Positions 1 through 64,000 of a stretch of DNA of 64,000 nucleotides are shown here, piece by piece. The notes under the pieces were generated by a model, which was given only the letters and a program-made list of their open reading frames with translations, was not told the origin of the DNA and did not search any database. The position numbers and the translations under genes were made by a program. How positions within the stretch are numbered: the stretch's first letter is position 1; each line of letters opens with the position of its first letter. The stretch covers positions 930,001 through 994,000 of the forward strand of contig JBBELK010000636.1 in assembly GCA_037783545.1 (NCBI GenBank), read 5' to 3'. The DNA comes from Henricia sp. BOLD:AAB3569 (lineage: Eukaryota > Echinodermata > Asteroidea > Spinulosida > Echinasteridae).

Positions 1-269
1 TTGTCAACGAGTATTTGATGTTCGCGCTTGATAAAATAGTCATGCATAATGATAAAACATACGTCGTTGTTTTTCACAAATTTTGCACCAGTCATCATGG
101 CTGCCATCGCTCATGTCACTCGCTCATCATGCGTCGTGTCGCAGATTTCACCGATGATAAAAGGCCGGGGATAACGGAAAGCCGGGGTTCATTTCGTTGA
201 CGATGCAGTAAATAAGCATGTGTAGCTACTGCACATGTAGCTGCATTATTGCCGATTTTCACTGTCCTG

Positions 270-470
270 CGACATATTTTTCCAACTTGCGTCACTAAAA
301 ACTATTGCGCAAGTTACACCACATTTTATGGCGTAAGTCAGCGAGTTGCGCCATATCCAAATGTGGCGCAACTTTCGTGAAACGCGTCGCAACTTATTGT
401 GCAATAATTTATGGCGTAAGTGGACTTGCACAATTGCGTAAAGTTTCATGAAATCGGCTGCTGGTCGACT
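270..470. repeat. TTGCGCAA-type foldback repeat, copy 1
   Basis: Repeated words TTGCGCAA, GCGTAAGT and GTTGCGCCA, ending next to the phrase ATCGGCTGCTGGTC. The same phrase and words recur at 37.9-38.1 kb and 54.86-54.98 kb. Confidence 0.6.
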
Positions 471-475
471 TTTAC

Positions 476-800
476 AAGGGACAACTCGTACCTGGGACAA
501 CTCCAACCCTTTCCATCATGTACGTACGTACGTGCGCATCAGTTTATGCAGTTCCTTGCTCTATGGTTTATGAAACCGTTTCATTACCTTTTTTTTGGCA
601 GACTTTTTTTCCGGAACTTTTGCCCCTAGATTTCAGCTGCAATTTTGCCACAACTTTTTCTAGGCACTTTTGCGCAATTTTGCCAGGACTTTGTTGTGAC
701 TTTGTGAAGGGGTACGAGTTGTCTCGGGTGCGAGTTGTCCCGGGTAGCTAGGCCTGCGAGTACGGGTAGGCCTACGAGTACGAGTTGTCCAGCATTCTTT
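476..800. repeat. GGGACAACTCGTACC foldback words
   Basis: GGGACAACTCGTACC near 478 faces GGTACGAGTTGTC near 710, with more ACGAGTTGTCC words up to 790. Related words form the 55.4-56.0 kb element. The stretch 800-1497 holds nothing I recognise. Confidence 0.5.
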
Positions 801-1497
801 TCTGTCCCTTCGCCTTGGCCATGTTGGCCCCGTAGCCTAGGACAGATTCATTCATGACAAGCCAAATAACTCTTAATCTTGGACAATACAAACCTTACCT
901 GTACCTGGGGACCAGTGCATTCTTGATTTAGACTTCAACAGCCCGTTTAGCTAGCAGGCAAAGACAGGAATATATCGCTATTTCAGCCTATGTGACGGCA
1001 CATGGCGAGCACGCCGCTGCTCGTCGCCATTTCTTCCATTAGACGGCATACTACCGCTAGAGGGGGTACTTCACTTAATTTGCACTCCTAGTTTTTGGAA
1101 ATGTTAGTTTGTTACCTCAAAAGCTTTTTAAAGTTCACCACCACTAGTGCCCAGTGCAATGTATAGTTGGTCCAACTTGACAAAACATTTATTTACAATA
1201 TAATCAAACCATTTCAGTACTTCTGGCAAAATAATGTTCAGTACCTGAACTTTGATTTTCATTTCAATTTTCACACAGTTGAACATTGGATTTCCCAAAA
1301 TTTTTGAGATTTATACCTTGGTATAAAAGTGAAACGGAACAAAACTTCAAAGCGTAATTAATTTATTCATACCAAGAGCTGCAAAATGCCATTTTCATTT
1401 CAGAACAGGAACTTGCAATAGAAAGCTGAATTGAGTATGTATAAATGGATAAGGAAATCCATGACCTGTTTTATTTCAAATGAATTAATAATGCAGG

Positions 1498-1995
1498 TTA
1501 AAGATAGTATACATGATTGGTAAACTGTTACAAATAGTTTTATCCCCCTGAGTGATTGAAGATATGCATGATTAAAACCAACCTGAGCAAAAACCAGCTC
1601 CGTACTTCGCCTAACTTTTGAGAAAACAGTCAAAAAAGGGTTTGCAGTCATTTCGCCCCAAAACCACTTCGCCCTGAACCATTTCGCCCTGAAGCACGGC
1701 CTGTGCACGAAGTGGTTTTGGGGCGAATTGGCATTTAGGCGATGTAGTGTTTGGACGAAGTAATTTGTGGCGAAATGGCACTTGGGCGAAATGGTTTTGG
1801 GGCGAATTGAGTTTTCGTCTCATGAGACGAAAACTAATTGTTTTACTCATTTCTCAAAGACTATAGCACTTCAGACAAAACCATTTCAGGGGAAGCTTTC
1901 TACGGTCATCATGTTTATATTGTGTAAGCTAGTTAGGCGTAAATCTGTGAACGTTTCTGATTTTCGAGATTACCAATGATGTATACTGCCTTTAG
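1498..1995 (+). mobile_element. MITE family A, copy 1
   Basis: Ends TTAAAGATAGTATACATGAT and, inverted, TAAAGGCAGTATACATCATT. The interior is made of repeated GGGCGAARTGG words on both strands and a perfect palindrome centred on CTCATGAG. No coding capacity; open frames in it only reflect the repeated words. Confidence 0.85.
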
Positions 1996-2014
1996 AGATA
2001 AACATTTAAATGTT

Positions 2015-2044
2015 TTAAAATTTCAAATGCATTTGAAATTTTAA
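2015..2044. repeat. 30-bp perfect palindrome between two MITE copies
   Basis: The two 15-base halves are exact reverse complements centred on ATGCAT (2027-2032). The right edge merges with the end of the next family A copy. Confidence 0.85.
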
Positions 2045-2499
2045 GACGGTATACATGATTGGTAAACTGTTACAAATAGTTTTATCCCCCTGAGTGATTG
2101 AAGATATGCATGATTAAAACCAACCTGAGCAAAAACCAGCTCCGTACTTTGTCTAACTTTTGAGAAAACAGTCAAAAAAGGATTTGCAGTCATTTCGCCC
2201 TGAACCATTTCGCCTGAACCACGGCCTGTGCACGAAGTGGCATTTGGGCGATGTAGTGTTTGGACGAAGTAATTTGGGGCGAAATGGCACTTAGGCGAAA
2301 TGGTTTGGGGGCGAATTAAATTTGTCTCATGAGACGAAAACTAATTGTTTTACTCATTTCTCAAAGACTATAGCACTTCAGACAAAACCATTTCAGGGGA
2401 AGTTTTCTACGGTCATCATGTTTATATTGTGCAAGTTAGGCCAAAAATCTGTGAACATTTCTGATTTTCGAGATACCAATCATGTATACTGCCTTTAAG
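2037..2499 (+). mobile_element. MITE family A, copy 2
   Basis: Same ends and interior as copy 1, in the same orientation, with a shorter word array. Confidence 0.83.
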
Positions 2500-2530
2500 T
2501 TGATGATAAACATTGATTATTAAATTTACT

Positions 2531-3045
2531 TTAAAGGCAGTATACATCATTGGTAATCTCGAAAATCAGAAATGTTCACAGATTTACGCCTAACTTACAC
2601 AATATATACATGATGACCGTAGAAAACTTCCCCTGAAATAATTTTGTCTGAAGTGCTATAGTATTTGAGAAATGAGTAAAACAATTAGTTTTCGTCTCAT
2701 GAGACGAAAATTCAATTCGCCCCAAAATTCAATTCGCCCAAGTGCCATTTCGCCCCCAAACCACTTCGCCTGAGTGCCATTTCGCCCCAAATCACTTCGT
2801 CCAAACACTACATCGCCCAAATGCTACTTCGCCCCAAAAACACTTCGTGCACAGGGCGAAATGGTTCAGGGCGAAGTGGTTTTGGGGCGAAATGACTGCA
2901 AACCCTTTATTGACTGTTTTCTCAAAAGTTTGACAAAGTACGGAGCTGGTTTTTGCTCAGGTTGGTTTTAATCATGCATATCTTCAATCACACAGGGGGA
3001 TAAAACTATTTGTAACAGTTTACCAATCATGTATACTATCTTTAA
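2531..3045 (-). mobile_element. MITE family A, copy 3 (inverted)
   Basis: Begins TTAAAGGCAGTATACATCAT and ends GTATACTATCTTTAA. It is only 31 bp from copy 2, so three copies are packed within 1.55 kb. Confidence 0.83.
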
Positions 3046-3683
3046 ACTATATGTACATTTATTTATATAATACACTTCAGAATATATAATATAATATATT
3101 CAGAAATATTTTTTCTTCCATGCAGTGGATATAAATTATTGTTAGTAAATCAAATGACAAATTTATTTCAGTATATTTAAAAATTTAAAAAACCAGGACG
3201 GGAAAAAAATGGTATGAATTCCATTTACTGGTCACCACTGAAATAAGTCTATGGAACAAAGCAAAAGTAATTTCAAGGAAATTGTTGAATGGTTTTCACT
3301 CCTAAAATTACTTCCCTTTAAAATATTTATGAATAAGTGATTATTTTTTAGGGATTTTGACCCGGGGACCGCCGGGGTGAATGAATTCGATACAAATGTG
3401 GACAAAAGTCCATATGAGTTTTAAAATATTTACACGTTTTTGCGACCAGTAAACAGAATTCTTTCAACAAAATTAAAGTAAAAGAATATTTTGAATGCTG
3501 TGAAAGATACAATGTTCATTCTACTTGGCTACACTTTACTGATAATCAACAGAACTGCCAATTAATATTTCACCGCATGAAAGTATTTGAACTACTGCAC
3601 TCAAACATTCAGTATTTGTACAAATATTACCGGTACGTATACATAACTTTGCAGCATATTTATGTGCCTGCAATAAGCATCCC
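3046..3683. other. AT-rich stretch without gene
   Basis: Low-complexity AT-rich DNA. ATTCCATTTACTGGTC near 3218 and GACCAGTAAACAGAATTC near 3445 are roughly inverted, possibly the ends of a decayed MITE. Confidence 0.4.
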
Positions 3684-4279
3684 TAGGGCAATCACGGAAA
3701 TTCAAATTTACACTTCAGAGACTTTGAGGGCTTGTAATGCTTCACGTACTGTAAAAGCTGAAATATTTGCGGTGGTATTATTTTCGCGCATTTCGCGCAC
3801 CAGACAGAGCCCGTGAAAATAACAACCCGCGAAAATATTGTTTGCAAAAATTGTGGCGATCCCTGTTAAGGTGACATAATTTCCATCCGCGAAAATAACA
3901 ACTCGCGAAAATGTCAGTGATGTTGAAATGCGTGAAAATATCTGTACGCGAAAATATTGGCTTTTACACTATTCAAGTTGTTTGATTTTAAACACATGTT
4001 CTTCAAGCATCATTGATGGGAGTGTAATTCCTGAAAAAAATTATTGCAATGCCATTCTCAGTAAGTGTGTAAGGTCCCCAAAACCCTCGGTTAACTGAGA
4101 TATTTTTGGATGTACCACGCATATTGAAAATGGCATTACAATCAGTTTTTCCGGAATGACACTTCCATCAATGATGCTTGAAGAACATGTGTTTAAAATC
4201 AAACAACTTGAATACGTGAAGCATTACAAGCCCTCAAAGTCTCTGAGGTGTAAATTTGAATTTCCGGAATTGCGCCCTA
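3684..4279. repeat. Long hairpin with a nested MITE in its left arm
   Basis: About 120 bases on the left (3684-3748 plus 3970-4024) are the inverted copy of 4157-4279 on the right, broken only by the element at 3749-3969. Without that insert the left arm reads cacgTAttcaag, which matches the right arm. Confidence 0.8.
3749..3969. mobile_element. 221-bp MITE inserted at TA
   Basis: Terminal inverted repeat TGTAAAAGC...GCTTTTACA flanked by TA on both sides; interior words CGCGAAAATA. The intact right arm of the surrounding hairpin gives the empty site. Confidence 0.8.
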
Positions 4280-4370
4280 TAAGCTTTCTCATTGGAAACC
4301 TTCCCTGTATGTCCGCCATAGCTGGGACGCGGTCAGTGCATGATCTACATTGCTCTTTGTGTCGTCACTT

Positions 4371-4880
4371 AAAGGGCCCTGAAATTGTGTTTTTTAGAGT
4401 GAAATATGTGCTATGGAACTAGTCCATTAATTTACAATCATAAAAACCCTACTTGGAAGTTGTTTGGGGGGTTAAAATCAAGGTTTTTGGTTTTTATGCA
4501 TGAGCAAAGTGGTGATGTCACATTAGGAAAACCTCATTCAACTGTGCACAAAAGTTTCCACAATTTTCTCCAACTTGCTGAAACTTTTGTAACCCATGAC
4601 AGTTTAGGTTTGTTTTGCCTGTTGCAAACCATGAAAAAACTAAGGCTGGAAACTGCAGCATTTTTCCCACAATTCCAGTTTGAAGTCTTATGTTTTTTCT
4701 TTTCTTTTTTTGCTGTGTGTTCCTAAAGTGACATGCCCAAACAGCGCCCACTTTCTGTGAGTTTATGTTTTAGTCATGGGGCATCAAAATGAACAGTAGT
4801 ATTGTCTTTCTAGACAAGTAATCCTTCATATGCAGCAAAAACTGTGCATAAAGTTATTGAGCACTTCAGAGGCCCTTTAA
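4371..4880. mobile_element. MITE family J, copy 1 (TTAAAGGGCC ends)
   Basis: Starts TTAAAGGGCCCTGAAAT and ends GAGGCCCTTTAAAA. The interior (TTTTTATGC, GTGATGTCAC, AACAGCGCCC) recurs at 8.2-8.8 and 52.4 kb, with a fragment at 40.45 kb. Confidence 0.75.
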
Positions 4881-4909
4881 AACAATTTGTGTGTTTGTTG
4901 TAATGGTGA

Positions 4910-5228
4910 ATTCACACAGCCTTTTCGTGCGCACGTAATTGCGACGCACTTCGCTTTGAGAAAAAGCGATGTGGAGGGAATTTTGATTAAAACAATGCAC
5001 TGAAAAATCACTGAATTATGAAAAGACTTTCCGTTCAACATGTCCGAGCTAATTCTGAGGTTTTGAGTGCGTTGTTCACCCCACATTCCTTCCACAGAAT
5101 TAGCTTGGACAAAAAGTGTTTTCATAATTACGTGATTTTCAGTGCATTGTTTCACTACAAATTCCTTCCACACCGCTTTTTTAAAACGTGAAGCGCGTGG
5201 CAATTACGCGCAAAGAGGCTCAGTGTAA
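4910..5228. mobile_element. Foldback family D, copy 1
   Basis: Arms of about 130 bp, for example CAATGCACTGAAAAATCAC against GTGATTTTCAGTGCATTG. The same sequence occurs at 17.23 kb and, degraded, at 54.5 kb. Confidence 0.75.
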
Positions 5229-5506
5229 ATTTGTGTGTGAAGAGCGCATTGCGCACGTCATGGATGCACGCTGTTTGATTAAACAACGACGCAAAATGCA
5301 CTTTTGAGGAGTGTTTGGTTTCAGTACCAGAAGGAGGTAATACCAAGATTTCACCATATTAAACAAATAAAATTAAATTAAATTGTAGCACACTTTAATT
5401 TGTAAATTGCTGTTAACCTTATGTACATGTACTGGCCATTATTTTAAAAAATACAACTACTTTAAATTCATTTTCCAAATTTATATCATACCGTAGTCAT
5501 TGCCTC

Positions 5507-5996
5507 CGTTCTCACTAGAGAAATCGCTTCGTTCGACAATGATTCAACGATGATTCGACAAAGAGTTTTCCTGATGTGAACGCACGCCTCTTCATTCGAC
5601 GATGATTAGAATCGCTTCATTCTTCGTTGAATGAAGCTATTTGCTTCATTCAATGAAGACTTGCTTCATTCGATGAAGAAATCGCTTCATTCGATTAAGC
5701 TAATTTATATTGAGATTGCTCCCTTCGTTCGACGAAGCAATTTGGCAGGCCTGGTTGCACAAGCGCGTTGTGTGTCAAGCGCCCAGCAAGCGTTGTTTTA
5801 GACACGCCACTGGAAAACCACACAGCGCTTCTAGACGTGCGACGGGCATGTACGATCCTCCCACAGCTTCATTCGATCTTCGTTAGCAGTCGCTTATGTG
5901 TATGGTACCGCTCTTCAGTCGATCGTTAAGTGATATGTGAACGCACGCTTTATTAACTAATCTTCGTCGAACAAAGCGATTTCTCTAGTTAGAACA
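5507..5996. mobile_element. MITE family C, copy 1
   Basis: Terminal inverted repeat GTTCTCACTAGAGAAATCGC...GCGATTTCTCTAGTTAGAAC with internal TTCGATGAAG/TTCATTCGA words. Confidence 0.78.
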
Positions 5997-6106
5997 GGGG
6001 TCTTTGTATATGTAAATAAATTCTGACCATCTAACACAAATGGGCCGTAAAGTTGACCCCAAATGAATTTGGTTTTTTTTGTGGCTTGACCAAGAGCATG
6101 TTTCAA

Positions 6107-6443
6107 CTAAGGCCAAACAAAATAAATGGTGCGTTTACGGTAACGGCGTAAACAAAATCCAGGTAGGTAAGTAGGAAAATACATTTTGTTTTTTTTACAT
6201 TTCAGTTCAATGCATTTGCGTGTTGTTTTGCAATGTTTGAAACTCACTATTAACACTATTAACCATGTTCATGTACAAGTGTAGAACATTTTATGTTCAT
6301 TGGAAGTTATTGCAAATAACGCATAAATAATTTAAAATTATCAACTTGAAAATTGGCAATAAAAAGTATGGATCGGCAAATTGGCCTCAAATTCCAGGTA
6401 GGTCGGGTTACCGTAAACACACCATTTATTTTGTTTGGCCTAA
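6107..6443. mobile_element. Foldback element, 34-bp arms
   Basis: GGCCAAACAAAATAAATGGT at 6111 is the inverse of ACCATTTATTTTGTTTGGCC ending at 6440, with GTTTACGGTAAC continuing the arm. Confidence 0.8.
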
Positions 6444-6551
6444 GCACAATTTTGAAAATGCTACCAAACAATTATCCATTTGGTAGAAACGGCCTAAACC
6501 AGTTAACGCCGGGATTATTTCAAACATTGTTGTACGTAAGATCCAATCACC

Positions 6552-7332
6552 AGGGGTCGATTTTACCAAACTCTTCATACATTAAGGTCCATAATAAGGC
6601 TTGCGATGAATCCTAGGGCTGCGATGGATCGTGGCTACGATGGGTGCTGCGGTTGATTTCACCAAACCTATCGTAAGTGCGATGCGTTCGATTATGGATA
6701 TTTGCATACTTACTCTAAGGCTGTTTGCTGTGCTGAATTATGTTTTTAATAAAACGGTCGTAGTGCAAGCGCGCGCGTTAAATGTGGCACGCAGCTTACG
6801 GGACGCGTACCATACATTTCGTGCAGTTTTTTGCCTTTTTAAGTCACGCCTAGGACGTGTGTAGAATACAGTGGCATCATTCAAATTTTTATTCCACGCG
6901 TACGTACACGACTTTGCGGCCGACGTAGACAATATAGACGGCAGAGATTTGGACAGCCAACTGCATAGGTTTCGTGTTGATTGCAATGCAGATTTGGACG
7001 GCCAACTGCATAGGTTTCGTGTTAATTGCATGCAGTGAAAATATCGGACTGAACAATTTTGAAGTGGCAATCATTTTTTGGGGGGGAGCCAGAGTTCGTC
7101 TTGTCTTCCAAAAACCGCAAAAACAACGACCATCATTGGTCAAAATGTACACTATGATGACCCATTGCCTCATCGTAGCTTACGGTACGTTGCTATGGCA
7201 AATATGCATTATTAAACTCATCGCAAGTTTCTTAAAATTGTTCTTAGGATGGAACACGATTTAAGGAGCGGTAACCCATCGCATCTCGAATTACAAAGAA
7301 TCGTAAGCGTTTAATAGTGAAATCAACCCCAG
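6552..7332. mobile_element. Repeat family R, copy 1
   Basis: Ends GGGGTCGATTTTACCAAA and GTGAAATCAACCCC. Internal CATCGTAGCCACGATC and a roughly 50-bp direct duplication around 6945-7025. An inverted copy lies at 28.15-28.91 kb. Confidence 0.72.
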
Positions 7333-7411
7333 GGATAATAAAGTGAAGCACCATGATATTATGAGGTATGTGTGCTATATAAATATCCGTATTGTTATCC
7401 TGATACACAGT

Positions 7412-7577
7412 GAAACTTGTCTATAAATGGCCACCCTCGGGACCGTAACAAGAACTTGCCACTATAAACAGGTGGCATAAGCATTATACACATGACATTA
7501 CGTTTGGGACCAAGGACGGGTGGCCACTATAAGCAAGTGGCCTTTTAACCAAGGTGGCCTTAATAGCAGGTTCGACT
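7412..7577. repeat. Repeat family AC, copy 1 (GTGGCCACTATAA words)
   Basis: Words GGCCACCCTCGGGACC, TGGCCACTATAAGCAAGTGG. A second copy at 47.9 kb carries an insertion. Confidence 0.7.
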
Positions 7578-7586
7578 TACTACAAG

Positions 7587-7827
7587 TCAAAGTTTCCAGT
7601 TCCATGGTATACACAGCTCCCCGCCTCTTAGCACCATGTAGATGTGACTGACCCGTAAGCTTGCACCACCCATAGCCAGGGACACACCGAGGTTTGCTGC
7701 ATTTTCACAGAGTCTCTTGCAGCATGAGACCATTTCCTCAGCGGTTATGGTGTCGTCTTTAGCCAATGCAGTCAAACCCAGCTCCTCAACGCAGACTTGG
7801 CTGGTAGAAATTTCCTCTATTAGATGT
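7587..7827 (-). CDS. TCAIM: TCAIM terminal coding exon
   Basis: Acceptor tttcttttcacag, stop TGA at 7587-7589. Encodes HLIEEISTSQVCVEELG, then EEMVSCCKRLCENAANL and GGELCIPWNWKL, the family's hallmark C-terminus. Immediately upstream in the intron lies a GACTCAAGTC-type repeat array. Confidence 0.93.
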
Positions 7828-10800
7828 CTGTGAAAAGAAACAATTTGCTTCATTGCAGGGTTGTCGTGAGTCAAGTCAAGTCAAGTCAAGTCAAACTGCC
7901 TTCGAGACCCAAGTCAAGTCAAGTCAAGTGGCCTTCGAGTCCCAAGTCAAGTTAAGTCAGGCATGTTGGTCAAGTCGGTTCAAGTCAAACAGTATTTGTT
8001 CAAGTTAATTTCAAAATGAGTGTAAATCCTGAATCTTGCATACGTGTAGGGTATTTTTGTTGTTCTGACCAACAATGCTCCATGTTAAAAGAAAGCTTTA
8101 GTTTTGAAAAACAATTCGGTCCTCAAAATGAAAAAAAATGCATAAGTTCAATTTCATTTTTGGCAGACCCAAGTCAAAAAATGTCAGGTCCGAGTCGAGT
8201 CGTCAGGGCCCCTTATTTAGGATTTTTATCAATGAAATCTATGCTTTAAAACCACTTTACTCAGTTAAAGTCATAAAAATCCTATTTGGAGCTTGCTTTG
8301 GGGGTTAAAACAAAGGTTTTTAGTTTTTATGCTAATACAAATATGCATATTCATGACCAAGGTCACGACGTCACAAGAGGCAAACACAAGAAAATCACAT
8401 TGAACTGTGCACAAAAGATTCCACTTTTTTCTCAATTTTCCTGAAACTTTTGTAATCCATGGCTGTTTGAGTTTATTTTACATGTTGCTTGCTGTAAGCC
8501 ATGACAAAACTGGGGGTACAAACTGCAGCAATTTGCCACAAGTCCAACTTGAAGTCTTATGTTTTTTCTTAACTTTTCCCTTCTGTCTTCCTTATGTGAT
8601 GCACTCAAAACAGCGCCCTCTGTCTGTGATTTATTGCAATGAAATCTTCAAAGTTGAAAAATGCCACCTTTTATTGATTTTACATCCAAACGAACAATAG
8701 TATGTCTTGCAGAACAAGTAATCCGTCATTATGAAGCAAAGCTTAGGCAAAAAGTTGTTTAGGATGTCACAGGCCCTTTAAGGTTCGAGTCTCAAGTCAA
8801 GTCAAGTCATTTGAGGCTCAAGTCGAGTCAAGTCATTTGAGGTTCGAATCTTAAGTCAAGTCAAGTCATTTGAGGTTCGAGTCTCAAGTCAAGTCAGTGA
8901 AAATCGGGACTCGAGTCCGAGTCATTACAGCCCTGCTTCATTGACTAAATTGTGACTAGACTTGGGCAACTCCAGCAATTTAGAGTCGACTGTGATTTAA
9001 AAAAAGAATCGCAGAAAAATGCTAAATATACTGAGCATGTTTATAAAGTACGTGTACTTAAAGCTCCAAAACATAATTTCCAGTGATCCAAAATTTTAAG
9101 TGTTGATAGCAATGGTAACAAACTCCAAGTAATACTGCATCTATATTTTTCATTCTGAACATTTTAAACATCAATTAATTTGTGTCAAAGGTGGATCCGA
9201 ATTAGTGGCTTTGGCTGTGGCTATGCTGTTGCTATGGGCGGACAATGAAAGTCCTTAGAAACAGCATAGCAACAGCCATAGCCACTAATTCGGATCCAGC
9301 CTAAATACCCTTTATGTAAGTTTGGCGCTCGGACTCGAGACGTCGTAAGTCAGGTCAGTGAAGATTTTTACATACGGGATAGGGCTGTTCGAAATTGTCA
9401 ACATTTTCACAGTTCTACAAAGCATAGGAAGGAGGAGGGGGCAGTCGAGTGCCACATATGACTTTACATGCACTGTAAAATGGTACTGATAGAAACAATG
9501 TTGACTGCAAGAGAGAGAGGGTCTTGAAAAATACTACGCTCTGTAGAACTGTGAAAATGTTGACAACTTTGGACGGCCCTATACTGTAGTTGGGAAACAG
9601 CATTTTATATAATCTGATTTTTCAGTTTTTGCATGCTGCGCTCAAGAACAAAAAGGGATTGGGGTGCATCTTTGTCACCTTTGATGATTTCTTCTGATAT
9701 CCTTGGCCTTAAATCCATTGTCTAGTAAGAAGTTGATGAGGTCTGGTGGTTGGGTAGAGGCAGTGATATGGAGGGTGCCACTTGGAGATACATGCAATCG
9801 ACCCGAGTCACTAAAATGGAACAGGAACAATATCATGTTAAGTTGAAGTAATTTTGCCCATTCACAATGCGTTATTATTATTATTATTATTATTATTATT
9901 TATTTCTGGTATTCATACCAAGGATTCCTCAATAGTGCTCATTGCACTGTCACTCGCAAGCGTGAGGAAACCCATGAAGAATTAGAAATGGCCAGAGACA
10001 CCGGGGAATCCCTCCCCTTCTCTTCACGAAGAAATGCTCTGGGATCTTAAAAGTGCATTACCATTACCTAATACACCGGACCAACGGCTTTACATCCCTT
10101 CCGAAGGATGGAGAAAGTGTGATTAAGTGCCTTTCTCAAGAGCACAAGTGCCACAGTGTCGCGGCTCGGCATCGAACCCACATTCTAGAACTGGCGTTAT
10201 GCACTATTGAGCTTGTGCGAACTACTGCACACGTGTGTAGACTGTTATTTTGGGAATCAAAATTAAGGCATCTCATTTGCTGTGAATCTGCGTTTGAAAA
10301 GGTGCAACATGCACTTAATGCATTGTGACGTGGTTCATTCGACTCCCAAAACAACACAGAAAATGCAAGTGTGCGTGGTTCGCACAAGCTCAATATTCTA
10401 AGTGCGTTTCCTGAGAATACGCTAAAACCTCATAGCGTCTCGGGCGGGACTAGAACCCACGACGTCCTGCATACTAGGCAGACGTCTTAACCACTTGACC
10501 ATAGAGCATGCCGATGGCGAATGGCTGGTTCGATGGACTTACAGAGGGTGACTGTAATTTACATAAAGTAAGGAATTACTGTGTCTGTCCAAAGCGCGAA
10601 ATGAATTATATAAATGATACACAACTAAAAAGAACAATGGTCAAATTTGACGTAGGCAATGTCCGCATTGGACTAATTTTCGTAAAAAGTTACTGCGAGC
10701 CACTTATCTCATGGCCACGACTCATCTTGTGGAAACGAGATAAGTTGTGTGAACAAGATAATATTCAAGATAAGATTCATGTAATTCGTGGCCATGAAAT

Positions 10801-13800
10801 AAGTCGTGGGAACTAGAACTCGTGTGAATGAGATATAATCTTGTGTGGTATTATCTTGTGTGAATGAAATAAGTCGATTGGAACGAGATAATTTTTAAAA
10901 TTTTTATTATATACTCTCCAACAAAAGAAACTGTGCATGGTAAAAATTGCTGTATTTTTTCAAGAAGGTGGAAAATAAACACCAAATTCACAGACAATAT
11001 TCTCTGACATTGTTAGAAAAAGGTTATGCACTCAAAACCTGCTCATGGCATAGTGCAGGACTTAGGCATGCCTGGGTGTTGATTTCACAATAGGGGTCCT
11101 ACAGGTTGTTATGTAACAGAATTCCATAAAGTTCAGGTCTCGTTAGCAAGCCGTACAAAAGGACTACCCAAAAGTCAATATTCTCTTTCATGCGCGTGTC
11201 ATTGGCTCCATGAGGCGAAGATGCACAGCAGTGATTAATGCACAAGGGGGACACACTCGATACTGACTTTGTGACTTCAATATTGGCAAGTCAGTTTTCA
11301 GCAACCTCTGAGAACACGAAGAACACATTTTGTACATTTCAAGTTCGGTTAACCATTTGAAAGATTTCATGGACTTTCATTAACAGTTTATTCCAGCGAG
11401 TTATCTACCATGGCTAAAAAAATACAGCAATTTTTATCATGCACAGTTTCTTTTGTTGGAGAGTATATATATATTTGTTTACCCGACTATGTTAATTTCA
11501 ACATCAGCCAGAGTTCCCCTTCCAATTCGCTGGTAGTCTCTCTCCCCTTCCAGAGTCTGTCGATATCGCTCAATTCCATTGCTTGTTTTCCTAAGCAAAC
11601 CAAGGTAGGTGCGTGCTGGCATTAGACAGCGGACGCTATGTCTAGATAACCTCATGCCGCCTCCTAGAAGATCCGAGAGGTGACGTTCTGCTGGGGCAAG
11701 CTGGTCTAGTATCTTCATGTGGGTTGGCAAGCTGCATAAAAACTGTACAAATAAATATTTGTTTAAAGCCCCAATACAACATTTGCAGTTACCCAAAATT
11801 TTACACGAGTTGACAAGAAAAATCCGACTAAAAGTGTTGATAGCAATGGTAACAAACACCACATGCCTGTTTTCCTGTGTGAAATGGTACCTTTCTAGAA
11901 GAAATTGCCAACTGAAGGTGGTTTAAAAAAAAAAAAAATTCCGCAGACAATTTTTTTACCATTCATTCAACACAAAAACATGCATGGATTTTTCAGGTTT
12001 TCTGAAGTATTACTGCATCTATGTGACTGAAATTTCTACAAGGCAGTTTATCAACATTATCCTTTAATTATGTAATGCTGTTCCTGTTTTTAAAAGTTTT
12101 CCAATGTAATCTGTTTATAATCAACCGTTTGACTGAGAAAACCATACTCAAATGGAAACAGAAGTAGTTTCAATTTTCCTCTTCATTCGACGATGATTAG
12201 AATCTCTTTGCGTCAAGCGCTAAACAAGCATTTTTTTTTGACACAGTACATCAGACACTTGAAGATCGACGTGCATGTGCGGCCAGGCATAGTGGCATCG
12301 CACAGCTTCATTTGATCTTTAGCAGTTGCCTAATGTAAATGGCACCGCTCTTCGTTCGATCCTCATTTAGTAAGATGTGAATGCATGCTAATCTTCGTCA
12401 AACGAAGCCATTTCTCTAGTGAGAACAGGGTCAGGTTGGTTTTCATCATACACACCTTCAATCACACATGAAGATAATGCCCTTTATCTAACCAACTTGA
12501 ATCTGTGATGCTGATTGGTAGACCCATGGCAGCAACGAGTGTGACACTGTACCCCTTCCGATTTTATGTCGCACTCTGCGTAATGAGCCCTAATTCCAAG
12601 CGCACTTACAGGGAAGAAAATTCTTCACTGATAGGGCACTGCCATTTCTGTTTTTGGAGTCGTCTTTTGGAGTTTAAAAAGGGCACTAACATTGGAAAAT
12701 GAAAAAGTCTATGGGAGAATTGCAAAAGGGCACCAAGGCCAAGAGTAGGGGAAACGGCCTCCGTGAATTTCCAGCCCTGCACCTACGCAAAATGATTCAG
12801 AGCCGTCAATTCAAAAGTTATGCGTGTGCGTCTGATGTGGCTCGTCACGTGCGCAATTCTTTGCACGTGCTTCACAGCTTGCGCATTTGTGTCTCAAGTT
12901 TGCTTGAAAATAAATTTGTTATCCCACTCGCGCTCGTGGAATACGAGTATTTCCCAAAATTAGGGGTTCAAAATGTTTCGTTCCCAGTCATGTACGACAC
13001 CCTGAGCTTCAAAAATCGCCACTCATGATCACAAATTCTCAGTAATTGACACCCTTCGAACACGTGCAAATACGCCATTTTGGAAGTCAAATAATGCCGA
13101 GTCATTGTGGAAGGGATGTGCGTACGCGCTGTGTGTGTCTCTGGTGGGCGTAACGCAGTTTAATTCACCAATGGGAGCCTTAGCATTGCGCGTTACGCAC
13201 GCTGTGGACACACACAAACGCGCACGCACATTGCTTCCACAACAACGCGGCATTATTTTACTCCTGAAATGACGTCATTGGCACGAGCTCAATAGACTGT
13301 TGCCTGTGATTATAGGAGACAGCATCATTTTCTTGAATATTTTGTCCACTGGTTACTGACAAATTTTCAAAACAAAAGACCATAAATGCTCATAATTTGT
13401 TCTATGATATTGAATAGGAATTTGGTGTCCTGGGTTACATACGCCAATGACAAATGGCTGTAGAACGAGATTGTATTAACTTAGGTGCCCTATCCACACA
13501 AACATTAAATTTAAGTGGCGCTTGTGGAAATAAAAATAAATATTTTCTGCTGGGAAACTACTTTCAATCACTAAAAACATTTGAAAATCTTTAAAAGCAT
13601 GTCACACTTTTGGACCCCTAATTTTGGGAATTACCCATATGGCATAATATAGTGCGTTTGTGTCCAATATACCACTTGACCTTCGGCTGCATATATAATA
13701 TCCATTAAAGATAATATACATGATTGGTAAAATGTTACAAATAGTTTTATCCCCCGGTGTGATTGAAGATATGCATGATTAAAACCAACCTGAGCAAAAA

Positions 13801-16800
13801 ACAGCTCCGTACTTCTAACTTTTGAGAAAACAGTCAAAAAAGGGTTTGCAGTAATTTCGCCCCAAAACCACTTCGCCCTGAACCATTTCTCCCTGAACCA
13901 CGGCCTGTGCACGAAGTGGGTTTGGGGCGAAGTGGCATTTGGGCGATGTAGTGTTTGGACGAAGTGATTTGGGGCGAAATGGCACTCGGGCGAAGTGGTT
14001 TGGGGGCGAAATGGCACTTGGGCGAAATGGTTTTGGGGCGAATTGAATTTTCGTCTCATGATACAAAAACTAATTGTTTTACTCATTTCTCAAAGACTAT
14101 AGCACTTCAGACAAAACCATTTCAGGGGAAGTTTTCTACAGTCATCATGTTTATATTGTGTAAGTTAGCCGTAAATCGGTGAACATTTCTGATTTTCGAG
14201 ATACCAATGATGTATACTGCCTTTAAGCAATACATCATCTGATGTGTATTGGTTTTCCTGAACACAAAAACCCTTGCTTTTCTATCAATCATCTCTTTCA
14301 GGAACCACATATTTAACTCTCCATTTACTTACTGAAAGCCAATGGTGTTCTACATCTTTAATACTGAGCATCACCTGGCCTTCTCTAGTAACACACGTCG
14401 AGCTTCCAAACACCAATGCTTTTCCTGGATTTAAAAAGATACAATGGCCACTGAAATAAATAAAAAATCCTTCATAACCTTTGATGATCAATGCAGTTGA
14501 GGGCAACCGAGACATGAGCAAAAAGAAGGCACGTTTAATGGGGCATTTGAAAATCATGAACAGGGCCTATACTCATGCCTGACGCATGGTGACAAAGTGC
14601 TTGTCCCCATTCGGAATCGATTCCATATTAAATATTACTGAGCGTGTTTAAGTACGTGCACATTGCGATACTACCGTACTTATTGTGCCGACGTTGACCA
14701 AATTATTGGCACCGAGCGGTACTAAACGTCTAAGAAATTATGCCGGCCTTTACCACACACACATGTTCTTAATAATGTGGAAAATATCAGAGGCTGAAGG
14801 ACCTGACCATCACGGATTGAAATGAAATTTGGTGTGCTGATTGGACTCTTTGAAAACCCTGAGAACTAAAATTTGTAGTCATTCGTAGCAAAATATAGCA
14901 AAATGCTAATTATCGTATGACCGAGTGTGCGTGTTGCGTTGAATAGCTAACAATGCGAGCCAATCAGGTTCGTGCGCACGGGTTTGAAAGCATGTGCATG
15001 CGCCACACATACAACGCGCGTGCGCCAACACATACGTTTGCAGAACATACATTTGCAGAACATGAATAATGCAACATGGGCTGTAATACATTATTAAGTA
15101 GTTATTCCGGGTCGCCAAAGGCATTGCAGCTGCACTGCTCCCCCATTCTCGTCGCATGGTGGCGCTCTCATTCTGCCGCACAACACCACCAGCTGCGAGG
15201 CCTTGAACAAAGGCTAGGGTTTACTAAGTGAGACTTGCCCATCCTAACCTCTGAGATTGCCCATGATGTCCGTATGCTGCTGCAGCATCTTATCCAATGA
15301 TTTCAGGCAAGCTCTGAATGCACCCACATCCCATCTGGAGAACCACTTCAACTCGGTCAGGCAAAGCTCTTCCTTCAGGCTGGCGCACAGACGCTCCGTT
15401 TCCTGGCGGATGGGAAGGCTAGATGCATGGTTCCTCTTGGCAATGGGGAGGTTTGTCTTCAGCCAGTGTCTGTAGGAGCAACCAAATTCACCCAAGTATT
15501 CAGTGCTGTGTAGTTGAATCAATTATCATTTTTGAATCCGGGGCCAATTTCACAATGCTGCTAAGCACAAAAACTTGCTAAGCACAAAAACTTGCTAAGC
15601 ACAAAAATTTGCTAAGCACAGAAACTTGCTAAGCACAGAAACTTGCTAAGCACAAAATTTATTTGCTTTGTAAAAATGGGTTACCAGCAAAATTGTATGT
15701 CAACCAGTTTTCCTATCAACAGCAGTGGAGTACTACCTATCAACAATAGTGGGGTACCGTGGCCGAGTGGTTTAGGTCACTGACTCGCAATACTTGGGTA
15801 AAAACTTGGGGTTGCGGGTTTGATACCTGGGTGGTGTACCTGTGCCCTTGAGAAAGGCACTTAAACACACTTGCTCCATTCTTCAGAAGGGATGTAAAGC
15901 CGTTGGTCCAGTTTGTTGTGTAATGCACTTAAAAGATCCCAGAGCATTCTTTCGTGAAGAGTTAGGGGATTCCCGGTGTCTCTGGTCATCGGCTGCCAAT
16001 GGCGCCACCCACCGATGTATCTCAATGTTTAGGTGGAAGACACTTGTAACCTTCATGCAATAGACCGATCCAGTAAGCTCCGCCCATTTTGGAATTGACC
16101 AATCACAGCCTCAGGTTCAGGTAGCCAAAGAGTAGATCGCCATTTTGGCTACCCAAGTCCTCAAAATTTTGTGTACAGAGCTATGGCGAAATGCAGCACG
16201 AGTGACGGGAAAACACCATAGACGTAATTTTTATCAGCGCAGAGGACCCTAGCCAGTTTAAAACGGATTGTATAAGACTATCCTAACCTACTTTTAATCC
16301 CTTCATAAATGTGTTTTTGTATTAATCAGTAAAACTCACCAAAATTAGCTTGTCGTTTTGCTATGTTGTGCATTCACTGCATTCTAGATGTGTGTCGAGA
16401 TGTTTTTGTTCAATCGCGCGCGTTACGCGTAATGCAGGCGTGTTGTACGTGCACGCATACGACCGGATACTTAAGTGCACATTTTGCTTTCGAGCGTGCA
16501 GTTTCTGTGTGCGTGTGCGTGTTTCAATACGCGCTGACCAGGGCGCAGACGCTGACGCACGGCGCGGCCACACGACTCTACTGCACACGTGCCTCACACG
16601 TGTGGCATGTTGCTAGGCAATTTCTAAATGGGCGGAGCTTACTGGATCGGTCTATTCAGCCTATGGGCTGCAAATTAAAGTTCAATCAAATCCATTACAT
16701 AAAAAAATTAATACATAAAAATTCACATGGTGCTACCAAAAACCCATACACAAGTCACAATCCTTAAATAAATTTAAAAACTCATCTCACCTAAGTGAAT

Positions 16801-19800
16801 TGTGGACTCTGTGCTGCCCGACTGGAACCTCCGCATTGGGGCTCTTCTTGCCGGTGTAGGAATAGTATGAGTGGTGCCAATGGACTGGCCTGGGGAAGGG
16901 CGGCGGTGCTTTGGACGATATCTCCTTGAGATTGTGGGTTGGCAGGCTGCAGGTCTTGAGGATGTTACTGATGGTTGAATAGACGTCCCTCGTCAAAAGG
17001 CTAACAGTGACTGGTCGAAAAATAAGGTGACCTGACCAAAAATACACATTATATTGTCAGTTTGGCAGTAACAGCATTTCTTTAAAAAAAAAAAAGAAGT
17101 GTTTTCACAGCTTGGATTTTGGATTTTTTTCAAATTATTTTTTTCAAATGACGATCGGTGCATGCGTTATGTGATGATGCTCATTGTGTCGTCACTAAGA
17201 ACAATTTGCAAGTTTGTTGTAATGGTTAATTCACACATGCACTGAAAATCACTGAATTATAAAAAAAAATTTCGTTCAACATGTTCAAGCTAATTCTGTG
17301 TTTTTCAGTGCGTTGTTTAACCCCAAATTCCTTCCACACCGCTTTTTCTCAAAGCGACGCGCGTGGCAATCACACGCAAAGCTGGCTCAGTGTGAAGTTG
17401 TGGCTGCGTTCGGGCGTGTACTCCTGCACACACGAACGTTTAGAATAGACCTTTATCACAGTGCGTCCATCTTTGTCTGGTTTCCCACTGCATAGTACAT
17501 GCAGCCTTCATGCCGCAGGCATGATCAGTGCGTGTGCGTGTCTGCGCGATAGCTCGATAGCACGTGCAGTCTTCCGTTGTTTTGAGAGAATCAATGTCCG
17601 CGCTGCGCATTTTCTTGATCGCACTGCGCGCATGTCATCGACTGTGATGCACACAGTGAACATTTTCAACACGGGTCCAAACTATTTTATTTTCGGCAAG
17701 CCTCGCTTTGGTTACGTTCATTTTAATAGGGGAAAAGGGAAGATGGCCGCACCGTGATAAAGGTCTATAACGACACTCGAGTCAATGAAAGTATGCCTCG
17801 CTACTCCCCAGACCAATGGGGAGTGTGCTCTTACTCATGTGATTTGTACGAAGATGGCGGAATATGGGTGGGATTTTGGGTGAATTTGCCCAACGTGTCA
17901 ACTGGATACCTGAAACAACAACTCACTAAGGTTTGTTTCAGACGGCATCGAAGGTTCTCTCGACTTACGGTCTGTATTTTCTTCAGTTTCTTGTAAGCAG
18001 TGCAACAGCGTTTTTTGTGCAGTCCTGGCAAGAGATGGCCATCTTGACTGATGGCCATTCGCGCATGCGGACTTTGGACTTGCCGTTCGCGTAAGGTGAC
18101 CCTAGTGCAATGCGTACGCATTACTCCAGAGTAGCGAGACTGCACGCCTGAACGCAGCTTGTGTGTGCGAAGAGGGCGTTGTGCACGTCATGGATGCGCG
18201 CTGTTTGATTTATGTAACAACGCAAACCGCACGGTCCATGCACTGGAAAAAGCTACGTCCCAGCTATGGTGTACAGGGAATGCGTCCTGGGAAAGATAGT
18301 ACATGTAGTTGCCGTTTTCCAATATTCTCAGTTTTTATTAAGTAATTGGCAATTTAATCTCCGTTTCCTTTTTTCCGGAACACCCGGTATATTAAGGCTC
18401 GATTCCCTTTTCTGAAAACCATCTTACCTTTATCTTCTATCTGCTTGGTACGTAAGTAGAACTTCAAATCCTTAGGTTTTAGCTGTGAAGATGGTTCTCT
18501 TATGTTATCTAGGTGGGCATACAGCTGCTTAAGGGAATGTTCATTAATGGCCTGTAGAGGACAGAAATTCAGGTTAAAATAATCTCAAATTTGGACTGTA
18601 TTTTCCCTTCTGAGAACAGCATTTGTGGTGGTGTACTTATGTTTCAAATGTGGAATTTTGGCGAAAAAAAGAAAAGCTGTTGACTCCAGAACCACAAGGG
18701 CAGGAAAAGGCACTGATAAATTGTAATAAGAATCTTTTGGTTCATTTAAAATGACTTATCAAGCATCAATAAGTGCAAATTTGATATACACTACTCAAAA
18801 AAAGTTAAGGACCACTTTTTTCTTAACTTGTAATTTTTTTCCAAGCAATGAGTGAGGTCTAGTTCTTTCACTTTTTGTTTGTCATTTTTTGTTTCGGTTG
18901 CCATAGGCGATGCCTCCCCACACCATGATGCTGCCTCCCCATAACGGTCATGTTCTGCAATACAGGGGTTGGCAAATCTCTTTCCTGCTCGCCTCCAGAC
19001 TCTCACACGTCCATCATTGTGGTCGAGGGAGAATCTGCTCTCATCTGTAAACAGAACACGGCGCCATTGCTGTTGGGTCCATCCGACATGCTCCCGAGCC
19101 CAGTTGAGACGGATTCTTCTATGAGCAGGGGTGAGTGGGCGAACTGCGCTGGCCTTCTGGCATGCATATTGGCTCTGTGAAGTCGGTTACGGATTGTTTG
19201 AGTGGAAACAGTCACTCCAGTGGCAGCAGCGAATTCATTATTGAGTCGACGTGCACTGTGGAAGCGGTTGCGGAGGCAGAGATTCGTCAAGTAGCGATCA
19301 TCTCTTGGGGTTGTTGCGGCTGGTCGGCCACTGCGGGGTCTCTCTGGCTGCGTTCGGGCGTGCAGTTCTCGCTACTCCGGAGTAATGCGTGCGCATTGCA
19401 CTCGGGTCACATTACGCGAACGGCAAGTGCACAGTCCCCATGCGCGAATGGCCATCAGTCAAGATGGCAGTCTCTTGCCATGACTACACAAAAAACGCCG
19501 TTTTACTGCTCACAAGAAATTGAAGAAAATACAGAACGTAAGTCGTGAGAACCTTTGATGCCGTGTAAAACAAACCTTAGTGAGTTGTTGTTTCAGTTAT
19601 CCAGTTGACACGTTTAGCAAATTCACCAAAAATCAAACCTATATCCCGCCATCTTCATACAAATCACATGGCATTCGTCAGGAGTAAGAGCACACTCCCC
19701 ATTTGTTGGGGAGTACCGAGAGCATACTCTCATTGACTCGAGTGTCGTTATTCTTGCCGTTCGCGCGCGCAGGAGTATGCTCGTGTTAACACGAGTACAC

Positions 19801-21015
19801 GCCCGAACGCAGCCTCTGAGTACAGCCCTGTCTCCCGGTGTCGTTGGTTTGCTCTGCTGATGACACTGTGAGACACACCCATCATTTTGAGTACTCTTCG
19901 CTGACTGAAGCCAGCTTCCAGCATTCCTAGGGCTCTGGCAACCTCTGGTTCACTCAGGTGGCGTATTGGCATTGCTGCCGTCACTAAGTCGTCTGATTGT
20001 GGAGACCAATGACAGAAAATGCTCTTGCAACCACTTTTGTACCATTTCATGTGGTCAACTGTCTCTAAAAGCCCACATTTCAGGATGTGCAACGATGCAA
20101 GAGACAATATGCAACAACTGAAACCAACCACATGTGAAATTGATTACAGTGTGTTTGAGGTCATTCGGGACAGTTGTAAGTTGTACTGGGGTATTTTCAG
20201 CAGTAAAATATCTAATATAAAAAAAGTATACACAAAATAAAAAGTGGTCCTTAACTTTTTTTGAGTAGTGTATGTCCACAAATTTAAGAGTTGGGAAATT
20301 TAAAGATTTTCTAAGATAACACTTAAAGGCAGTATACATCATTGGTTATCTCGAAAATCAGAAATGTTCGCAGATTTACGCCTCACTTACACAATATAAA
20401 CATGATGACCGTAGAAAACTTCCCCTGAAATGGTTTTGTCTGAAGTGCTATAGTCTTTAAGAAAACAATTAGTTTTTTGTCTCATGAGACGAAAATTCAA
20501 TTCGTCCCAAAACCATTTCGCCCAAGTGCCATTTCGCCTTAAACCACTTCGCCCGAGTGCCATTTCGCCCCAAATTACTTCGTCCAAACACTACATCGCC
20601 CAAATGCCACTTGGCCCCAAAACCACTTCATGCACAGGCCGTGGTTCAGGGCGAAATGGTTAAGGGCGAAATTGTTCAGGGGCGAAATGACTGCAATCCC
20701 TTTTTTGACTGTTTTCTCAAAAGTTAGACGAAGTACGGAGTTGGGTTTTGCTCAGGTTGGTTTTAATCATGCATCTTCAATCACACAGGGGGATAAAACT
20801 ATTTGTAACAGTTTACCAATCATGTATACTATCTTTAAGAAGAAAATTTTCAGCCAGTCTCATATGTTTCGTACACAAGGTCTGATGAAGCCAACTACAT
20901 GTATATACACACTGTACTTAATTCTTTCCCACTTACTTGTTCTTTTGGGTACTGGCCAAAGAAATCTGGATGAATAGCGAAGATGAACGGTCTCAGGACC
21001 TCAGCTGTCTGTGCA
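7587..21015 (-). CDS. TCAIM: TCAIM homologue (T-cell activation inhibitor, mitochondrial), 8 coding exons, 5' exon missing
   Basis: Seen: eight minus-strand exons with GT-AG borders join without a phase break: 20937-21015, 18428-18551, 16791-17031, 15249-15469, 14333-14424, 11483-11742, 9679-9810 and 7587-7827 (TGA stop), giving about 462 residues. Recognised by comparison with remembered human TCAIM (about 496 residues): LRPFIFAIHPDFFGQ near the N-terminus, NEHSLKQL, LLTRDVYSTI, SYYSYTG, SLPIRQETERL, EGQVML with DVEHHW, MVSCCKRL, and the C-terminal LCIPWNWK. The HPD triplet in the first exon is the J-domain signature. Known of the family: a metazoan mitochondrial protein with J-like features, linked in mammals to mitochondrial metabolism and T-cell activation. 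In an invertebrate the ancestral role is presumably mitochondrial co-chaperone-like (inference). The start codon and targeting peptide lie further upstream and were not found. Introns are filled with MITEs. Identity is secure; exact splicing is predicted. Confidence 0.88.
7866..8205. repeat. GACTCAAGTC / AAGTCAAGTC array, left part
   Basis: Tandem AAGTC pentamers mixed with CTTCGAGTCCC units. The array resumes at 8783 after a family J insertion. Confidence 0.8.
8206..8782. mobile_element. MITE family J, copy 2, inside the AAGTC array
   Basis: GGGCCCCTTATTTAGG at the left and AGGCCCTTTAAGG at the right; the interior matches copy 1 (GTGACGTC, AACAGCGCCC). Confidence 0.7.
8783..8935. repeat. 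GACTCAAGTC array, right part
   Basis: Units of GAGGTTCGAGTCTCAAGTC continue the array left of the inserted MITE. Confidence 0.78.
9060..9165. repeat. Repeat family AH fragment
   Basis: Contains AAGTGTTGATAGCAATGGTA, also found at 11.83 kb and 29.35 kb. Confidence 0.6.
9192..9300. repeat. 109-bp foldback
   Basis: GGATCCGAATTAGTGGCT at the left is the inverse of AGCCACTAATTCGGATCC at the right; the arms are about 45 bp. Confidence 0.85.
9381..9582. mobile_element. Foldback family X, copy 1
   Basis: GTCAACATTTTCACAGTTCT at the left and AGAACTGTGAAAATGTTGAC at the right. A 660-bp relative lies at 53.83-54.49 kb. Confidence 0.82.
9679..9810 (-). CDS. TCAIM: TCAIM exon 7 of those found
   Basis: Acceptor ccattttag and donor CAAAG/gtgaca. 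It starts with one base and ends with two bases of split codons. Encodes DSGRLHVSPSGTLHITA and PPDLINFLLDNGF, aligning with the vertebrate block NSDRYAPSLHELGHFNIP and PANLQWFIL. Confidence 0.85.
9868..10220 (-). mobile_element. tRNA-derived SINE, inverted, with ATT microsatellite tail
   Basis: On the minus strand: B-box-like GGGTTCGATGCC, then GAGAAAGGCACTTAA, GGATGTAAAGCC, AAGATCCCAGAGCA, GGGATTCCCCGG, and a tail ending in (AAT)n at 9871-9902. The same order appears on the plus strand at 15.76-16.03 kb. Confidence 0.78.
10202..10397. repeat. Foldback, about 50-bp arms
   Basis: TTGAGCTTGTGCGAACTACT against GGTTCGCACAAGCTCAA, with TTTTGGGAATC against GACTCCCAAAA at the inner ends. Confidence 0.75.
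10440..10507 (-). repeat. tRNA-like sequence (SINE head or tRNA pseudogene)
   Basis: Minus strand: A-box-like TGGTCAAGTGGTTAAGACG, an anticodon-arm-like centre, B box GGGTTCTAGTCCC. No clean acceptor stem was seen, so a functional tRNA is unlikely. Confidence 0.55.
10690..10900. repeat. GAGATAAGT / CTTGTGTGAA word repeat
   Basis: Short words (AACGAGATAA, AAATAAGTCG, CTTGTGTGAA) recur every 15 to 25 bases. No gene. Confidence 0.55.
10911..11469. mobile_element. Tc1/mariner-like non-autonomous element, 559 bp
   Basis: About 40-bp inverted ends, CTCCAACAAAAGAAACTGTG...CACAGTTTCTTTTGTTGGAG, flanked by TATA. It lies 13 bp from the donor of a TCAIM exon. No transposase recognised inside. Confidence 0.8.
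11483..11742 (-). CDS. TCAIM: TCAIM exon 6 of those found
   Basis: Acceptor tttgtacag (exon starts TTTTTATGC) and donor TCGG/gtaaac. It starts in phase 0 and ends with two bases. Encodes FLCSLPTHMKILDQLA, HLSDLLGGG and a basic amphipathic stretch. The DLLGG block matches vertebrate ISYLLGG. A second AG at 11732 would break phase and was not used. The 3' end of this exon diverges most from vertebrates. Confidence 0.82.
11755..12125. repeat. Repeat family AH, longest copy
   Basis: Shares AAGTGTTGATAGCAATGGTA, TTTACCATTCA and GGTTTTCTGAAG with 29.34-29.67 kb. In a TCAIM intron. Confidence 0.65.
12170..12430. mobile_element. MITE family C, copy 2 (left end lost)
   Basis: Right end ATTTCTCTAGTGAGAAC and internal CTTCATTCGACGATGATTAG are kept; the left terminal repeat is missing. 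Confidence 0.7.
13088..13260. repeat. Foldback, about 70-bp arms
   Basis: AAATAATGCCGAGTCATTGT against ACAACGCGGCATTATTT, with GGGCGTAACGC near the loop. The flanks 12431-13087 and 13261-13704 hold no feature I recognise beyond a short family A fragment near 12431. Confidence 0.7.
13705..14226 (+). mobile_element. MITE family A, copy 4
   Basis: TTAAAGATAATATACATGAT to GTATACTGCCTTTAA with a GGGCGAARTGG array. The CTCATGAG palindrome is mutated. It lies in the TCAIM intron about 105 bp from an exon. Confidence 0.83.
14333..14424 (-). CDS. TCAIM: TCAIM exon 5 of those found
   Basis: Donor TTTCA/gtaagt. Two acceptors are possible: one at 14451, which breaks phase and leads quickly to a stop, and one after tttttaaatccag, which makes the exon start at 14424 with two bases. 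Only the second keeps frame, and it gives the same number of residues as vertebrate TCAIM between the flanking conserved blocks. Encodes GKALVFGSSTCVTREGQVML and DVEHHWLS. Confidence 0.82.
14460..15240. other. TCAIM intron without recognised element
   Basis: Includes a CG/TG-alternating stretch (14925-15040) of GTGCGC and CATGTGCATGCGCC words. No inverted ends found. Confidence 0.35.
15249..15469 (-). CDS. TCAIM: TCAIM exon 4 of those found
   Basis: Acceptor gctcctacag and donor AGAG/gttagg. It starts with one base and ends with one base of split codons. Encodes HWLKTNLPIAKR, SLPIRQETERL and LTELKWFSRWDVG, which align with vertebrate SLPLRKELDRL and LSDIRWQRSWGIA. An in-frame TAG directly follows the donor, which supports the boundary. 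Confidence 0.88.
15555..15660 (+). repeat. 16-bp tandem repeat TTGCTAAGCACAAAAA
   Basis: Six copies of AACTTGCTAAGCACA with little divergence, starting after GGGGCCAATTTCACAATGC. Confidence 0.88.
15755..16030 (+). mobile_element. tRNA-derived SINE
   Basis: A box TGGCCGAGTGGTTTA, B box GGGTTTGATACCT, then GAGAAAGGCACTTAAA, GGGATGTAAAGCC, AAAAGATCCCAGAGCA. Same family as the inverted copy at 9.87 kb. Confidence 0.8.
16063..16652. mobile_element. MITE family P with 29-bp inverted ends, copy 1
   Basis: GACCGATCCAGTAAGCTCCG at the left, CGGAGCTTACTGGATCGGTC at the right, flanked by TA on both sides. The interior (ATCGCGCGCGTTACGCGTAA) recurs at 40.93 kb. Confidence 0.85.
16791..17031 (-). CDS. 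TCAIM: TCAIM exon 3 of those found
   Basis: Acceptor ttggtcag and donor TTAG/gtgaga. It starts with two bases and ends with two bases of split codons. Encodes VTVSLLTRDVYSTISNIL, then PVHWHHSYYSYTGKK, matching the vertebrate HTRDLLSTVL and DKSYYSFTG blocks. Confidence 0.9.
17403..18158. mobile_element. Element family E, copy 1, with 5-bp target duplication TTGTG
   Basis: Ends GCTGCGTTCGGGCGTG and, inverted, GCTGCGTTCAGGCGTG; TTGTG at 17398-17402 and 18159-18163. It contains a further element. Confidence 0.85.
17448..17765. mobile_element. Element family F, 318 bp, inside family E
   Basis: Ends GACCTTTATCAC and GTGATAAAGGTC flanked by TA. The uninterrupted family E copy at 19.35-19.81 kb supplies the empty site (AATAACGACACTCGAG). 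A partial F copy is at 33.15-33.30 kb. Confidence 0.85.
18428..18551 (-). CDS. TCAIM: TCAIM exon 2 of those found
   Basis: Acceptor ctctacag and donor AAAG/gtaaga. It starts in phase 0 and ends with one extra base. Encodes INEHSLKQLYAHLDNI and LKPKDLKFYLRT, aligning with vertebrate NENSLKRL and LKPTQLTFYVR. The intron upstream holds the interrupted Tc1-like element. Confidence 0.88.
18789..20270 (-). pseudogene. Tc1/mariner transposon, decayed transposase, interrupted
   Basis: Inverted ends CACTACTCAAAAAAAGTTAA with TA on both sides. On the minus strand, transposase fragments read SEPEVARALGMLEAGFSQRR, SHSVISRANQRHRETGLYS (helix-turn-helix region), then after an insertion RPRSGRPAATTPRDDRYLTN, IRNRLHRANMHARRP, and a first-catalytic-Asp-like region with a substitution-free reading only across frame changes. 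The second half of the DDE domain is deleted, so it is dead. It sits in a TCAIM intron. Confidence 0.88.
19347..19813. mobile_element. Element family E, copy 2, with 5-bp target duplication CTCTG
   Basis: Ends GCTGCGTTCGGGCGTG and CACGCCCGAACGCAGC; CTCTG at 19342-19346 and 19814-19818. Its interior is the inverse of copy 1 without the family F insert. It splits the Tc1 transposase between LYSE and RPRSGRP. Confidence 0.88.
20323..20838 (-). mobile_element. MITE family A, copy 5
   Basis: TTAAAGGCAGTATACATCAT to GTATACTATCTTTAA, inverted orientation, 100 bp from the HPD exon of TCAIM. A stray GCCCAAAAGCCACTTCGCCC fragment lies at 21131. Confidence 0.83.
20937..21015 (-). CDS. TCAIM: TCAIM exon with HPD motif
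   Basis: Acceptor ctaaccag and donor CAA/gtaagt. It starts with one base of a split codon and ends in phase 0. Encodes 26 complete codons including LRPFIFAIHPDFFGQYP, nearly identical to the vertebrate protein. This is the most 5' exon that could be assigned. Confidence 0.9.
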
Positions 21016-21182
21016 CTGGTTAGAAAATGGCATTGGATCTTCAGAGGGAAATCAAGACTGGGGTACCGGTACCTATACATGTACATGTAGTAAGAGAAAA
21101 GAATGTGGGGTAAGAATCAATGTTGGTCACTTTGCCCAAAAGCCACTTCGCCCAAAAAAGTGATTCAGCTCGCCATTTTTCA

Positions 21183-21418
21183 ATTGATCACGTTCAAATG
21201 ACGTCATTTCCTACAAATCGCAACGTGCATCAGAATTTTGAGCGTATTTTTTTGTGACGCGCATCGGCTGCGCCGTATTTCGAACAAATTTCGAGCAACA
21301 CGCGGCGCGCGTGTTTGGAACATGTTACAGCGTGTGCGTGCGCGTGCGCATACTTGATGGCGTTTAATATGCAGTAGCATTTTTTCCTACAAAGATGACG
21401 TCTGTGAACGTGATCAAT
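21183..21418. mobile_element. MITE family G, copy 1
   Basis: Ends TTGATCACGTTC...GAACGTGATCAA. The interior (GTATTTCGAACAAAT, GTGTTTGGAACAT) recurs at 56.10-56.30 kb. Confidence 0.75.
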
Positions 21419-21596
21419 ACGATGTGTAAAATGCACTTTTGACACTCGTTCTGCTGTTCGGAACATTTATTGGGGAAAACAGTACAGTCGTGAGCAAAAA
21501 TTTTGTGTGAAAATTTCATTTGGACATGCTTCCTTTTTCATGGTTGACTACTGGAGATACGACCAAGGAATCCAGCAGGAGGATAAATATGGATGT

Positions 21597-21985
21597 CAGT
21601 CAAGTCGACCGAATACCAACTCGACTCGTACCAACTCGACCGGGAAAAAAATCGATCATCAACCAACTCGACCGCATATATACCAACTCGACCGCAAACC
21701 AACTCGACCATACAAATGCAAAACAGGAGACGCCGTGTCGCGTCGCTGGATTCGGCCGGTGAATGTCGGCTCGCTCGCACACTGAACATGACACGCGGCC
21801 GCGGGTTTGTCGGCATGTCTTGACTTTGCTGGCGCCGGGTTGCTGTCGGCGGTGACTGTCGAGTTGGTTTGACCTTCCTCCATGGTTTGGTACGCGGCGC
21901 GGTCGAGTTGGTTTGCAGTCGAGTTGGTACACGGTCGAGTTGGTACAAGTCGAGTTGGTAAACGGTCGAGTTGACCTGACTCCAT
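21597..21985. mobile_element. Foldback of ACCAACTCGACCG words, copy 1
   Basis: The left arm has at least six ACCAACTCGAC units, the right arm matching TCGAGTTGGT units; outer ends GTCAAGTCGACCG and CGGTCGAGTTGAC. A shorter relative is at 50.22-50.34 kb. Confidence 0.8.
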
Positions 21986-22148
21986 AAATATTACAATAGA
22001 GTGAGTAGGCAGGTAGGCTAGCACGCATTTTAAGAAGAAATAGGCATTCGCCAATTTTAATAAAATATTGATGTAGGCCTACCGAAGCTAGGCTTTGATG
22101 GCTGCAAATGCAATAGACCCAGTAACCGCTGCAATATAGCTAATGTTA

Positions 22149-22559
22149 CCTTAGCCCTAACTTTATCATGTGGTTATTTCATATAGGGCTAATGAGAACT
22201 GTCAACATGAACACGATATCCCAAATTCAGTCTGTGCACTGGTAGTCTGGTAATCGACCGCGCATTGCCATTCCTTTGTACACAGATAGACACCTCGTAC
22301 ACAAGACTTGAATTCGTACACATCGGCTGTCATTTCAGACCTCCTTTTTTACTGCAATTTTAGGCTGAATCTTCATCGTGGCTTGTTATTTCCCTGAAGG
22401 ACCTGCATAGTGGTTATGCCTGACAAGGTTTGGGCGAGTCCCAAGGGGAATTAGTGTGTCACGGGGAGAAAATGACATTTGTTTTGTGATATTGTGTTCA
22501 TGTTGACTGTTCTCATTAGCCCTACATGAAATAACCACATGATAAAGTTAGGGCTAAGG
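22149..22559. mobile_element. 411-bp element with about 70-bp inverted ends
   Basis: ACCTTAGCCCTAACTTTATC at the left, GATAAAGTTAGGGCTAAGGT at the right; arms extend through CATGTTGAC/GTCAACATG. Confidence 0.82.
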
Positions 22560-22795
22560 TAGCCCAGGTTGGACGTCGTCTTCATTGCATTACAAGTGAC
22601 GTCCAGGTTACGATGTCTCTAAACAGGGGGACTGAAACTTCCACATAATTTTTAAGCTACATGTATATTACCTTATAATGGACGTCGAATTTATGTCCAT
22701 ATATACATGTATGCTTGACGTCTTCATTTACAGGAACGGGAGGTTTAAATGTCATACCAAATTTGATGAAAAAAATAGTGAAATCTAAGGCCAAT
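22559..22795 (+). mobile_element. Element family T, copy 1 (left part)
   Basis: TAGCCCAGGTTGGACGTCGT onward matches 38.75-38.97 kb for about 220 bases (GTGACGTCCAGGTTACGATG). The right end is not found, probably cut by the next element. Confidence 0.7.
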
Positions 22796-23945
22796 GAAAT
22801 TAATTAGATTACTAGTTTCTCGTCAACCACTTTTCAAATTTTGATGAGGTTTTTTTTTCATTATTCATTATTTATTATTTTTTATCAATGAAAAATGCAA
22901 CCCGTTATACATACACTAACTGCTATTTTGAAACTGATTTAATAGGCTCTAAAAGTACTACCGTCGCCCAGAAAGTTAGTGCCAGTATCAGTTCCATGGA
23001 GTTATACATGTAGGCCTACAGTGTAGCTTGTGTTTGAAGGAAGAACTTGAGATGGCAAAAGTCATGGGAAATGACAAAGGAGTTTTGAAAGAGCAATACG
23101 TTTTAATATGGCAGGCCTTTATGGCCCCCAAAGAGGGTGTGCATTCCATAAGATCGGTACAGTTCCTACCCACAAAAACCTTCTCCAGATGCACGTGTTC
23201 CAAAATTCGTGGACGCTGCTGTCACTGTTTCTGTATAGTGTCAACCAATGCACAGTTCCGATTGCGAAACCACTCCGTTGCTTTGTCAATGCCATCGACC
23301 AAACCGGCCGTCAGTTCGTCGAAAAGTTGAATAAAAACATATGAATCGCTCACATCCCCGATGTCCACAATTTTCTATTTAACCACACACCCGTCTTCAT
23401 GATAAACCGCCAGGGAAAACATTCTATAGCGGGAAAAATCCACACAAAACTGCAAAAGACACAAAAATATACAACCCGAGTTCCATGTACAAAGGCCTTG
23501 CAGATAACGCGATCTGGAAACGAGGTCACAAATACCATATGTCTAATTCGGGCGGTTGATCTGTTATTGACACGCAAACAGTGTTCTCGCGCCCGAACGG
23601 CGGGAACGCGACCCGAGAACACTGCACTTGGAACAGGATCACACATCATCTATCCGTCGAGAACGAGTTACCCGTGTTAAAGAACAGACCGCCCGAACTC
23701 GACCTGCAACGAACGGTTTTCGCAGGTACCCACTGGGTGCAGGGGTAGCGCTGATATGCTGTACGGTTGGTATACTGCACAACACTGACCGCGCAACTGA
23801 AACAGAAACTTCGCTTGGGAGTAGTTTGAGTCGGATTTCCTCCGTTTTTTTGCAAAATAATAAATAATGAAATTTTTTGATGCGGGGTCAAAATCACATG
23901 CGGGCGCTGACGAGAAACTAGTGATCTAATTTCATTGGCCTAAGG
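22786..23945. mobile_element. 1.16-kb element with inverted ends, no recognised protein
   Basis: GGCCAATGAAATTAATTAGA at the left against TCTAATTTCATTGGCC at the right, then ACTAGTTTCTCGTCA. The interior segment CAGTGTTCTCGCGCCCGAAC is duplicated near 37.67 kb. Confidence 0.6.
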
Positions 23946-25290
23946 TTAAATAAACATTTACTAAATTATTAATATGTGGACCAGGAACCAGTTTAACACC
24001 TAGGCCTAATACTAGTGTTTAAACGGTGCAAGTCTCATTTTGAAGTTGCAACTTTGACTTTTCTACTTTACCTGCGTGTCATTAAACGTTGCAGTCTAAA
24101 GGACCACATTTCACCTTCCAAACGTTACATGACTCTCCATCCAACCAGAGACGTGGAGAAAGCTGAACGGATCGCAGACTGTTTGTTAAAGATCCCGGCC
24201 TTTTCTTCTTTTCAAACGTCAGTGTCCAGTATTTTTATTTGCCAGCGCCGCGCGCCAGTGCACGAGAAGTGAGCCCTCACCGGCTGCTTTTTTGCACCAT
24301 GATCTTGGGGGCGGGGCGCCGGCAGGAAGGGGGTCGTAGATTTCTAGTAAAAAAGAAAGATAGTACACTAAGCCTACTACATTGTATATCAGAAAATATT
24401 AAGTGAGCCCTTACTTTTTCTATTTTATCAATTATTAGATGTCAAATGTTCAAAACAGTTCACACACCGAGATAAAACTGTGTAAATTCGTAATTACAGA
24501 TTATAAATTTGTAAATAACAGAAAAAAAGCAGTGGCGCCGATGTTCTTTGTAAATAATGGTATTACACATGTACTTAATTATCTGAAGAAAAATATTGGA
24601 AACTTATCTGCAGAGATTTCAGCTACGTACATTTGCAATCCTTCAGAAACCCTTCAAAATTCATGCACCGGTTATCAGAGAATGCTAAAAAAGAGTGTGT
24701 GCACACTCATAAAAAACTTTCGATTGTTAATTTCTTACAAAAAAAAGGAGTCTGTTTTGGACAAATAAATTAATGTGGTGTTTGTTTATATCAATGTTAT
24801 CACTTTGAGTGAATAATTTTTTTTTGACAACTCGAGTTAAAAGTTTGGGTCATTTTGAATTATACAATGGGCCGATGAACACTAGGGAAAGGCCCCTGGA
24901 TCTTAATCTTGCAGGGAAATGCCTCTGGGATCTTGTAAGTGCCTCACTCAAATAGCGGGCCAAAAATTGCCCAAATGATGGAAAGGGTGGTCAGGCACGA
25001 AAGGTTGATGTTCAATACACATTCTAAACCGCTCGGCGTGGAGTCAATTCCTACTTTTTCTCAATTTGACATCGTTTCCCTAAATTTAATTAATTTTTTT
25101 TTGAAGAATCCTTCAAACCCAACTAAACAATATGAAGTTGGTTGAAGCAAAAACATCACAGATTACTTGAAATAAAGGGGAAAGCAGCACAAAAATATAC
25201 AGACTAAACTGCACAAATTTGTCTTTATTTGGTAAATCACCAGTTATAATGCGACTACATGTACATATGTATTTTAAGATAAACTCCTTC
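23946..25290. other. Gene-free stretch
   Basis: Mostly AT-rich. It has a GC-box-like GGGGGCGGGGCGCC at 24308 and a minus-strand ATG with a phase-compatible donor near 24270 that could, very speculatively, be a TCAIM first exon. A SINE-like fragment lies at 24.87-24.95 kb. Confidence 0.25.
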
Positions 25291-25697
25291 GGCCGAATAC
25301 ATAAAAATTAGGAATTGCTTTTTCTAGGCTTTTATTTCAATTCTTATCAATAAAAATGAGTGTTCACAAGCAAAAGCTTCCACTTTGAAGCAAAAGCAAG
25401 AACTAATTTCCTCCAAACAAAAGCTTCCTAGATTAGTAATTGCTTAAAAACGTATACATAAAAACAAGCTTTTGCTTTTGCCACTAAGCAATTGCTTTAC
25501 AAACCTGTTACATAACACGCGTGCCTCTTGATGAATAGCGCTATTGTTTAGAACCCCAAGTTTAAGAAAAAGCTGTCAGCCAAAGCAAAGGGTTCTGTTT
25601 TCAAGCAATTGCTTTTGCGTTGGCTTCTGCTCGATAAGCTATAATGCTTTTGCTCGGTGCTTCTCAGTAGCAGTTGCTAGTTTCTATGTATTCGGCC
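25291..25697. mobile_element. Foldback with AAGCAATTGCTTTTGC words
   Basis: Ends GGCCGAATACATA and TATGTATTCGGCC. Subterminal AAGCAAAAGC/GCTTTTGCTT words are repeated about eight times. Confidence 0.78.
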
Positions 25698-25798
25698 CAT
25701 TAAACTCAACCACTGTCAAGATTGTTGTAAAATTTGATGATGCAAATTAACACTGGCACAAAACAAAGCAAAGGGGCCAGGAATTTACTGTAACTATG

Positions 25799-26212
25799 AC
25801 TCTGTTCTCACTAGAGAAATTACTTTGTTCGACGATGATTAGACGAAGAGTTTTCCTGAACGCACACCTCTTTATTCGACGATTAGAATCTCTTCATTCG
25901 ATGAAAGCAAATTTGTAATGAGAACGCTCCCTTCGCTTGATGAAGCAATTTAGCAGGCCTGGTTTCACAGGTGCGTTGTGTGTCAAGCGCCTAGCAAGCG
26001 TTCTTTTTGACGCACCACTGGAAAACCACAAAGCATGTCTAGACGCGCGACACTCATGTACGACCTCCCACAGCTTCATTCGATCTTCGCTAGCGGTCAC
26101 TTATGTGTACGGTACCGATCTTCGTTCAATCTTCGAACGCACGCTTCATTAACCAACGATGATGAACTAATCTTCGTCAAACGAAGCGATTTCTCTAGTG
26201 AGAACGGGGTCT
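25799..26212. mobile_element. MITE family C, copy 3
   Basis: GTTCTCACTAGAGAAATTAC to GCGATTTCTCTAGTGAGAAC. Confidence 0.82.
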
Positions 26213-26316
26213 ACATGTAAGTTAGCAAAGTGTAACAGAGGCAAGAAAGATCCGATCCCATGTACAGCAGCTGCATGTGCTACATCAAGAAATACACTAC
26301 TCACAATTGACTACAA

Positions 26317-26475
26317 AAGTATGACGTCAGTCGTCATGGTAATTGGGTCTAAACATTCGCTGGTAATCTGAAACGTCCATTGCTAAATCGCAAGGAAAAG
26401 GTTCACTGGTTCACTTCACATTTTGCTCCCGGGTGTGCTGAAAATTTCATTTCTATTTCAAGCAAGTGATAGGTG
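26317..26475. repeat. Repeat family AM, copy 1
   Basis: CTAAACATTCGCTGGTAAT and AAGGTTCACTGG recur near 29.06-29.14 kb. The stretch 26476-27057 is plain AT-rich DNA. Confidence 0.55.
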
Positions 26476-27057
26476 TATTACCTTAAACATGGTAATCTCT
26501 AGTTCATGTATTGTATAATAAGACTGATAACAGCACTACATGTACAATGTTATGCTTATAATAAGAACAATTTTCAATCCTCCATTCACTGTTTTCAATA
26601 CAAGACGTCGGTTTTATATAACGCACAAGTAGATCCTTGTCATCCTACATTTTACAGGCTTACCCTTTGAGTTTATTTTGATGTTGGCGACATCGAAATT
26701 GTCTCAAAGCTCAGCTATTTTCATCGTCTGTCATACATGTATTAAAGTACAAAACTTGTCATGTTGCTTGTGAGTTGTAAAATGTTTGTGTAAGGGGTCG
26801 TCACATTTGACACGCACATACAGTGGGCACATCGTGCAATAGGAAAAAACATATTGAACAAAATTGCACGGTTAGTGACGTACATTGTAGTATTAATTGG
26901 ATAAAATATTGACCGACACGTGACCTGCTATCATCCAATCAGATGACAAGGATGTACTTAAGCATTAAATACATACGTGTTCATTTACATTTTGTTGCAC
27001 ATTTTGATGTACATGTACTGTACACATTCACTACGCTGAATTTGGAAAGAAAAAAAT

Positions 27058-27653
27058 CAAATAGTAAACCCCTACTTTTAGAAGGCTAAAAGTGACTTTT
27101 TGACGTTTATATTTTTACGGAATAAGTCACTTTTAGGCCTTTAGCTGATTTCTCCCGTCCGCCATATTGGATTTTGCTACATGTGTTTTTTTAGTCACTG
27201 CATTTATGGGATAATCACAAGAGGGCTGGTTCACGAGCTAACTAGCCATAGTCTAATTCCCAGACCAAAAGATTCCGAGCACATGTATTTTGAGATTCAT
27301 ATGTGGAGAGGGAACCAGTCTAAACTGATAATTTTCACGATGTCAAGTTCGCCGGAAAATCTAAAGAAAGATAACGTTGGACGAGTTAATTACTGTTTAG
27401 AAAAGTCAGTGGGGAAACACCGATCATTGCACAGCATTCTTAAGAGTTGAACAACCTCCATGGTATGTTTTTCAAAGTTTGATTTTGATTGTAAAGTGAG
27501 ATTTCTGACACGTGTAAACTGACTGAAAATTACATGTAGCAAAATCCAATATGGTGAATGGGAGAAATCAGCTAAGGGCCTGAAAGTGACTCATTCCGTC
27601 CAAATGTAAATGTCAAAAAGTCACTTTTAGCCTTCTAAAAGTAGTAAATCCTA
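27058..27653. mobile_element. Foldback with about 130-bp arms
   Basis: CTACTTTTAGAAGGCTAAAA against TTTTAGCCTTCTAAAAGTAG, continuing through GCTGATTTCTCCC and CCATATTGGATTTTGCTACA. The short frame in its loop has no recognised family. Confidence 0.85.
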
Positions 27654-27723
27654 CATATAAATGTACAGAATATACATGTATACACACCAAAATTATGTGA
27701 TCTTTTTAAGGTCTATAGACTAA

Positions 27724-28005
27724 CACCCGTTTCATACTGGCGCACCAGAGTCACGCCGAACTAAATTATCCAAGAAATTTGAATTAAGTTCGAAGTACAT
27801 ACATGTATGAAACAGTTTTGAGCGACTTGGTTCACCAGAAGGTTCCAGTCAGTCAGAAGTACTGAAGAGCGACTTGGCTTCATACGTCAATCTTTAGTGT
27901 GCACACGGCTCGTATTAAGAACGCCCGTCTAAAACCAAATTTTAATCGGAGCGACAATACAGTTAGTTTGGCGCGACTCTGGAGCGCCTGTATGAAACGG
28001 GTATT
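27724..28005. mobile_element. 282-bp MITE, about 40-bp inverted ends
   Basis: ACCCGTTTCATACTGGCGCA at the left and GCGCCTGTATGAAACGGGT at the right. Confidence 0.82.
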
Positions 28006-28149
28006 ATATTTACAATGGACTTAAATTTACAATGAATCCCCAAAACACCATGTGGATCACCACTGTCCTCCAGAATGACTGTGTACAATATACCCCGATT
28101 ACAAATTTTCCTTATAACGTACGTAACAAAAACACAAGAAACTTGCGAT

Positions 28150-28912
28150 AAGTGTAACGATGCATAACCGCCATGGCAACACACCGTAAGCTACGATGAG
28201 TCAATGAGTCATCATAGTGTACATTTTGACGAACGATGGTCGCGGTTTTTGCCGTTTTTGGAAGACGAGACGAACTCTGGCTCCCCAAAAAACTAATTGC
28301 CACTCTTGATAGATTCTATGCTAAGTGATAAACAACAGAAAATGTAAAGTTTTGTATATACAATTTTAGCAGGTGACAAAAACTGTCGCTTCAGAACTGT
28401 TTAGTGTCCGATGTTTTTGCTGCATGCAAAAACACCAGAGCTACGCTGCAGTTGGCCATCCATTGTCTACGTCGGCCACAACGTCGTGTACATGTATACG
28501 CGTGGAATAAAAAATTGAATGATGCTACCGTGTTCTACACGCGACTTAAAAATGCACAAAACAAAGGTTTACGCTCATGCACTTGGTGACTGCATGAAAT
28601 GTATGGCATGCGTCCTGTAAGCTGCGCACCACATTTATTACGCATGCGCTTGAATTACGCAGAACGGACACGGAGATTTTTTGAACTTGTGTAGCCTACG
28701 ACCGTTTGATTAAAAACATAATTCAACATTGGAGTAAAAAATGCAAATATCCCAAATCGATAATCGAAGCATCGCGCTTACGATAAGTTTGGTGAAATCC
28801 ACCGCAGCACCCATCGTAGCCATGATCCATCGCAGCCCGAGGATCCATCGCAAGCCTTATTATGGACCTTAACCTACTTAGAGTTTAGTGAAATCGACCC
28901 CAGGCTTTCTTC
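28150..28912 (-). mobile_element. Repeat family R, copy 2 (inverted)
   Basis: ACCCATCGTAGCCATGATCC and GTGAAATCGACCCC match copy 1 at 6.55-7.33 kb in reverse orientation. Confidence 0.72.
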
Positions 28913-29035
28913 ATATAGAAGGCATTGTGTAATTTTAAAAGATCGTACTGTCAGGCAGAAGCACTGATCGTGCCCGACACGTACTATGAGGAACAATACA
29001 AAGGTCAATAGACTGTACTACATGTACCGTACTAA

Positions 29036-29668
29036 AGTGTGACGCCAGATGCCAGGATAACTGGGCCTAAACATTCGCTGGCAATCATAAATGTCCAACT
29101 GCTAAAGCACAGGGAAATGGTTCTCTGGTTTTAGTGTACGGTAGACCCAGTAATCTTGGCAACACACAAAGGGTGACATTTTCACTTTAGTACTCTATAC
29201 TGCACACTATTCTCCTTATATTTCCGGCCGTTTATTTTTCCGGCCTGGAAAATAAGCTTTGCCGGATTTCTTTTTCCAAAATAAGAAAAAGCCGGATTTC
29301 TGGCAATAGCCGGAAGACTGGCATCCCTGTGACTAGAAAAAACTTTCTTAAAGTGTTGATAGCAATGGAAACAAATGCATGTACACTTGTACCACATGGA
29401 TTTATTTCTGTCCAAGATGGGACATGTACAGAAATTAACAGCTGAAGGTGTATTTTTTTTAAATGTGTGCACACGTTGTTTTACCATTCACCACAAAAAC
29501 TATGCGTAGATTTTAAAGGTTTTCTGAAGCATTCATACATCTACATGTACATGTGTGTAGCAACAATTTATGCAGGCTAGTTGCCAACATTCTTCTTCAG
29601 ATATACTGTACTAGTATGCCTTAATTCCATTATTAAAAAGTTTCTTACAACTAATATATTGGGCCTTT
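29036..29668. repeat. Repeat families AM (29.04-29.17) and AH (29.34-29.67)
   Basis: CTAAACATTCGCTGGCAAT links the left part to 26.35 kb; AAGTGTTGATAGCAATGG links the right part to 11.83 kb. The right part ends about 75 bp from the 3' end of the short CTCF-like CDS. Confidence 0.55.
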
Positions 29669-29741
29669 AACATAATGCTGTCATGACACTATACACTGCT
29701 TTAAACAAAACCAACCATTTGTACCAACAGGAGCAGTTCCT

Positions 29742-30788
29742 TTACTCAAGGTTTGATTCAACTTTGTCCGCATCTTCAGGAGCAGAGTCCTCTTGGAACA
29801 CTGCAGGCTCACTTGGTGTTTCATCAGCCTGCGCACTGGTTGCGACATCAGCGATAATGTCCTGCAGTTCTTGCATACTGCCCTCGCTTGAGCCAGTTTC
29901 AGCAGTAAGGCCCGGAGGATCGACAGCTTCACTGGTGGCAGCAGCTTCAAGATTTTCCTCGGTGTCTTGACTAGGACTGCCAAGATTTTGGTCCACTGTG
30001 AGAACAGTCACCATCATGGTGCCCTCCTCACTCTGGACAATCTGCAAGGATTCGTTTCCCGAAGTCTGCTGCATGGCATTGTGTATGGCTTCTGCGTCTG
30101 CCTCCGAGAGCTGTATGGTGTTGCCGTGCTCGTCCATGATGTGATACTGCTGCTCCAGCTCTTGCTGGTTGGTCAGCTTTGTTGAGTCTTCAGTTTCAGG
30201 TTGTGCTTCTTTTGAGAAGTCATCACCGAAAGAATTGATGCCGTGCACCTCGAACAGGTGAGTAAGAAGCTCATGCTTGTGCTTGAAGATGGTCTTACAG
30301 CTGCTGCATTGCAGTGGTTTCTTCTTGCTATGCAGATTCAAGTGTAGGAGAAGCTTGGACTTGTCTCGCGATGAGAACGCACACTCCAGACACTGGAAGC
30401 GGAACATGTTCTTGTGGGACTTCTGGTGCTGCAGCAGGCTGTAGTTATCGTGGAAGACCTCTGGGCAGACGCCGCACGGCATGGCTTCTTCACAAACTGC
30501 ATGCATGTGGACGATGTGCGCCTTTACGTCGGCCGGTTGGTTGAAAACGGCATTGCAGTGGGGACACTTGTGGCTGGATCGCAAAACCGTGTGCTTCCAC
30601 AGATGCTCTTTCAGGCTGCTTTTTTGGGTAAAGCTCTGGTCGCACATGCCGCACATGAATGGCTTCTCGCCAGTGTGAACCCGCATGTGACGTTTCATCC
30701 GGTAGCCTTCGGCAGCGGTGTAGCTGCATAAAGCACACTTCGCCTTCTCTTTCGGCTCTTTCGACACTTTTGTCTTCTTGTGCTTCAT
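29742..30788 (-). CDS. Short CTCF-like protein with six C2H2 zinc fingers, single coding exon, 348 aa
   Basis: Seen: an intact frame from ATG at 30788 with an in-frame TGA four codons upstream, so this is the first possible start in the exon. Six C2H2 fingers occupy residues 18-182, joined partly by TGEKPF-type linkers, followed by an acidic tail. The fingers correspond in order to human CTCF fingers 5 to 10 (family knowledge): HMRVHTGEKPF, KSSLKEHLWKH, HQKSHK. The tail block MDEHGNTIQLS...DAEAIH (residues about 218-236) is shared almost exactly with the large CTCF-like gene at 45.5-59.6 kb, so the two are paralogues. It lacks the Q-rich N-terminus, the cohesin-type YDF motif and fingers 2 to 4, so altered DNA binding is expected. 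Same strand as its paralogue, with a FLYWCH gene between. It could be an expressed regulator or a partial-duplication product that stays open; the intact frame favours function. Confidence 0.85.
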   Translation of the reverse strand: MKHKKTKVSKEPKEKAKCALCSYTAAEGYRMKRHMRVHTGEKPFMCGMCDQSFTQKSSLKEHLWKHTVLRSSHKCPHCNAVFNQPADVKAHIVHMHAVCEEAMPCGVCPEVFHDNYSLLQHQKSHKNMFRFQCLECAFSSRDKSKLLLHLNLHSKKKPLQCSSCKTIFKHKHELLTHLFEVHGINSFGDDFSKEAQPETEDSTKLTNQQELEQQYHIMDEHGNTIQLSEADAEAIHNAMQQTSGNESLQIVQSEEGTMMVTVLTVDQNLGSPSQDTEENLEAAATSEAVDPPGLTAETGSSEGSMQELQDIIADVATSAQADETPSEPAVFQEDSAPEDADKVESNLE

Positions 30789-30996
30789 GTTGCCTCACCC
30801 AATTTTGATGAACGTCTTTCAAAACTTGTCCACACCAGTAGAAAAATTTGAATCAAAAGTCAATCAGACAATTATATATCACAAGACTTGACACTCAAAC
30901 AACTGAGTGATAGTGAAAGAGATACATGTAACTCGTACCGGTACAGGATGTAGGAAACGCGTGGCTGGTCTGCTTGCTTCCTGTGTGATTATAGAC
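30789..30996 (-). promoter_or_regulatory. Probable spliced 5' UTR segment of the short CTCF-like gene
   Basis: Reading leftwards on the minus strand, a long pyrimidine run followed by cactacag ends at 30997. This is a strong splice acceptor, followed by 208 bases without an in-frame start for the CDS. The first untranslated exon further upstream was not identified. Confidence 0.5.
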
Positions 30997-31336
30997 CTGT
31001 AGTGAAAAAAAAAAGGGGAAAAGAGCTTACAATTTACTTATTCAAAGATTTAATCACAGAAATATATACTCGGGGCTCGATTTAGACACTAGCCCGGCAT
31101 ACAAAAACTAGTCAAGAGTGCTGCGGGCTAGTCAAACTTCCTTCTGGGTAGCCCGGCTGGTCTAGTCAAAAATGGGCTCAAAATTAACGGGCGCAAGTGG
31201 TCATTTAGCTCCCGCTAACTGCAAAATTGCGCCCATAAGAAGGGCTAGCGGGAGGGAGCAAATTTTTACTCCCGTTTAAAATTCCAAAGGCCTTTTAACG
31301 AATTACGACTTCACAAACTATACACCAATCCGTTAA

Positions 31337-31589
31337 CTAAGGCCTCCTTCCCTGTACATCCGCCATAGCTGGGGGCTTCCACTAAATGAACTGCATGTTT
31401 TTTGCTGTTGCTGAAGCTGCATTTCTTTACTTCGAACAAGTTGCGCGTCTTTGTAGGGTTGTGTACGCAAAGGGGGCGCGTTTGTGCATGTAATGGATGA
31501 GCGCTTTTCGTTCTAACAGCAAACACAACGCACAGCCCATGCACTGGACGCCCCCCAGCTATGGCAGATATACAGGGAAGGAGACCTTA
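31337..31589. mobile_element. MITE with CTCCTTCCCTGTA ends
   Basis: CTCCTTCCCTGTACATCC at the left, TACAGGGAAGGAGACC at the right, with CCGCCATAGCTGGGGG and CCCCCCAGCTATGGC inside. Fragments lie at 4.30 and 18.25 kb. Confidence 0.82.
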
Positions 31590-31869
31590 GTTACCGGATT
31601 GGTCTATACTTTTATGATCGAGTACGTCACAAGCCAAAAATCATCGGGGATTCCCTTGTAGCGGGAGAGTCTGAGTACCATGCTCACAGCTCGGTATGCA
31701 AAATGCAACTCGCGCCGTGTAGGCAGGGCGCTAGTTGGATTGGGTGTGCTGCACTGTGAGTCTGTGTACACGGACTCTTATCCCACCACGACGGGAATCC
31801 CCAACGATTTCTCACATTTGCTACATTTTTTTTATTTCGGGGCTTGTTTGTCAGTATGTTTTACATGTA

Positions 31870-32090
31870 CAGTTGAAGTCAGAAGTTTACATACATGTAC
31901 ACCACTACCATCATCACCCAAAATGGTAAACAGGACTACCCGAACCATTGCAAGGTGTACAAGCTATGTTTGAAGTACTGCAAGCACTTGAGGAATTCCA
32001 CAAAATCACGACTTTAGTAAAGACTGTGACAACGCAAGTTTAAGCACACCAGTTTTAACACAGTTGTATGTAAATTTCTGACTACAACTG
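31870..32090. mobile_element. Sleeping-Beauty-type (Tc1) MITE, 221 bp
   Basis: Left end CAGTTGAAGTCAGAAGTTTA then CATACA; right end GTATGTAAATTTCTGACTAC then AACTG; TA on both sides. The left end differs by about one base from the familiar salmonid Tc1 end over 26 bases (from memory). No transposase. Confidence 0.82.
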
Positions 32091-32118
32091 TATATGTATA
32101 CATGTACATGTACATGTT

Positions 32119-32511
32119 TTTTAAAAAGTGCTGAAAGGTTGATTCTTAAACTCTTTTTGGTTTTCGTGAAAATGAGTGAAAAAGTTGCAGAGTTGGCGTC
32201 TGCCTCGTAGGCTTAGCACACTTCGCTGGCAATTTTTGTCATCCAATCCCATGATGCATAGAGAACGTTGATAAGGTTTATTGCTCGAAATACTGTCTAA
32301 ACCTACGTGGTACTTTTTTTAAAAAGTACTGAAAGGTTGATTCCTGAACTCTTTTTGGTTTTCGTTAAAATGAGTGAAAAGGTTGCAGAGTTGGCGTCCG
32401 CCTCAAAGGCTTAGCACACTTCGCTGGCAATTGTTGTCATCCAATCCCATGATGCATAGAGAACGTTGATAAGGTTTATTGCTCGAAATACTGTCTAAAC
32501 CTACGCGGTAC
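32119..32511 (+). repeat. Tandem duplication, two units of about 196 bp
   Basis: Both units share AAAGGTTGATTC, GTTGCAGAGTTGGCGTC, CTTAGCACACTTCGCTGGC and ATACTGTCTAAACCTACG with few differences. The segment GTCATCCAATCCCATGATGC also occurs at 59.25 kb and, inverted, at 58.71 kb. Confidence 0.88.
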
Positions 32512-33144
32512 TTTTTACAGTTTCCTTCCTACATGTATAAAATTAACTCCAGCGTGAAAGGAAGCAATTTGCTCCCGTAGCCTCCTGAAACAAGCAGTCA
32601 CGTAAGCAAAGGTTTTGCTCCCATTGAACTGTGCTTCTAAATATACCAAGTCAGTTTCCTGTATGATGTAAATGGTCGGGCTAGTGAAAATTTGTAAGGG
32701 CTAGTCAAAAATACAGCTGACTAGCCCACCGGGCTAGTCAGAAATAAAAGTTAGCGCAAGCCCCCCGACTTATTTTACATACGTAGGATGGTTGAATCAT
32801 GTTTCCTGAATGGGTTTTATAGATTGCAAACTGTGCCTGCTACGTCGGCCACCTGGACAAAAATAATGAATTTTCCCCTCTAAAACACTGTGAATATACA
32901 GCCAAGTCATTCCAAAATTTGCTTGCTATTATCGATCACTGAACACGCAAATCTATCGCATCAGCGTCGATATAACGGCCATGACAGTTGCATGCATTCG
33001 TTTTGAACAGCGCTCAAAGTGGTGAGTGTGTTCATTTCTTGAGGGCGCTGCATGCTCAGCGCAGTGGTGTAGCGCAGCAATGTACAGGTACAGGTGGATC
33101 GTTGCGAGCGCGTGCACGGCCCATTGGAAATCGTCGCCCCCCGA

Positions 33145-33303
33145 CGGGTTTTTCTTGATCGCGCTGAGCGCATGTCTTTGTGATGCACACAATGAAAATT
33201 TTCAACACGGGGCCAAACCATTTTTTCCGCAAGCCTCGCTTTGGTTACGTTCATTTTAATAGGGGAAAAGGGAAGATGGCTGCACCATGATAAAGTTCTA
33301 TAG
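33145..33303. mobile_element. Element family F, partial copy
   Basis: TTTTAATAGGGGAAAAGGGA and AAGATGGCTGCACCATGATA match the right half of the element at 17.45-17.77 kb. Confidence 0.7.
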
Positions 33304-33339
33304 GGTTTATGGCGTACATGTCCAAAACGACATGGCTAT

Positions 33340-33450
33340 AGTCAAGACCACACTTTCCAAGTCCGAGTACTTGGTGTCCGAGTTCAAGTCTGAGCGTCTG
33401 AGTCCAGCGTACATCCGAGTCCTCAGCAGGGCGAGTCCGATTCTGAGTCC
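33340..33450. repeat. GTCCGAGTC word array, left half
   Basis: Many GAGTCCGAGT words. The matching right half is at 34322-34412, with family A and B elements between. Confidence 0.65.
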
Positions 33451-33596
33451 TTGTTTGAATCTTAAGTGCATTACTGTCAAGTGTCAATGATCTTGGCTAC
33501 CGGTATATGATCTCTGGCTGCTCGTAATTTTGCTTTAATAGGCCAAAAAAATAAATTAGGGGAGAGGTGAAATACATTCTGAATGCTCAAAATCAA

Positions 33597-34022
33597 TTTA
33601 AAGATATTATACATGATTGGTAAACTGTTACAAATAGTGTTATCCCCCTGTGTGATTGAAGATATGCATGATTAAAACCAACCTGAGCAAAAACCAGCTC
33701 CGTACTTCGTCCAACTTTTGAGAAAAGTCAAAAAAGGGTTTGCAGTAATTTCGCCCCCCAAAACCACTTCGCCCTGAACCATTTCGCCCTGAACCACGGC
33801 CTGTGCATGAAGTGGTTCTGGGGCGAAGTGGCATTTGGGCGATGTAGTGTTCATGAGACGAAAACTAATTGTTTTACTCATTTCTCAAAGACTATAGCAC
33901 TTCAGACAAAGCCATTTCAGGGGAAGTTTTCTACGGTCATCATGTTTATATTGTGTAAGTTAGGCGTAAATCTGTGAACATTTCTGATTTTCGAGATTAC
34001 TAATGATGTATACTGCCTTTAA
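33597..34022 (+). mobile_element. MITE family A, copy 6
   Basis: TTTAAAGATATTATACATGA to GTATACTGCCTTTAA. Part of the interior word array is deleted. Its right TTTAA is shared with the adjoining family B element. Confidence 0.82.
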
Positions 34023-34160
34023 AGGCACAGGCTCGTCAGCAATGCGCGCCCGCCAAATGTGTGCCACGCAATACGCAGCTCCATAGCAAAGGCATGGAGC
34101 TGCGTGTTTCGAGCACGAATTTGGCGGGCGCGCATTGCTGACGAGCCTGTGCCTTTAAGC
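34018..34160. mobile_element. MITE family B, copy 1 (near-perfect palindrome)
   Basis: TTTAAAGGCACAGGCTCGTC and its inverse at the end; the arms (about 65 bp) include GCTGCGTGTTTCG/GCGTATTTCGTGGCAC words. Confidence 0.88.
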
Positions 34161-34321
34161 GGTTGAAATGATTTATTTCACATTCTCCAAATTTCATTTC
34201 ACATGTTCAAAATATTTTGAGCCCCAAAAGAAATTTGTAATAAATTTCTGGCACTGGAACAAACATTTTTTTTTGTAAAATATTGTGTACATAGTATATA
34301 TAATAATTTTTTTCACTGGAC

Positions 34322-34412
34322 TTTGGACTCTGATCTCCGAGTCCTTACCACCGGAGTCCGAGTCCTAATTGGCCGAGTCCGAGTCCTTGAAAATCAGGAC
34401 TCGAGTCCTACA
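34322..34412. repeat. GTCCGAGTC word array, right half
   Basis: CTCCGAGTCC and GGCCGAGTCCGAGTCC units end with GGACTCGAGTCC. Confidence 0.65.
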
Positions 34413-34615
34413 GCATTGGCTACATGTCAAATACCATGTTGCAGTTACCGTATATGGAAATGTGTACGAGATTTCTCATTACCACACTTGTTCCCCCCAC
34501 CCCCCTCCCCCCACGAGTATTTTTCAACTCACGAGGTACATCATTGAGACTGTCCTTACCTGAAACATGTACAATCTATCATTTTACGTGCTGTGAAACC
34601 TCACCTGTTGTAGTG

Positions 34616-36154
34616 CTACTGGTTATCATCACTCTTGCCACTATTCTCATCACTACTACTACTGCTATCTTCATTGTACATGTAACTATCAGCAATACTG
34701 GGCTGAAATCCAGCAATCCCGTTCACGATTCTGTCCGTGTACGTCTTGTTTTTCATCTCCCGTACCCTTGCAGCCATCCTAACCAAGTTAATGGCCTTCA
34801 TGTCCTCGGGTATCTCTTTGTCACCCATTTCCTGCGAAAGAACCTCCCTGACTATGTCTTGTGTAGGCTGTAGTAAGTCTGTAAGCGCTTTGGCCTTAAT
34901 CTTGGACGTCACTAATGACTTCAACACAGCGCCCTCTTTAGGGGGATGGTTGTGTCCGTGCTGTCCTTTGGTAATCACTCCTTCCTCGGATTCCTTAAGT
35001 GTTGACTGGCAGAAGACTTTCTTGTTCCTGACTGTGCACTGCCACACCACACATCTACCGCTTTTCTTGATGTTGTAGGTGTATCCGTCGCTATCAATGA
35101 GCCTCGGATGACCGCGTTGTGATGATATGTGCATCATTTGGTAGGCCGTTGATTCTGTCTTTGGTAGCGACTCCAAGGGCCGTGGTTCAATGGGAGAATC
35201 TTGCAGTTGCTCAACTGACTTTGCTCGTCTTTTACCAGCAGTTGCTGCGTTCTTTGTGCACTTGACACTTCCATTTCCTTTCTTGGGAGTTACTTTCAGT
35301 ATCATCTTAGGCCCTTCCTCGACGTGGAAGCTTCCGCGATGACAGTGAGGTTTAGAACCGCAGGTAAAATTTCCACCGACTTGTTCTAAAATGGCAGGAC
35401 ACTTTTCGTCCGTCTCTTTGAAGACACACTTCCAGACAGTGCGATTACGTTTTAGTTTTTTGACAATGTACATAAAACCATTACGTTTGTCGTAAAGTCT
35501 TGGCCTGAGATAAATAAGTGCCCCGAGCTTTTTCGGTATTCGCTTCTTTTCCGTTTTCACAACACCAGCTTCCGTCATTGCAGTCGCTATCACATCACCG
35601 GCTTTACCTTTCTTTTTTCGTTTCTTTCCTTTGCTTCCTCTTTGCATGTCATAGATGGCGTTCACCTGCGACTCGAGCATGTGAATGTGCGGCTGGCGTC
35701 CAGGGCTGAAGCTGCCGTTTTCTTGCTTGACGGTGGCCGCGCATACCAAACCTCTGCGGCGCGCGGTACACTGCCAGTCGGTGGTGCCTTGCTTCCGTAT
35801 CCTTTTGACATTGTACATGTAGCCCAAGGCGTCTACGAGCTTGGGTTTGCTGATCCGCGTGTATTCCTTGGTGCGTCTGCGTTTAACCTTTGAAGGTGTT
35901 ATCGAGGATTGTACCTTTCTGTACAGCGCTTCATCTACAGAATGGTGTTCTTCAATAGGTACATGTACAACCTCCTCAACATGCATAGACTCATCGCCAT
36001 GTTCATGTTCAACATGCACAGACTCATCGCCATGTTCATGTTCAACATGCACAGACCCATCAATAGGCACGGAGTCTACAGACGCACTTAGCTGGTTGAC
36101 TGCTATCTCAATCACTTGCTGAACTGCAAGATCTTCTATCATGCTCTGATCCAT
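34616..36154 (-). CDS. Protein with three FLYWCH-type zinc-finger domains, 512 aa
   Basis: Seen: an intact single-exon frame. Three FLYWCH-like units lie at about residues 105-158, 219-272 and 350-403. Each has GY/GF-x-Y, then W-x-C, a second Cys, and a C-terminal H-x-H (W127/C129/C138/H156/H158; W241/C243/C252/H270/H272; W371/C373/C382/H401/H403). The N-terminus is acidic with an 11-residue repeat (VEHEHGDES) in two copies. Basic stretches KRRR (91-94) and GKKRKKKGK (175-183) may be nuclear signals. The tail is Ser/Asp-rich. FLYWCH domains bind DNA or mediate protein contact in chromatin factors such as Mod(mdg4) and FLYWCH1. The gene sits between the two CTCF-like paralogues on the same strand. 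Insulator partners carrying FLYWCH domains are known in flies; a partnership here is only a guess from position. Confidence 0.85.
   Translation of the reverse strand: MDQSMIEDLAVQQVIEIAVNQLSASVDSVPIDGSVHVEHEHGDESVHVEHEHGDESMHVEEVVHVPIEEHHSVDEALYRKVQSSITPSKVKRRRTKEYTRISKPKLVDALGYMYNVKRIRKQGTTDWQCTARRRGLVCAATVKQENGSFSPGRQPHIHMLESQVNAIYDMQRGSKGKKRKKKGKAGDVIATAMTEAGVVKTEKKRIPKKLGALIYLRPRLYDKRNGFMYIVKKLKRNRTVWKCVFKETDEKCPAILEQVGGNFTCGSKPHCHRGSFHVEEGPKMILKVTPKKGNGSVKCTKNAATAGKRRAKSVEQLQDSPIEPRPLESLPKTESTAYQMMHISSQRGHPRLIDSDGYTYNIKKSGRCVVWQCTVRNKKVFCQSTLKESEEGVITKGQHGHNHPPKEGAVLKSLVTSKIKAKALTDLLQPTQDIVREVLSQEMGDKEIPEDMKAINLVRMAARVREMKNKTYTDRIVNGIAGFQPSIADSYMYNEDSSSSSDENSGKSDDNQ
35984..36052 (-). repeat. 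33-bp in-frame coding repeat in the FLYWCH gene
   Basis: Two near-identical 33-base copies encode the 11-residue unit built on VEHEHGDES. It is a coding minisatellite that keeps frame. Confidence 0.85.
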
Positions 36155-36261
36155 CTTTGTCCACTCTTAAAAGGGAAACCCCTTTAACACAGTCCCATAC
36201 AAGCAAATCCAGGCTTTTTCTGCTACAGAAGCCCACAGCCCAACGGTCAAATGGTTGTTTT
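36155..36261 (-). promoter_or_regulatory. Probable 5' UTR and splice acceptor of the FLYWCH gene
   Basis: The acceptor gctatcttttcag ends at 36262 on the minus strand, 107 bases before the ATG. This suggests at least one untranslated exon further upstream. Confidence 0.45.
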
Positions 36262-36461
36262 CTGAAAAGATAGCAAAATGGAAGTGCAAGTAAATAAAGT
36301 GTTTTCATATTTGACGTGAAAGAAATGAATTATGTACATGTACATGTTAGATTTTGACGGTACCCGTGTATGAAATGCCAATGGCCAAACATACCGGTAC
36401 ATGTTTCATGTGCAACTGTTGGCATTAACATGTTATGATGTACCATACTATGTACAAGTAG

Positions 36462-36600
36462 TTAAAGGCACAGGCTCGTCAGCAATGCGCACGCACCAAA
36501 TTTGTGCCACGAAATACGCAGCTCCATGCCTTTGCTATGGAGCTGCGTATTTCGTGGCACGAATTTGGCGCGCGCATTGCTGACGAGCCTGTGCCTTTAA
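36462..36600. mobile_element. MITE family B, copy 2
   Basis: TTAAAGGCACAGGCTCGTCA to its inverse; only 50 bp from copy 3. Frames read from family B contain runs like IRATKYAAP that are repeat artefacts. Confidence 0.9.
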
Positions 36601-36650
36601 GCTTTTATGCACACAACATGGAAAAAGTTGGTATTTGAGACAATATTACC

Positions 36651-36791
36651 TTAAAGACAAAGGCTCGTCAGCAATGCGCGCTCGCCAAATTCGTGCCACG
36701 AAATACACAGCTCCATGCCTTTGCTATGGAGCTGCGTATTTCGTGGCACGAATTTGGCGCGCGCGCATTGCTGACGAGCCTGTGCCTTTAA
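36651..36791. mobile_element. MITE family B, copy 3
   Basis: TTAAAGACAAAGGCTCGTCA to GACGAGCCTGTGCCTTTAA. Confidence 0.88.
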
Positions 36792-37312
36792 TGCAAACAA
36801 GAAACCTTCACAGCCTATCCCCACACTCAACATGCTTTGCTTCAATGAGTTTTTGCATTTATACGAGGCTTGGAAGAAACCAACAGTCGAACAGAATCAA
36901 TTCCAAGTTGGAAATCAAAATTGCAACTCTTTTCTTTGGAGGAATCTATTCCCATTTTCTTGTTGATAATATTCAATTTTAGTACCAACCTTTGTTTGCA
37001 GAATAGAATTCTAATGGAAATATGTGGAATCGAAATCAATTCTTAAAATATTGCAATTGCCAAACCTATTTTATGTTATAACATCTGTAAGAATGTACGT
37101 ATGCATGCACCGACGTACACATATTTTAGAAACACTTTATTGCCTTGCAGTTTCATTTCACGCTATCTTTTCAGTACACAACATTTGTGTAAAAACTCTA
37201 TTCACTGGTCAACACCCGAGACCCTATGTGTACAAAGTCTAAGTAACATGCCAAAAAAAGTTGTTCACTTGTTCTACATGTACACACTATGTACATGTAC
37301 CCTCAGCGTTGG
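36792..37312. other. Gene-free AT-rich stretch
   Basis: Nothing recognised except TACATGTA words typical of the background. Confidence 0.35.
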
Positions 37313-37440
37313 AATGCCAAGTCAAGTCAAACTCCCTTCGAGTCCCAAGTCAAGTCAAGTCAAAAATTAATTGCCTTTGAGTCCCAAGTCAAGTCGTCAT
37401 TTGACACCAAGGTCAGATCAAGTAAAGTCAGAGGGCGATC
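37313..37440. repeat. AAGTC array, third locus
   Basis: AAGTCAAGTCAA and CCTTCGAGTCCCAAGTC units as at 7.9 kb. Confidence 0.75.
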
Positions 37441-37655
37441 TTTGTTTCAAACTTCCAACACTACCCCCTCTTTCCAACTACCCAAACATCCCTAGCTCAT
37501 CTCCCGTTTCCGCGTCTCCATTTTTCGGTTCTAATCGTGGCAAAATGGTGTCTTCGACGACCAGAGGGCGCTCTTTGTTTGAAACTCCCAACATCCCCCT
37601 CTTTCCAACTACCCTTACATCCCGAGCTCATCTCCCATCTCCGCGTCTCTTATAC
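37427..37655 (+). repeat. Direct duplication of about 95 bp
   Basis: Both copies read AGAGGGCG-TCTTTGTTT, then CCCTCTTTCCAACTACCC, GAGCTCATCTCCC or AGCTCATCTCCC and CCGCGTCTC. The spacing is about 135 bp. Confidence 0.82.
37558..37571 (+). promoter_or_regulatory. CTCF core motif match (13 of 14)
   Basis: CGACCAGAGGGCGC fits CCASYAGRKGGCRS except at position 2. It lies at the start of the second copy of a roughly 95-bp duplication; the first copy (near 37427) has a weaker version. Confidence 0.4.
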
Positions 37656-37904
37656 ATAGGTCGAGTTCAGGCAGTCTGTTCTCGCGCCCGAACAACAGGA
37701 ACACGACCCAAAAACACTGCACTCAGAACAGGATCACACATCACCTATCCACCAAGAACTAGTTACCAAAAATGAAAAGTTTGTTTCCCAAAACAAAGAA
37801 TAATACAGTGGACTTGGAGAGATATTGTGTTTTTATTGACGTATACTGTCCATTTATTATCCCCACCCCCCTCCCCGGCCCACCCAAAAGCCCGCCTCTA
37901 CTAG

Positions 37905-38105
37905 ATCCAGCAGCCGATTCCACGAAACTTACGCAGTTGCGCAACATTTTATTGCGTAAGTTGCGCAACATGCGTAAGTTGCGCCATTTTGGGCATTGCG
38001 CAGTCCGAACACGGGCCGAACTGTATCTTATTTTCACGGAGGAGAGTGCCCTCCCACGCCCAGATTTATTAAAACGGCGACGAGAAAAGCTGTCGTTGAG
38101 TTAGA
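37905..38105. repeat. TTGCGCAA-type foldback repeat, copy 2
   Basis: CAGCAGCCGATTCCACGAAA, then GCGTAAGTTGCGCAAC words. Confidence 0.6.
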
Positions 38106-38195
38106 CCCGTGAACAGGGCTTCGAAAAATCCTCAGCCCTGGAGGTGGAGCCGTTTCTAACCCCAAATCTGTGGCAAACTCACGCAAATGAAATTT

Positions 38196-38300
38196 ATTAT
38201 TATTTATTATTATTATTATTTCTTTCTGGTACCAAGGATTCCTCAATAGTGCTCATTGCACTGTCACTCGCAAGCGTGAGGAAACCCATGAAGAATTCTA
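38196..38300 (-). mobile_element. SINE tail fragment
   Basis: (ATT)n and CAAGGATTCCTCAATAGTGC match the 3' part of the 9.87 kb SINE. Confidence 0.7.
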
Positions 38301-38472
38301 ATTATAATTAGAAATTTGTCCCTTGGCTCTGATATTTGCTCAATAGGTGCACTCGCCCCAATGTTCAAATATTCCGAAGAGTACGCATCGATCCGATGTC
38401 TAGTTTCGGTGAAATCGTGGGCAAACTTGAGACCCTCCGTGCGATAAAATACAGCCCGTTTGCCCAAAAATT

Positions 38473-38633
38473 AAATATGCACATGCGCGAGAGCGGAGAG
38501 GTCAACACTAAACTAGTTCCCTATCCTCATATTTAGGATTTCGTCGTATATACGACTAAGGGGAAGTAAATATGAGGACAGGAAACCAGTCTATCTCGTG
38601 TTGACCTCTCCGCTCTCGCGCATGCGCATATTT
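38473..38633. repeat. Foldback, about 60-bp arms
   Basis: CATGCGCGAGAGCGGAGAGG against CCTCTCCGCTCTCGCGCATG, with TCCTCATATTTA near the loop. Confidence 0.88.
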
Positions 38634-38694
38634 GATTTTTGTGATTCTAATTTCGAGGCAAAATGATAACAAACCACTATATGAAAGGGTTGTG

Positions 38695-38730
38695 TTCTGT
38701 CCCTACGGGATACCCGTAGGGACAGAATCC
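38695..38730. repeat. Short perfect hairpin
   Basis: TTCTGTCCCTACGGG and CCCGTAGGGACAGAA with a 3- to 4-base loop, 10 bp before the family T element. Confidence 0.85.
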
Positions 38731-38748
38731 TTCCGTCTAGGTCGGTCC

Positions 38749-39473
38749 TAGCCCAGGTTGGACGTCGTCTTCATTGCATTACGAGTGACGTCCAGGTTAC
38801 GATGTCTACAAACAGGGGGACTGAAATTTCCACATAATTGTTAAGCTCTATTACCTTTTAATGGACGTCGAATTTATGTCCATATATGCTTGACGTCTTC
38901 ATTTACAGGAACGGGAGGTTTAAATGTCGTATATACCAAATTTGATGAACAAAATAGTGAAATCTAAGGCACAACCTAACGTTAAAGCGAGAGAAATAAA
39001 TAACAGCTGCCGTCGCGTCACGCATCGTGAAGTTTGGATAGGCTTGCGCGTGCGCCGCCACGATTTCAGGCACGCAATTATGCGCCGAGGCCATGGCCTA
39101 GTTCAGTTGCGACGCGCGCACGGCCGGCCGGCACGCGTACGCGGGACTACGCGCGCGGTGAGAACAAAATAAGCTGGACGTATTACTTGGCTGTCTGTAA
39201 ATAGTAGGGATTCTTTGTGCACAAATATATAGCAAATTAGCGTGACTTTTTGCCGTTTTCCTCCGGAATATGCAGTTCGGTGATGTGTAGTGGATTTCTA
39301 AACCCGGCAATCCCAAAGATTAGGACACACTTTGTTAGCACATTACCGGCTTCCAGCACAAGGTAGAAATATTGAATTTTTTTGTTACAAAAATTTTCCC
39401 CCTGTTTTTGGAAATTCATACCCTGGACTCTGTATCCACATGTAGTATGCGGTACGGAGTCCAACCTGGGCTA
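38749..39473. mobile_element. Element family T, copy 2, with 9-bp target duplication
   Basis: Ends TAGCCCAGGTTGGAC and GTCCAACCTGGGCTA; GGTCGGTCC at 38740-38748 and again at 39474-39482. No transposase recognised. Confidence 0.85.
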
Positions 39474-39482
39474 GGTCGGTCC

Positions 39483-40030
39483 ATGTGATGGAGACTCCAT
39501 GAGTGGTCGAGTTGTCTCAACTTCAACTTGTCTCGATGTACGGCCGTCTCGATGTACGGCCATATATCGACCATTTGTCGACGCGTCGAGCTGTCTGATC
39601 CTAGCTCTGCGTATCGGACCATAGAGGAACGAAAATTGGTTTACTCCCATTATCTGCTTGCTTACTTACCTAGGCTACTTACTACATGCAATTTTTGCAA
39701 GAATTTGTGGTCGAACTGTAACGTGAAATGAAATGAAAGGGAACAAAACTGAAGCCTCGCGTGCAAAATCGCAGCATGTCACGTGATCGTTAGTTTCTTG
39801 TTTAGACTGGTTCCCGGTCCATATTCCGTGTACGATTCCTGATCCTCAGCAAAGAGCATGCTAAGAGCATGGACTCCCTACCTCCCCGCTGGGAGATCAT
39901 TCTCCGATCCGGCAGGACGAATCCATCCTTCAGATGAATCCTTCCCCTGAGAAATTTGTGAAGAGAATTTTGTACAAGAAAGTCACTATTTTTCCTTGAA
40001 ATTATGGATTAAAAGTAGGTTTGACCAGTT
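39483..40030. other. Gene-free stretch
   Basis: Begins with short repeats TCTCGATGTACGGCC (two copies) and GTCGAGTTGTC words. The rest is unremarkable. Confidence 0.35.
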
Positions 40031-41165
40031 TTATACATACGTTTAAAACCGGATAGGGTCCTGGGCACTGATCATGATAATGATGGTCTAAGCCGAAGGC
40101 GCGGGCCACTATCAGTGCCGGTATGTCCAGGGCCCATGTGCATAAAAGGCTACTAGTTTAGCTGCCAACTAGTGCTTAGTAAGATTATAAATTCCCTAGT
40201 TTATACCTACGGAGTTGGCAACTAATTTGTGTTGCATAAAACCTCACTAGGCACAATGCTTACTAGTTGCATATACTAGGACAATTTGGTTTGTAACTGA
40301 TTTGGGTGCTATGGCCTTGGAGAGGAGGTGATTATGTCAGATACAATAGGCTTGTAGACAAGTTTATTGTGTTTGAGCTTCGAACCACATTCCAACTGAG
40401 CATAACTCATTTCTAAGGGTCTTTGTAACATTGCATTACCGCCCAGTACTTACAAGTAATCCGTCATTGTGAAGCAAAGCTTAGGCACAAAGTTGTTTAG
40501 CTCCATGATTCTACGAGCCATGTTGTCCAAAGGCAGACTGATTAGTTGTCATCTAGTGACTTAGAGGTACCCCAGATCAACTCTAACTTTTGCCAGAATT
40601 TTAGAATGTTACTATATCTAGTTGGGTTTTATGCATCACAATTAGTAATCAACTAGGCTTAGTAAGCAACTTAAGTCCATTTTAGTTGCCAACTAGGCCT
40701 AGTAGCCTTTTATGCACATGGGCCCAGGACCCTAGCCGGTTTTAAACGGATTGTTTAAAACTGACCAAACCTACTTTTAATCCCATTCATAAATACCTCT
40801 TTGCGTAAATCGGTAAAACTCGCCAAAATAAGCTCGTCGTTTTCCCATGTTTTGCATTCACTTTCTACACCCACAGTGTCAACACCGCGTTTGTACAACT
40901 GCTAGCTGTGCGTCGATTTTTGTTCGATCGCGCGCGTTACGCGTAATGCAAGCGTGTTGTACGCGCACGCACACGACTGGGTACTTGTCACAGTGCACAA
41001 TTTGCTTTCGGAAGCGTGCAGTTTCTGTGTGCATGTACGTGTCCATACGCGCCGACCAAAGCGCGGGCGCGGCCTCTAGGCAGGCTCAAAAGTGTTTAAG
41101 ACTGACTGCCTTTATTGCTCGTTTAAAACTGCCCACGTGATGTGTTTTCAGCCAATAGGGATGCG
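40031..41165. mobile_element. MITE family P copy 2, interrupted
   Basis: ATCGCGCGCGTTACGCGTAA, GTGCAGTTTCTGTGTGC and CCTACTTTTAATCCC match 16.27-16.53 kb. It is split by the element at 40131. Confidence 0.6.
40131..40726. mobile_element. Element with GGGCCCATGTGCATAAAAGG ends
   Basis: Left GGGCCCATGTGCATAAAAGG, right CCTTTTATGCACATGGGCCC; interior GCCAACTAG words and a family J fragment (40.45-40.50 kb). Confidence 0.82.
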
Positions 41166-41269
41166 TAAACTGTCTAAGGTATTTATGAATGACTTATTAA
41201 GCATCAGTAAGTAAAAATCTAATTTTTAAAAAAACCAAAATTTGGAGTGGAAATATTTGTGAGTTGTCT

Positions 41270-41612
41270 TGTAAATTCTTTCGAAATTTGTCCCCGAGAA
41301 AAATCCTTATCTAGCAGTAGCCGGAATATATCCCCAAGAGAAATCGTTCCACGGCAGGGATCCATCCCGAGAGGAATCGTTCCCCAGCATGCAGAAATGC
41401 ATCCCATCTTTCCCCGACAAGAATCCATTCCGAGAGGAATTCTTCCTCAGCACCCGGCAGGTGAATCCATCATCTCTGGGAGGCATCTTTCCCCGGCAGG
41501 GACTCATCCATAAGAGTAATCCTTCTTCGGGAAAGTATTCTTCCAGGAATAAATGTCCCATGAGATGAATCCTCCCCCGAGTATTAGTCATTCTCCGGCA
41601 GGCACTCATCTT
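41270..41612 (+). repeat. Degenerate GGAATCNTTCCCC word array
   Basis: Irregular repeats of AGGAATCGTTCCCC, GAATCCATCC and CCCGAGAGGAAT. They create open frames on both strands that are not genes. Confidence 0.65.
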
Positions 41613-41618
41613 TAGGGA

Positions 41619-41700
41619 GGTCGGGTTGGCGTAGTGGTTTCTCCCCGCCTTTCACGTCTAGCGTCCCGGGTTCGACTCCTGGGGCCGATTTCACGAAACG
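41619..41700 (+). repeat. tRNA-like SINE head
   Basis: A box TTGGCGTAGTGGTTTC, B box GGGTTCGACTCC, followed by GGGGCCGATTTCACGAAA, a phrase shared with other repeats here. Confidence 0.65.
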
Positions 41701-43360
41701 CCACGGCCCTTTGAACACCAGTTGCGATGGACCACCGTGAAATTGACTCCAGAGCATAGTATATGTGGAATGGGTTTGCAGTACCTAATCGGCCCCCATA
41801 TAAAAGGCCCAAAGAGATTTCTCTGGGGTTTTGCTCCCACTTTTAAAACTACATATAGCTTCGACAGCAAAGTCTACCGTATAGCCGACGGCATAAAGGG
41901 CCTTAGTTGCGGAATATGTCATTGCGGAAGATGTCATAAAATTAACAACTTCGAGAGGAATCTTTTTCGAACAGGAAATCCTTCCTCTAGATTAATCCTC
42001 AAGGGAACTTGCTTTTTGGTTTGTCGTCTTTATTGGCGTCGTCCCATGATACAAGTGTTTTGCGAGACAAGGGAGCCGGAGCGGGGCTGCGAGTCAAAAG
42101 CCACTTTTTCAACAAACTTAAAAACCCAAGTGTTTGTACATGAATCTGTATGTTTATTTCAAGAAATTACAATTATATTGTACTTAATCTGCAATACATT
42201 TGAACTTTGATAATATAGGATTACTATTAACACAACATTGTGCTTATAGAACAAGACATTTTACAAGTCCCAATTCTTTGCTTTCATTCTTGATAAATCA
42301 AGTTTATTGTTATAACCAGATGAAATAAGTCCGAAGGATAATGGGTTCTCTTATTAACGAAATTCGATCGCAATAAAATTTGTGTCCAAATTGAAGTATA
42401 GGCCTATGACACGGGAGCTTCGTTTTAAGGGCACCACGTCTTTAACAAAAGTTATTAGAAATGTATGGCAATTTCCCCACCTATACTGTTCACACAAAAT
42501 AAGACACAATAGAGGAACAATGGAGGGGAGAGTCCCTCTGCCACATATCGCGCTCTCGTGCTGCGTACGTGCATGGTGAATAGCTGATGATGAGTTTATT
42601 TTACTAGCCGAAAGAAAAAAAATCCGTTAAATAGGAAGTGATAGTCGCATTTTATATTAGCCCCAACTTGTGGGGGAAAAACAGTCCGACAAAATCATTT
42701 AGAACTCTTGTGCACGTTTGACTGACATCTATTTACAGCTCATAAAAATATAATTAACTTGTTTTTCAAAATACATGTACATGCACTCATGACGTCCATC
42801 GTTTTAGGGTAGAGGGGTCTTGTAGTGAAGGCTTTAACGTTATACTTGGCACATGTGGCAGAGTGACTCTTCTCATTTGTTAACGCACCACCCCTTCTCC
42901 CCCAAAAAGAAATTCCTTTCTATTTTGAGACGAAATTGGTGAACAATGCATCTTCTGCCACACATCATGCACCAATAGCTTCAGTGCATTAGTCGAGTCA
43001 AAAGCAACAGTGTATTAAATTGTATTATGAAGTGCAACAATAATTTTCGTCTGTAGTGTTCATCGACTGCATTTGTTTTCTTTCGTAAACCTAAAACAAA
43101 AGGTCAAACATTTTTATTTGTTTGTGACAAACTCGGATAACATTTTCTTCATTTTATTTATTGAATCGATATATTTTAAGGTTCCTTTCCCATTTATTGG
43201 CGTCTGGGCGTTTACAAACGCGGTACGGTCAAGTGATAATTCAAAGAAGATCGTCGCAACGTTAAGACCCCGTTATCCTTCTCAACTCCCTGGGGAGTAT
43301 GCAGTTCCGTGCAGCTTATGCGCACAGGGACTAATCAAACACATTAGCTTTCTCTACCCT
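41701..43360. other. Gene-free stretch
   Basis: No exon, inverted-end element or family match recognised. The longest frames (162 and 181 codons) have no recognised domains, and the second runs into a SINE. Confidence 0.35.
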
Positions 43361-43530
43361 CACAGGTACCCATTTCCTCCTAGGTGGAGAGAAGCAATTC
43401 ATGGCAAAGTGCCTTGCTCAAGAGCGCACGCACCATGGCCAAGCCGGGATGGGATTCGAACCCACGACTTGTGGATTGACCATAGTCTTGGATTCAACAC
43501 GCTACACCGCTCGGCCATGGTGCCCCTTAC
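43360..43530 (-). mobile_element. tRNA-derived SINE, inverted
   Basis: Minus strand: A box TGGCCGAGCGGTGTAGC, B box GGGTTCGAATCCC, then GAGCAAGGCACTTTG. Confidence 0.78.
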
Positions 43531-43786
43531 TGGTCTCCGGAAGTGTGACCCGCCGCGAGACTTACACGATCTACACCAGTGCGAGCACCAGCAAAACACT
43601 TCCCCGAGCAGGTTTTAATTTGCTGATGCACGAACCGTTTAGCCTAAGGCAATTTCTACTGGAAAGATACCGTTTCAGAAATGTTTTGGGAACAGTTACC
43701 CTGCTCAGTAGAAACACGCTCTTTGACCTCATATTAACAAGGTTCAACGTATGCGAGTTCTCAATATGCGGGCCTATTTTTACAAA

Positions 43787-43925
43787 TTAAAGGCAATGCT
43801 CGTCAGCAATGCGCGCGCGCCAAATTTGTGCCACGAAATACGCAGCTCCACAGCAAAGGCATGGAGCTGCGTATTTCGTGGCACGAATTTCGCGCGCGCG
43901 CATTGCTGACGAGTCTGTGCCTTTA
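43787..43925. mobile_element. MITE family B, copy 4
   Basis: TTAAAGGCAATGCTCGTCAG to GACGAGTCTGTGCCTTTAA. Confidence 0.88.
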
Positions 43926-44127
43926 ATTCAAAACATACTTCCTATCTGCCAATTTTATGTTACAGGGCAAGAAAAAAACTTGACATTCTCTTTCGACCAA
44001 TTTATTGTTACATTGTATAAGAATAAAACCAATAATTATTAACATTATCCCCTGCTGTGCAAATGTAGGTGTACATGTATCAGTATGCAAGGGCCACACA
44101 ACAGCCAGTGAATTTGGCATCATATTT

Positions 44128-44515
44128 TTACAGTAGAGGCAGTACTACTGTACGGAACAGAGACCTGGACCCTCACAACCAAGATGGAAAAGTCTTTGGA
44201 CAGGTGCTGCACCAGGATGCTGCGCATGGCACTGAACATCTCGAGGCAGGATCACATGAGGAACGCCGTATCAAGCTTGCTGGGCACTGCGCCCGTCATC
44301 TGGAGTTGGTAGGTAGTCCTACTATTCTCCGGGAGCCCATACGGGGCACTGCCTCACGTGGCAGAAGAAGTCTTTTCTATGTGGATGCACTGAAACGGCT
44401 GCCGGCTTAGCCACCGCTGAAGAGCTGCGCTCCTGCATGCTGGGACCGGGACATCTGGAGCAAGATCATTGGGCAGGCTCGAGCTGCCATATAGCCTCGA
44501 CATGATTGATTAGTT
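44128..44515 (+). pseudogene. 3' end of a non-LTR retrotransposon (RTE-like), decayed
   Basis: Frames read LYGTETWTLTTKMEKSLDRC, RMLRMALNISRQDH, then IKLAGHCARHLELV and GTASRGRRS, the conserved C-terminal end of such reverse transcriptases. An internal deletion and frame changes join the blocks; the element is 5'-truncated and inactive. It ends at CATGATTGATTAGTTGATT. Confidence 0.85.
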
Positions 44516-45226
44516 GATTTATACAAAGATGTAAATGACTCAATTTACTAAGTTCTTTTAAGCAAACACTACTTGCAATTCCCACTACTTGTAATTACAT
44601 GTACATGTATTCGTTTTTAACTGAGAACAATTTATGTATTATGGTTCATAATTACAGCTATTTTACAAAATTATTTCAATCGCCTTTGAAGTTTATTATT
44701 CATACTGCAGATCAGATAACAAATCAGATAAAAACGAAAAGAACACTGAAGTAAATTAAATTTTCAATCTCAATTTCCCCTCTTAATTAATGATGGTACC
44801 ACATAAAACTGTTCAAGCGCAGAGAGGTACGGCAACATATTCCGTGGCATTTTACGCCAGGCTATTAATATTCACTTAGCACTCTATTGATATTTTGTAC
44901 ATGCGCTGACTGGTGGGTGATGTTCAGCTAAATTGAACCCAGTGACATCACAAGGCTCAGTTTAAACACGACAGAAAACCTTACAAAACATTAGGTACAT
45001 CTTTACAAAATGTTGAAGCAAATGGCTGCTAAGTTTTGGAGAGGTGATACTTTAAATGTTAACAGAAACCAACATACTATGTACAATTTGTGTGCGAAAA
45101 ATATCTTCACAGGACCAATGCATTTAAAATGCATTAAAAAAAAAAGATAGCCTGCTAACTTGAATAAAATATTCATTACATGGAACAAAAAACCTACAGG
45201 GCAAGCTTTATCACAAGGGAAGACAC
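44516..45226. other. 3' flank of the large CTCF-like gene
   Basis: AT-rich. The 3' UTR probably starts at 45469 and runs leftwards. No convincing AATAAA signal on the minus strand was found close by; TTTATT at 44692 is one candidate. Confidence 0.3.
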
Positions 45227-45340
45227 TCAAATCTAGCCGCCGGTAATGGCAGTGGTACTGCTGTTGTTTTTAGCGGTACTGGTGCTTTTTTGAGCGGTAC
45301 CGCTGTCATAACTGACAGCGGTTAGATTTGTGTGTCTCTC
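45227..45340. repeat. Small foldback in the CTCF-like 3' flank
   Basis: CAAATCTAGCCGC against GCGGTTAGATTTG with AGCGGTACTG words inside. Confidence 0.7.
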
Positions 45341-45469
45341 CCAATAAAGAATACATTATAATAAATGCAACTAAGCAATCAAATAATACAGTCCACAAGA
45401 GTTGGTAATGAGAGATGATCCCCTTCAGGAGATATTCATATTTTACAGGTACAGAAAGTGTCTGTCTCT

Positions 45470-47665
45470 TCACTGCTCCTCGACAAAGAGGTAGATGGTT
45501 CCATCATCCGCACCCTCCTCCTCTTCCTCCTCCTCCTGGGTTTGATCGATTGGTTGATTGGCTGGGACAAGAATGGACTCCGTCTGGGTGATGACATTGG
45601 GTTGGTTTTCAGATTCAGGTTCAGCTTCTGCTTCTGCTTCGTTTTTCTTGGGTTCAATCTTGGTTTGTGGTGGAACCATCGTCGGTAGGCCATCATCTGA
45701 TTCATTGTCGCTTTCGGTCTCAGTTTTCTGAGCTTCCTGCTCACTTTTTTCAACTTTTAACGTGATGGCGGATGGATCTTCTAGATTAGGGACATTCTCG
45801 GCTTCTAGCTGATTTTGGGTTGCATCTTCGACAGGTTCTTGCGAGGTGCTAGCACCGTTTTCCTCCTGCATCAGGATGTTTTCAGCCACATTTTGCACTG
45901 GCTGCTCGGGAGTCTGAACAGTGGCAAGGGATCCATCCACTATCTGGAGATTCTCGCCTAGATCTGCGACAGTGCCGTCGGGATTCTGAGCGACGGTGAG
46001 CACGGTGACGGGACCTCCCTCTTCCCCCTGGATAATCTGCAGCGTGCCGTCTGCAGTGCCCTGCTGCATGGCAGCGTGGATCGCCTCTGCGTCTTCTTGG
46101 GAAAGCTGCAAGGTGTTACCGTGCTCATCTACAATCTGGTGCTGTTGATTTGCCATTTTCTGCCTACGGCTTATTTTCTTGGTGGGAGAACTACCCTCAC
46201 CTGAATCTTCTCGTTTGCGTTTCATGCCAGGTTCGAGGTCCAACTCGAGCTGGGTGTTGTGCTTCTTTTGCAAGTGATTGACAAGGGTCTGCTTGTGTTT
46301 GAAAGTCTCTTGGCAGTCTTCACAGTTGTAAGGCCGTTCTCCTGTGTGGACCCTCATGTGAACCACAAGGTGGCGCTTCTGCGGGGCTGAGTAATCGCAC
46401 TCCAGACACTGGTAGATCTTCTCACCCTTGTGCGACTTCTGATGCTGTGTTAAGCTGAAGCGATCAGTGAAGCCGTTTTCACAGATTTTGCAGACGAGCG
46501 TCTGCCCTTGCGTGTGCATCTTGCGAATGTGGGTCTTCATGTCAGCATGGCGGCCGAAGGTCGTCTCGCAGTACTCGCACTTGTGCGCCGGGCGAGAGCC
46601 AGCGTGCTTCCAAAGATGCTCCTTTAGACTGCTTTTCTGGGAGAAGCTGTGCTCGCATTCACCGCACTGGAATGGCTTTTCACCGGTGTGAACCCGCATG
46701 TGGCGTTTCAGCTTGTAGTTGTCTGTGCTGGCGTAGTCACAGAGCGTGCACTTGTATGGCTTCTCTCCAGTGTGGGATCGCATGTGGCGTTTGATCTTGC
46801 TGGCCTCCACACTGTAGTAGTCGCACAGTGGGCATTTGTGTGGTTTCTCGTGCGTGTGCATGTATTTCATGTGGCGCCCCAACTCACCCGACGTTCCAAA
46901 GGCCTTCTCGCATAGCTCACACTTGTATGGCTTCGTGCCGCTGTGTGTGTTGAGGTGGTTTCTCAGGAGCGTCGACGTACGGAAGATTCGGCCACACTTG
47001 TTGCATTCGTGAACCTTCGGCTCTCGGGGGCTGGAAGGGGTCTTTTTGGCTCGCCCAAGAACCTGATCAATCAGACGGCCGTCGTCAAACTTGGGAACTG
47101 TGTATTTTTTACGCTTCTTGGGCGAGTCCTTGTCATCGAGGCTTGGCTTAGTGACTGGTTCCTCGTCATTATCACCCGCGTAGAAGTCGTAGACCGAATG
47201 ATCCTGGATGGTTCGCTGTCCGTCCTCGCCCTCTACAACCTCTCGGACTATAACAATCTGGGTGTTCATCGGAACCACCACTTCCTCATCCTGCTCCCCC
47301 ACCTCTACGGATTGGCCTTCTACAGACTCCACTTCAGTGAAAGCAGCAGCGGAACGTTTACGTGGCGACCTACGAATTGTGATAACTTTTTCTTTCAAAG
47401 AAGGCGGTATAACGCCTTCCTGTATAGCCGCTGCGTTAGCCACAGCCTGTTCCTCTAACTCCTCTTGTGTGACCTCTCCTTCGGGATCTGTCACGACTTC
47501 TTCGCCGTCCTGTTCCACTTCCTCGCCGGACTGACTGACCTCAATGGCCTCGTGTGAGACCACGGTACTAACCTCGGTCATCTCGGCTCCTGATTGGTCG
47601 GAGCTATCTCCCTGAACGATGGTGTACACTTGGGTGGTGTTGGGAGCACTGTCGCTGGATGCTTG
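45470..47665 (-). CDS. CTCF: CTCF-like exon 8: YDF motif, nine zinc fingers, acidic tail
   Basis: Acceptor tttgtcaacag; 731 codons plus stop. Order: QASSDSAPNTTQVYTIVQGD, a long acidic stretch, IRRSPRKRS, then DHSVYDFYAGD (codons for Y and F near 47183-47191), PKKRKK, nine C2H2 fingers at about 45.0-5 codons spacing with TGEKP linkers, KRKRED, the block DEHGNTLQLSQEDAEAIH shared with the short paralogue, and a Glu-rich end. All fingers lie in one exon, unlike vertebrate CTCF, whose fingers are divided by introns. Confidence 0.93.
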   Translation of the reverse strand, partial: QASSDSAPNTTQVYTIVQGDSSDQSGAEMTEVSTVVSHEAIEVSQSGEEVEQDGEEVVTDPEGEVTQEELEEQAVANAAAIQEGVIPPSLKEKVITIRRSPRKRSAAAFTEVESVEGQSVEVGEQDEEVVVPMNTQIVIVREVVEGEDGQRTIQDHSVYDFYAGDNDEEPVTKPSLDDKDSPKKRKKYTVPKFDDGRLIDQVLGRAKKTPSSPREPKVHECNKCGRIFRTSTLLRNHLNTHSGTKPYKCELCEKAFGTSGELGRHMKYMHTHEKPHKCPLCDYYSVEASKIKRHMRSHTGEKPYKCTLCDYASTDNYKLKRHMRVHTGEKPFQCGECEHSFSQKSSLKEHLWKHAGSRPAHKCEYCETTFGRHADMKTHIRKMHTQGQTLVCKICENGFTDRFSLTQHQKSHKGEKIYQCLECDYSAPQKRHLVVHMRVHTGERPYNCEDCQETFKHKQTLVNHLQKKHNTQLELDLEPGMKRKREDSGEGSSPTKKISRRQKMANQQHQIVDEHGNTLQLSQEDAEAIHAAMQQGTADGTLQIIQGEEGGPVTVLTVAQNPDGTVADLGENLQIVDGSLATVQTPEQPVQNVAENILMQEENGASTSQEPVEDATQNQLEAENVPNLEDPSAITLKVEKSEQEAQKTETESDNESDDGLPTMVPPQTKIEPKKNEAEAEAEPESENQPNVITQTESILVPANQPIDQTQEEEEEEEGADDGTIYLFVEEQ

Positions 47666-50600
47666 CTGTTGACAAAAGTGAGAGGATACTCAGGATAAAT
47701 AATCAACATGTCAAAATGCAGGTAAAAATGATATCACCCTACAAGTCAATTCAGTAGCATGCCAATGCACCGACAAAGCTCGTTCCCAGGTTTTTTTCCA
47801 TACCAACACTGCGTGTCAACTCATTACTATACATTTATGTAATTATGTAATAAAATTTATATTTCTGAACCTATTGTTTAACATATTTGAAATACAGTAA
47901 AACCCGTCTACAGTAGCCGCCCTCGGGACCACAAAAAAATGGCCACTATAAACAAGTGGCCTCTTTATAGAAGTTGCTTAACCCTTTAGTACACAGGGCA
48001 GTCGCTACTTGCTAGCGACCGCCCGAGACAATCGAGTTCCGAAGCAATCTGTGCATAAAAGGGTTAAGCATTATACACATGGCATTTGAGAGTTTTGGAA
48101 CGAAGGGTGTGTACCGATATGACCAACATAAATACAACCTTTCTCCTCAAGGTGAATTGGGCTTATTACGTGTACTATTCATCCTCAAAAAAAGGTTTGG
48201 AAACTCGAGTTTGACTTACAATTTCTCTCTTGTTACCGAGTCATTTTCCTTGTATATGGTATAATTGGATAGCCCTGTTATTCCTCTGTACAATGATGTG
48301 TCATTGCTATTGTCAAAAAGTGTCAAAAGGGGAATGCACTGTACGACAATAGCAGTACGACAATTTTATGACATTTTACTTTATACCCACCCCCGTGTTC
48401 AGCTGTGCTGCACATACCCCACTTGCTTAATCACACATCATTGTAAAGATGGGATTTCCAATGATACCAAATTCAAGGAAAATAATTTGGCAACAAGAGA
48501 GAATTCGTCAGTCAAACTTTTCAAACGCTTTTCAATGATCCAATACCAGTCTTTATATTTATGTTCGTATGTGGAATGTGTAGTCTAGGAACCAGCCTGA
48601 AATGACTGCAAGAAAATGTAACAAACCTGTGTGAAGGCAATCTGGGTTCCATCTTGCGAGACAGGGATAAACTGCTGCATGTGGCTGTTCTCATAGACAA
48701 TGCTGTTGCCGACAACGTTGACCGGCGCTCCAGTACTGCCGTCATCCTGCATGGCCACCATCAGTACCTACAGTACACAAGGCAATGTGTTCATGACTTA
48801 GGTTCTTTTGGGCCAAGTGTTGTGAATGGGTTTGTCCCTGAAGTTGGGTCACACTTTGTGACATACCACACTCAAAAACTGTTTCTCATTCCAGCCCAAT
48901 ACCCATTGCAGAGAGCAAAGCATATTTCACTGGGGTAAAAATACTTGCATTAGTACGTACGCATAAAATGCCAACTTTTTAGACAACCCCCCTCTCCCCC
49001 TGTACGCATACGCATTCCATAAATACAACTCGGCATTGGTACTTGTAAGCATTGGTAAATGGTTCAGTACTACATGTATAGTGCTATAAACTACTAGTAC
49101 AATTCGCATGTCTGAAATAAATGAGATTTATTTTGCATTTTTTTAAAACTTAAAATGACATCAAGCATCAGTAACTGCAGACTTAATGGAGAAACCTAAT
49201 TTGAGGAGTGAGAAAAATGTGAGATGTGTGAGAAAAATGTGTGGCCTGTCTAATATGTTTTGTACATAATGTCTGAAGCCATGGTCAACTCGTCCATTCG
49301 TTCCAGATTTACTAAAAGCAAATTTTCGGTTTGCGTACATACGCATTGGCTTGGACCCCCCTGTACGCAATGTCAACAACTCCCCCTCGCAACACCCCTC
49401 CATGCGTACATACTTTATGGACAGCCCCTTATGGTGTACCAAAGTACATATCTAGTAAAATTTCTTCACACTGATTAAAGGCCCTATAGATGATCTGTTT
49501 TTGAGCAATTCTGGGAATAAAACCATTATAAATCAAAAGAAAGACATCAACAAACTCATCCAAAGAAATTTCAGCTCTGTCAAATGTACCACGTCTTCTA
49601 AAACATGAAAATCCATATGCGTTTTACCGGTCTTGGCTGGGTGTTTCAGATATTCTTTCTTAGTTAGTCGCGTCATGCACTCTGTGGCACGCGTCATACT
49701 GCGTGTGTGCGCGACTCAAATGATGCAATAAAAAAATGCATTGCGTTGGAACAGCATACACGCAGTACACGGCGCCCATTTTGGACCGCGCAGATAAGGA
49801 AATCGTTTGCAAACGATCTAAATAATTTCATCTTCATGGACTACTTGGATATTTATTGGATATATGCTACCAGTTCAATCTTTACTTTGAGCGAGGTTTT
49901 CCCCGTCAACTCGTTATTTAACTTTTGGGGTCACTGCAAATTATACAGTGGGCTTTAAACATATGTGGTTTCCATGTAGCATACAGTAGGTAAAAAATTA
50001 TCTCATAATTAATGAGCGTGTCCAATGAAAACATGCATGAATATAGCTGGGCACTATATCATACACGGTAGATGCTACATGAACACTACTGTATTTTGTG
50101 TCCCAACTTTGGGAATGACTCAAATATAAATCTGCCAACACTGACTAAATATGAGGATGATTACACTACTTCTATACCTGCCAACATTGCCGAGTAAAAA
50201 ATTGGACTGTAGTGAAACTTGCAACGGTCAAGTTGGTACAATGGTCAAGTTGACCTAGTACTGCACCCGTTTTCATGTACACAAGACATGCGGCACGCGC
50301 GGGGAGTCAGGTCAAGTCGACCGTTTACCAACTCAACTTAAATACCACTTCGCCTAGCCCAGGATGGACGTCATTGTCTTCATTGCATTACGACTATTCG
50401 CTATGTAGTATGCGGTAAGAAGTCCAACCTGAGCTACATCTCGCGTAAATTAGTCTTGGTTCAAAGACGCCTTTTGTGGTGCGCGATTCGATTCATCATT
50501 CGTGCAGTGCGCGCGCACATTATATTAAATGCGTTTCACTATAACAGCGCTAAGAACGTCTTGAATTGGACAGTACTGTGTGTGCGTCATGATGTTGTAG

Positions 50601-53600
50601 CAATATGCCTGGTCACCATGCACGGCCGCGGTATGCACAGTCAGTGCGGCAGAAACCCGATACCATCGGGGTTGGGCTTCGCAGTTGGGTTGTTTCTGGT
50701 ACAACGGTACAGGCGGTGGATAAGTGCTAGACTCAGTCAGCGTCGGCCACGTGCAATGCATGGTAAATATATGGTAAATTTTGTGTGCATGCAGTTCTGT
50801 GTACATGAAGTGCGATCAAAAATCATGTTTTTTCCTCTCATGTTTTCAAAAATCGTACTGTTCCGATTTTCAACACTTAAAAATCGGAACAAATACAATA
50901 AAACCGGACTCGTTGGCAGGTATGCATTCAAGGTGTTTGTGTGGTTTTCTGTGCGTCGTTTCACTCAAAATTCTCTTTGCCAGTTTTTTCAAAGCAACGT
51001 ACATGAAAAGGCCCAATGCATTAAAAGGCCCAATGTGAACCCGCATTACAAGTACCTGTTGCTGTTGTTGGACCATATTGCCATGCTGGTCTACCTGCTG
51101 CACCATAACCATCTGCTCTCCGTCCATGTTCTGAAGCCCTTCGATGCCTACCGGGGAAAACAAATGTTTGGTGTTCAATATGTTTATACTTGGCAGATCA
51201 CAATGTGCATGCATCAACCTTGAACACTGGCACTAAAATGCATCATATGAACTAGGGATGGGAATTTATGGTTAATTCAGAAACTGGTTTGCAATTCTTT
51301 CAAGTGTCGGTTAACCGGTTAACTATTCGGCCGACACTAAAGGTTGTTGCTGGTGTTTATACATATGCATGTGCAATGTACACAATACCCCCTAGGGCCC
51401 CAAAATAATAATTGAACCTTTATCTAGTCAGATTTTTTTTTGACCCCACATAAATTTATTTCAGTTTCATGAAGTCATTACAAATAACCCCACTATTGTA
51501 AATTCTTTAAAATTGGGTTTCGTTTAAACGTTCGGCAAAACCGGTTTTTCAATTTTTTTTTGGTTAAACGTCTTATCCCTAATATGAACCGCACATACGG
51601 CTATAGTTGCTTCCAGTTGCAATGTCGATGTACGCTAGACTTAAGGCGACTGTAATAATTCTGAAGTACCCACCTTGTATTGTGATGTTCTGTTGTCCTG
51701 CTAGACCAGTGCCTTCTATGCCCTGTATGAAGGCCTGCCCCATGGAATCATTAGGGTCGGCTACAGTCACTACTGGCTGGGCCTGATGGTTACTGCCATC
51801 TTGACTAACAATCTGCAATACAATATAAGTATCATAAATTTACAGAATGGGTACATTGTACATACATGTACAAGTTTGCCTGTACAAGTTTGCCTGTACA
51901 AATTTGAACTGAGCCTGCCGATGATCAACATTTTTTAAAACAGGTTTTCGGGGGTGAAATCGATCTAGACCACAGAACTCCATTAAAAACTAGAACGGAA
52001 ACGGAGGCCGTACGCGCATAGCCGCGCCTTCCATTAGCGGAGTTTTGCGCACCTTCATTTGCATATTTCTGGGCACCATTTGGGGTGTTATGGCCGAGCG
52101 GTCTAGTGCGTCGAACTCAAGTTCCTGTGCCAGTAGTACTAGAATGTGGGTTCGATTCCGGGCCGTGACACTTGTTAAACAAATGTACACAGGGCACAGA
52201 ACTCTCTAAACAGCCAATCGCATACTGCCTGGGACGCATATAACTCGAGCATTCTCATGAGCATATTTTCTAACGCAAAATGCGCTACACACGCACACAA
52301 ACAAAACCAGTCAAAACTGGTTACGGTGTGCATGTGACGTCTGTATAAATTGCTTACATGTGCTTCTCTGCATCCTCAAAGTTAAAGGACGTATGAAAAA
52401 GGATTTTTATTACATAAAACTATAGTACAGGATGTGTTTTACACATTTCAATCAATTTCAGAGAATTTGATAGTTGCGTTTTGGTGTAATTGCAAGTTTT
52501 CTATTTTTATGCTAATGAAATTTCCATATTCATGAGCAAAGCGGTGATGTCATCTCAGCACAACAGAGGAATTCTCCATAGACTTGTGTACAAATGTTGG
52601 TGTCATTTTCAGTGGTTTCTTGATATCATGAACTGTATCAGTTTACTGAGTTTGTTTAGTATGTCATTTGCAACAATCCTGACAAGTTTGTTTGAGCCAA
52701 AAATGGATTAGTTGGGTACTGTTACTGTTTGAAATGTAATGTTTTTTCTTTGTTTTTCAACTGTGGGTTCCCTCCATGAGTAGCTTTAAACAGCGCCCTC
52801 ACCTGTCATGAAAATTTTGAAGTAAAGAAAAGGTCACTACTTTCTGAAATAAAAACAAATTTGAGTTTGCCCCTTTGTCTGCAGCAGTTTGATCCTTTGA
52901 TTTGTGTATAAAACCAGCTTGTTGTTAATGTTCACTTCACAAATCTTTTAAGTAAAATACTTTGAAAAAAAAAACCATTTGAATACCAAATAAGTATTTT
53001 ACTGCAGTGAAAAACCTATCCACTTACGATTTTGTCTTAAAGATTGAGTACATGATTGGTAAACTGTTAAACACGGCGTACATTTCCACTCGTAATTAAA
53101 AGCATATGTCGAGAAAACTGCCTTGTAGAAATTTCAGCCACATAGATGCAGTAATACATTGCCTAGGCTACTAATAAAATATGACGTATTCAACTTTGGC
53201 AGTCTATTGGAATAAGCAGACTTACAGCCTGAGTAGCAATATTAGCCGACGCATTGGCCAGTAGTTGCAGAGTCTGTGTGATGTCCATGGCTGTTGCATC
53301 TTCCATATGTGTAGGCTGAACGTCCTCTTCATCTAAAAATACAGTCAAAAGATAAATATCATTATATAGGCCTTTTTCCTAATCTCGGCTTCGTCTCCGT
53401 CTCCGGCTCCGTCTTCATTCCGCCATCTTGAAGCCGTATACCAAACTTTGGCTCGGCTTCAGGCTTCATTTTAAGGCTTCGTTTTGGCCCAAATGAGGCT
53501 CCAAAACGAAGTCAACTAAAGAGGTGACTTCGGTCGGCTTCGTGACGTCATGAACTGGAAAATCACGTGACAGCAACAAAAACTTTGTGAACTTTTGCAG

Positions 53601-56600
53601 GTTTGCTAAACTTTGCCGCCGACAAAACTCGTCTGCTAGCGCTTTAAAAAAAGCCGGTGAAAAAGAGTGGTAGGCCTACTAGGCCCGACTAGTGTTCCAA
53701 ACGGTTTTTGGTTTGGCTTCGCTAAAGTGAAGCCGGAGGCGGTTGGAGCCGGAGCCGCATGAAGCCGGAGCCTGAAGACGGAGTCGAGATTTGGAAAAGG
53801 GCCTATGTATTCTGATTTGTTCAATGCCAGTAAGGGCCGTCTAAAGTTGTCAACATTTTCACAGTTCTACAGAGAACGCTCGCAAAGCTGCCACACAGCC
53901 CGAATGCACATCTGCTATAGGACAACACTTGCTTGATCACCCGGAGTGCTCGAAACAATACAGCAAACAGCAGTCCACTATACTGGCCAGAGCACTCAGT
54001 ATCATGCATCTGCACATGCTCGAAGCCGCGTACATACACTTCACTAAACCTGTGTTATGTCGTTAGAAAGAATTTGTTCACACGCTACATGTGGTCTAAC
54101 TGCGCTTGCGCAGTAGCGTGCTCCCTGCTGTTGTCAGCTGACCAATCAGCGCGCAGCATTCTGGACATGTCATTCCCGCTTTAGCCTTATACTATATCGA
54201 TAGCGTACCCACGCTATTCTTGCGTTTTGCTCTGATGAGTGCAAGTCGAAAAGCTTTAGCATGTCTTTGTCGTTACTTAATTATATATTCCGAGTTCTAC
54301 AAAGCGTAGTATTTTTCAAGACACCCCTCCCTCTCCCCGAAATACTACTTATGAACATTTTTTTGTCACTAACATGAAATGTCAAAATTTTACACTGCAT
54401 GTAAAGTCCTACGCGGCGGCCCTCGACATCCCCCACCCCCCTTCCTACGCTTTGTAGAATCGTGAAAATGGTGTCAACTTTGGACGACCCCTAAGGCTGG
54501 ATTTACACAGCCATTTCACACATTAAAGGCACAGGCTCGTCAGCAGTGCGCGCGCGCCAAATTCGTGCCACGAAATACGCAGCTTCATAGCAAAGCCATG
54601 GAGCTGCGTATTTCATGGCACGAATTTGGCGCGCGCGCATTGCTGATGAGCCTGTGCCTTTAAAGTGCATAAATTTGAGGCACATTGCTTTTAGAAAAAC
54701 CAGCGTGGAGGGAATATGAAGTGAACGAATGCACTGAAAATCACAGAAACACAAAAAAAAAAGCCGCCCAAATTGATTCTGTGGATTTCAGTGCATCATT
54801 TGACTGGTGAATTTGGAGTGAAATAATTTTGTACGAAAATAGCGGTCTGTGAGACTGCAGCCAAATTTACGAAAAAGTGTAATTATCACAGGAATGTTGC
54901 GCAGCTTACGCAATAAAAAAGTTGCGCAAGCGGGCTTACGCAGTGCGTAAGGATTCGTAAAATCGGCTGCTGGTCCATTGAGCAGGGAATGCTCTGTTAG
55001 TTAAGCCTACCGCACAAAAAAGCTATTTGCTGAGCAAAAACTCACCTGTAGTCAATTGCTCAGCACAGAGCCTGCTAAATGGAATCGATTGACAAAACTC
55101 ACTGTGCACTGTGCAGAGCCGAAATGAATGAATGACCTCCCAACACCATTACATTTATGTGTGGAAATATCATTCGTAATGTAGGCTTTACAATGCTAAC
55201 CTTGTGGCTGGATGACCTCAATTAACTGCTGTGGCACGACCATGTCCTGGCTCCGGCCAACACTGACCGGTATTGGTTGATCAGCTTCTTCCACCTAGAA
55301 TACACGTAAAAAGTACAGTATTGGTCAACTTTCAAAGTTGTTTGTAAAATTGAGTGTTAAGACCCTCTCACACACAGAAAAATCTCGGGCACGAACTTCA
55401 GGAGTTGGCGAATTCGGGAAACTCTTGGTAAAACCCTTGGTACGAGTTGTCCCGAGTTTTACGAATTAGGTAGGAGTTTCCCAAGTAAGTCACGAGTTAC
55501 TTATAGCCTTCCAAACTTACTGTTAATCAGTTACGAGTGAGGCACGAGTTTGGTATGAGTTACCTGTCTTTAGCATTTTGCGTGGGATTTGGCGCCAAAC
55601 CATCTGGAATTTCACTGACTCTTGCAACTCGTACGTGAAGTCTGATAATTCGTTGACAACTTGTACAACTCGTATCAAATTATACTTAAACTCGTGTGAT
55701 ACAGTTTGCTACGAGCTGTACGAGTGGCCTACGAGTTATATACGAGTTGCATGAGTTTGCTCCGAGTTGCACGAGTTGCTGACGAGTTGCTGACGAGTTG
55801 GCAACTCGTGGCCGAAGTTTTAAACATGTTTAAAATTTTCACCACGAGTTGCGCGCTGCTACGAGTATGTAGAAGTTGCTACGAGTATGTAGAAGTTGCT
55901 ACGAGTTGTTACAAGTTGTTACGAGTTACATGAATCATCTCGAGTTGTCCCACGAGTTTCCCCTCAGTTTCCTAAATTCATCAACTCGTAAAGCTCCTGC
56001 GGCCTGCGCCTGAGATTTTTCCGAGTGTGAGAGGGCCCTTAGGGTTAAATCGTTCTCATGTTTTGGGTACATGTAATAACAAGTAATGATGTTGTTTAAT
56101 GGACCTCTCTCAAATGGCCACGTGCATTAGAATCTTAAGTGTAATTTTGTTGCGACGTGCACTGGCTACGCTGTATTTCGAACAAATACTGAGCAACACG
56201 TGCTCGTGTTTGGAACATTTTCAACGATGTGCGTACACGTACATGTACCTGATTGCATTTTTCCTACGAAGATGGCCGCCTGTGAGAGTGGTCTATTCAC
56301 ATGGCCAGTAATCGTTCTCTGAAGTAGTGCTGTAACGAAGTTCACAAGTTCGGGTTCGGTTCGGCAAAAGTTTGAAAAATTTCGGGTTCGGCAAGTATTA
56401 CCGGCGATGTGGCTTAACGTGCAGCTATTAGTACTTTCTTTATAGAGCATGCATTTTTTAAATCTCCAAACCCGCTCTTTTACATAAACGGTTTATATGT
56501 CATAATGAACAAGATAACAGCTTTCGTGGGTTGAAATTAACCTGGAAAACAGGAACGGAATCCGCGGCCGATGTGACACGTGGAGCAATTGTCGGAACTT

Positions 56601-57801
56601 GCGGGATGTGCATGCATTTTGTGCATGTGATTTGCACCACGCGTGCAAAGTGTATGCACGGTACCGTCGTGGATGGTACATTTTCCTGGCCAATGGGATT
56701 CATTTTCCGACGATTAATTGTTTGTCGGGCCCACAAGTGTCGCTGTTTTTCTGTCCGGGGGGTGCCTATTAATTTCTGCAAAAAAATGCTTTTCACAACA
56801 TTGTGCGAATAATTCTGTCCAAGAAAATCCGGTAATTTAAACGCTGCCGATACGCCATTTTTATTATGCAAATGTATGCCGCGCCACTAGAGGGCGTTTG
56901 CAATCAAACCTTTCTGATAAATCGACAGTTATTATCAGCAAATCGTGCAGATGACCACTGCGTTGTAACTATGGCTTTGGCACGTTGTGGTGATGAAGCC
57001 AATACAATATTTGATCGGCACCGATCGAGTGACGTCCATGTTGATATCGATCATGAAGTCATATGGATGGAGGAAGGGAAGTCATGTTATGCATGTTGTC
57101 GGCCGGGCACCGGGCCAAAAATATCGGGTCTGATTCAGCACGGAAATTGCTTTGTACAATGCATGTGACGTTCAACAGTTATATGAAGTATTTTTGCAAG
57201 TATGGGAAGTCATTTTGAGTGCGTTTTCGACATTCAGGAAGCCAGCTCTCTTTCACATTTACAGTTAAAATATGTACAAATGTAAGATGTAAAATCCAAA
57301 GTGAGCCATTTCCGAACAGCCGAACTGAGTGAAATGTTCGGTTCGGTTCGGAAGTGCCAAGTTCGGTAAAATCCTGTTCGGTTCGTCCGTTCGGTTGCAG
57401 CATTACTTTGAAGCCTGGTATTATAAAAATTAATTTCAAAAGTGTCAAGTCGTAAGGGGGACACCGTCGCGTTTTCATGGAATGACACTCATTATCATGG
57501 TAAACGTCACATTTTGGCTCTCCATTGCCTAAAGTGAAATAATGACTGAAGTTTATCGCGTACAAGTACCTGCATGGGCTCGGCAACAACAATATCCTGA
57601 TCTTGTACAGGCATAGCCTCCTGTGCCTCCATAGCCTCCTGTGCCTCTATAGCCTCCTGTGCCTCAATAGCCTCCTGTGCCTCAATAGCCTCCTGTGCCT
57701 CCATAGCCTCCTGAGCTTCCTGCTTGACCATGCTCTTAGATTCGGTAACCTCATCCAAGGATTGTACATCACTTTCCAATTGCTGTTGCTGCTGCTGCTG
57801 T

Positions 57802-57849
<48 letters not shown>

Positions 57850-59642
57850 ATTACAACTTGTTCTGGGAGTTCTGATAGAGTAACAGCCACTGCAGCAACC
57901 TGTCACAGGGATTTGGTTAAAAGTAAATGTGTCATATTTAAATTTCAGATGTAACTGTGCTAATAAAGCATTTGTAGATAACAACTTTCCAGTAAAAACC
58001 TTGAATGTCACAACAACCAAAATCAGAGTTTATCATATAGTTTGCACTTTTGACGATCAATATGTCAAAACAAGAAAAAAGAAAGAGTAGTAGAGAGATT
58101 CTGCATTCCTTCCGAGCTGAGTTGACATTAAAAGCACAGGCTCGTCCGCAAATGTGCGCGCGCCAAATTAGTGCTACGAAATACGCAGCTCCATAGCAAA
58201 GGCGTGGAGCTGCGTATTTCGTGGCACGAATTTGCCGCGCGCGCATTGCTGACGAGCCTGTGCCTTAAACTTAATTTGGAGCTTTCGATTGCACGACGGT
58301 GGTGTGAAATACACCGAAATGTCACCTTGGGTTGTTTTGGCATCGTGTGGAGAACGACGACATAGCTTGGTCTACAGACATCAGACAATGCATTTTCGGA
58401 TTACATAACTGATTAAACATCTTCGTGAAAGTCGAAATGGATGTTAAGTAGCACGGGAAATTGTGTGCAAGGACGGTCGCGGTCAGCTTTTCCCTCTGTA
58501 GTGTCTCTCCGTCGTCCAATCGAAAGCTCCTCATTGCTGGAGTAAAGGACAGTAGCCTCTGGCTCATGCCCTGCTGAGTTGGCCCTGATGCCCCTTCAAG
58601 AAAATACACGTTCTGAGACCAACTTGGCCAGCATGCACTATCCTCCTCATTTCATGAGGCTTGTACGGTATACACCAAAAACCAGTACAAAAAACCTTAT
58701 CGACGTTCTCATGGCATCATGGGATTGGATGACAAACGAGGCTGGCAATTTTCACACAAACCTATAGGCTCTGGGGACATGACAACGTTCATCGATTTCA
58801 TTCTCATTTCTGTGAAGCGATTGACATGTGATCTTCCCACACGTTCTTCGTAAAGGAAAGATGCAATTTTTGACAAATATCATTTTTATTCTAACTGTAG
58901 TAAAATGAAATAAAATGAGAAAATTAAAAATAATGCACAGCACCAGTTTGTACTTTACAAAAGAATGCACCTGATTGGCTCTAACGTGGTGGCTCAACCA
59001 ATCATGACAGCCCTTCTATAATGCTACAAACTGGCACCGTTCAAAAAGTCAAGTTTTCTTAGTTTATTTCATCTGAGCTCAATTAAAATCAAAATCAAAT
59101 TTGTCAAAAATTGCATCTTTCCTCGATCAAAAGCGCGTGTGAAGATCACATGTCAATGGCTTCACAGAAATGAGAATGAAATCGGTGAACGTTGTCATGT
59201 CCCCAGAGCCACATAGGTGTGTGTGAACATTCCCAGCTTCATTTGTCATCCAATCCCATGATGCCTTGAGAACGTCGATAAGGTTTATTGGAACAAAGTT
59301 TGCATCGAACAAAATCAAGGCTGGAGGTCTAAATATACTGAATTGCCAAACCTGTTCAAGTTGGTCCCGACTTTCAGCACTCTCGACAACATCCCCAGCC
59401 CCTGCAGCAGCTGGAGCAGTTGTTGAGGACAGCTCCTCGTTGAAGTTCTGCAGGTAGGTCTCCAGCACGTTGATAGAGGCTGCTGCAGCGATGCTGTCTG
59501 CTGTAGCTGAGCCATTAGTGACAGCGACGTCCTCGGATGAAGTTTTGACGTCCGTTGTTTCGCCCCCTGCGCTGTCCTCCTCGGTCGTCTCATCCACTGA
59601 CAAAACGGCCGGAGTTTGGTCAACGTCTGTCTCTGCCTCCAT
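45470..59642 (-). CDS. CTCF: Large CTCF-like protein, 8 coding exons, nine C2H2 zinc fingers, 1129 aa
   Basis: Seen: ATG at 59642; exons 59352-59642, 57570-57899, 55201-55294, 53226-53332, 51674-51812, 51056-51147, 48627-48767 and 45470-47665 join through GT-AG borders with every phase matching. Order: acidic Ala/Ser-rich start; poly-Q and EAQEAI repeats; a Q/V-rich N-terminal half; SVYDF at residues 555-559; KKRKK basic signal; nine fingers at 617-867; then an acidic Q-rich tail. The fingers match remembered human CTCF fingers 2 to 10 in order (RNHLNTH, TSGEL, YKLKRHMR, HQKSH). Fingers 1 and 11 are absent, and the other fingers diverge more than is usual among bilaterian CTCF proteins. Known: CTCF binds insulators through fingers 3 to 7 and stalls cohesin through a YDF motif. 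Inference: a nuclear architectural factor, either a divergent CTCF or a CTCFL-like paralogue. A 6-finger relative lies 15 kb downstream. Confidence 0.85.
47895..48080. repeat. Repeat family AC, copy 2
   Basis: GCCGCCCTCGGGACCAC, ATGGCCACTATAAACAAGTG and GCATTATACACATGGCATT as in copy 1 at 7.4 kb. Confidence 0.72.
47982..48063. mobile_element. 82-bp MITE inserted at TTAA
   Basis: CCCTTTAGTACACAG at the left against CTGTGCATAAAAGGG at the right, flanked by TTAA. Copy 1 of family AC lacks the insert. Confidence 0.78.
48627..48767 (-). CDS. CTCF: CTCF-like exon 7
   Basis: Acceptor gtactgtag, donor ACAG/gtttgt; 47 codons in phase 0. Encodes VLMVAMQDDGSTGAPVNVVG and QQFIPVSQDGTQIAFTQ. Confidence 0.83.
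48768..51055. other. CTCF-like intron 6
   Basis: Contains CGTACGCATACGCATTCC-type words near 48.98 and 49.34 kb and the TCGAGTTGGT foldback relative at 50.22-50.34. No exon recognised. Confidence 0.4.
50222..50342. repeat. Foldback of AACTTGACC words, copy 2
   Basis: GGTCAAGTTGGTACAATGGT against TCAAGTCGACCGTTTACCAA. Followed at 50357 by a family T left-end fragment. Confidence 0.65.
51056..51147 (-). CDS. CTCF: CTCF-like exon 6
   Basis: Acceptor ttccccggtag, donor ACAG/gtactt. Starts with two bases and ends in phase 0. Encodes IEGLQNMDGEQMVMVQQVDQ and ends in a Q run (QQQQQ). A 255-codon frame on the opposite strand overlaps it and is judged a chance frame. Confidence 0.82.
51253..51581. 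mobile_element. hAT-like MITE, 329 bp, perfect 8-bp target duplication
   Basis: Ends TAGGGATGGGA and TCTTATCCCTA; ATATGAAC at 51245-51252 and 51582-51589. Inside are GGTTAACCGGTTAAC words. It lies between exons 5 and 6 of the CTCF-like gene. Confidence 0.88.
51674..51812 (-). CDS. CTCF: CTCF-like exon 5
   Basis: Acceptor tattgcag, donor CAAG/gtgggt. Starts in phase 0 and ends with one base. Encodes IVSQDGSNHQAQPVVTVADP and GLAGQQNITIQ. Confidence 0.82.
52083..52180 (+). mobile_element. tRNA-derived SINE head
   Basis: A box TGGCCGAGCGGTCTAGTG, a long variable arm, B box GGGTTCGATTCC. It resembles a class II tRNA (Leu/Ser type) but the acceptor ends do not pair. Confidence 0.65.
52383..52980. 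mobile_element. MITE family J, copy 3 (right end unclear)
   Basis: TTAAAGGACG, ATTCATGAGCAAAGCGGTGA, AACAGCGCCCTC. A stray family A end lies at 53037-53070. Confidence 0.6.
53226..53332 (-). CDS. CTCF: CTCF-like exon 4
   Basis: Acceptor tatttttag, donor GGCT/gtaagt. Starts with two bases and ends in phase 0. Encodes EEDVQPTHMEDATAMDITQT and LQLLANASANIATQA. Confidence 0.8.
53366..53806. mobile_element. Foldback of GGCTTC/GAAGCC words
   Basis: Ends ATAGGCCTTTTTCC and GGAAAAGGGCCTAT; arms of GGCTTCGTCTCCGTCTCCGG type. It starts 34 bp from exon 4 of the CTCF-like gene. Confidence 0.8.
53832..54492. mobile_element. Foldback family X, copy 2
   Basis: GTCAACATTTTCACAGTTCT at the left; CGTGAAAATGGTGTCAACTT at the right. 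Confidence 0.78.
54495..54850. mobile_element. Foldback family D, copy 3, carrying a family B insert
   Basis: ATGCACTGAAAATCACAG and GATTTCAGTGCATCATTTG remain as arms; the left end is split by the element at 54523. Confidence 0.6.
54523..54663. mobile_element. MITE family B, copy 5
   Basis: TTAAAGGCACAGGCTCGTCA to GATGAGCCTGTGCCTTTAA. Confidence 0.9.
54855..54985. repeat. TTGCGCAA-type foldback repeat, copy 3
   Basis: TTGCGCAGCTTACGCAATAA, GTTGCGCAAGC, AAATCGGCTGCTGGTCC. Confidence 0.6.
55201..55294 (-). CDS. CTCF: CTCF-like exon 3
   Basis: Acceptor tgtattctag, donor CAAG/gttagc. Starts in phase 0 and ends with one base. Encodes VEEADQPIPVSVGRSQDM and VVPQQLIEVIQPQ. Confidence 0.8.
55357..56043. 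mobile_element. 687-bp foldback of ACGAGTTG words
   Basis: Ends TTAAGACCCTCTCACAC and GTGTGAGAGGGCCCTTAG. More than 20 ACGAGTTG/CAACTCGT words fill it. In intron 2 of the CTCF-like gene, about 60 bp from exon 3. Confidence 0.82.
56101..56296. mobile_element. MITE family G, copy 2
   Basis: GACCTCTCTCAAATGGCC...GGCCGCCTGTGAGAGTGGTC; interior matches 21.25-21.40 kb. Confidence 0.72.
56325..57405. mobile_element. hAT-like non-autonomous element, 1081 bp
   Basis: Ends TAGTGCTGTAACGAA and, inverted, TAATGCTGCAACCGAA; 8-bp flanks CTCTGAAG and CTTTGAAG (one mismatch). TTCGGTTCGG words sit at both ends. No transposase. It contains the CTCF-like motif at 56884. Confidence 0.78.
56884..56897 (+). promoter_or_regulatory. 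CTCF core motif match (13 of 14)
   Basis: CCACTAGAGGGCGT fits the vertebrate core CCASYAGRKGGCRS at all but the last base. It lies inside the hAT-like element in intron 2 of the CTCF-like gene. Motif match by eye; binding is not shown. Confidence 0.5.
57570..57899 (-). CDS. CTCF: CTCF-like exon 2, poly-Q and EAQEAI repeats
   Basis: 110 codons, phase 0 at both ends (acceptor tgtgacag, donor GCAG/gtactt). Contains an uninterrupted Gln run of roughly two dozen residues from mixed CAG/CAA codons, followed by six or seven copies of the hexapeptide EAQEAI/M. Such tracts are common in transcription-factor activation regions and vary in length between individuals. Confidence 0.83.
57610..57722 (-). 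repeat. 18-bp in-frame tandem repeat (EAQEAI hexapeptide)
   Basis: Six to seven 18-base units encode EAQEAI or EAQEAM and keep the reading frame. Confidence 0.88.
57781..57848 (-). repeat. CAG/CAA trinucleotide tract (poly-Q)
   Basis: About 22 consecutive CAG or CAA codons within exon 2 of the CTCF-like gene, followed upstream and downstream by unique sequence. Confidence 0.9.
58128..58268. mobile_element. MITE family B, copy 6
   Basis: TTAAAAGCACAGGCTCGTC to GACGAGCCTGTGCCTTAA. Confidence 0.88.
58276..58531. mobile_element. 256-bp foldback
   Basis: GGAGCTTTCGATTGCACGAC at the left against GTCGTCCAATCGAAAGCTCC at the right. Confidence 0.8.
58695..59288. mobile_element. Foldback with about 150-bp arms beside CTCF-like exon 1
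   Basis: ACCTTATCGACGTTCTCATG at the left against CTTGAGAACGTCGATAAGGT at the right, continuing through GGGATTGGATGACAAA and GACATGACAACGTTC. It lies 64 bp past the exon 1 donor. Confidence 0.88.
59352..59642 (-). CDS. CTCF: CTCF-like exon 1 (ATG)
   Basis: 97 codons, phase 0 at the donor CAG/gtttgg. Starts MEAETDVDQTPAVLSVDE and is rich in Glu, Thr, Ser and Ala. Directly upstream, tttttttaaatcccag resembles an acceptor at 59663, so the 5' UTR is probably spliced. The frame stays open past the donor into an inverted-repeat element; that extension is not taken as coding because the next exon matches in phase. Confidence 0.8.
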
Positions 59643-59662
59643 TGCAGAATCAATTCTCTACC

Positions 59663-62083
59663 TGGGATTTAAAAAAAAATTTAAAAATCAATAAAATAAT
59701 TCATAAATCAATTAGTCAATATAATAAAAATACTATCCATGGGAAGAAAACAGTTTACAATCTCCAGTTTGGATGTTGAAGCAAAAAGGTTGGTGTGTCT
59801 GGTGTGATCACCGCATGTACTGCATTATGGAACTGATAAATTAGTAACTAATACAAAACATCAGTGGTTTTTTAACGATATTCTTATAAATAAATGGATA
59901 TTTGAGAGCGCGAAAGTTTAAAAAAAATTTTAATAATGGGAAAATAATGACTAATGATATGGAATCATTTAATCTTAACATCCGTGGAAAAAAATGGGAT
60001 GCTCCATAAAATGTTGAATTTTTGCTTTTTCTAAATAGAAAAAACTACAAGTCTACCAGCAGCTAAGGCCCCCTGTACAAAATTTAAAAATGTTTTTCCC
60101 AAGTCTTGAATTTTTTTCCTGACAAGTTTTGCTTTTTTGATTATGCACTTACTGATGTTTTTGTTTAACTTGGGAAAAGCTTAGACCTTTTTTCCGACTT
60201 GTCCCATATTTTTTATTGATCCTAACCAGCAATATCAAATTGTTATTATATTTTTGGATTAAAATTCAATAAATGAGCAACTTTGGTCAGTGGCGATCAA
60301 ATCTGTACCGTATAAAAATGAGCAAAGTACAGGTACATGTAGTGGCTGAACCTGAAATGGTACATATATATTTCTGGTCATGCTTATGTACATGTAATTT
60401 GAGAATTTTTTTCAGCCAGTCTCACAGGTTTTGTGTGCAAGTTCTTTCCGATATAGAAGCACCAGGTTTTAACTAGTTTTAGTAGACACTTGGAAATCTA
60501 TGACGTCATCATGTGCGCACTGGGTACACTGATATTGGTGAGGTCAGATTCACTACGGGCTCTTGTCGTCCTTGAAGTTGCGCATCATTAACAATGCGCT
60601 GTAAAACATTTCAGCGCTAGATGCAGTTTAAGTTATTTTAATGGAATTGAATGGAAAGTGTATTTTCTACTGACAATATGAATCTTTTTAAACGATTTCT
60701 AAAAATTTATATGAGGTTGCGGCAAGGTTTTTGTTTGATGGAAACATTTAAGGTCCAAATTAAGGTAGGTTTATGTTAGGAGACAGACTTAGGAAACTGT
60801 CGACTGTTTGGACACATTCTTGTCTGCGTTTGTGCCAAATCGCACTCACGCACTGTAATAATTGTAGCCTATGGGTTTTGTTTTTTGGCAAAACAAAAAT
60901 TAACTGCTCCTCTTTTGTGAACGTCTTCGAGTGCATGATCTTTATTCCAGTCGTATTAGAACACGACGTTGTACGCCCTCATATGGGTCTACTCTTGTAC
61001 GTGTCGCTTCTAAATTATGATGGGCAGAGGAACAAGATAATAAGCGCTTGAATTAAGACTAACCAAGCAAAAAACAATGTGACTGGCGAAAATGAGGGCG
61101 CTTTGTCAAATCACATTTTTTATAGCAGTGGCACATTCACTTTCATAAAAATTCCGCATGGAAACAGACGTATAAAATACAAGCAAAACACGGCAATAAT
61201 TGCTTGATCAATTTTTACAGCCAAACTATTTTTGAAATCTGCTGGAACTTTTCTGTAGTGTAAAATTAGTCAACTCGAAATTAAATGTTTGAATTTTTCC
61301 CCAAGTCCCTGGTGTGACTGCTAAAAAATGTGTTTTAAATTTTTAAATTTGGGTTTTTCTATCAAATCTGCACTTACCGATGCTTGATCATGTTGATAAT
61401 TTAAAGAAAATTATTATAGGCTATGATCAATTTCTGGCCTCACAAGTAAAGGATATTTATGTTATAATTGAAATGCTTAAGTTGTCGGTCGGTGCATGGA
61501 GGAAGAAAAGCCTCCATGGTCGGTGTTGGTTTATAATATAAGTACGGTATAAAAAATTCAAACTCCAGGGCATAAAAAATGAAAAATAGCATTTTGTGTG
61601 TAGTTTTTAAGTAATTAGGGGGGCCTACCATCAAATTCTCTTTTTTAGTGAGTTCAGTGGATTTTAGATTCTTTACCCAAATCATAACAAATATGGTATT
61701 AACGGAAAGCTCGTTCCAAGAGAAATCCAACGGTGTTTGAATCAGCTTCATATCTCAAACCATTATTGAGTTATGCCATTTTTTACATTAAAATTTGACC
61801 ACTTCCTGTCTGTAAATTTTGATTTGACATCGCTCTCCTATATTATCACAAGTTACTATTTTGTCTTTTTATGAAAGCTAACAAGTTTAGTATAATTAAA
61901 AAGCCCTTTTAAAACTCTATTCGTTGATGTTGGAATCAAATCCATACCTTTTAATATAGAAAAGATATGGTTTGTTTAAAAATTGAGGTTTGACCGTCTT
62001 TTTCGACACACTGACTGGACGGTGCTGCACTGATAGTTGGGTTGCTACATGGCATTTAAAAAAAAAAAAAAGAATTGTACTAC
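59663..62083. other. Probable 5' UTR intron or upstream region of the CTCF-like gene
   Basis: AT-rich with long A and T runs. No coding exon and no paired element ends were recognised. Confidence 0.35.
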
Positions 62084-62325
62084 CAGCCCCGCCTATGAGC
62101 CCCGCCCATCAGCCCCGCCCTGTGAGCCCCGCCCATCAGCCCCACCCACCAGCCCCGCCCATCAGCCCCGCCCACCAGCCCCGCCCACCAGCCCTGCCCA
62201 TGAGCTCCACCCACCAGCCCTACTATTCAATCCAGCCAATCAGCCCCAAGCATCAGCCCCACCCAATGGCATCAGCCCCACCCTGGCATCAGCCCCACCC
62301 TGGCATCAGCCCCACCCTTATACAT
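62084..62325 (+). repeat. CAGCCCCRCCCAY minisatellite
   Basis: About 18 copies of a 13-base unit with variants. Pro-rich frames across it (SPAHQPRP-type) are repeat products, not a gene. Confidence 0.9.
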
Positions 62326-62329
62326 GACA

Positions 62330-63873
62330 TGTCATGCCTACCCACCTCGCCCATCACCGCCGGCGCCGCCAGGTATAGGAGGCCCGCAATTTATACACAC
62401 CGGCCCCATGAGCTCCTGCAAGTGATACGCTACGTTTTGAAGTAGGTCTCGGACTAAGTTACATGGCGTTGAAAATTTATGTGTCGCCATTTTTCGCTAG
62501 CGCTAAACTGTCATTTTTTATGTCATTCTTAACTAAAAATATCCATTCTTTTCATTTATAATGGTTTCAGATGGTGTCTCAAATTCCTTTAGTACTAAAA
62601 TCCATCATTTTCTTTACAAATTGAACATGAAAATTACCTGTTTTTAGTGCAAAATAAACAGACTAGACGACGGTGTCCCCTCCACCAAAATACAACAAAC
62701 ATGGTATCAATCGAGAGCGTGTTTCGTAATCTTCACGATGAAAACGGAACAAAGGTCATAAGTCAAAAGAGAAAGGTCACAGAGGCCTTTTGATGACGTC
62801 TGTCTGCAACGTCATCAAGCAAGATGGCCGCGCCCTTCGGCAACCCACAAAAATAATTTGCCGAGTATGTCAAATTGGAAGGTAAATTTATCAGTGTTAA
62901 ACTCGGCATTTCGTACAATTTGAGACATCACTTGAAAAAGGGATCCTCCATCTCTTCAAAAATTATTTTAGAATCGAATTTGAGCAACTAGAACTATTCT
63001 AAATATCGCAAAGTTTTGGGCCATTTTCCCCACGCTTCCAGATACAATCGTCAATTTTACGTTTTTCACTGAACTCGCTATCTTTTTGTGGGTCATTAAA
63101 TTATATTTTTTTAAAATAAATAAATTGCGGTTACGACATGTATGATGTGGTATCTGATCATGCATTCTCTTAATGAAAACTACTCGGCATGTGAAATCAT
63201 ATTGTTGGATTCACATTCATTTTGTACACCTGCAAACATGATTCTGTTGCATGGCCATGGTGGTTGTGTAGCATGATGTGTAGGCCTAGTTGCAATACAA
63301 CAAAGACCACACCCTAAAAATCATGAAAATTTCCATGTTCTTTTGTAGCCCCATTTTGCATTTCCAGCCGAAGTTATTATTTCCCATCTTCTGGAAAGAC
63401 TGCCACATTATACTGTATGCATCGTGACCAGATAATAATTCACCCCTATCCCAACTAAACAAGACCAAACGACGGCGGGAAAGTGGCGCTCTCCGTCCGC
63501 CTAGCGTCCAAATTTCGACAGCGTCGTTTTCTTCCCTTATTTGCATAAGACACCGGTGATTTTCTGAACCGCTTGGGGGCGCAAGATTACAAAACAGCAA
63601 GAAAAACATCGTCCAAACGTCCTTCAAAATACAACAATCTTCAACAACGATACCTTCGGATGCTACAAATCGATGTACATTGGAGAAATAAAGCTCTGTT
63701 GACGTGTCATTCCCTCGCAAAATGCAGCGTCTTTCGCCAGTCGAACGACGGCAACCTCGAGGTCATTTGCATAAAACTACGCGAGCAGTGCTGATCAAAA
63801 ATTTAACGACGTCAGGGGGCGCTAACCAGATTGGGCATCTTTTCCCGAAAAATATTCAAAAATAAACCTTACC
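62330..63873. other. Gene-free right flank
   Basis: GC content rises near 62.35 and 63.45-63.83 kb, where the CTCF-like motif matches occur. Frames of up to 144 codons show no recognised domain. Confidence 0.35.
63569..63582 (+). promoter_or_regulatory. Weak CTCF core motif match (12 of 14)
   Basis: CCGCTTGGGGGCGC. A second partial match, with core AGGGGGCGCTA, lies at 63813-63823. Both are within 310 bases of the candidate first exon of the CTCF-like gene. Confidence 0.25.
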
Positions 63874-64000
63874 TTTGAGAGTATGATGATCCTTGACAAT
63901 GTATCAGTCTTTTTCTAACCATATAACTTCACAACTACACCGGATGAAACAGAAATTTTGAGTAAAACGATTCCAAAACTAATCCAGACAATGGCACTTT
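63874..64000 (-). promoter_or_regulatory. Candidate untranslated first exon ending at 63874, running off the window
   Basis: A strong donor CAAAG/gtaagg on the minus strand at 63873/63874 follows about 127 bases with a short upstream frame. Spliced to the acceptor at 59663, that short frame would stop at once, so it would be an upstream ORF. Linking it to the CTCF-like gene is an inference from position and strand. Confidence 0.3.

Follow-up and report, generated by a model that had tools for sequence, protein, structure and literature searches.

A probable echinoderm CTCF ortholog without fingers 1 and 11, its SVYDF motif, and a six-finger tandem neighbor

Two CTCF-like genes on one strand

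The window analyzed here, a 64-kb stretch of genomic DNA, carries two CTCF-like genes on its minus strand, one encoding nine C2H2 zinc fingers and the other six. The model of the nine-finger gene runs from 59642 to 45470 and joins eight exons in frame into 1129 residues with one terminal stop; the exon borders are of the AG/GT type and the phases are compatible, which confirms, at the level of a sequence-based gene model, the exon chain and protein length proposed in the preliminary description of this DNA. Exon 1 (59352..59642) provides the start ATG, exon 2 (57570..57899) encodes a poly-glutamine tract exceeding 20 residues together with EAQEA(I/M) repeats, and exon 3 (55201..55294; 31 residues) is followed by exon 4 (53226..53332), exon 5 (51674..51812), exon 6 (51056..51147), exon 7 (48627..48767), and exon 8 (45470..47665). 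Exon 3 is the least certain of these, because it was picked by scanning open intervals of the right phase. It came third among the six candidates listed with a crude score, and its likeness in composition to the remaining N-terminal part decided the choice. Exon 8 carries an SVYDF sequence (47183..47197, counted from the exon; residues 555-559), the nine fingers (46259..47005, from finger scan and alignment), a C-terminal part, and the stop, and the stretch from SVYDF to the array is one uninterrupted open exon. A basic stretch follows directly after the last finger (46157..46225, counted from the translation), and further on lies the C-terminal motif DEHGNTLQLSQEDAEAIHAAMQQ (46061..46129, counted after protein comparison), which is common to the six-finger gene. 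The nine-finger gene is presumably transcribed.

The six-finger gene, a tandem paralog that the preliminary description leaves unmentioned, is a single open frame of 350 codons read from its first ATG (29742..30788, minus strand) and lies ∼15 kb past the stop of the nine-finger gene. Its fingers correspond to ZF5-10 of CTCF, it has no YDF, and it shares with its neighbor the C-terminal motif DEHGNT(L/I)QLS. No N-terminal exon or YDF for this gene was found in the window: a tblastn search of the window with the 1129-residue protein matched the locus from ZF5 into the C-terminal part and nowhere else, apart from finger matches out of register in that frame, and upstream exons were rejected on the ground that the matches there begin at ZF5. 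Between both genes, on the same strand, is a 515-codon open frame with FLYWCH domains (34622-36166; 55.5 bits), which closes with its own stop and was therefore rejected as a part of the six-finger gene.

Other features of the window and of the genome were recorded alongside. A Tc3-type transposase match above the Pfam cut-off lies at 19006-19371 on the minus strand, with weaker matches below the cut-off in neighboring frames (18794-20143). Short translated stretches that resemble one another (ARQQCARAKFVPRNTQLHSK... and its reverse) occur at ∼43.7-43.9, 54.5-54.7, and 58.1-58.4 kb, as well as at the two STAG loci of the genome (L056 and L057), which suggests a dispersed repeat. The COX1 gene of the genome has AAA at conserved Asn positions, ATA at Ile, AGA/AGG at Ser, and TGA at Trp, as in the echinoderm code, and an arthropod or other protostome origin, considered at first, was rejected for this reason. 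COX1 is preceded by ND1 and several tRNAs on the opposite strand, an arrangement that we take to be the asteroid order. COX1 is found three times on contig G000:C955 with a spacing of 16221 bases, so that this contig resembles a mitochondrial-genome concatemer, and one more copy is on C2104. C2H2 arrays are crowded on contigs such as C108, C70, C297, C1, and C274, and the contig pairs C387/C882, C15/C596, and C1/C888 hold equal-scoring array copies, which suggests uncollapsed haplotypes.

Finger array and N-terminal motif of the nine-finger protein

The nine fingers align in order to residues 294-548 of human CTCF (7w1m chain H), i.e. to ZF2-10, with an E value of 2.3e-88, and human CTCF is also the best relative of the array among the PDB structures. 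Taken singly, eight of the nine fingers score highest with their same-rank human counterpart, whereas the fifth scores slightly higher with ZF10 (16) than with ZF6 (15). A six-frame finger scan of the 64-kb window revealed no ZF1- or ZF11-like finger near the gene, and the possibility that either is hidden in unrecognized exons was rejected on this basis; the protein thus has nine fingers instead of the usual eleven, and the one-to-one correspondence with ZF2-10 and the loss of ZF1 and ZF11, both noted in the preliminary description, stand. That description had also held the array to be more divergent than expected, which sequence identity does not bear out: identity to human CTCF over ZF2-10 is 55.4% (138/249), as against published finger-region values, for regions not exactly equal, of 44% in fly, 53% in bee, and 52% in Trichinella (PMC2749850). 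Ambulacrarian CTCFs are reported to be more divergent (PMC13317027). The base-contact residues (positions -1, 2, 3, and 6) equal those of human CTCF in 24 of 36 cases over ZF2-10, and their distribution is uneven: all 16 are kept in ZF2-5 (including 12/12 in ZF3-5), whereas ZF6 keeps 1/4, ZF7 2/4, ZF8 1/4, ZF9 3/4, and ZF10 1/4, so that ZF6-10 retain 8/20 and account for all 12 changed contacts. For comparison, 319 windows of nine fingers each, drawn from 39 other arrays in 38 fetched loci of the genome, of which some overlap or are duplicates, reached at most 10/36 contacts and 7/16 for the first four fingers. In a tree of 19 rows in which human is the sole other CTCF and the bootstrap has not settled, the nine-finger and six-finger genes group together (96/90) and both join human CTCF (99/97) to the exclusion of 15 other arrays of the genome.

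Eleven fingers are usual for CTCF but not defining. For example, Trichinella spiralis CTCF likewise has its array on a single large exon, as reported for invertebrate CTCF arrays, and lacks ZF11, although ZF1-10 are kept there (PMC2749850). In echinoderms, the CTCF orthologs of Patiria miniata, Strongylocentrotus purpuratus, and, earlier, Hemicentrotus pulcherrimus are reported to have lost two of the eleven fingers (PMC13317027, 2026). The two-finger loss is therefore not new, and the label of an unusual CTCF, offered in the preliminary description as one of two readings, is right insofar as this is a CTCF with two fingers lost, but the feature had already been published for the phylum. The likeness to these orthologs is one of description; the string "YDF" is absent from the text of that account, which, in the parts available, does not specify which fingers are lost, whereas here ZF1 and ZF11 are gone and SVYDF is present.

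The SVYDF sequence, separated by 60 residues (counted from its Phe) from the first finger Cys, is identical in all five residues to that carried by human CTCF at 224-228 (chain 7w1m_H). When the 616 N-terminal residues were shuffled 200000 times, SVYDF appeared 10 times, YDF at any position 951 times, and YDF within the final 100 residues 166 times, whereas the loose pattern [FY]xF appeared in 25773 (13%); only the exact SVYDF in this position is telling, because the loose form is so frequent. The match to the vertebrate cohesin-docking sequence pointed out in the preliminary description is thus a real one by sequence, unlikely to have arisen by chance. On the cohesin side, the YxF pocket is formed by SA2 Y297 and W334 together with SCC1 S334, I337, and L341 and SA2 L329, L366, and F367, and SA2 R370 matters too (PMC10279526). 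Both STAG copies of the genome keep Y297, L329, W334, L366, F367, and R370 (6/6), and RAD21 keeps I337 and L341 but has Gly in place of S334 (2/3). With the motif and most of the pocket residues present, the protein would be expected to dock onto cohesin through SVYDF. SGO1 binds the same pocket through a YxF motif (PMC10279526), and pocket conservation therefore fits CTCF docking without proving it. Moreover, sea urchin is reported, on the basis of a Clustal alignment, to lack conservation over a 25-residue stretch surrounding mouse Ser224, which is the S of SVYDF (PMC6361588); this counts against a general role of SVYDF in echinoderms. The two STAG copies lie ∼16 kb apart (G000:C219:3068067 and 3084510), with aligned pieces 87-99% identical, and may have arisen either by tandem duplication in recent time or through the assembly.

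Ortholog or paralog, and the roles of the motif and of the neighbor

The other reading in the preliminary description made the nine-finger gene a lineage-specific architectural paralog, which would place a true eleven-finger CTCF elsewhere in the genome, and a genome search and a tree of finger arrays had been proposed as checks. The nine fingers instead of eleven, the changed contacts in ZF6-10, and the tandem paralog, which demonstrates that the family duplicates in this genome, would all fit such a history. Across the whole genome (740.7 Mb in 2104 contigs), on the other hand, the degenerate ZF4 signature VE(V/A)(S/T)K(L/I/M)KRH, with at most one mismatch allowed, was found in seven places (two for the reversed-pattern control), namely the window gene as an exact match and six one-mismatch places at which the finger scan showed no finger, and the ZF3-ZF4 linker pattern was found in the window gene and in two one-mismatch places (control 0). 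No second full CTCF was thus found in the 740.7 Mb by these two signature patterns, and the 216 residues of exon 8 ahead of the array are single copy in the genome. A protein search with the array itself proves little alone, because only 147 of 1343 candidates were scored and the six-finger gene is not among the matches listed; after the gene itself, the other arrays among these matches are ∼43% identical. A second CTCF could possibly escape through an assembly gap or through introns cutting both signatures. Nevertheless, the signature patterns and the single-copy part of exon 8 led us to reject a hidden eleven-finger CTCF, echinoderm orthologs are likewise reported with nine fingers (PMC13317027), and the tree, with its one CTCF species, places the array with human CTCF; a paralog standing beside a true CTCF is accordingly a highly improbable account of the gene. 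By its sequence, we are confident that it is an echinoderm CTCF ortholog, probably from a sea star, without fingers 1 and 11, and it is very probably the resident CTCF of this genome.

Granting that the gene is CTCF, its motif might serve something other than loop anchoring: the protein could work chiefly as a mitotic or a transcription factor, with SVYDF kept for another partner of the pocket or simply by descent. Echinoderm CTCF motifs are reported to be enriched at boundaries, although far less than in zebrafish and without orientation, and not to be enriched at loop anchors (PMC13317027); for sea urchin CTCF, one paper states that a mitotic and not an interphase role is assumed (PMC11457506); SGO1 offers a precedent for a different occupant of the pocket (PMC10279526); and the ZF1 region, which is required for full insulation and whose mutation weakened insulation (PMC7645679), is absent here. 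Set against these observations are the identity of SVYDF in five of five residues and its kept position ahead of the array, the intact STAG pocket, and the modest enrichment of CTCF motifs at echinoderm boundaries itself (PMC13317027), and we consider such a role for the motif a tentative alternative that deserves serious attention, if not first preference. A question of the same kind concerns the six-finger neighbor, which could be a dying copy without function, as the absence of ZF1-4, of the N-terminal part, and of YDF might suggest, together with its identity of only 50% (83/166) to the nine-finger gene over ZF5-10 and its changed contacts in ZF5, ZF7, and ZF9. However, the frame is open over its 350 codons and its six fingers are intact. 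A second copy on a contig of 33415 bases (G000:C1998:17232-18278, L050) encodes a protein 98% identical and is most easily explained as the second haplotype. The copies differ by 7 synonymous and 7 non-synonymous changes (pS 0.033, pN 0.0084, pN/pS ∼0.25; Fisher p 0.012), with no non-synonymous change in the first 198, finger-bearing codons, and the block that bears the frame is 96.8% identical, whereas other pieces are 84-94% identical, except for one 49-base piece at 100%. Decay into a pseudogene is therefore unlikely, and the pattern of substitution is consistent with a frame that is apparently under selection, that is, with a working gene devoid of the docking motif. Vertebrate CTCFL/BORIS is likewise a CTCF paralog without YDF (PMC7471279), but the six-finger gene lacks ZF1-4 as well and groups with the neighboring nine-finger gene (96/90), which points to a duplication separate from that of CTCFL; nothing in this grouping, from a tree that holds no CTCFL sequence, places it within the vertebrate CTCFL duplication.

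Our preferred reading of the locus is thus that of a CTCF ortholog accompanied by a tandem copy that is apparently under selection. In this reading, DNA binding and insulation by the nine-finger protein are predicted from its sequence: fingers 3-7 would read the usual CTCF core motif, as proposed because the contacts of ZF2-5 are unchanged and ZF7 keeps 2/4, with the reading possibly shifted at ZF6, where 1/4 is kept, and ZF9-10 would contact flanking DNA. The N-terminal SVYDF would dock into the STAG-RAD21 pocket of cohesin, and the docked CTCF may help to hold or stop cohesin at the bound sites, whereas for the ZF5-10 copy, which seems to be kept by selection, docking via SVYDF would be impossible. 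The likeness to human CTCF in the order of ZF2-10, the identical ZF2-5 contacts, and SVYDF ahead of the array argues for this scheme; the human protein differs in its eleven fingers and in 12 of 36 ZF2-10 contacts. The retention of only 8/20 contacts in ZF6-10 and the Gly at RAD21 S334 argue against the scheme.

A possible identity with MBF1 and its implications

According to a 2002 abstract, MBF-1 reportedly has nine fingers next to a basic region, and the protein described here has nine fingers with a basic stretch right after ZF10. In S. purpuratus, a gene annotated as CTCF-related has been stated to "rather encode" MBF1, a zinc-finger activator of the H2A enhancer, and CTCF was considered possibly lost in some echinoderms (PMC3784565, 2013). 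The likeness between the two proteins thus lies, by this literature statement, in a zinc-finger protein annotated as CTCF-related, and the difference in that MBF1 is known as a histone-gene activator (PMC3784565). In the literature searched, MBF1, CTCF, sea urchin, and histone occur together only in that paper. Taken with the report of CTCF orthologs in echinoderms (PMC13317027), the simplest joint reading is that MBF1 may be the echinoderm CTCF. COMPASS-like (CMPl) was also considered as the same gene and was rejected, being a homeodomain protein. Taken further, CTCF would be MBF1, would activate early H2A and dock cohesin via SVYDF, and in this lineage the six-finger copy would have become a partner or competitor that is blind to cohesin, independently paralleling CTCFL; we put this combined scenario forward as plausible while holding its chances to be somewhat below even.

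The protein described here is, then, very probably the known echinoderm CTCF in a further genome, and what is new is the six-finger neighbor, the retention of SVYDF together with its pocket, and the MBF1 lead; no prior report of a YDF in an echinoderm CTCF or of a six-finger echinoderm CTCF paralog was found among the top open-access literature matches. Should MBF1 be the echinoderm CTCF, a single protein has been treated in two separate literatures. The six-finger neighbor would offer a CTCF relative that naturally lacks the docking motif. From a wider point of view, the combination of interest is the lack of ZF1 and ZF11 together with an intact SVYDF and an intact STAG pocket, in a phylum with unoriented CTCF motifs at boundaries, which makes testable the idea that the ZF1 region, and not just the docking of cohesin, governs orientation.
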